DNA from: a virus
Reading direction: 5' to 3' (one strand)
DNA: 29,209 nt
Virus record (IMG/VR): IMGVR_UViG_3300023243_000398
Coordinates: 1 to 29,209 of that record
Shown: in pieces, positions 1-29,209 of the stretch
Numbering within the stretch: position 1 is the first letter of the stretch
Layout of the letters: each line of letters opens with the position of its first letter
Notes under the pieces: generated by a model
Database searches by the model: none
What the model was told of the DNA's origin: nothing
Seen by the model: only the letters and a program-made list of their open reading frames with translations
Made by a program: the position numbers and the translations under genes

Positions 1-255
1 ATCATGAATCGTAACGGTGCAAATCCATACTCGGAAAACCGTTATAAAATCTTTGCAAGTGCAATCACTAACGGTGTTAGAATTCGTATGCAATACCAAG
101 ACAATGACGTCGGTGACCAAACTGGTACAGGTCCAGCAGTTGACGAAAACGTGCAAGGTACATTAACTAGTGCAATGAGCTACATTCGTCCAACTGGTTC
201 AAATGTTCAAGTTGATGCTCCTACAATTGCATTAGGCGTAACAAATACTTTCTAA
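1..255 (+). CDS. C-terminal end of a phage structural (tail-fibre-like) protein, partial
   Basis: The frame is open to the left edge (codon 1 is ATC), so this is the 3' end of a longer gene; the ATG at 4 is probably internal. The visible 84 residues are rich in Asn, Gly, Thr and Ser with alternating hydrophobic residues and almost no Lys, as in the beta-structured end of a virion or fibre protein. It ends in GVTNTF and is followed at once by a sigma70-type promoter for a different set of genes, so it closes the structural region to the left. No catalytic motif is visible. The assignment as structural is an inference from composition and from the fibre gene at the other end of the island; the exact protein is not recognised. 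Confidence 0.5.
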   Translation: MMNRNGANPYSENRYKIFASAITNGVRIRMQYQDNDVGDQTGTGPAVDENVQGTLTSAMSYIRPTGSNVQVDAPTIALGVTNTF

Positions 256-261
256 TTTTAC

Positions 262-290
262 TTGACAGGTTTCAAATTATAGTATATACT
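262..290 (+). promoter_or_regulatory. sigma70-type promoter (TTGACA, 17 bp, TATACT)
   Basis: TTGACA lies at 262-267 and TATACT at 285-290, with exactly 17 bp between. It sits in the 57-bp gap ahead of the gene at 313, which has a GAGGAG ribosome site at 301-306. It would drive the block-1 operon (313-5800) with host RNA polymerase, as for early or middle genes. Two promoters of the same form occur on the minus strand near 25.6 and 26.8 kb. Confidence 0.8.
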
Positions 291-312
291 AATACTATAT
301 GAGGAGTCATCA

Positions 313-660
313 ATGGACGAAAGATTAAGTAAAGCATTAGAGTTTTCTAATTTTTTAGCAACGCAAAACAACCAAAAACGTATTTTTCTTGCACAGTATA
401 AAGAAAACCTTGTACACTATGCCCACGGATACAAGTTTACTGTCACGCAAGAACTTATTAACTTTTGTTATACGCTATCAAAATTAAGTTCGTCTAGTGT
501 AATAGTGTTAGATGATAATAATATTCCATTTAGTGTCGACGATATTGAAGAATTTACAAAAGAACTTCTTGGAGTATATGTATTTGCTTCACGTAAATAC
601 GCTACTGACTACGAAACTATTAAAAAGAATAGATCAGTACAGGGATTAGTTGATCTATGA
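313..660 (+). CDS. small protein of unknown function, first gene of block 1
   Basis: A 115-residue soluble protein without signal peptide or membrane segment. The N-terminal half looks helical and charged, with Lys, Gln and aromatic residues; residues 40-60 contain FTVTQELINFCYTLSKL, and the middle has an acidic stretch (VLDDNNIPFSVDDIEEF). I do not recognise a family. The start is firm: GAGGAG at 301-306 lies 6 nt before the ATG. Its stop overlaps the ATG of the next gene (ATGA at 657-660), so it is translationally coupled to the glycosyltransferase-like gene behind it. Being first behind the strong promoter, it may act with those enzymes, but nothing in the sequence proves it. Confidence 0.75.
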   Translation: MDERLSKALEFSNFLATQNNQKRIFLAQYKENLVHYAHGYKFTVTQELINFCYTLSKLSSSSVIVLDDNNIPFSVDDIEEFTKELLGVYVFASRKYATDYETIKKNRSVQGLVDL

Positions 661-1493
661 ATCAAGGCGTAGTTCTTTTTGCTTTTAATAATATTTCAGT
701 TGACTATATAAAACAAGCTGTATATTGTGCTAAACGTATAAAAAAATATCTTCAACTTCCTGTACAAGTGATTACTGACGATGTTGAACATATTAAAACT
801 TTTCCATTTTATAAAAAATATGTTGATATAGTAACATATCAACCGGCTCCTTTATCTACAACTAAAACATTTAACAATGGATTATACACAAGTAAGAAAC
901 TGCAATGGAAAAATTCTGCACGTAATAGTGCTTATGAATTAAGTGTATTTGATAACACGTTGGTAATTGATACAGATTTATTAATATCTAACGATAAACT
1001 GTTGTCATGTTTCAACTCACAAGAAGAATTTATGATTGCTAAACATCATAGATTAGTTAACAACAACGGAATTAATTTTGATAGAATAACTGATAAAAGT
1101 ATTCCTATGTATTGGGCAACTATAATTTATTTTACAAAAAGTGATACTGCTAAAAATGTATTTGATTTAGTAAGCCATATAAAAGAAAATTATAATTATT
1201 ACCGAACAGTTTATGATATTTCTGAATCTAAGTTTAGAAATGATTTTGCATTCAGCATTGCAGTACACATGTTGAAAGGGTTTGAACCGAGTACAGAATG
1301 GCCAAAAGATTTGCCAAGTGATATGTGGGTGTCAACTGACAGGGATATTTTAATTGATGCATCTACAAGTATCAAATTACTTGCACATAATTCTTATGAT
1401 TATATTCCTGTAAATTTAAAAGATGCAACTGTACATGTTATGAATAAATTTAGTTTAAATTCTTTTATTGACAAGGAGTTTGTAAATGAGTAA
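657..1493 (+). CDS. GT-A-fold glycosyltransferase-like protein
   Basis: 278 residues. The N-terminus (GVVLFAFNN, then DYIKQAVYCAKRI and LPVQVITDD) reads as the first beta-alpha-beta of a nucleotide-sugar transferase that watches a polymer or acceptor. Residues 101-108 give TLVIDTDL, with DTD at 105-107 as the likely metal-binding DxD of GT-A enzymes (GT8-like style). The following gene has the same layout (NN, DY, QA, DNT, DxD), so the two are paralogues. Known GT-A enzymes transfer a sugar from a nucleotide sugar using Mn or Mg at the DxD. Donor and acceptor cannot be told. It overlaps 4 nt with the gene before and 8 nt with the gene after. Confidence 0.7.
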   Translation: MNQGVVLFAFNNISVDYIKQAVYCAKRIKKYLQLPVQVITDDVEHIKTFPFYKKYVDIVTYQPAPLSTTKTFNNGLYTSKKLQWKNSARNSAYELSVFDNTLVIDTDLLISNDKLLSCFNSQEEFMIAKHHRLVNNNGINFDRITDKSIPMYWATIIYFTKSDTAKNVFDLVSHIKENYNYYRTVYDISESKFRNDFAFSIAVHMLKGFEPSTEWPKDLPSDMWVSTDRDILIDASTSIKLLAHNSYDYIPVNLKDATVHVMNKFSLNSFIDKEFVNE

Positions 1494-2307
1494 TGGCGTA
1501 TGTATCCTTGCACAAAATAATTCTACTACTGATTATGTAGAACAGGCCTATGCATTAGCATTGAGTATTCTTGCACACGCACCAATTACAAATGTTAGTA
1601 TCATAACTGATGATAAAATACCATCTACTTACAAAAATGTATTTGATAAAATTATTCCTGTATTATGGCATGATAGTGCAGAACTTACAGATTGGAAAAT
1701 AGAAAATAGATGGAAACTTTATCATGCTACGCCTTATGATAATACAATAGTATTTGATGCCGATATGTTAGTGTTAAAAGACATATCTCCTATTTGGAAT
1801 AATTTACATACTATTTCGTTTGCTACTAATGTTAAAACCTATAGAAACGAAATGGTAGATACTAGGCATTATCGAAAAACATTTGACGCAAACGAATTAC
1901 CTGATGTTTATACTGGAATGTATCAATTTACTAAATGTAATGAGGCAAAAGATTTTTTTACATTGTTAGAAATAATAATGGAAAACTGGGAAATTTTTTA
2001 TAAACAATATGCTTCTAAGCATTTACAAAATTGGAATAGTGTAGATCTAAGTGCAGCAATTGCATTAAAAATATTAGATGTTTACAATTATGCTTTAAAT
2101 AAAAATAGCATGTTATCTTTTACTCATATGAAGCCGTATGCACAAAAGTTTCAACACATTCCAAGTAGATGGACAGATGCATTAACTATAGACTTTGGTA
2201 ACAACGATATTTATATTAATGGATATAAGCAATCAGGAGTGTTGCATTATGTTGAAAATAGTTTTTTAACAACTGATATGATAAAATGGTTAGAAGGAAG
2301 AATATAA
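1486..2307 (+). CDS. GT-A-fold glycosyltransferase-like protein, paralogue of the preceding gene
   Basis: 273 residues. It repeats the plan of the preceding protein: GVCILAQNN at the start, DYVEQAYALALSIL, then VSIITDD, and NTIVFDADML with the predicted metal-binding DAD at 91-93. The start is well supported: AAGGAG at 1473-1478 precedes the ATG by 7 nt, and the two genes overlap by 8 nt. Sequence divergence between the pair is large, so this looks like an old duplication with separate acceptors or donors rather than a recent copy. Function as a sugar transferase is inferred from the DxD and fold pattern; the sugar is unknown. Confidence 0.7.
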   Translation: MSNGVCILAQNNSTTDYVEQAYALALSILAHAPITNVSIITDDKIPSTYKNVFDKIIPVLWHDSAELTDWKIENRWKLYHATPYDNTIVFDADMLVLKDISPIWNNLHTISFATNVKTYRNEMVDTRHYRKTFDANELPDVYTGMYQFTKCNEAKDFFTLLEIIMENWEIFYKQYASKHLQNWNSVDLSAAIALKILDVYNYALNKNSMLSFTHMKPYAQKFQHIPSRWTDALTIDFGNNDIYINGYKQSGVLHYVENSFLTTDMIKWLEGRI

Positions 2308-2856
2308 ATGTATTACGTATATTACAATGAAGACGGAACAATTACAGCAGTTGCTAATATTACAGACGAAACTTTTGGACCAACATACATCGAAGTAGAT
2401 TTACCTACTTATACTAAGTTATCAGACGTTGAAACTATGATTAGTCACATAGTAGTTGAGAATGTTCGTATTAAAGGCAAAATGTATATAGTATCAAAGA
2501 ATGCAGATACAGCAGCACAATTATATCCTAAAGGTATTATACCTAAACAATCATTTACTGATAATGCTGTTATTTTTAAGCAAAGTTTATCTGCAGGCAC
2601 TTGGACTGTTATAAGTACAATGAACGACGAAGTATGTGCATTGTTTTCACAAGGCGATGATTATATTAAGGAATATTACGTAGTCGATCCTACAAATAGA
2701 TTTATTATCTATGATACTTTGTCTATCAATTTAAAAAAATTAGCATCTGCAGGATTAATCGAACTTAAAAATTATAACAAAACACTATGTAAACAGAATG
2801 TTAGTCTATTATGTGGCTCACAACATGTAAAACATATACATACAGTAGAGGAATGA
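2308..2856 (+). CDS. conserved-looking hypothetical protein between two glycosyltransferase pairs
   Basis: 182 residues, soluble, beginning YYVYYNEDGTITAVANI, a beta-hairpin-like start with many aromatic and Thr residues. The middle (residues 60-115) is mixed alpha/beta, and the C-terminal part has three Cys in 50 residues and a His-containing tail (HVKHIHTVEE). I recognise no enzyme motif. AAGGAAG at 2294-2300 lies 7 nt before the ATG, so start and translation are well supported. The position inside the operon, 1 nt after the second glycosyltransferase-like gene, suggests a part in the same pathway. The aromatic beta-rich start could be a carbohydrate-binding or virion-associated module, but this is a guess. 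Confidence 0.7.
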   Translation: MYYVYYNEDGTITAVANITDETFGPTYIEVDLPTYTKLSDVETMISHIVVENVRIKGKMYIVSKNADTAAQLYPKGIIPKQSFTDNAVIFKQSLSAGTWTVISTMNDEVCALFSQGDDYIKEYYVVDPTNRFIIYDTLSINLKKLASAGLIELKNYNKTLCKQNVSLLCGSQHVKHIHTVEE

Positions 2857-2857
2857 A

Positions 2858-3778
2858 ATGAAAATTATCAATTACGACATTATCTACCTTAGCTATGACG
2901 AACCTAATGCAGAAAAAAATTATGCAGATTTACTTACTAAAGCACCGTGGGCAAAACGTGTACATGGTGTCAAAGGATCAGATGCAGCACATAAGGCCTG
3001 TGCTAATATAAGTGAAACAGAAAGATTTATTACAGTCGACGGCGACAATATCTTGCGGCCTGGGTTTTTAGAGCAAGAAATAGAAATCCCACAAGGCAGT
3101 AATTTAGAAAAAAGTGTGATTAGTTGGTGCGGCAAGAACGAAATCAATGGCCTTATGTATGGCAACGGAGGACTTAAATGCTGGCCTAAGGAGTATGTAT
3201 TAAATATGCGAACACACGAAAATGCCGACCCCGACAACGGGCATGCACAAGTAGACTTTTGTTGGGATACGCAATATATACAAATGTCCAGCTGTTACAG
3301 TGATGTTCATAATAATGCCACTCCTCATCAAGCCTGGCGTGCTGGATTTAGAGAAGGTGTTAAACTAGCTCTTGACCGAGGTAATAAAGTAAACAAAACT
3401 GACTTTTTTCAAAAAACTCATTGGAGATGTTTACATATGCTGTATATTTGGACAATGATAGGTGCAGATGTAGAAAATGGTCTATGGGCAATTTACGGCG
3501 CAAGAGAAGGCTTGTACAAAACTATGTGTACAGATTGGGACTTTGTCAATGTCCGTGACTTTGAATATCTAAATGATTTTTACAATACAGAAATTGCTTC
3601 ACTTACAGAAAAAGAACTTCCTGAACGTATTAAGGATATAGGTTTACTGTTAATTAACAAATTAGATTTACCTATTGCAGAAACTCCATTAGATGCAAGT
3701 CAAAGCAACTTCTTTAAAACTGTATATCAGCATCCCAGCAGGACCTCTACTATACAACGTGTAATTGATCCAGAATGA
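2858..3778 (+). CDS. glycosyltransferase-like protein (phage GT-A type, DGD motif)
   Basis: 306 residues. The start reads YDIIYLSYDEPNAEKNYADL, and residues 59-64 are TVDGDN, giving a DxD (61-63) after a beta strand as in GT-A transferases. YGNGGLK at 101-107 and a later WRAGFREGVKLAL segment recur in the protein at 5120 (YGYGGVK and WRSAFRECAKLA), so the two are paralogues on either side of a radical SAM gene. This copy is longer at the C-terminus by about 70 residues. GAGGA at 2848-2852 supports the start. The family is common in marine T4-like phages as a glycosyltransferase-like protein; I am not aware of a proven substrate. The stop overlaps the next ATG (ATGA, 3775-3778). Confidence 0.65.
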   Translation: MKIINYDIIYLSYDEPNAEKNYADLLTKAPWAKRVHGVKGSDAAHKACANISETERFITVDGDNILRPGFLEQEIEIPQGSNLEKSVISWCGKNEINGLMYGNGGLKCWPKEYVLNMRTHENADPDNGHAQVDFCWDTQYIQMSSCYSDVHNNATPHQAWRAGFREGVKLALDRGNKVNKTDFFQKTHWRCLHMLYIWTMIGADVENGLWAIYGAREGLYKTMCTDWDFVNVRDFEYLNDFYNTEIASLTEKELPERIKDIGLLLINKLDLPIAETPLDASQSNFFKTVYQHPSRTSTIQRVIDPE

Positions 3779-5127
3779 TTAATTTAGATTCCTTACCAGA
3801 AGTTAAAAAAGAATTAGATGCTGTTGGCTGTGGATTTTGCCTAGCTAAATGGACACAAGTAACTATGCATCTTGGATCTGGCATAACACATAGTTGTCAT
3901 CATGTAGGTGCCCATAAAATTCCATTAGATGAACTTGCAGTTAATCCGAGTGCATTACATAACACTAATTTTAAAAAAGAAATTAGAAAAGAAATGCTTG
4001 CAGGCAAGCGTCCTGCCGAGTGTGATTATTGCTGGCGAATTGAAGATAATACTAATAACTTTAGTGACAGAATTACTAAAAGTTCTGAAACATGGAGCCA
4101 GGCTGATAAAAAGAAAATAATCGCATCAACCGGCAATGAAAATGTCTATCCACGATATGTAGAAGTTAGCTTTTCAAACGTTTGTAATTTTAAATGTACA
4201 TACTGCGGCCCGGCATTTAGTAGTAAATGGACTGAAGAAATAAAATTCAACGGCCCTTATATATTAAAAAATAATCATTATAATACAATTAAAGAAACAG
4301 AAGTACCCATTCTTGAAAGAGAAGAAAATCCTTATATTGAAGCATTCTGGAAATGGTTTCCTGAAGCAGTAAAACATATGCATGTATTTAGAATTACAGG
4401 TGGAGAACCTTTATTAAGCAAGCATACTAACCGTGTAATTCAGTATTTAATTGATAATCCCCAGCCTAATTTACAATTTGCTATAAACAGTAACGCATGT
4501 CCACCGTCTTCAATATGGAAAGAGTTTGTTGCTTCTATAAAAAAATTAGAGTCTTCAAAATCTATTAAATCTTTTCAATTATACACTAGTGCTGAAAGCG
4601 TTAAAAGTCAAGCTGAATACAGTAGAGACGGGATGGATTGGAAATTATTTAATTCAAATATTAAATATTTTTTGGAACAAACTACTGATATTAAGATTTG
4701 TTTTATGAGTGCATTTAATATTTTAAGTTTGCCTACAATCCACAAATATGTTTGTCATGTAGAAAAATTAAAACGAGACTTTGGCGAACGAGTAGTTATG
4801 AATTTTGCATATGTTAGACATCCGGAATTCCTTGATATTAAAATTGCAACTAAGGAAATGGTCGAAACATATCTAAAGACTACTATAGATTTTATGATTG
4901 AACGAAGAAAAAAGAACAAACGATTTAAATTAGATGAAATATGGCAATTAGAAAGAATATATAACGATTGTATTGCTCGTTTTAAAAAAAACATTAATGT
5001 AAATGAAGATAGATTTAGGTTTGTACAATTTGTAAATGAATACGATCGTCGTAGAAATAAAAACTTTTTAGAAATATTTCCAGAGTACAAAGAATTTTAC
5101 AAGTTATGTGAGAACAGCAATGTATGA
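3775..5127 (+). CDS. radical SAM protein with N-terminal twitch-like Cys domain
   Basis: 450 residues. The radical SAM [4Fe-4S] motif is C137-x3-C141-x2-C144 (SNVCNFKCTYC), followed by RITGGEPL with GGEP at 209-212, which contacts SAM. Ahead of it is a Cys-rich segment: C19, C22, C41, and C83-x2-C86 (ECDYCWRIED), matching the accessory cluster of the twitch-domain radical SAM proteins seen in marine phages, here placed N-terminal rather than C-terminal. Such enzymes cut SAM to a deoxyadenosyl radical and modify an unreactive C-H bond; the substrate is unknown. The gene sits between two glycosyltransferase-like paralogues with ATGA overlap in front, which suggests a sugar, lipid or peptide intermediate handled by all three (inference). 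Confidence 0.88.
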   Translation: MINLDSLPEVKKELDAVGCGFCLAKWTQVTMHLGSGITHSCHHVGAHKIPLDELAVNPSALHNTNFKKEIRKEMLAGKRPAECDYCWRIEDNTNNFSDRITKSSETWSQADKKKIIASTGNENVYPRYVEVSFSNVCNFKCTYCGPAFSSKWTEEIKFNGPYILKNNHYNTIKETEVPILEREENPYIEAFWKWFPEAVKHMHVFRITGGEPLLSKHTNRVIQYLIDNPQPNLQFAINSNACPPSSIWKEFVASIKKLESSKSIKSFQLYTSAESVKSQAEYSRDGMDWKLFNSNIKYFLEQTTDIKICFMSAFNILSLPTIHKYVCHVEKLKRDFGERVVMNFAYVRHPEFLDIKIATKEMVETYLKTTIDFMIERRKKNKRFKLDEIWQLERIYNDCIARFKKNINVNEDRFRFVQFVNEYDRRRNKNFLEIFPEYKEFYKLCENSNV

Positions 5128-5800
5128 TGTAATTTTTATAAGTTATAATGAAATCAATGCAGAAAAAAACTGGAGTGATTTAAAAACAAAGGTTCCGTAT
5201 GCTGTGCGAATTTACGGAGTTAAAGGTATACACCAAGCACACATCGCCGCAGCCAACTTAGCAACAACTCCTATGGTGTGGATAGTAGATGCTGATGCAG
5301 TTATGTTAGATGACTTTAATTTTGATTATATTCCGCCTCGAGCAGAAAGAGACAATGTACACGTATGGCATAGTAAGAATCCCATTAATGACTTAGAGTA
5401 CGGATATGGTGGAGTTAAACTATTCCCAAGGCTTGCTACTATTAATATGAATACAAGTAAATCTGATATGACTACGAGTATATCAGATAAGTTTAAATTG
5501 ATGCCACAAGTGTCAAATATTACAGCGTTTAATACTGACGAATTTAGTACTTGGCGTAGTGCGTTTAGGGAGTGTGCTAAACTTGCTAGCAAAACTATTA
5601 AAGGGCAAGTAGATGAAGAAACAGAACAGCGTCTTGATATTTGGTGTACAGTTGCTAACAATCAAGCAGATTTCGCAGAATATGCTATTAGTGGTGCTTG
5701 TGCCGGACGTGAATATGGACATGCTAATAGCAATAATTTAGACGCTCTTAAACTAATAAATGATTTTGATTGGTTAGAACAACAATTTAAAGAGGCATAA
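5120..5800 (+). CDS. glycosyltransferase-like protein (DAD motif), paralogue of the gene at 2858
   Basis: 226 residues from the ATG at 5120. A longer frame from GTG at 5108 exists, but GAGA at 5110-5113 lies 6 nt before the ATG, and starting there gives MYDVIFISYNEINAEKNW, which lines up with the start of the paralogue at 2858. IVDADAV carries DxD at about 57-59; YGYGGVK follows near 94-100, then STWRSAFRECAKLA. Same predicted role as the 2858 protein: GT-A-like sugar transfer, acceptor unknown. It overlaps the radical SAM gene by 8 nt. Its 3' end overlaps the 3' end of the minus-strand gene at 5787 by 14 bp, so the two operons collide without a visible terminator. Confidence 0.65.
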   Translation: MYDVIFISYNEINAEKNWSDLKTKVPYAVRIYGVKGIHQAHIAAANLATTPMVWIVDADAVMLDDFNFDYIPPRAERDNVHVWHSKNPINDLEYGYGGVKLFPRLATINMNTSKSDMTTSISDKFKLMPQVSNITAFNTDEFSTWRSAFRECAKLASKTIKGQVDEETEQRLDIWCTVANNQADFAEYAISGACAGREYGHANSNNLDALKLINDFDWLEQQFKEA

Positions 5801-6419
5801 ATTTACCTACAAGCATATAACGTATACCCCTAGTATCTTTTATCTCGTCTTCAAATAATACTTTTGCATGTTCTGGCATTTGGTCTTTAAACTCTTCTAA
5901 ACTATTAACACAGTTTATATGCCCTTCAATATTATACATATTATTTGAAGTAAATGCAAAATATGCTTTAGATGTTTTTAATGCATCTAACGTTTTCATA
6001 GAAGGCATGTGTTCGCAAGAAGGATTAATTATAAGATCAGCGTTCATAATTCTTCCGTGTCTTTTTTTGTCAAACACATCACTTGCTATATAATCAACAT
6101 TATTATAATGACTAAACAACCTGTTTTTTGCTATTTTTAAAACTTGTTCGTCTAGATCAATACAAGATATACGGCTCACCTTATCACAGAGTCCAGGGAT
6201 AAGAATACTTCCATACCACGATCCAAAAATTACCACTTCTGATTTTTTAGTAACAACATTTAATTTACCAATGTAATCTAAAACTTTTGTTTTTGATTTA
6301 AATTGATTATCACTAAATGAATCAATAACATCTTGCGAACTCTCTGGTTTATCTTTTATTAAATTTAGAACATTTTTAAATAAATCTAAACTAACGGTGT
6401 TATTATCTATGTCAATCAT
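5787..6419 (-). CDS. class I SAM-dependent methyltransferase-like protein
   Basis: 210 residues. Residues 62-71 (VVIFGSWYGS) form a motif-I-like strand and Gly-containing loop, ISCIDLDEQ at 85-92 ends in acidic residues that would hold the ribose of SAM, and YIASDVF at 110-116 has the aspartate of the next motif. A NPSCEHM segment at 132-138 takes the place of the usual motif IV. This is the pattern of a Rossmann-fold methyltransferase, though motif I is degenerate, and substrate specificity cannot be seen. It is the last gene of the minus-strand operon, overlapping the carbamoyltransferase gene by 8 nt, so methylation of the same product is plausible. A non-methylating SAM-binding role cannot be excluded. 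Confidence 0.6.
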   Translation of the reverse strand: MIDIDNNTVSLDLFKNVLNLIKDKPESSQDVIDSFSDNQFKSKTKVLDYIGKLNVVTKKSEVVIFGSWYGSILIPGLCDKVSRISCIDLDEQVLKIAKNRLFSHYNNVDYIASDVFDKKRHGRIMNADLIINPSCEHMPSMKTLDALKTSKAYFAFTSNNMYNIEGHINCVNSLEEFKDQMPEHAKVLFEDEIKDTRGIRYMLVGKFMPL

Positions 6420-7923
6420 TGTCTTTCCTAACTATATAATCATCAATTACTAGTATGTCTAATCCGCATTTTTTAAATGTAGCAACAGCATCTTCGGGAG
6501 TTTCAACAATAGGCTCTTGACAGTTGAAGCTAGTGTTAAGCAACATAGGAACACCTGTAATCTTATAAAACTCGTTAATCAAATCATAATAACGTTCATT
6601 AAACTCTCTAGTTACGGTCTGTATACGTGCCGTACCGTCTATGTGTGTCACACCTGGAATAGCCGCTGACGTAACTGGCATAATACGACTCATGTATGGT
6701 GATGGTTGATTAGTAGCAAAATATTCTTGATAATGTTCTTCTAGTACACTAGGAGCAAATGGACGAAAGTCTTCACGCAGTTTAATCTTACTGTTTATAA
6801 TATCTTTTATATTAGGATTGCGTGGATCAGCAAGTATGCTACGATTGCCTAGTGCTCTATTACCGCTTTCGCTAGCACCCTGGAACCAACCAACAATTGC
6901 ACCATTTGCAATTGCACCAGCAACTTTGGTGTAGATTTCATCCATTGGCTTTTGTTGATATTGTAACCCTTCAAAGATACTAGAGCTAACCGTATATTCT
7001 TTTCCTGCATATACACTAGGTACATGGACATTACCATTTAAAATATAATCAGCATGCATATATGTACCAAGCGACTGTCCTTCGTCACCAGCAGCGGGGG
7101 GAACGTGTATATTTGTATAATGTTTTGTAAATTCTTCATTTATATAACCGTTATACGCAACGCCTCCTGCGATACAAAGATTATCAGATGTTTTAAGAGG
7201 ATATACATGTTTCTTAACAAGTTCAAACGTAACTTGCTGCAATGTAAACGCTACATCTTGTTTAGGCACACGTTTTAGAATATCTTTTGCACCATCTGGA
7301 AGTCTATGATTGGGATTTTCTAAATACTGATGAATCATAGTATAAATTTCAGTATTATGCTTTCCAAAGCCTACTAAGCCCATAACCTTACCAGCATCGA
7401 GATATCCAAAACCGACATCCTGTGCTAGTCTATTCCATAGTCCGCCTATTGAGATTTTGTTGTTTAAGTTAGTAATTGTACCGTGTTTGTCAATAAAGAT
7501 GCAGTTAAATTGCCATCCTCTGCCATCGATAGCAAGTATATCGCTTTCTTTATATCCTGAACTTAGATATGCATAGGTAGCATGACTTTGATGGTGATCA
7601 ATATAATAGTAGCTATCTGTATGTAGTCTATCCCACAAGTTAGTTGGAGTAAACTCTAAAAAATTAGTATCGGGTAATGTTTCCTGAAGCAAGTCAATTA
7701 CAAATTCTTGTCCTAGATTAGAAACAGTAAACGCAAACACATGATCTTTATTATAGTTAGGCACAAAATGATCATGAAAAAACTCTCTGCTATAAGTAAT
7801 GTCGTGCGGGTTTTCACGATTAAGATTATGCTTGCGACGGCTATGCCGTTCTACTTGATTGTGAAATACACCATCGTACGTGTTATGATCATGTATGTTT
7901 ACTGCTATAGAAAAGATTTTCAT
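6412..7923 (-). CDS. O-carbamoyltransferase of the NodU/CmcH/TobZ family
   Basis: 503 residues, close to the length usual for short members. The N-terminal ASKHA-type domain shows HHQSHATYAYL at 110-120 and AIDGRGW after it, then AGGVAYNGY at 252-260 and PPAAGDEGQSLG at 275-286. The C-terminal family block is clear: GWFQGASESGNRALGNRSI from 345, REDFRPFAPSV at 383-393, TARIQTV at 431-437 and LNTSFNCQEPIVETP from 462. Family members use carbamoyl phosphate and ATP to make carbamoyl-adenylate and pass the carbamoyl group to a hydroxyl of a sugar or antibiotic. The usual EFGPRALGNR is ESGNRALGNR here. It overlaps 4 nt with the radical SAM gene upstream. Together with the aminotransferase and glycosyltransferases it points to a decorated sugar. 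Confidence 0.92.
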   Translation of the reverse strand: MKIFSIAVNIHDHNTYDGVFHNQVERHSRRKHNLNRENPHDITYSREFFHDHFVPNYNKDHVFAFTVSNLGQEFVIDLLQETLPDTNFLEFTPTNLWDRLHTDSYYYIDHHQSHATYAYLSSGYKESDILAIDGRGWQFNCIFIDKHGTITNLNNKISIGGLWNRLAQDVGFGYLDAGKVMGLVGFGKHNTEIYTMIHQYLENPNHRLPDGAKDILKRVPKQDVAFTLQQVTFELVKKHVYPLKTSDNLCIAGGVAYNGYINEEFTKHYTNIHVPPAAGDEGQSLGTYMHADYILNGNVHVPSVYAGKEYTVSSSIFEGLQYQQKPMDEIYTKVAGAIANGAIVGWFQGASESGNRALGNRSILADPRNPNIKDIINSKIKLREDFRPFAPSVLEEHYQEYFATNQPSPYMSRIMPVTSAAIPGVTHIDGTARIQTVTREFNERYYDLINEFYKITGVPMLLNTSFNCQEPIVETPEDAVATFKKCGLDILVIDDYIVRKDND

Positions 7924-8759
7924 ACAGATTCTTGCTCTACCTTTAGGATTTCAATGATGCGTTCTCGTTGTGCTTCTGGACGTTTTGGAATAATATCAAA
8001 ACAACGTTCGCAATACTTTTCGTAGTCAAACAATTGATAGTTCATCATCTTATCAATGTTTTCTTTAGTAACATCAAACTGTCTAGAACCGTTGATTACT
8101 TTTCTACTACAGTGACGAATTTTCTTAATTTCAAAATCAAATACCGGAACTAGCGGAAACTTAGCACAAACACGACGATCAATTTCGGGTGCTTGTACAG
8201 GTGTATGGTCTTTAAAGAAGTCAGGGGATCTTGAATTGTATTCCTTAAACTCGGTGTTCTTATGTTTGAGATATGACAAGTCGTGTTTATCTCGATAGTT
8301 AAAGTAACCAGGAGTCTCGATAATTAAGTTATAATTGTTTAGATCATTTGGTTCAAAGAAATCATAATTGCCTAACTTCTCAATTCGATCTTCATAAAAG
8401 TCTAATACCAAATGTTCGATGTAAATGATTTCTGGATCTTCTAATACTTCGGGGTAAAACTTACGAATTAAAGAATTTGAAAGAACTTGGACAACAAGAT
8501 TAGGATGCTTTTTAATTTCAGCAATAATTTCTTGTAAGTTTTTAACAAGAGCAGGTTCGCCTCCTAATAAACAAATGCGTGTCTTATACGGAGCAAGACC
8601 TTCTAAGATAGTTCTTACGAAATCCATATCTACATCTAGATTCCGCATTTCTAATGTCCATGCAGTACAATAGTGACAACTCTTATTACAACTCTTTGTC
8701 ATATAAAAGTCTACAGTACGATATTCTGAACCTTTTAAATCTTCAAGTGTCAATGCCAT
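7920..8759 (-). CDS. radical SAM protein with C-terminal auxiliary Cys cluster
   Basis: 279 residues. C24-x3-C28-x2-C31 (SCNKSCHYC) is the SAM-cluster motif, and LLGGEPA follows with GGEP at 66-69. Four later Cys (C198, C217, C250, C253, the last two as YCERC) look like a short twitch/SPASM-type auxiliary Fe-S site. Enzymes of this build often act on peptides or on small polar substrates through a deoxyadenosyl radical; the substrate is unknown here. It overlaps the nitroreductase-like gene by 17 nt upstream and the carbamoyltransferase by 4 nt downstream, so it is fully embedded in the operon. The sequence is quite unlike the other three radical SAM proteins of the window beyond the core motif, so it is not a recent duplicate. 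Confidence 0.88.
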   Translation of the reverse strand: MALTLEDLKGSEYRTVDFYMTKSCNKSCHYCTAWTLEMRNLDVDMDFVRTILEGLAPYKTRICLLGGEPALVKNLQEIIAEIKKHPNLVVQVLSNSLIRKFYPEVLEDPEIIYIEHLVLDFYEDRIEKLGNYDFFEPNDLNNYNLIIETPGYFNYRDKHDLSYLKHKNTEFKEYNSRSPDFFKDHTPVQAPEIDRRVCAKFPLVPVFDFEIKKIRHCSRKVINGSRQFDVTKENIDKMMNYQLFDYEKYCERCFDIIPKRPEAQRERIIEILKVEQESV

Positions 8760-9477
8760 TAATAGTTACCTTTGTATATTTTTTAAAAGTTGGAAATTTC
8801 CAGTGTTCATCTAATTCGCCTGTTCTAAACTTCTCTGGTACATCTTTATTTAACACGTCTGTATGTTGAGTACGTTCAAGATGGCTATTTGGAAATCCTA
8901 CACCTACAAGTAATTTAGGATTTTGTTTTATTCCTAGTATATCACGTATCGGTTTTGTATCTAATGCTGAACAAATACCTGTTGTATACCCTAACAATCC
9001 TGCTGAAAGTATAAGTTCACCAACAGAAATCCCCATTGAGTACGCGACTTGTTCTCCGTATACTTTTGCCGCATTACTATTTGGATTTTCTTTAGCAGCT
9101 CTATGTTGACTTCCTCGAGTGTCTCCGTGCTCTGCAACATATACAAATAGTGCATTAGCATATACTTGCGAGTTGGTTACTGATTTGGCATCATTCTGTA
9201 TAAAGACATCGTTTTCTACACTAAAACTTTCGTCTTGATCTTGTTGATCTCTAATCATTGTAAACTTTTTTGTATGACTGTATATTTGTTTAATTATATT
9301 CTGGTCAGTGTATACGTGTAAACTATAGTGTGTTTCGTTTTGTTTTGTTGGAGAATTAATAACAGTATGTATAAGTGTATCTAAATCTTCTTGAGGTATA
9401 GATTTAGTTAGGTCATAATTACGTTGTGCCCTGTTAGTAATTTTAGAAGCATTTTTTATTTGATCTCTTATATCCAT
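8743..9477 (-). CDS. nitroreductase-fold FMN protein, third of a tandem trio
   Basis: 244 residues. The start has Arg residues before the first long helix (NRAQRNYDL, 15-23), then SPTKQN at 42-47, the place where family members hold FMN phosphate and ring (SPS-x2-N). The central helix GISVGELILSAGLLGYTTG (149-167) is the classic nitroreductase segment, followed by LLVGVGFPN at 189-197. Known members move hydride from NAD(P)H through FMN to nitro groups, quinones or ene/azoline substrates. The substrate is unknown here. It overlaps the second nitroreductase-like gene by 10 nt. It is the closest of the three to ordinary nitroreductases in the central helix; an extra segment at about 75-105 is specific to it. 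Confidence 0.85.
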   Translation of the reverse strand: MDIRDQIKNASKITNRAQRNYDLTKSIPQEDLDTLIHTVINSPTKQNETHYSLHVYTDQNIIKQIYSHTKKFTMIRDQQDQDESFSVENDVFIQNDAKSVTNSQVYANALFVYVAEHGDTRGSQHRAAKENPNSNAAKVYGEQVAYSMGISVGELILSAGLLGYTTGICSALDTKPIRDILGIKQNPKLLVGVGFPNSHLERTQHTDVLNKDVPEKFRTGELDEHWKFPTFKKYTKVTINGIDT

Positions 9478-10133
9478 TTTAATATCTCTTCCAAATTTGG
9501 TTTAAGGTCATCAGCAAATCTTAATTCAGTTACTTTATTTCTTCTTGGTACATCACAGTAGCCCATAGCCCCAATTAATATGGGATTGTGTTTAATTATT
9601 GGAAGTGTAGACCATTTTTCAACTTTACTAGGAAAGCAACCGGTGTAATTAACTTGCATTCCTTTTTCTAAAGCAAACGCAGATAAGTTAGCCGCAAACA
9701 ATCCTACTTCAATTGCGGCAGGTCTTATTACATCAGATAGTTGTGATTCATGCATTTGTTCATAGTGATTATTTTCATTATCGATAGTTTTTTGTACAAA
9801 CGGATTAGGGTTACCTACTCGTTGACTAAAAATAATTGTGTAGGGAGCGTCTTTTAAATAAAGGAAGTTTGGATTATCACCTTCCTCTGTATGCCCTTTA
9901 GTAGCATTTTGATTATGAGATTTTTTGTTTCCTCTAGCCAAATTTAATAAAGCAAGTTTTTCTTGTTTAGCATTGGGTCCTAGTATAGTAATTTCATAAG
10001 GCATAAAGTTATTCTTTGACGGCGTTACTTTCCAGGCTTTAAATAATATTTCTTCTATGTCACTCTGAGGCGGAACATCTTCTTTAAATCGGTATACATG
10101 TTTTCTTGAATCTAAAAGTTGTAACATATCCAT
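9468..10133 (-). CDS. nitroreductase-fold FMN protein, second of a tandem trio
   Basis: 221 residues. SRKHVYRF at 9-16 gives the basic FMN-phosphate residues, VTPSKNN at 36-42 the second FMN loop, and EVGLFAANLSAFALEKGM (about 142-159) the long dimer helix; PILIGAMGY at 184-192 is the closing strand. The stretch WSTLPIIKHNPILIGAMG is matched by WSSLPEITESPIIIVQIG in the next gene upstream, so these two are closer to each other than either is to the third. Role: FMN-dependent oxidoreductase with unknown substrate. One base of overlap (TAATG) joins it to the gene at 10133, and 10 nt to the gene at 8743. An obligate heteromer of the three subunits is possible. Confidence 0.82.
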   Translation of the reverse strand: MDMLQLLDSRKHVYRFKEDVPPQSDIEEILFKAWKVTPSKNNFMPYEITILGPNAKQEKLALLNLARGNKKSHNQNATKGHTEEGDNPNFLYLKDAPYTIIFSQRVGNPNPFVQKTIDNENNHYEQMHESQLSDVIRPAAIEVGLFAANLSAFALEKGMQVNYTGCFPSKVEKWSTLPIIKHNPILIGAMGYCDVPRRNKVTELRFADDLKPNLEEILKWI

Positions 10134-10921
10134 TATTTGTTAAACCTTACTACATCATCTAAATTAGGTTTGTTTTCCCAGTGTATATCATTAGGATTCA
10201 TACTATTACTAGCAAAATAATCATCAACATCGGCTACATGTCCTATTTGTACAATTATAATAGGAGACTCAGTGATTTCAGGTAAACTACTCCAATCTAG
10301 CCCGTTTTTATTTTTGTCTTTACTGTATTCTCCACTATTACCTTTCCAAACCCATTCGGGAAAAGATTTAATATACGAAATTGCTAAGTCATTTTCTAAA
10401 CAAAGACCGGCTAAACATTTTATAAACATACCAATCTCAACACATGCTAGTGCTTTATTAGCATTTCCTCTAAATCTTTTTGGATCAATTTGAGTAAATC
10501 TATTGTAATCGTTGTGTAGCTTAGAATATTCTTTTATAAAGTTATTTGCTTCGCATAGTCTTTGTTCAAATACTAATATCCAAGGTGATATACGCATATC
10601 ATTGCCTTCGTCGTCTAATACATAATCTTTAACATTAATAGTACCTGCTGCTGATTTAATCATACCGTCTTTATTTTCACTGTCCATGTGATTGACTGAA
10701 CCAGTTTTATATAAGGAACAAATTTGTCCAATAATTTGTTTCTTTTCTAGATCATTAGGTCCATATGCATGAATCTTGAATGGAAACATATTTTGCTTTG
10801 ACGGAGCAATTTTCATTGTTCGTTCTAATATATCCTGTATTGTTTCTTTTGACGGCAACCTTTTTTGGTCCCAGGCCGCTCTAATTTGTCTTCTTTTGCC
10901 AAAAAGTTTTTCAATACTCAT
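10133..10921 (-). CDS. nitroreductase-fold FMN protein, first of a tandem trio
   Basis: 262 residues, the most divergent of the trio. GKRRQIR at 8-14 and APSKQN at 39-44 occupy the FMN-binding positions; VEIGMFIKCLAGLCLEN (from 161) is the central helix and PIIIVQIG (220-227) the closing strand. Insertions near 70-110 and 190-210 lengthen it. Role as a flavin oxidoreductase is inferred; substrate unknown. AGGAGAG just ahead of the ATG gives a strong ribosome site. Its ATG overlaps the stop of the aminotransferase gene (ATGA, 10918-10921). If one of the three lost catalysis, this one, with Ile-Arg instead of a Tyr/Ser-Arg pair at the N-terminus, is a candidate. Confidence 0.8.
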   Translation of the reverse strand: MSIEKLFGKRRQIRAAWDQKRLPSKETIQDILERTMKIAPSKQNMFPFKIHAYGPNDLEKKQIIGQICSLYKTGSVNHMDSENKDGMIKSAAGTINVKDYVLDDEGNDMRISPWILVFEQRLCEANNFIKEYSKLHNDYNRFTQIDPKRFRGNANKALACVEIGMFIKCLAGLCLENDLAISYIKSFPEWVWKGNSGEYSKDKNKNGLDWSSLPEITESPIIIVQIGHVADVDDYFASNSMNPNDIHWENKPNLDDVVRFNK

Positions 10922-11991
10922 ATTTCTCTCCTAACAATATTTATGACCTGCTCTATTTCGTCATTTGTAAGCCAAGCATGTATGGGCAGTGATAAAACTG
11001 TATTAGAGGCCGTCTTAGACTGCGTACAAGCGTCTCTCCTGCACTCTAAGCCGTCATACATACTGTTTGCACTCAACGGTGTTTCGTAGTGTATACTAGC
11101 ATTTAACGCATTCTTTACACGTTTACGGGTATCTTTATCTTCAAATCGCACTACATACTTATGGTAGTTATGATTAAGTCCATTGGACATTAGCTGTGTT
11201 ACTACGGGCAACTCTGCAAACGCTTGATTGTATTTGTGTGCTATTTGTTGTCTACGTTCTTGATTACGATCAGCATGACGTAATCGTAGGTTAATTATTT
11301 CCGCATTAAGCACATACATACGACTGTTGTATCCAATCATACTAAAGTCTTTATCTTTGCCATGACGCCTAGTCATCCTAACACGTTTAGCAATGTCTTC
11401 GTTATCAGTTAGTACAACTCCGCCACCATTTATACCTGCAATTACTTTATTTGAATTAAAACTATATACACTACAGTCTCCGATAGTACCTGCCCTTATA
11501 TTATGTAAACTACTACCCAAACTTTGTGCGGCATCTTCAATAAACAGTATATTGTTATCTTTGCAGAACTGTTGTATTTCTGTAGTGTCAGTCATATTAC
11601 CAAATAGGTGCGGATATATAATTGCTTTAACTTTATTACTATACATACGTTTGATGCTATTTAAACTAATATGATATGAATCTAAATCAATATCACAAAA
11701 TACAGGAGTAGCACCTACCATACTTGCACAAGCTGAACTTGATATCCAACTAAAGTCTGTTACTAGAACTTCATCACTGGATCCTATGCTGTGTGCTAAC
11801 AATGTAAAATGTAGTGCGTCTGTAGCACTTGCCACACTAACACAATACTTGCGACCCACGCGGTCTGCAAAGTCCCGTTCAAATTGCTCGTTGTTTTCAT
11901 AATTCATTTGACTCATAAATCGATCAAATGCTTCTAAATAGTCTTGTTTGTTTTCTTGGTACTCTCGGTCCCAGCCATCATATGCTATCAT
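10918..11991 (-). CDS. DegT/DnrJ/EryC1/StrS-type PLP aminotransferase
   Basis: 357 residues, normal for the family. VSVASATDALHFTLLA at 51-66 is the PLP-phosphate region, IEDAAQSLGS at 151-160 carries the pyridine-binding Asp (D153), and SVYSFNSNKVIAGINGGGV includes the predicted Schiff-base Lys, K182. MTRRHGKDKD follows at the usual place. Family members put an amino group on a keto sugar attached to a nucleotide, for O-antigens, glycan caps or antibiotic sugars. No dehydratase or epimerase for making the keto sugar is found in the window, so the substrate would come from the host or elsewhere in the phage. It meets the radical SAM gene by one base (TAATG) and the first nitroreductase by ATGA. 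Confidence 0.93.
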   Translation of the reverse strand: MIAYDGWDREYQENKQDYLEAFDRFMSQMNYENNEQFERDFADRVGRKYCVSVASATDALHFTLLAHSIGSSDEVLVTDFSWISSSACASMVGATPVFCDIDLDSYHISLNSIKRMYSNKVKAIIYPHLFGNMTDTTEIQQFCKDNNILFIEDAAQSLGSSLHNIRAGTIGDCSVYSFNSNKVIAGINGGGVVLTDNEDIAKRVRMTRRHGKDKDFSMIGYNSRMYVLNAEIINLRLRHADRNQERRQQIAHKYNQAFAELPVVTQLMSNGLNHNYHKYVVRFEDKDTRKRVKNALNASIHYETPLSANSMYDGLECRRDACTQSKTASNTVLSLPIHAWLTNDEIEQVINIVRREI

Positions 11992-12728
11992 TAGTCGCTT
12001 TGTCCTCTTCTGTGCCAGGCCATAAGTTGTTGTGATTTATGTGCCCATATTTCTCTTTTAATATATTTTTCTAAATGTTCGTCGCTAGGCTTAGTTAATT
12101 GAAAGTCTACATTCTTTCTTAAAATAGGGTTATTTGCGTTAAATCCTCTGTTTGTGTTAACTAGCAGTAATGCAAAGTCTTCTTCTTTGGCAATTTCGAT
12201 TGCTCTTTCAACTTCGTGCTCGTTATAGCCGAAGATAATATATTGCCAAACAATAGTATGACCTAGGTCTCTGCCTTGTTTCATGCGTTTCCATACGTCG
12301 TCGAAGTTTGATCCTATGCGATAAAGCTCGCTCTTTTTGTCAATGCCATCTACTCCAAAGTACCAGGCATTCTCACCTACACCGTAGCTGAATGCTTCGT
12401 CCCACCACTCGTCACTCTTGCCACTGCCTACAGTAGCAATCCTAACCTTCTTGCCCTTACCGTCGCATATTTTTAGTAAGTTTAAAAAGTTAGCATGATA
12501 TATTGGATCAGATATTTGCCCACAGAATGTTATACCATTGTCATAGTAGTCAAATATCTTTTGAAAGTTTTCTTCAGTTAGATCAAAGGATCGTCTTATT
12601 TGATCTTGACTGATAATTTTTTGTCGTATGCATTGCGGGCACTGAAATATACATCTATGAGAAGCATCGATATTAGGTCTTACTTTACGCTGGTGTATTG
12701 CGTAATCGTCAGTTATTCTTGATATCAA
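11991..12728 (-). CDS. radical SAM core protein without its own auxiliary domain
   Basis: 245 residues. C26-x3-C30-x2-C33 (RCIFQCPQC) is the SAM-cluster motif. CGQISDPIYH at 69-78 stands where most relatives have GGEP, a variation seen in some SPASM enzymes. The protein ends after the core barrel, and the Cys-rich part expected at the C-terminus is instead encoded by the gene just upstream (12709-13062). The start is a TTG at 12728; AGGGGG lies 7 nt before it and no later Met exists before the Cys motif, so TTG is the only sound choice. The gene overlaps the SPASM-like gene by 20 nt. Substrate unknown; neighbours suggest a sugar-derived or peptide intermediate. Confidence 0.85.
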   Translation of the reverse strand: MISRITDDYAIHQRKVRPNIDASHRCIFQCPQCIRQKIISQDQIRRSFDLTEENFQKIFDYYDNGITFCGQISDPIYHANFLNLLKICDGKGKKVRIATVGSGKSDEWWDEAFSYGVGENAWYFGVDGIDKKSELYRIGSNFDDVWKRMKQGRDLGHTIVWQYIIFGYNEHEVERAIEIAKEEDFALLLVNTNRGFNANNPILRKNVDFQLTKPSDEHLEKYIKREIWAHKSQQLMAWHRRGQSD

Positions 12729-13062
12729 TTACTAACCCCCTAGTTTCTTGTTTTTCGTCAGCTTTCATTTGATCTACATCAATGTCAACGCCGCACTTTT
12801 TCCTGCACATATAAGATGTGTTTTCTGGATCGTTTAGGAGTGTTTGAAAAAAGTTTTCCCATTGGTCAGATGTAAATATGTCTTCTAACTTTTCGTTGTT
12901 AGATAATAATAATTCTTCATCCTTCAAGCCGCACTCTTTAACATATCTGTACACTGGCGGATCATCTAACCAGCAACACGGCAACATAAATCCGTCTGAT
13001 GTATATGCTGCACCCTTGTTGTCTCTTGCTCCGAAGTCTAGGCATTTGGGTTTAATTTTCAT
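12709..13062 (-). CDS. stand-alone SPASM-like Cys-rich protein, probable partner of the radical SAM protein
   Basis: 117 residues with six well-placed Cys: C7, C29-C30 (FMLPCCWLDD), C44, C86 and C90 (MCRKKCGVD). The order and the CCW near a YTSDG segment resemble the SPASM/twitch auxiliary domain that binds extra [4Fe-4S] clusters at the end of radical SAM maturases; here it is a free protein. The next gene is a radical SAM core lacking this domain, and they overlap by 20 nt, so a split enzyme of two subunits is the natural reading (inference). In front it shares ATGA (13059-13062) with the glycosyltransferase-like gene. Alone it would have no catalytic SAM motif, as the C-x3-C-x2-C pattern is absent. 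Confidence 0.75.
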   Translation of the reverse strand: MKIKPKCLDFGARDNKGAAYTSDGFMLPCCWLDDPPVYRYVKECGLKDEELLLSNNEKLEDIFTSDQWENFFQTLLNDPENTSYMCRKKCGVDIDVDQMKADEKQETRGLVIDIKNN

Positions 13063-13916
13063 TTAACACTCTCTATTGCTGTTAGTATTGGTGCAATGTC
13101 TGGTTGTTTAATGTCACGCTTCCAGTAAACACTGCCACCGTCTTGTATTGTTTTATCTCTAAGGTATACTACATCTTTCTTATAGTATTTACACTCTTGA
13201 AATATGCGAGGTGCAGGATCAAATGTTTCTTTTGTGTAAACATAAGTTTCAAACATGCTCATAAGGTTTTCTACAGGTACAAATATATTGTTATTCTTTA
13301 TATTAACATACTTTTCGTCATATGTCAAGATCCCGTGATCAGGATAATCATCAATTACTCTTTCAACACTAGCATAGTATTCTGGATTTGTGCCTAAAAA
13401 CAAATGTTTAAATTGTATATTATCTGTGTGTGGTTTGTATATACTAAAATTAATAGTCTTTTCAAAATGCTCGCCAACGCCATTAGGATAAACTTCTGTG
13501 TCACACAAGTTAATTATTTTTTTAGGGTTATAAAATTGAACAGCCTTAGGATAACCGTCTACGTGATTTTCTGAATACACACTTATAATGTTGCTATCAA
13601 ATAAACGGTATAATATACGTTGTTGTGTATCTGTATAATCATTAAAGTTCTGCCAACTAAGTGTCATCATACTACGTCCCATAATGAGTGTGGTATCATC
13701 TAGTGCTGGAACATAATCGTTAACGAGTATATTTCGACAATGTATATATTTGCTTTTAATTGAAGCTAGATAATCTTCTTTAGTAAAGTTGCGATGTGTT
13801 ATAACAACAACCTGTGCAAGATATCCAGCATTATTAAGCATATCACAGTATTCATAGCTGTAATAGAATAACCCGTCTACCGGTTTGCTTGTAACAACAA
13901 TATTAATCATACACAT
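13059..13916 (-). CDS. GT-B-like glycosyltransferase or related protein, first gene of block 2
   Basis: 285 residues from the ATG at 13916. A longer frame from TTG at 13937 and a shorter ATG at 13910 exist, none with a good ribosome site; the conserved-looking part begins INIVVTSKPVDGLFYYSYEY, so an ATG start is favoured. The N-terminus reads as a Rossmann strand and long helix (EYCDMLNNAGY), and near the end TFDPAPRIFQECKYYKKDV looks like the donor-sugar end of GT-B enzymes (P-R-x-x-x-E-C with the glutamate contacting the nucleotide sugar). Substrate unknown. It opens the minus-strand operon and overlaps the SPASM-like gene by 4 nt. No clear sigma70 or late promoter was found just upstream on this strand. 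Confidence 0.55.
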   Translation of the reverse strand: MCMINIVVTSKPVDGLFYYSYEYCDMLNNAGYLAQVVVITHRNFTKEDYLASIKSKYIHCRNILVNDYVPALDDTTLIMGRSMMTLSWQNFNDYTDTQQRILYRLFDSNIISVYSENHVDGYPKAVQFYNPKKIINLCDTEVYPNGVGEHFEKTINFSIYKPHTDNIQFKHLFLGTNPEYYASVERVIDDYPDHGILTYDEKYVNIKNNNIFVPVENLMSMFETYVYTKETFDPAPRIFQECKYYKKDVVYLRDKTIQDGGSVYWKRDIKQPDIAPILTAIESVK

Positions 13917-13963
13917 ATTTAATCTAAAAATAGTCAAATAATACCAGTACTGAATCTTGCTCC

Positions 13964-13971
13964 TATAAATA
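13964..13971 (+). promoter_or_regulatory. T4-type late promoter TATAAATA
   Basis: A perfect TATAAATA octamer lies in the 106-bp divergent gap between the minus operon (start 13916) and the plus operon (start 14023), 51 bp before the latter. In T4-like phages this is the -10 element of late genes, read by gp55-gp33-RNA polymerase with the sliding clamp. It would place block 3 (2OG-like proteins, desaturase, radical SAM) under late control. The remaining bases of the gap hold no other feature I can support. Confidence 0.7.
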
Positions 13972-14022
13972 TGTATAGAGAAATCAAGGTTTTTATGGAC
14001 AAGGTATGAAAGATTTTAAATA

Positions 14023-14586
14023 ATGAAAGTAATTACGTTGCATGATTTTGGTGAAGACCGTTTTTTAAAAGAATTAAAAACATTTAGTGAACAAAACTTT
14101 AGTGGCGATAACCGAAACCGAGATTGGTTTCTGCGTATACCGCAAATATATAAAACTCGATTTAAGGAATGGTTCTTTCTTGTAGACAATAACGAGCTAA
14201 TTGCATTTGCAACAATTCAAGAGTTCTATTCAGGTTGCTACAGACTTCTAACCCGCACATACTATAATCCCGCTTATAGAAGAACCCACTTAGCATACGA
14301 ACATAATAAAAAAACACCTGCAATGTATTTGTTAGATAAACAAATAGAATATTTAACAGATTATAAAACATTGTTTATTTCTATGCAGGATATTAATCGA
14401 CGAAAGATTCTTACAAAAGTTATGAATAAAATAGGCGGCAGTTGGAAACTTCATCCTAATATGGTACAAACTTGTAAAGAAGTAGCAGATAAAAACTGCT
14501 GGCAGAATATTATTTTTACCGGTGAATCTGTCAATCTTCCTAACATTACTATTAATAAATGGAAAAAAATGAAAGGAACTATTTAA
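14023..14586 (+). CDS. GNAT-like acetyltransferase fold protein (tentative)
   Basis: 187 residues. Residues 51-66 (FFLVDNNELIAFATIQ) followed by CYRLLTRTYYNPAYRR (72-87) have the hairpin and strand order of the GNAT core, in which a cofactor-binding strand comes after. A later helix and NRRKILTKVMNKIGG (around 125-140) could be the acceptor side. The classic Q/R-x-x-G-x-G/A acetyl-CoA loop is not obvious, so this is only a fold suggestion. It is the first gene behind the late promoter; the ribosome site is weak (GAAAG). It ends just before the next ATG without spacing, so it belongs to the operon. Confidence 0.5.
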   Translation: MKVITLHDFGEDRFLKELKTFSEQNFSGDNRNRDWFLRIPQIYKTRFKEWFFLVDNNELIAFATIQEFYSGCYRLLTRTYYNPAYRRTHLAYEHNKKTPAMYLLDKQIEYLTDYKTLFISMQDINRRKILTKVMNKIGGSWKLHPNMVQTCKEVADKNCWQNIIFTGESVNLPNITINKWKKMKGTI

Positions 14587-15219
14587 ATGTCAAGCAGTTT
14601 ATATTCTATGCTTACAAACTACGGATCTATTATTATGTTAAAAAATAAATTAAGTCATACAAATAAATTTGTAGAATGGACCGAAGACACTTTTAATTAT
14701 GTACAATATAATCCTAGAAAAAAAATTGAAAGATTTGGACTTAGTCTTACTAGTTTAGACGGCGGCGTAACAGGCGTGCCTGACTTAGATAGTCTAAAAG
14801 AATATAATAAAGAACACAATACTAACCATACCGAACACGATTTCAATGTTCCAACTTCTGTATTAGAACACGATAAGCTAAAACAGTTTGTTGAGCCTAT
14901 TAAGAATAATATTTTTAGAAGTCATATTTTAAAATTGAATCCAGGCGGATACTTTCCCCCTCACCGTGATTATTACGGAACAGACTTTGGAAGTTTTAGA
15001 ATCATTGTACCTTTGCAAAACTGTAATCCTCCTAAATTTAACTTTGTAATAGAAGATAAGATACTACACTGGGAAACAGGACATATGTACTTTATGAATA
15101 CTGCAAAAACACATTATTTGTTTAATGCTAGTTTTGATCCTAGTTATTGGATTGTGTTTAATGTAAAAACAATAAAGGAAACTGTAGACTTTGTAATTAG
15201 AAATGTAGAGTTTGGATAA
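14587..15219 (+). CDS. 2OG-Fe(II) oxygenase-like (aspartyl hydroxylase-type cupin) protein
   Basis: 210 residues. LNPGGYFPPHRDYYG (117-131) gives an H126-x-D128 pair after a strand, FRIIVPL at 137-142 follows, and GHMYFMNTAKTHYLFN (165-180) provides the distal H176. This is the double-stranded beta-helix layout of Fe(II)/2-oxoglutarate hydroxylases, closest in order to the aspartyl/asparaginyl hydroxylase-like group. The 2-oxoglutarate-binding Arg cannot be fixed by eye. Likely reaction: hydroxylation of a C-H bond on an unknown substrate. Relatives of this type occur in many marine T4-like phages. The gene begins with the base after the previous stop and overlaps the next gene by one base (TAATG). 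Confidence 0.78.
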   Translation: MSSSLYSMLTNYGSIIMLKNKLSHTNKFVEWTEDTFNYVQYNPRKKIERFGLSLTSLDGGVTGVPDLDSLKEYNKEHNTNHTEHDFNVPTSVLEHDKLKQFVEPIKNNIFRSHILKLNPGGYFPPHRDYYGTDFGSFRIIVPLQNCNPPKFNFVIEDKILHWETGHMYFMNTAKTHYLFNASFDPSYWIVFNVKTIKETVDFVIRNVEFG

Positions 15220-15908
15220 TGAAGTTTGGACCTACACATACAATTTTTGATAGTTTTGACTCCCAATGGTGTTTAGAACAATGTCAACAAATCATTAATA
15301 ACTTTCCAATGACTGAGTCAAGTAACATAAGCGGTAAGTTTTTTCATACTTACAAAACTTGGCACTTTCACAAAACAAGTCAAATACCCATTATTAAAGA
15401 ATTTAATAATGTTGTAGAAAAACATAAACACCAATTTGAAAAAGTCTATAACAAGCCTCTAGAAATTGATTGGGTTGTGTTAGCATACACATCTGATGAC
15501 AGCAAAGAAATGAGTGTATGGCATAAAGATAGATATTATTTAGACGGACAGTTTCATATTACAGTTCAAGGAAATGCAAACATAGATATAGACAAAGACG
15601 GCAAAGTTTTTAATCTCCAAATTCCTAACGGAACTGCTTGGTATTTAAATGCTACGCATTATTATCATAAAATTCGTACAGGCAAGGGTAACGAAAGATT
15701 TGAATTAACTGCTCCTGTAAATATGCGTCCAGAATTGCGTGAATGGAAACTTAAAGCAAATCCTAATGATAAATGGCAACACGTTAAAGGAGATAATCCG
15801 GAATATGTTAAGTACAAAGAATTTTTAGTAAAGGGACAAGAACAAGCGGTGAGAGACGGAACAGCAAGTAATATAAGTGTTGCATATCCAGTAGATCTTC
15901 AGCCATAG
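15219..15908 (+). CDS. 2OG-Fe(II) oxygenase-like protein
   Basis: 229 residues. MSVWHKDRYYLDGQFHI holds H102-x-D104, IPNGTAWYLNATHYYHKI supplies the distal His (H150, with H147 nearby), and GNERFELTAPV gives R160 ten residues later, the usual place for the 2-oxoglutarate Arg. The set H-x-D, H, R is complete, so an active Fe(II)/2OG hydroxylase is likely, substrate unknown. The C-terminal 55 residues (after about 175) are a charged extension of no known role. It is joined to the gene before by TAATG. It is clearly different in sequence from the neighbouring 2OG-like proteins, so the operon holds distinct enzymes rather than copies of one. Confidence 0.78.
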   Translation: MKFGPTHTIFDSFDSQWCLEQCQQIINNFPMTESSNISGKFFHTYKTWHFHKTSQIPIIKEFNNVVEKHKHQFEKVYNKPLEIDWVVLAYTSDDSKEMSVWHKDRYYLDGQFHITVQGNANIDIDKDGKVFNLQIPNGTAWYLNATHYYHKIRTGKGNERFELTAPVNMRPELREWKLKANPNDKWQHVKGDNPEYVKYKEFLVKGQEQAVRDGTASNISVAYPVDLQP

Positions 15909-15930
15909 AAGATTTTAGGTAAATACTTAC

Positions 15931-16647
15931 ATGGAGAATACGACAAAATTATTATTAAATCACTTGTTTAGTCATTTAATGCTTATTCCTGCATTTATGT
16001 ATGGCGAGTGGTGGATGTTTCTTGCAGGATTTTTATGGTGGCAAGTTATTGCTATTGTAGCAATAAGTGGAGGCTACCATAGATACTACAGTCATAAAAC
16101 TTTTAGTGCCAGGCGTTGGTATGATTACACAGTTAATATATTAGGAATATTCAGCGGCGCTGGCCCTGCAATGACTTGGGCAGGAACACACCGTCAGCAC
16201 CATGCATACAGCGACACAGAGAATGATCCCCATAGCTATACCCGTAAAGGATGGTTTGCAGTTTATGTAAACACATGGGGGTATGATTTTAAAATTAAAC
16301 GTCGATTTATTAAACGCTTATTGAGTGATAAACTGCTACGATGGTTTTACACTAATTATTTTAAACTTAATATTGCTATTATTGTTGTACTTTCTATTAT
16401 TGATCCATTACTTATGATATTTGGTTATGCAGTGCCGGTTGTACTAGCGTTCCACGGTTACGGATTACTTAATGTTCTAGGACATAGAGGCGGCAAGCCT
16501 AACAATACTTGGCTAGGTAATATATTAACAGCAGGCGAAGGATGGCATGCTAATCATCATAAACGCGGCGGCGACTATAGAATTGGATGGGCCTGGTGGC
16601 AACTAGATCCCACTGCTTGGTTTATAAGAATAATTAGGACCAATTAA
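15931..16647 (+). CDS. membrane fatty acid desaturase (acyl-CoA/lipid Delta9-type)
   Basis: 238 residues. All three histidine boxes for the diiron centre are present: H50-RYYS-H55, H87-RQ-HH91 followed by SDTENDPHS, and GEGWHANHH with H206 and H209-H210. Several hydrophobic spans surround them (about 15-45, 65-82, 145-180), as for a four-helix membrane enzyme. GHRGGKPNN (184-192) fits the additional His ligand of the acyl-CoA type. It uses O2 and two electrons to put a cis double bond in an acyl chain in the membrane; the electron donor would be host ferredoxin. It is somewhat short for the family. Desaturases are known auxiliary genes in marine cyanophages. The ribosome site is weak. Confidence 0.93.
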   Translation: MENTTKLLLNHLFSHLMLIPAFMYGEWWMFLAGFLWWQVIAIVAISGGYHRYYSHKTFSARRWYDYTVNILGIFSGAGPAMTWAGTHRQHHAYSDTENDPHSYTRKGWFAVYVNTWGYDFKIKRRFIKRLLSDKLLRWFYTNYFKLNIAIIVVLSIIDPLLMIFGYAVPVVLAFHGYGLLNVLGHRGGKPNNTWLGNILTAGEGWHANHHKRGGDYRIGWAWWQLDPTAWFIRIIRTN

Positions 16648-17306
16648 TGGATTTTACTTTTGCAGCATTTGATGTTGGCGTTACAGATAGCGACTGCCGA
16701 GATATGTTAAAAGAATTTTTGTCCATCCCGGACGAATATTATTCTACTAATAGTTTTAGAGGTTGTAGAATTTTACATGTTTATAACGGTTTAGGCGTTA
16801 GAAACCAACGTGAAGGATCTAACAAAGGCAAGTTTAAGTATACTGATATAGAATCGTATATACCTAAAACAAAAAAAATATTAGACAAAAAAATATTTCC
16901 TTGGATGGATCCGATAGGTAGAGTAAACATTTTACGAACACTGCCTGGTGAAGGACTAAATGTTCATTTAGATGCAACCGAGAAAGAAATTGGTACAAGA
17001 CAACATAAGTATAGGCTTGTATTAAATGGTAATATAGATAAACTATTCTTTCTTGATGCAACTGGTAATAAGGTATATGTACCACAATGTTATAATAGCT
17101 ATGTACTAGACGGTACTCATCCTCATAGTTTAGATCCAGGTACTGAAGAAAAAATAACAATCTGCTTTGGTAAACCGTGGGACGGAAAGCCAACTCCGCA
17201 ATATAAGAAGTTTATAGACAACTCATTATTTACTATGAAGGTTAGCAGACCATTAGACTTTGATCAAAGTTGGGTAGATCCGTATTTTAATAGAGAAAAA
17301 AAATGA
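16647..17306 (+). CDS. 2OG-Fe(II) oxygenase-like protein
   Basis: 219 residues. LPGEGLNVHLDATE (99-112) carries H107-x-D109, HKYRLVLNGN (120-129) is the next strand, and VLDGTHPHSLDPGTEEKITI holds the distal His (H158 or H160). A basic residue, K169, lies about where the 2-oxoglutarate Arg/Lys is expected. The prolyl/aspartyl hydroxylase-like beta-helix order is complete, so a hydroxylase is likely; substrate unknown. One base overlaps the desaturase gene (TAATG) and four bases overlap the next gene (ATGA, 17303-17306). Coupled to the desaturase, it could act on a lipid as well as on a glycan; the sequence does not decide. Confidence 0.75.
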   Translation: MDFTFAAFDVGVTDSDCRDMLKEFLSIPDEYYSTNSFRGCRILHVYNGLGVRNQREGSNKGKFKYTDIESYIPKTKKILDKKIFPWMDPIGRVNILRTLPGEGLNVHLDATEKEIGTRQHKYRLVLNGNIDKLFFLDATGNKVYVPQCYNSYVLDGTHPHSLDPGTEEKITICFGKPWDGKPTPQYKKFIDNSLFTMKVSRPLDFDQSWVDPYFNREKK

Positions 17307-18673
17307 AAGTAGCATTAGTTTCTATGCCTAGCCAGAATTATTGGCATCCTGCACCTAGTATTGTGTTTTTAAAAGGAGTGCTCAACCGCGAAAGTATTGA
17401 TAGTACATGTTTTGATTTAAATCATGCGTTCCTTGCAAAATTCGGCGATGCTGCAATAAACTGGTGTGAGTCTGGAGACAACTATAACCCGGGTTACAAA
17501 ACATTTATAGAAGACTATTCTAAATGCTTTAAAGGATATGATTGGATAGGAGCAAGTGTCTTTACCTTTAATAGTCAGATATTTACAAAGTTATTTTTAG
17601 AAGTAGTTAGAGAAATGTATCCTACTATTAAAATAGTATTAGGCGGAGCAGGAATGACAAGTAATCATTCAAATGTTAATTTTATTACTAAAGATTTTGG
17701 CGATGATATGATAAGTAAAGGTCTTGCTGATTATATTTTAACGGGCGAGGGTGACAGAGCTTTACCTGCGTTATTAAATGGTAATAATTATTTTTTCCCA
17801 CAAATGGACGACTTATCAAATATGCCTATACCAGACTATAGTGATATTGATTTTAGTCTTTATTCTAAACCAACTCTTATTGTTACAGGAAGTAGAGGGT
17901 GTGTAAGACAGTGTACTTTTTGTGATGTCCATTCTAATTGGAAAAAATATAAATTTCGTCCTGGCGAAGATGTTGCAAATGAAATCATTCATCAATATTA
18001 CACTTACGGAGTGAAGCATTTTCATTTTAGCGATAGCTTAGTAAACGGAAGTTTAAAAGAGTTTAGAGTATTCTGTAAAACATTAGCTGAAGCAAAGTTA
18101 CCAATTGAATGGCGCGGCCAATTTATATTTCGAAGTGGTATGACTGATGACGACTGGGATAACATAGCAGCCAGCGGATGTAAAGGTTTGTGGATAGGTA
18201 TTGAAAGCGGAAGTGACATTGTGCGATGGCATATGAAGAAAAAGTTTTCTAATATAGACATGTATAAAAGTATAGAAGCACTTGGTAGGCGAAAAATTAA
18301 TATGCTATACTTATTAATAGTTGGGTATCCAACAGAAACCGAAAAAGATTTTGATGACACTCTTGAGTTGTTGCGTCGGTCTGTAGCTTATAAAAGATAT
18401 GTTGAAGTACGTTGTAATATTGCAATGTTACTACCAAATACCGAAATATATGATGAATTTTATCTGCATCACGGCGATGATCATCTATGGAAAACACAAA
18501 CTACTGACGGGATACTAACATATAAAGTTAGGTACGAGAGATGGAAAAAAGTAAATATGCTTGTAGAAAATTTAGGATTAAAAAGTGACAAGCGTATTAA
18601 ACAATTAGAAAAAGTAATACTTCGAAATATAGAGAAAGAAGATAGCAGAGTAATATGGCCAAAACATGTTTGA
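17303..18673 (+). CDS. B12-binding-type radical SAM protein
   Basis: 456 residues. The N-terminal part (about 1-170) is a Rossmann-like domain with the order of cobalamin-binding radical SAM proteins: VALVSMPSQNYWHPAPSIVF, GYDWIGASVFTFNSQ, IVLGGAGMTSN and LTGEGDRALPALL. The DxHxxG cobalamin motif is not visible, as in many of this group. The radical SAM core begins at C200-x3-C204-x2-C207 (GSRGCVRQCTFCDVH), then KKYKFRPGEDV and GLWIGIESGSD. Known members methylate sp3 carbons or rearrange rings; the substrate here is unknown. It overlaps the previous gene by ATGA and the next by 19 nt. No auxiliary Cys cluster is seen near the end. Confidence 0.9.
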   Translation: MKVALVSMPSQNYWHPAPSIVFLKGVLNRESIDSTCFDLNHAFLAKFGDAAINWCESGDNYNPGYKTFIEDYSKCFKGYDWIGASVFTFNSQIFTKLFLEVVREMYPTIKIVLGGAGMTSNHSNVNFITKDFGDDMISKGLADYILTGEGDRALPALLNGNNYFFPQMDDLSNMPIPDYSDIDFSLYSKPTLIVTGSRGCVRQCTFCDVHSNWKKYKFRPGEDVANEIIHQYYTYGVKHFHFSDSLVNGSLKEFRVFCKTLAEAKLPIEWRGQFIFRSGMTDDDWDNIAASGCKGLWIGIESGSDIVRWHMKKKFSNIDMYKSIEALGRRKINMLYLLIVGYPTETEKDFDDTLELLRRSVAYKRYVEVRCNIAMLLPNTEIYDEFYLHHGDDHLWKTQTTDGILTYKVRYERWKKVNMLVENLGLKSDKRIKQLEKVILRNIEKEDSRVIWPKHV

Positions 18674-19311
18674 TAAAAAACTCTCGTAGAAGCAGAGTAA
18701 AAGGTACAGGACCAAGAAGGCACGAAATGCTAACACATGGTGTTGTTTCATCTGATGTACCACAAGAAGTAATAGACGAGATATTACAAATTGCTAATAC
18801 ATATAATGAAAATGATCTAAGAGGTGATAATTATCAAATTTCACAACACTGTGATGTAGATGAAGCCTTTACTTCGTCTACTACTTATAGGCAGATATTA
18901 TTACAAGAATTAAATGACGATTCAGACGACGAAATAGACGAGAAAAATTACATTCGTTGGCGTAGTGACATAACTACTAATAGAATACAAAAATATCTTA
19001 ACCATGCATTTAAAACACCATACAGGGCTCGTATAAGCATTATGCACGGCGGCAACGAACTAAACTATCACATAGACACTGATACTAGTGTACTGTGCCG
19101 TGTACAAATACCAGCATTGGCACACGGAAGTTTGTTCCAATGGAAAACAAAAACAGAAGAAGTTAGTTTAGATATGCAATCAGGCAAAGCATATTTTGTT
19201 AATACAGGATGGTTACATAGAGTAATTAATCTAACAGATGGCATCCGTATTGTTTTATTATTTGGCGTAGACTACAACAATATTCCAGAGAAAGAAAGTT
19301 TGTTAGTATGA
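18655..19311 (+). CDS. 2OG-Fe(II) oxygenase-like protein
   Basis: 218 residues. GGNELNYHIDTDTSVLCRV gives H139-x-D141 and R149 on the next strand; GKAYFVNTGWLHRVINL supplies H188, and DGIRIVLLFGVDY has R198 ten residues later, the expected 2-oxoglutarate Arg. The Fe(II) triad and cosubstrate Arg are complete. The first 25 residues are basic (KNSRRSRVKGTGPRRHE) and not part of the beta-helix. An acidic loop (NDDSDDEIDE, 87-96) is specific to this protein. Role: hydroxylation or related oxidation, substrate unknown. It overlaps the radical SAM gene by 19 nt and the following gene by ATGA (19308-19311). Confidence 0.78.
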   Translation: MAKTCLIKNSRRSRVKGTGPRRHEMLTHGVVSSDVPQEVIDEILQIANTYNENDLRGDNYQISQHCDVDEAFTSSTTYRQILLQELNDDSDDEIDEKNYIRWRSDITTNRIQKYLNHAFKTPYRARISIMHGGNELNYHIDTDTSVLCRVQIPALAHGSLFQWKTKTEEVSLDMQSGKAYFVNTGWLHRVINLTDGIRIVLLFGVDYNNIPEKESLLV

Positions 19312-20033
19312 AAGTTATAGCAAACGGTTGGCAATTTAATACAGATCGTATGAAAGCTGAGTTGCAAAATATAATTAATCTAACAAGTACTGTGCATGCA
19401 GATGGGTTAACTGGTATAAGTCTTACATCAAGAACAGGAGACATATTAAGTGGATTTGAATATACTCCTAAGATTATGTATCCTCCCTTTCACACTCAGC
19501 TTATGACAGAAGAATATCCCAAAATATTTTTTGATTTAGATATTTGCAAAACTATTCCTGTGTATCATATGCTTGATTATGATGTACCGACACCGGCACT
19601 TACTGGATACTTTAAAGAGATACACAATTTCTTAGTAGCAAATAATTGTAATCCTAGACGCATGAGATTATCATGTTTAACCCCTGGCAGAACTATTCCT
19701 AAGCATAGTGACGGCGGCGGGTTCAAATTACATATTCCTATAGTAACAGATCCAGATGTTGTGTTCAATGTTAACAATAAAAACTATATATTAGAAGAAG
19801 GTAACGTATACATAGTAGATGTAGGAGTTCATCATTTTTATGTTAACAATTCAGATATAGATCGTTGGCATTTAATTTGTGATGTATATGATACAGGACA
19901 CAATTTTGAGATAGGAAATTATACTCAAGAAGAATTTGAAATAGAAAAAGAAAATGCAGACTTGTGGCGTACATGGGTAGACGGCACAAGGACTCAGGGC
20001 CCACATCGTATTCGGTTAGGAGAAAAAAATTGA
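19308..20033 (+). CDS. aspartyl/asparaginyl beta-hydroxylase-like 2OG oxygenase
   Basis: 241 residues. LTPGRTIPKHSDGGGFKLHI (124-143) is typical of the aspartyl/asparaginyl beta-hydroxylase family, with H133-x-D135 and H142; VDVGVHHFYVNNSDIDRWHL adds the distal His pair (H175-H176) and R186. Family members hydroxylate the beta carbon of Asp or Asn side chains in peptides, or related amino acids in antibiotics, using Fe(II) and 2-oxoglutarate. If this phage protein keeps that taste, its target would be a peptide or an amino-acid-like group. The C-terminal 45 residues are acidic then basic. It overlaps 4 nt with the gene before, and its own end carries the ribosome site and TTG start of the next gene. 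Confidence 0.82.
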   Translation: MKVIANGWQFNTDRMKAELQNIINLTSTVHADGLTGISLTSRTGDILSGFEYTPKIMYPPFHTQLMTEEYPKIFFDLDICKTIPVYHMLDYDVPTPALTGYFKEIHNFLVANNCNPRRMRLSCLTPGRTIPKHSDGGGFKLHIPIVTDPDVVFNVNNKNYILEEGNVYIVDVGVHHFYVNNSDIDRWHLICDVYDTGHNFEIGNYTQEEFEIEKENADLWRTWVDGTRTQGPHRIRLGEKN

Positions 20034-20857
20034 GTGTACATGTTGAAACAGATATTAACTTTAATAGTGTAACAGACAATGAAATTAAAGAATTTGGTAG
20101 AAATATTGTAAGAGATAATATTGTAATAGTACGTAACCAAGAACTTAGTGAGTCTAGAATTTTACACATATGCGAAACCATTGGTAACGTACTAAAGCCT
20201 AAACAATTTTTTATGCATCCAGATTATCCAGGACTATTCCGTGTTACTAATCAACGTAAAGACGGAGAAAAAATTGGCATCTTTGCAGATAAAGAACTTG
20301 ACTGGCACAGCAATGGTAACGGTCGTCCGAGCGGCAATGAAAGTTGCGTAGCGTTATATTGTGTTAAGCCTGGCAAAAACAGCGTTACTAGCTTTTGTGA
20401 CACACGCCGAGCATATAATGAGTTACCGGATGATATTAAAGAGATAGTTGATGATGTAGATTGTACATTCCAGTTTAAAAATAATACATTCTACAAACTA
20501 GAAGAAGGTGATAAAGAACTTATTATGTTTGAGAATAAGCGTATATATCCCGATGGTGTTACAAAGCCATTAGTATATAATCATCCATACGATAAGGGTA
20601 AAGGGCTATATTTTACATTTCATTACATTAGAAAAATGTGGAGACGTAGTGGTAAAGAGTTAGATCAAGAATGGCTAAAGCAATACTTACTTGATCATGT
20701 ATTTCAAGAGAAGTACATTTACCATCACAATGATTGGCAACCAGGTGACTTTATCTTTATGGACCAGTTCCATAGTATACACAAAAGAAATGAAGTCGAA
20801 GGAGATCGATTTCTTTATAGAATAAGTTTTGATTATGAAGGAAGTTTCAATGAATAA
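20030..20857 (+). CDS. TauD/TfdA-family dioxygenase-like protein with H-x-N site
   Basis: 275 residues from a TTG at 20030. The frame could be read from ATG 19964, but that would overlap the preceding gene by 70 nt, whereas AGGAG at 20018-20022 lies 7 nt before the TTG and the TTGA overlaps the previous stop. The family features are LDWHSNGNGRPSG (H93 with N95 in the place of the usual Asp), SCVALYCVKPGKNSVTSFCD, and DFIFMDQFHSIHKRN followed by RFLYRISFDY, giving H251 as distal ligand and R264 (or R260) for 2-oxoglutarate. Known members cleave taurine or phenoxy substrates or hydroxylate amino acids. The Asp-to-Asn change could weaken or alter iron binding. Confidence 0.82.
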   Translation: MSVHVETDINFNSVTDNEIKEFGRNIVRDNIVIVRNQELSESRILHICETIGNVLKPKQFFMHPDYPGLFRVTNQRKDGEKIGIFADKELDWHSNGNGRPSGNESCVALYCVKPGKNSVTSFCDTRRAYNELPDDIKEIVDDVDCTFQFKNNTFYKLEEGDKELIMFENKRIYPDGVTKPLVYNHPYDKGKGLYFTFHYIRKMWRRSGKELDQEWLKQYLLDHVFQEKYIYHHNDWQPGDFIFMDQFHSIHKRNEVEGDRFLYRISFDYEGSFNE

Positions 20858-21515
20858 TTTTAGATATATATTTGAAGACAGATTTGCAGAAACAAAAGGT
20901 TACGAAGGCTTCGCTGCAGACAAAGAAGAAATTAATCACTTTTTTGAAACTAAAGTAAAAGGTAAAATAGCTGATCATTCTAATGTAGGTGTTGATTCAA
21001 AAAATCAACACATTTATAATCTTTGTTATGATTGTAACATGCCTGTATGGGAAGAATTGTATCAGCGTGTTGTAAATGTTGCAACAAAAAGTGGTGTAAA
21101 ATTAAATTGGGATGAAATCCGACACTGTATTAGGTTTACATTTATATGGATGCCTCCGGGAGGAAATTTAATACCCCATACTGCTAGAGCATTTAGAGCA
21201 TTAAGTGCTTTTAACATGCCTTTAAGAGGTAAAACAGAAATTAATTTTTACGAACATTTAGAAGGGCACAAACCGGGAAATAAAATTGAAACACACGAAT
21301 ATTTTAATCCTAATTTTTTAAATGTAAATAGATTTCACGGAATATATAATAACACAGATGATGAAAGAATGATATTGAAAACTCATCTAATGATAGTTCC
21401 GTGGGATAAGCTAGTTGAGAGCTATGTCGGCGACACCACTGTAAATATGTTTAATTTCACAGTTCCTTGGCAACAAATTCCAAAAGATTATCACAAATAT
21501 GACAAAGTAAAATAA
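20850..21515 (+). CDS. 2OG oxygenase-like cupin protein with H-x-A site, last gene of block 3
   Basis: 221 residues from ATG 20850; a longer frame from 20829 exists, but AAGGAAG at 20838-20844 lies 5 nt before 20850 and the overlap with the previous gene is then only 8 nt. MPPGGNLIPHTARAFRAL (101-118) resembles the first Fe strand of the aspartyl hydroxylase-like group but reads H110-T-A112 in place of H-x-D. NRFHGIYNN holds H163, and RMILKTHLMIVPW follows with R173, K177 and H179. Two His may still hold iron as in 2-His hydroxylases, or chloride may take the free site as in SyrB2-type halogenases; it may also be inactive. The operon ends here at a hairpin terminator. Confidence 0.68.
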   Translation: MNNFRYIFEDRFAETKGYEGFAADKEEINHFFETKVKGKIADHSNVGVDSKNQHIYNLCYDCNMPVWEELYQRVVNVATKSGVKLNWDEIRHCIRFTFIWMPPGGNLIPHTARAFRALSAFNMPLRGKTEINFYEHLEGHKPGNKIETHEYFNPNFLNVNRFHGIYNNTDDERMILKTHLMIVPWDKLVESYVGDTTVNMFNFTVPWQQIPKDYHKYDKVK

Positions 21516-21528
21516 TTTTAAAGATAAA

Positions 21529-21553
21529 AAAACAGGACTTTAAGTCCTGTTTT
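21529..21553. terminator. bidirectional rho-independent terminator
   Basis: A perfect 10-bp stem, AAAACAGGAC at 529-538 pairing with GTCCTGTTTT at 544-553 (plus 21000), with a 5-base loop TTTAA. It lies between the convergent gene ends at 21515 and 21576. On the minus strand the stem is followed by a run of seven T, on the plus strand by four, so it should stop both operons, better on the minus side. Confidence 0.88.
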
Positions 21554-21556
21554 ATT

Positions 21557-21575
21557 GTATAAATTAAATTTATAC
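21557..21575. repeat. 19-bp AT-rich inverted repeat beside the fibre stop codon
   Basis: GTATAAATT at 21557-21565 is mirrored by AATTTATAC at 21567-21575 around a single A. It abuts the stop codon of the tail fibre gene (21576-21578) and lies 3 bp after the hairpin terminator. It may help end the fibre message or be a protein-binding palindrome; an AT-rich chance palindrome is also possible. Confidence 0.5.
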
Positions 21576-22748
21576 TTAGATTAAGCTAACCCAAGCACCG
21601 TTTTCGTAACCTTGGAATTTGTTAAGTGTTGTATTATAAAGTATCATACCATTAACTGCTGTAAGAGCGTCACGTTCTGTAGTAGTTAATCTACCAAGTA
21701 ATACTTCTCCGCCAACGTCTAGCTTTGCCGCAGGAGCATCACCTGCTCCAATACTTAGTCTTCCAGTACTAGTAAATACTATAATGTTTGAAACTGTAAA
21801 ATTACCAGTACTATCATATGGTACAAGAATCATTCTTCCAGGAACAATTTCATCGTTGACAGTAACGTTTTTATCAACACCTAGTCTAATTGTAAACGCT
21901 GGTTTGTAAGAATTACCGTCGTATCCCCTTGCAATAATATCGAATAGCGTATCACCTGCTTGAACGATTTCTGGATTATTGGTACCGTTGTTTCTAGCAG
22001 TGTTTATTATCATTTGATTTGCTGTGTTTACGCCTATAGTAGGATCAACAAATCCAAAAGTGCTAAGTATAGGGGCACCATTACCTAAAGTTGTCCCGTC
22101 AATTCTTACTGCTGTCGCAGTATCAATTGGACCGACAATCTTGCCGGTTACACCATCTATAAGTAACGTGCTGTCGTCTGCAAACACACTACCTGTAATA
22201 TCGCCAATTACATTCCCATCAAATGTTCCACTTACTTGTGCAGCAGAAATAAGTCCAGTCGACGCATCAAATACTACAGTACTATCGTCTGCAATTAAAT
22301 TACCATTAATTCTGCCAACAGTAAGTTGGTTTTCTACATTAAGTTGACTAATCCATGCTTCGTTAAACTGTTTAGTAGGCGATCCTAAATTCCAAGTAAT
22401 GTCAGTATCAGGAACAAGATGACCTTGAATTGCTCCACCAAACACAACAATATCACTACCAATGCCGTCACCTAGGTTAATATTTCCTGTGGCAGTAATT
22501 GTACCAGTAATATTAATATTACCTGTTCCAGTAATATCGTTTCCGTTTAAGTCTAGTGTTCCACCTAGTTGCGGAGTAGTATCAGCTAATACAGAATCAA
22601 TTGTTCCTGAAATGCTAGTAATACCTCCAGCAGTAGAACCGTCACCTACGTATAGCTGTTTTGTGTCTGTTGTATATACTAATTCACCTGCTAAGGGGGT
22701 GATTCCTAATCTTTCTGTATTAGTACCGCGTCTTACTTGTAAGGCCAT
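21576..22748 (-). CDS. tail fibre protein with Mtd-like N-terminal domain
   Basis: 390 residues. The start ALQVRRGTNTERLGITP and the following GELVYTTDTKQLYVGDGS (to about 42) match the N-terminal domain shared by major tropism determinant and many marine phage fibres. A Gly/Thr/Ile-rich beta region (45-100) follows. Two imperfect repeats share ADDST at 153-157 and 190-194, each followed by D-x-x-T-G-x-I. VQAGDTLFDIIARGYDG (about 275-290) is a segment common in cyanophage-type fibres. The end (YNTTLNKFQGYENGAWVSL) is a typical fibre tip. No signal peptide or enzyme motif. AGGAG lies 7 nt before the ATG, and a late promoter motif sits 30 bp upstream. It probably recognises or contacts the host surface. 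Confidence 0.88.
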   Translation of the reverse strand: MALQVRRGTNTERLGITPLAGELVYTTDTKQLYVGDGSTAGGITSISGTIDSVLADTTPQLGGTLDLNGNDITGTGNINITGTITATGNINLGDGIGSDIVVFGGAIQGHLVPDTDITWNLGSPTKQFNEAWISQLNVENQLTVGRINGNLIADDSTVVFDASTGLISAAQVSGTFDGNVIGDITGSVFADDSTLLIDGVTGKIVGPIDTATAVRIDGTTLGNGAPILSTFGFVDPTIGVNTANQMIINTARNNGTNNPEIVQAGDTLFDIIARGYDGNSYKPAFTIRLGVDKNVTVNDEIVPGRMILVPYDSTGNFTVSNIIVFTSTGRLSIGAGDAPAAKLDVGGEVLLGRLTTTERDALTAVNGMILYNTTLNKFQGYENGAWVSLI

Positions 22749-22778
22749 CTATTAACTCCTGGATAATATTGTTACTAG

Positions 22779-22786
22779 TATTTATG
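22779..22786 (-). promoter_or_regulatory. T4-type late promoter variant CATAAATA
   Basis: On the minus strand CATAAATA ends 30 nt before the fibre ATG, in the only 53-bp gap between the fibre and the gene at 22802. This matches the NATAAATA form described for T4-like marine phages. It fits late expression of a virion gene. Confidence 0.62.
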
Positions 22787-22801
22787 CCTTTGACTGAAAG
22801 A

Positions 22802-23113
22802 TTAGTTACGTTTCTTCATAAATAATGCTGTACGCTTTTTAATATCGTACTTAACTTTCTCAGTATCTAGTCTAAAATCAATACTATCGATAACATCTTC
22901 GTATTGCTCGAATAGTTCTTCTAGAGCCAATTCGATGTCTACGTTCTTTTTTTCGCGAGATCTTTTAACATCAATTTCCCAGATCTTTCCATCTTTAAAC
23001 TTGACATTAATGCTGTGCAAATATTCAATTGGTACAACATCAACATTAATTTCGCTAAAAACCTCAGGCCATGTATCAACAACACCTGGTGGAAGTTTCT
23101 TACCCTTAGGCAC
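22802..23113 (-). CDS. conserved small phage protein, GTG start
   Basis: 103 residues from GTG 23113, starting (V)PKGKKLPPGVVDTWPEVF. A frame from ATG 23200 exists but overlaps the previous gene by 95 nt in another phase; with GTG the overlap is 8 nt and the start of the protein resembles what I recall of marine T4-like phage homologues. No strong ribosome site is seen for either. Features: VVPIEYLHSINVKFKDGKIW is a beta hairpin region, followed by a Lys/Arg/Glu-rich helix (ALEELFEQYEDVIDSIDF) and a basic tail. I recognise no biochemical function. It sits in the conserved block between the MoxR/VWA pair and the fibre, so a virion or morphogenesis role is possible. Confidence 0.72.
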   Translation of the reverse strand: MPKGKKLPPGVVDTWPEVFSEINVDVVPIEYLHSINVKFKDGKIWEIDVKRSREKKNVDIELALEELFEQYEDVIDSIDFRLDTEKVKYDIKKRTALFMKKRN

Positions 23114-23735
23114 TCTCGGCAGTTTTCTTAGTTGTTTTTTTGGTAGGAGCAAGTTCTTCTGCTTCGCTGCGTAACCGCTGTGCCTCTTTAAACATTGCAT
23201 CAGCTTGCGAGCGTAGTTGTTTAGCTAAACTTTCGTCATCCAAAATACCATCATTAGTTGTAACCGCTTCGTCCATTGCTGCCATACTTGGTGTAACATA
23301 TGCATCAGCTGCATTAGCTACACCCGTATTTGCTACTTGTGGTTTAGCACCACCTAGTGCAAGATCTGCAACAGTTACACCTTTTTGTTGGGCAATAATG
23401 TTATTAAGTTCTGCTAAGTTAATAGATGCATTGTTATTAGGGGTCATTTCTACCAAGTTAGTAGCAACTTTTTGCATTCTACCTGTGGTGTGGAAACGGG
23501 CAAGCATATTACTACCATCGGACAATTGTGATCTTGCCATTGCTTCGCCAAGTTCGTATGCATCTTGTGCAGTAGCTGAATTAATTAAATTAATAAGCGA
23601 GTCATGATCAGCTGCTTCTAAACTTTCAGTCAATACTATGACACAGTTTTCTGGTTCACCGGGTACTACTCGATATACTACGCCGCATTTTTTTCTAGTT
23701 TTAGCAATACGACCTACATGTTTTGTATCAGCCAT
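23106..23735 (-). CDS. conserved marine T4-like phage hypothetical protein
   Basis: 209 residues. The start ADTKHVGRIAKTRKKCGVVY with VPGEPENCVIVLTESL (about 25-40) is similar in style to conserved small structural-like proteins of marine T4-like phages, where proteins beginning ADTxHVGRI are frequent. A central helical part (LINSATAQDAYELGEAMARS) precedes an Asn/Ala-rich middle. The C-terminus is charged with a long Ala/Glu/Arg helix (QADAMFKEAQRLRSEAEEL), possibly coiled coil, ending in a Lys/Thr tail. Function not known. AGGAG 7 nt before the ATG gives a firm start. It ends within the start of the next gene and is separated by 2 bp from the gene upstream. Confidence 0.8.
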   Translation of the reverse strand: MADTKHVGRIAKTRKKCGVVYRVVPGEPENCVIVLTESLEAADHDSLINLINSATAQDAYELGEAMARSQLSDGSNMLARFHTTGRMQKVATNLVEMTPNNNASINLAELNNIIAQQKGVTVADLALGGAKPQVANTGVANAADAYVTPSMAAMDEAVTTNDGILDDESLAKQLRSQADAMFKEAQRLRSEAEELAPTKKTTKKTAESA

Positions 23736-23737
23736 TG

Positions 23738-23965
23738 TTATTCTCCTTTAGGTGCTTCTTGTTGTGCCGCAACTGCTGCCAAGAATGATTCTAGTTTATT
23801 GTAAATGGTGCCAACTGCTACCATTTCGCTTGTCTTAAATGCACCGCGCTGACTTGCTACGTCAATAACTTGTTTAATTGTAGTTAAGTCATTAACTGTT
23901 AGCTCTGAGGTAGCTGCTGCTTCTTTTAAGGGGGTAGCTGCTGCTTCTTTAACTTCTTCGGACAT
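23738..23965 (-). CDS. conserved small acidic phage protein
   Basis: 75 residues. A short Ala/Glu/Pro start holds an imperfect tandem repeat (KEAAATPL, KEAAATSE), then a helical core LTVNDLTTIKQVIDVASQRG and FKTSEMVAVGTIYNKLESFL, ending in QQEAPKGE. The core looks like a small helical bundle; no motif of a known enzyme. It resembles small proteins repeatedly seen next to the preceding gene in marine T4-like phages, as I recall, but has no name I can support. CAGGAG before the ATG gives a strong ribosome site. It begins after a 33-bp gap from the gene at 23999; that gap is AT-rich and shows no clear promoter. Confidence 0.78.
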   Translation of the reverse strand: MSEEVKEAAATPLKEAAATSELTVNDLTTIKQVIDVASQRGAFKTSEMVAVGTIYNKLESFLAAVAAQQEAPKGE

Positions 23966-23998
23966 AATTTTTCTCCTGTTATGTAATTTATATTATAT

Positions 23999-24277
23999 TT
24001 AATTGTATTTCAAATACGGACACGCCAAAGTGAAATAAGAAATTTCTTTAGCTTCCTCAAATCCAACTTTAGTCATGTTCTCAATACTGTTGCTACTAGA
24101 TACTGCAACAGCCTTGCCTACATAAAATCTACCTTTAAGATGTTGTTCTATCCATTTAACTAGACTTTGGTCTAAGTTGTATCTTGTAGGCAAAAGAATG
24201 TATTCAAAATGCGGAGCAGGTAAATTTGCTCTCCGTATTTCAAAAAAGTTTAATGCATTGACTTCTTTTAGTTTCAA
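23999..24277 (-). CDS. small conserved hypothetical protein with TTG start
   Basis: 92 residues. It starts at TTG 24277: GAGGA lies 6 nt ahead and the TTGA overlaps the stop of the VWA gene (24274-24277). The sequence has a first strand/helix (LKEVNALNFFEIRRANLP), an aromatic strand HFEYILLPT, a helix SLVKWIEQHLKGRFYVG and a mixed C-terminus with ACPYLKYN. The order of alpha and beta elements suggests a compact globular protein. No motif known to me. Tight coupling to the VWA metallopeptidase-like gene suggests a joint task with the MoxR/VWA pair. Confidence 0.72.
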   Translation of the reverse strand: MKLKEVNALNFFEIRRANLPAPHFEYILLPTRYNLDQSLVKWIEQHLKGRFYVGKAVAVSSSNSIENMTKVGFEEAKEISYFTLACPYLKYN

Positions 24278-25563
24278 GCCGTTTCCTCGTAATGTGCTGT
24301 TAGTCCAAACGGTGCCTGCAAGTTCTTATCACTATGACTATGGATAATAAAGATAGTATCGCAATACGATTCATCACCCCAGCTATTCCAAGGATATCCA
24401 TCTGTAAACATAATGAACTTCTTAGGTTGAATATCATTATATTTCATGTACTCCCAGTTAGCATCAAAATCAGTACCGCCGCCGCCAATAATTTCGTAGG
24501 ATGACAAATCATCGCCGCCGTCTGCACTAAAGTCTTGCTCGTTATAGACCTTAGTATCAAAGCACCACAATTTAATGTTGTAGTCTTTGTATTCGTCCAT
24601 AATGCCTTTAATTTCGCTTAGGAAGTCCTTTGCTTGATCGTTACCGATTGAGCCACTCATATCAAGTGCAATACAAATATCAATAGTTTCATCAAAGTTC
24701 ATTCCTGGCAAAATGGCACCAGTCATTTGTCCTTTACGGCTTGGCCGGCTAAAGGTGTAATCGTTGCGTATAGTACTTTGGATTTGTTGACGCAGTATTT
24801 CGCGCCAGTTCATCTTAGGCTCAGTAAGCTCTTTGATCATACGCTGTACTTCGCCTGGTGTATTACCTGCACCTGATGATTGCGCCGCCGAAATCATGTT
24901 TTCTTTGATCTCGTCTTTGATCTTTTTCAGTTCTTCTTTAGAATATGTAGGACGGCTTTTGCTTTCTTTACCGTCGGCTCCGCTACCGCCAGGCTTGCCG
25001 TCTTTGCCGTCTTCACCTTCCCAGTCGATATGCTCGTCTAGTAGTTCGCCAAGTTGTTTAAGAAACTCTTCACCTTTATTCTTAGCGTCTTCAAAGATGT
25101 CGTCATATACGTCTTCTGAAGACCATTTGTCGTATTTAAAGTCTTGGTAGCAGTCAATAAATGTTGGCTTAGTACCAATACGATCTCGCACAAGCAAATT
25201 ATTTACAATATAGTCTGCGGCAATATTATAAATTTTTGGAATACGGTCTTGTCTACGAGTTAAGTGGTCAAAGACGCAGTGTAGAATCTCGTGTGCAATA
25301 ACAAACTCAATTTCTTTGTTTGACATTGCATTAAAGAATTGAGTATTAAAATACAAGTTACGTCCGTCTACGGCAGCAGTACCTAACCAATCATCTGCAC
25401 TTTTGATCTGCAAACGAGTTGCCATATTACCAAAAAATGGATGACGTAACAGCAATCCAACACGAGCTACAATGATACGATCAAGTACATCAACTCGCAT
25501 CAATCTAAGTTGTTCTTCAGTAAGCTCTTTAGGTTGCCAATTTTTCTTGCCTGTGACGCTCAT
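24274..25563 (-). CDS. VWA/HExxH metallopeptidase-like protein (DUF2201 type), partner of the MoxR ATPase
   Basis: 429 residues. FVIAHEILHCVFDHL holds HEILH at 91-95, a zincin-like HExxH with two further His/Asp. A charged, Gly-rich linker follows (DGKDGKPGGSGADGK near 185-200). The C-terminal von Willebrand A domain has DMSGS at 301-305, GGTDF near 362-366 and FTDGYPW near 386-392, the three parts of a MIDAS metal site. This architecture is widespread as a pair with MoxR-like AAA ATPases, thought to act as a chaperone-like machine or in metal-centre assembly. The ATPase lies just upstream in the same direction. AAGGA before the ATG and a strong own promoter allow separate expression. Confidence 0.88.
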   Translation of the reverse strand: MSVTGKKNWQPKELTEEQLRLMRVDVLDRIIVARVGLLLRHPFFGNMATRLQIKSADDWLGTAAVDGRNLYFNTQFFNAMSNKEIEFVIAHEILHCVFDHLTRRQDRIPKIYNIAADYIVNNLLVRDRIGTKPTFIDCYQDFKYDKWSSEDVYDDIFEDAKNKGEEFLKQLGELLDEHIDWEGEDGKDGKPGGSGADGKESKSRPTYSKEELKKIKDEIKENMISAAQSSGAGNTPGEVQRMIKELTEPKMNWREILRQQIQSTIRNDYTFSRPSRKGQMTGAILPGMNFDETIDICIALDMSGSIGNDQAKDFLSEIKGIMDEYKDYNIKLWCFDTKVYNEQDFSADGGDDLSSYEIIGGGGTDFDANWEYMKYNDIQPKKFIMFTDGYPWNSWGDESYCDTIFIIHSHSDKNLQAPFGLTAHYEETA

Positions 25564-25593
25564 TTTGCATTCCTTTTTAACTGTTATGTATGT

Positions 25594-25622
25594 ATTATAT
25601 ATTACTTTACAGGAAAAGTCAA
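25594..25622 (-). promoter_or_regulatory. sigma70-type promoter (TTGACT, 17 bp, TATAAT)
   Basis: On the minus strand TTGACT (25622-25617) and a perfect TATAAT (25599-25594) are 17 bp apart. It lies in the 104-bp gap between the MoxR and VWA genes and would start the VWA message about 25 bp before its ATG. It is the best promoter of the window at the -10. The rest of the gap holds a poor hairpin (GGACGTT/AACGCCC) with a mismatch, without a clear T run. Confidence 0.85.
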
Positions 25623-25667
25623 GTGAAAATGGACGTTTTTATTGAGAACGCCCAAACTCTTTTATGG

Positions 25668-26753
25668 TTACGCTTGTTGAGCGGCAGTAATATACTTACC
25701 ATAACGTGTATGAAACTCGTCAAAGCACTCAGTTTCATCTGGGTCAATAGGCAAAGCATACTGTGTAAGAGCAAGTTTAATACCCATAACAACTAGCTCA
25801 GTCTCAAAGTTATCCATTGCAAAGCGCAGGAAGTTATTTACTTTGGCATCAAACTTTTTATCGTTCTTGTCGCATGCTTCTTTAAGCTCATAGCACAAAG
25901 ACACAGTTAAAGAGTACATAGCACTAATTTCTTTTGACTTCATCTCTTTAACTTTGCCCTCTAAAATATCAGTAGGATTAGGCATTGTTGCCGACACTCG
26001 ACGATGTGCCATAAATTTTACAGCAAGACCTTCGCCTACTGCGCCACTAACTAAATCAGTAGTAGTGGTGTCATCGTCATCATCTTCAAGCAATTCACTA
26101 ACAAACATCCATGAACGAGGAGTAGCAAACGAACGACTTGGGCTCTTAGGATCAAAGTCGTACAAGTCTTTCTTTGCAAATGTCAAGTAACCTACAACAT
26201 CGCGGTGTACTTTGTTATCAACTGCCCACTGGAACCAGTCATCAAATGATACTGCAAGTTCTAAGTGTACAAAGCGGTTAGCCAACGGAGCAGGCATACG
26301 GTACGTAACGCCCTTATCAGCTTCACGGTTACCAGCGGCAATAATAAGAACATTATCTGGTAATGTATACTGTCCAACTTTGCGATTCAAAATCAACTGA
26401 TATGCTGCCGCTTGTACACTAGGAGCCGCTGAGTTCATTTCGTCTAGGAAAAGAATAATGAATTTATATTTAGATGCCATTTCAGCATCTGGCAACTCGC
26501 TAGGAGCACCCCAAACCATTTTGTGCTGATTTGGATCGAAGTACGGAATACCTTTGATGTCTGTAGGTTCCCAAAGGCTCAAACGAATATCAATAACTTT
26601 GGCTTCCATTTGTTCACCAATCTGATGAACAATATCTGATTTACCAATACCTGGAGGACCCCAAAGGAACAACGGACGCTTTTTCTTAAAAGCACGTACA
26701 ATGCTTTTCTTTGCGCTGTTAGGAGTAACGGTACGAAGTGTGGAGATTTCCAT
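25668..26753 (-). CDS. MoxR-like AAA+ ATPase
   Basis: 361 residues. Walker A GPPGIGKS at 32-39, Walker B ILFLDE at 100-105, sensor-1 type AAGNRE with N142, and ANRFVHLEL with R160 as probable arginine finger. The KMVWGAPSELPDA region (78-90) matches the MoxR insert before Walker B. The C-terminal part is helical (lid) with an acidic run of Asp at about 225. MoxR ATPases act with VWA-domain proteins to remodel or activate target complexes; the VWA partner follows directly. In phages the target is unknown. AAGGA ahead of the ATG supports the start, and a sigma70-type promoter lies 49 bp upstream. Confidence 0.9.
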   Translation of the reverse strand: MEISTLRTVTPNSAKKSIVRAFKKKRPLFLWGPPGIGKSDIVHQIGEQMEAKVIDIRLSLWEPTDIKGIPYFDPNQHKMVWGAPSELPDAEMASKYKFIILFLDEMNSAAPSVQAAAYQLILNRKVGQYTLPDNVLIIAAGNREADKGVTYRMPAPLANRFVHLELAVSFDDWFQWAVDNKVHRDVVGYLTFAKKDLYDFDPKSPSRSFATPRSWMFVSELLEDDDDDTTTTDLVSGAVGEGLAVKFMAHRRVSATMPNPTDILEGKVKEMKSKEISAMYSLTVSLCYELKEACDKNDKKFDAKVNNFLRFAMDNFETELVVMGIKLALTQYALPIDPDETECFDEFHTRYGKYITAAQQA

Positions 26754-26801
26754 TTTGTGTTCCTTAAAGGGTTATAAGTGCTTGTGTCTAACTATGTATA
26801 T

Positions 26802-26830
26802 ATAATAACACTGATAACAGCAAAGGTCAA
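26802..26830 (-). promoter_or_regulatory. sigma70-type promoter (TTGACC, 17 bp, TATTAT)
   Basis: On the minus strand TTGACC (26830-26825) and TATTAT (26807-26802) stand 17 bp apart, overlapping the last codons of the gene at 26827 and ending 49 bp before the MoxR ATG. Together with the promoter at 25594 it would let the ATPase and VWA genes be expressed with host polymerase. Confidence 0.72.
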
Positions 26831-27234
26831 CCACTATTGGAGTCTAAATCGTCTTTTTTATGTCTGTTTAGGGCCTTTGTTAGGCCATACTTGCGTATAT
26901 CGCCGCTAAACAGGTGTAATTCCATGGCTTTTTTCTCGTTTGTAACAATAATGCCATGCCTACCTAAGTAATACGGACAGTCGATAAAGTTGTCCATCCA
27001 AATTATTACATTAGTAGTAAGCTCAAAATCTCTAGGATACGGAACTTCATAGGTAGTAAGTTCTATATCTTCTGTAATAAAGCGAAAGCCTTCATCAGTA
27101 AGACGCAGCCCGCCTGTATCTTTTGCTCGTGTGTTCTTCCACCACACCGGAAAATACTCCTTTACAGCAGACTCACCGATACTTTTGTCAGCAGCCTTAA
27201 GGAATATTTTAGTGTAGGTTTCTTTCCAGTTCAT
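26827..27234 (-). CDS. conserved phage hypothetical protein
   Basis: 135 residues. The start MNWKETYTKIFLKAADKS is an amphipathic helix; EYFPVWWKNTRAKDTGGL and RLTDEGFRFI look like a small winged-helix-like or beta motif, followed by YEVPYPRDFELTTNVIIWMD and a helix CPYYLGRHGIIVTNEKKA. The C-terminus is basic then acidic (RHKKDDLDSNSG). I know no function; it resembles conserved small proteins of marine T4-like phages in the region near RNase H. Its ATG overlaps the stop of the gene before (ATGA, 27231-27234), with no strong ribosome site of its own, so it depends on translational coupling. Confidence 0.75.
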   Translation of the reverse strand: MNWKETYTKIFLKAADKSIGESAVKEYFPVWWKNTRAKDTGGLRLTDEGFRFITEDIELTTYEVPYPRDFELTTNVIIWMDNFIDCPYYLGRHGIIVTNEKKAMELHLFSGDIRKYGLTKALNRHKKDDLDSNSG

Positions 27235-27518
27235 TCGAAGATCGTTTCGCCTGTGGTAAGTTTAACCACAGAAAATTCGTCACTATTAAACAAATTGTTT
27301 AATTTTTTGGCTAGATTAAATGCATGCCCAGGATTTGAGAAGCTGGTCTTTTTATACTTAGGTCCTGGATAGCTAGTAAGCATATTTGCACTTTTAAGAT
27401 TAAAAGGCTGATTTTGGAAAAACACAGCCCAAATGGCATCAGAATGTAAGACTTGTTCAGTTTTATAAGTCTTTTTATCTACATGTTCTTTTAATATGGT
27501 AGGCTTGGGTCTGCTCAT
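27231..27518 (-). CDS. conserved small phage protein
   Basis: 95 residues. A basic start (SRPKPTILKEHVDKKTYKTEQ) precedes a strand HSDAIWAVFFQNQPFNL and a segment YPGPKYKKTSFSNPGHAFNL rich in Pro, Tyr and Lys; the end has ALNKKLN-like helix and VVKLTTGETIFE. No family recognised. AAGGA 8 nt ahead of the ATG and an upstream late-type GATAAATA motif suggest that transcription can begin here. It overlaps 4 nt with the gene after. Confidence 0.74.
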   Translation of the reverse strand: MSRPKPTILKEHVDKKTYKTEQVLHSDAIWAVFFQNQPFNLKSANMLTSYPGPKYKKTSFSNPGHAFNLAKKLNNLFNSDEFSVVKLTTGETIFE

Positions 27519-27547
27519 ATACGTTGTCCTTTAGTTAACTACGCATA

Positions 27548-27555
27548 TATTTATC
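27548..27555 (-). promoter_or_regulatory. T4-type late promoter variant GATAAATA
   Basis: GATAAATA on the minus strand ends 29 nt before the ATG at 27518, in the 53-bp gap after the gene at 27572. The spacing is almost the same as for the fibre gene (30 nt). It fits the NATAAATA pattern, though the following genes are not obviously virion genes. Confidence 0.5.
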
Positions 27556-27571
27556 TCTTTTTAGAGTAGAT

Positions 27572-27814
27572 TTACCACTTGCTTCCGCCATCCATATTAA
27601 TTTGAATCACATCGTCCGCACCGCTATTCTTACGTGCAAGCAACTGCTCAAGGTCGCCGTTTAATCTTGCCATAACTTCGCCTAGAGTAAATGCAAGGCG
27701 TCGAGCTTGATCAATATTCATCTTCAGCTCTTTTTGGTTAGATGCATCAGCGCCCTTAACTTGACTAATAAACTGCTGAATAGGATTAGTGTTTAAAGGT
27801 TCAACGGTTGACAC
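27572..27814 (-). CDS. small conserved phage protein, GTG start
   Basis: 80 residues from GTG 27814; AGGAG at 27826-27822 lies 7 nt ahead, so the start is secure although it overlaps the previous gene by 14 nt. Two helices dominate: NPIQQFISQVKGADASNQ and IDQARRLAFTLGEVMARL followed by DLEQLLARKN, then VIQINMDGGSKW at the end. Such helical small proteins are common in cyanophage-like genomes near this place, but I do not recognise a function. It may be an adaptor or small coiled-coil protein. Confidence 0.75.
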   Translation of the reverse strand: MSTVEPLNTNPIQQFISQVKGADASNQKELKMNIDQARRLAFTLGEVMARLNGDLEQLLARKNSGADDVIQINMDGGSKW

Positions 27815-28259
27815 AGCTTAACTCCTGACGCATCTCAATTTCACTTTTGAATGGACCTTTAGTAGTGTAACGTTCTACTGTAATAAGTTTAGGACAAAAG
27901 CTCTTAACCCAACCTTTTTCAAACTGAATAATATAGTATCCTGCACAGTACAAACTCTTGCTCTTATCGCTTTTAGTAAACAAAGGAAGTTTACGTTTTA
28001 CGTCAAACATAGGGTTAAAAGGAGTTGAGTTAGTTGCATAACCGTGTACTTCTTTTGTACTGATTTCAGTTATTGCTAACTCACTCCAACTTAGTTTTTG
28101 ATCTAATGCTTTAGTAAGTTGGTTTTCAGTATGATAAAATTTAGTACCTGTCGGAGTACTTAAAATATACTGATCCTCATTTAAACTAATAGTGCCAAAT
28201 TTAACACCTTTGTCTTCAACAATCCAAAACTTATTTTTAATAATTTCTTTTGCATTCAT
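27801..28259 (-). CDS. conserved phage hypothetical protein downstream of RNase H
   Basis: 152 residues from ATG 28259. A longer frame from 28328 would overlap the RNase H gene by 73 nt; the ATG at 28259 makes the ATGA overlap and has GAGG 8 nt ahead. The protein begins MNAKEIIKNKFWIVEDKGVK and continues with beta-rich, aromatic segments (FGTISLNEDQYILSTPTG, then SLYCAGYYIIQFEKGW), like a small barrel or OB-type fold. No catalytic motif seen. Its coupling with the RNase H gene suggests a DNA-replication or nucleic-acid role, but this is inference. Confidence 0.76.
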   Translation of the reverse strand: MNAKEIIKNKFWIVEDKGVKFGTISLNEDQYILSTPTGTKFYHTENQLTKALDQKLSWSELAITEISTKEVHGYATNSTPFNPMFDVKRKLPLFTKSDKSKSLYCAGYYIIQFEKGWVKSFCPKLITVERYTTKGPFKSEIEMRQELSCVNR

Positions 28260-29209
28260 ACCGGATACCTCGCATTTAATGGCTCTGCATAATAAGTAGC
28301 TTGATCTGCAATACGTTGCATATCCCACTTAGCACAGAATTTCATAAGACGCATGCCTACTTGATCTACTGTCTTAGGCACAGCATGCTCTTTAATTGTA
28401 GTAGTAATTAGTTCTTTAATGTGTTCGGGTTGTGCAGTTAAGTCACACAGTACTACATTACGCTGATAATCATCTAGCACACGATGTTCGACACCTTCAT
28501 GATCAGTCCAACGCTGTAGCATCATGTTATTCCAGTTAAAGCCTTTTGTAACTTTATCTTCAAACGCTTCTGTAAGGCCAACTTTGTTCTTAGTGCCTTT
28601 TGTACGCACACCGGGATATGCACTAAACACATTATCACTAGTGTCGCCACGCATACACTTTTCAAAAATTTGCCACTTAGGATTAGGAGCAGGTTTTACT
28701 TCTTTGGTCTTCTTGTCAATAATAGGCTCACGCTTCTTATCGTCAAAGTATCCTTTGTGTGTAATAATTGTATTACTCACACCGTTGTACTGCTGTACAT
28801 TAGGTGCAATAAGTTGTGCAAAGTCGCCATCTGTACTAATAATAATATGAGTGTCATTCGGGTGCATTTGTACCCAACCTGCAATAAGATCATCTGCTTC
28901 TAGTTGCTTGTGTTGCATAACAGTACAGTTAGTCTTTTCTGTAACAAAGTTTTTAAACTCGTCAAAGATTTCCCAAAACGCTGTATCTTCTGCAGATTCA
29001 GTAGGAGTAAGTTTATCACGTGCAACTTGTCTGTTACGCTTGTAAGGAGCATAAAAGTCCTTACGCCAGCTACGACCTTCTAAACAGAACACAACGTGAT
29101 CTGCTTTAAAGTCAGTCCATGCTTTCTTTACACTGTTTAGCGTAATGTGTAGTGCCATGCCTACCTTTGTGTCGATATCGCCGCGTACTACGTGACGAGC
29201 TCTAAAGAA
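28256..29209 (-). CDS. rnh: T4 Rnh-like RNase H / 5'-3' exonuclease, 5' end cut by the window
   Basis: 317 codons are visible and the frame stays open to the right edge, so the true start lies outside; the first Met (29158) is internal. The upstream codons read RHVVRGDIDTKVG, typical of the nuclease start region. Metal-binding parts of the FEN/5'-3' exonuclease family are present (numbering from the internal Met): LEADD at 86-90, STDGDF at 108-113 and RGDTSDN ending at 176, followed by a helix-hairpin-helix-like segment (AYPGVRTKGTKNKV). In T4 this enzyme removes RNA primers and trims 5' ends behind the replication fork. Its stop overlaps the next gene's ATG. The match fixes the phage as T4-like. 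Confidence 0.88.
   Translation of the reverse strand, partial: FFRARHVVRGDIDTKVGMALHITLNSVKKAWTDFKADHVVFCLEGRSWRKDFYAPYKRNRQVARDKLTPTESAEDTAFWEIFDEFKNFVTEKTNCTVMQHKQLEADDLIAGWVQMHPNDTHIIISTDGDFAQLIAPNVQQYNGVSNTIITHKGYFDDKKREPIIDKKTKEVKPAPNPKWQIFEKCMRGDTSDNVFSAYPGVRTKGTKNKVGLTEAFEDKVTKGFNWNNMMLQRWTDHEGVEHRVLDDYQRNVVLCDLTAQPEHIKELITTTIKEHAVPKTVDQVGMRLMKFCAKWDMQRIADQATYYAEPLNARYPV

Follow-up and report, generated by a model that had tools for sequence, protein, structure and literature searches.

A phage family of predicted Fe(II)/2-oxoglutarate oxygenases with alanine in place of the iron-binding acid

Few natural 2-oxoglutarate (2OG) oxygenases are known to do without the acid that binds iron; the main examples are the radical halogenases and the aspartyl hydroxylase AspH. 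The halogenase SyrB2 carries the tripeptide HTA, the sequence around the iron-binding His of AspH reads PHTG, and in TauD the residue four past the 2OG-binding Arg (R+4), R270, contacts the substrate sulfonate. In described Fe/2OG halogenases the acid is replaced by Ala or Gly (PMC2767507, PMC13244439), and in BesD the R+4 residue (R218, N222) contacts the Fe-bound carboxylate (PMC13244439). The exchange alone does not create this chemistry: P4H D414A/G is no halogenase, Asp-to-Ala replacement in P4H and TauD abolishes hydroxylation with no halogenation gained (PMC2767507), and a BesD homologue did not become an efficient halogenase through Asp-to-Gly by itself (PMC13244439). Human AspH, a natural two-His hydroxylase that does not halogenate, holds a water at the acid site through D721, four residues before H725 (PMC13168262).

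Here we describe a marine phage gene whose product, which we call the HTA protein, shares features with these systems. It occupies positions 20850–21515 (plus strand, ATG to stop, 221 aa) of the window, a 29,209-base IMG/VR virus record, and its segment PHTARAFRAL spans residues 109–118, with H110-T111-A112 at the putative iron site (Table 1). A mechanical ORF list opens the gene at TTG 20829; the ATG at 20850 fits better as the start, since a good ribosome-binding site (AAGGAAG) lies upstream and relatives begin at the same place. The protein resembles AspH (PF05118) in its predicted double-stranded beta-helix (DSBH), its predicted acid-less two-His site, its PHTA context and an Arg ten residues past the second His. 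In contrast with AspH, it is a short phage protein without a TPR domain and without a significant PF05118 match.

Table 1 Positions in the window of the HTA gene, its key codons and the surrounding cluster
Feature	Positions	Strand	Remarks
Rest of cluster: acetyltransferase, 2OG oxygenases (HRD, HKD, HLD), fatty-acid desaturase (PF00487), B12-type radical SAM	14023..18673	+	
Two sibling Asp_Arg_Hydrox (PF05118) oxygenases	18655..20033	+	Ordinary HID and HSD; give the register for the acid position
TauD/TfdA-like oxygenase (PF02668)	19964..20857	+	Directly upstream of the HTA gene, 8-base overlap; WHSN, Asn codon 20312–20314
Acid-less 2OG oxygenase-like gene (HTA protein)	20850..21515	+	221 aa
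PHTA motif	21174..21185	+	H110 codon 21177–21179 (predicted Fe ligand); A112 codon 21183–21185 (Asp expected)
R116	21195..21197	+	In every Ala-type member; Leu in Asn-type members
E135	21252..21254	+	Acidic in every Ala-type member, Lys in Asn-type members; possible second-sphere acid
H163	21336..21338	+	Predicted second Fe ligand; opens strand 163–166
R173	21366..21368	+	Predicted 2OG C5-carboxylate binder (H+10); opens strand 173–180
K177	21378..21380	+	Invariant residue at R+4; may contact an anion or the substrate

Conservation of the missing acid

Relatives of the HTA protein were found on about 25 phage contigs, which form five subgroups at 33–80% identity: A (the window, L001–L006 and L019), B (L022, L034 and L035), C (L044, L045, L047 and L049), D (L051, L052 and L058) and E (L054–L057, L059–L064 and L066–L068). 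Two of the searches were blind to residue 112, one leaving its codon free and the other using a pattern from the second half of the protein only. Of the 22 aligned members, 20 carry Ala at position 112 and two, both from subgroup D, carry Asn, so the canonical HxD/E...H carboxylate triad is absent; the Ala members include some that were fetched with the blind patterns. Three codons (GCT, GCA and GCG) encode this Ala, which indicates that the residue is kept and not the codon. H110, N122, N158, H163, N167, R173 and K177 are invariant across the 22 sequences, acidity is kept most consistently at E14, D/E19, E/D135, E150 and E172, and dN/dS is 0.02–0.23 where computable. A chance or degenerate motif is ruled out by this conservation and the dN/dS values. 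With the site kept across five subgroups, dN/dS low and the Ala codons varying synonymously, these sequence comparisons indicate that the missing acid is not decay.

The motif of subgroup D reads PHVN (for example L051, positions 4027–4665; also L052 and L058), and the change from Ala to Asn coincides with T111 to Val, R116 to Leu, Y134 to Phe and E135 to Lys. The joint change is a single evolutionary event and no more than a hint that residues 111, 116, 134 and 135 make up a second shell about the open site. Acid-bearing relatives are limited to two proteins, group F (L053, positions 4649–5131; L065, positions 10209–10691), which share with the HTA family the placement of the motif, here PHVD, and the C-terminal half of the protein, but have an ordinary HxD, are only 161 aa long and show 17–19% identity. 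The original prediction was to be doubted if homologues with an ordinary HxD accompanied signs of lost function here; HVD occurs only in this remote, shorter group, and such signs were not seen. In a tree with group F as the outgroup, in which several forks are open and long branches occur, the Asn members are nested inside the Ala family, and Ala at position 112 thus looks ancestral.

Sequence searches with the HTA protein gave no significant match in Pfam, PHROG, NCBIfam or the PDB (chance matches only in the last). The window protein did not match the PF05118 profile, and the best E value among 24 members was 0.13, under the gathering score. Queries from subgroups A, C, D and E and from group F (the L065 copy) retrieved no relative among the 50,697 deposited phage records of INPHARED, the window protein had none in plasmids, and narrow peptide queries found none in cellular genomes.

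Predicted fold and register of the iron site

A confident AlphaFold (AF2) model of the HTA protein, computed with 22 diverse sequences, is a DSBH, an all-beta barrel (pLDDT 88.8, pTM 0.86) in which H110 closes one strand and H163 and R173 open the last two, the usual placement in a DSBH. In Foldseek searches of the PDB the matches are 2OG oxygenases and cupins; PiuC, prolyl hydroxylases and human AspH (7yb9; E = 3.7e-5, TM-score 0.42) are among them. TM-scores are modest overall (0.3–0.5), and no entry is named as a halogenase among the 50 matches listed. Among viral models (BFVD), giant-virus Asp/Asn beta-hydroxylases and 2OG oxygenases from phages were matched.

Profile alignment with hhalign gave scores of 27.8, 27.4 and 26.0 for the HTA family against its HxD siblings OG4, OG5 and OG1, compared with means of 13.9–14.8 and maxima of 21.1–22.0 in 40 column-shuffled controls; the OG2, OG3 and TauD profiles scored within their own nulls. 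All three alignments place H110 on the His and A112 on the Asp of the HxD motif, and those with OG4 and OG5 also match H163 to the second His and R173 to the 2OG-binding Arg, whereas the OG1 match is confined to the first strand. The predicted model, the Foldseek matches and the hhalign alignments to the PF05118-positive siblings agree on a DSBH in which two His and the 2OG-Arg follow one another in the expected sequence, and the reading of H110 as an iron ligand is supported by the register and the predicted fold. The suggestion that PHTARAFRAL is the first iron strand of an aspartyl hydroxylase-like protein in which Ala has taken the place of the acid is therefore borne out by alignment and predicted fold, and the possibility that H110 might not be the ligand fails, as it aligns with the iron-binding histidines of the siblings.

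The PF05118 siblings in the window share with the HTA protein the motif order HxD/HTA followed by N....H...N.....R, but retain the acid and reach the Pfam cut-off for Asp_Arg_Hydrox (14587–15219, HRD; 18655–19311, HID; 19308–20033, HSD). The residue four before H163, corresponding to D721 of AspH, is Val or Thr in all HTA members, as in the HxD siblings, which indicates that the AspH arrangement is not simply copied and that a halide or another anion might occupy the acid site.

Gene cluster and candidate chemistries

The HTA gene closes a largely conserved block (14023–21515) that encodes a desaturase, an acetyltransferase, a B12-type radical SAM protein and seven 2OG-oxygenase-like proteins, six of them besides the HTA protein. 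In subgroups A, C and D the HTA gene is clustered with genes for a fatty-acid desaturase, an acetyltransferase and 2OG oxygenases of the OG3 and OG4 types; in subgroup B the desaturase, the acetyltransferase and OG4 were seen and OG3 was not. The clusters of subgroups A, B and D include the TauD-like gene, and no such neighbour was detected in subgroups C and E. Read by eye, the HTA gene of subgroup E follows a HAD-like gene and lies among glycosyltransferase-, sulfotransferase- and PhoH-like genes, a differing context which suggests that the enzyme does not belong to a single pathway.

We favour, with moderate confidence, the view that the HTA protein is an active carboxylate-less Fe(II)/2OG oxygenase of the Asp/Asn-hydroxylase-like clan that most likely hydroxylates the cluster product. 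Iron would be held by H110 and H163 only and 2OG by R173, and the acid site would be occupied by a small anion or, as in human AspH, by water. The enzyme would then act on a C–H bond of the product of the conserved cluster (desaturase, acetyltransferase, 2OG oxygenases and radical SAM). Hydroxylation is preferred because the clan contains the acid-less AspH, no halogenase is found among the 50 fold matches listed, and Ala alone is insufficient for halogenation (PMC2767507). The lack of sequence-level family membership, the missing D721 equivalent, the inactivity of P4H and TauD after Asp-to-Ala exchange and the modest TM-scores count against it. The original prediction had left halogenase, two-His hydroxylase and inactive protein side by side. 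An inactive protein is now unlikely, given the invariance of the other catalytic residues and strong purifying selection over about 33–80% identity, and a hydroxylase appears likelier than a halogenase, although sequence cannot decide the chemistry.

The HTA tripeptide shared with SyrB2, and more generally the Ala or Gly for Asp beside two retained His ligands in SyrB2- and BesD-type enzymes, invites the reading that the protein is an Fe/2OG radical halogenase, in which Ala admits chloride and the cluster yields a chlorinated or brominated product. Such a role would accord with the absence of an AspH-like acid four before H163 to retain a competing water, with the joint shift of Ala, R116 and E/D135 in the one subgroup where a polar residue returns, which looks like tuning of the site, and with a cluster that looks biosynthetic in a marine setting that would provide chloride. 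We nevertheless consider it unlikely: besides the absence of halogenases from the listed fold matches and the insufficiency of Ala or Gly alone in P4H and the BesD homologue, AspH shares this geometry yet is no halogenase, the HTA protein has no PDB sequence match, no other halogenase feature could be demonstrated for it, and neither a carrier protein nor any other partner for halogenation was recognised among the genes of the window. Still less likely is the fuller version of this proposal, a phage family of Fe/2OG radical halogenases derived from the Asp/Asn-hydroxylase-like clan and working in a conserved biosynthetic cluster beside an acid-less HxN TauD-like oxygenase. If halogenation were true, the HTA protein would be a viral radical halogenase, of which we found no description in the open-access papers searched, where the viral halogenase work found was of the flavin type only.

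The loss of a ligand relative to HxD relatives, and the usual position of the HTA gene next to a TauD-like gene, could also point to a non-catalytic protein that keeps the fold, perhaps with 2OG or metal binding, as a sensor or as a partner of that neighbour. This seems distinctly improbable, as both His, the Arg and the polar residues around them do not vary over 33–80% identity, and the gene also occurs in subgroups C and E, where no TauD-like neighbour was detected. Least probable, and drawn purely by inference from the invariant K177 at R+4, the position of the contacts described above for TauD and BesD, is that a carboxylate or phosphate of the substrate, perhaps guided by K177, fills the acid site for hydroxylation, desaturation or another oxidation.

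With its fixed Ala, this phage family would join the few natural acid-less 2OG oxygenases. The Ala family, the Asn subgroup with its changes at 111, 116, 134 and 135, and the remote HVD proteins form a natural A, N, D series for probing what decides between hydroxylation and halogenation.

The TauD-like neighbour and wider context

The protein encoded directly upstream, whose true start probably lies nearer 20018, has the motif WHSN, in contrast to the WHxD of ScoE and further TauD relatives. The Asn is present in all cluster copies read, as well as in Pelagibacter phage Mosig and the cyanophages (Prochlorococcus) P-HM2 and MED4-213. L058 has an additional TauD-like gene, and this one retains WHAD. 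Judged by sequence, the HSN proteins are a second acid-less 2OG oxygenase lineage, in which Asn is possibly an iron ligand, and the two adjacent acid-less oxygenases, HSN and HTA, are conserved together.

Mosig has no HTA-family match and carries a related cluster with a desaturase, Asp hydroxylases, a TauD-like protein, radical SAMs and a carbamoyltransferase, adjoining tail fibres. In three subgroup E contigs (L055, L063 and L064) a HAD-like gene precedes the HTA gene, overlapping it in L063 and L064, and glycosyl- and sulfotransferase-like genes follow. On the minus strand of the window, positions 5787–12728 encode, as read by eye, a carbamoyltransferase, radical SAMs, three nitroreductase-like proteins and a DegT-type aminotransferase, a set that is partly annotated in Mosig.
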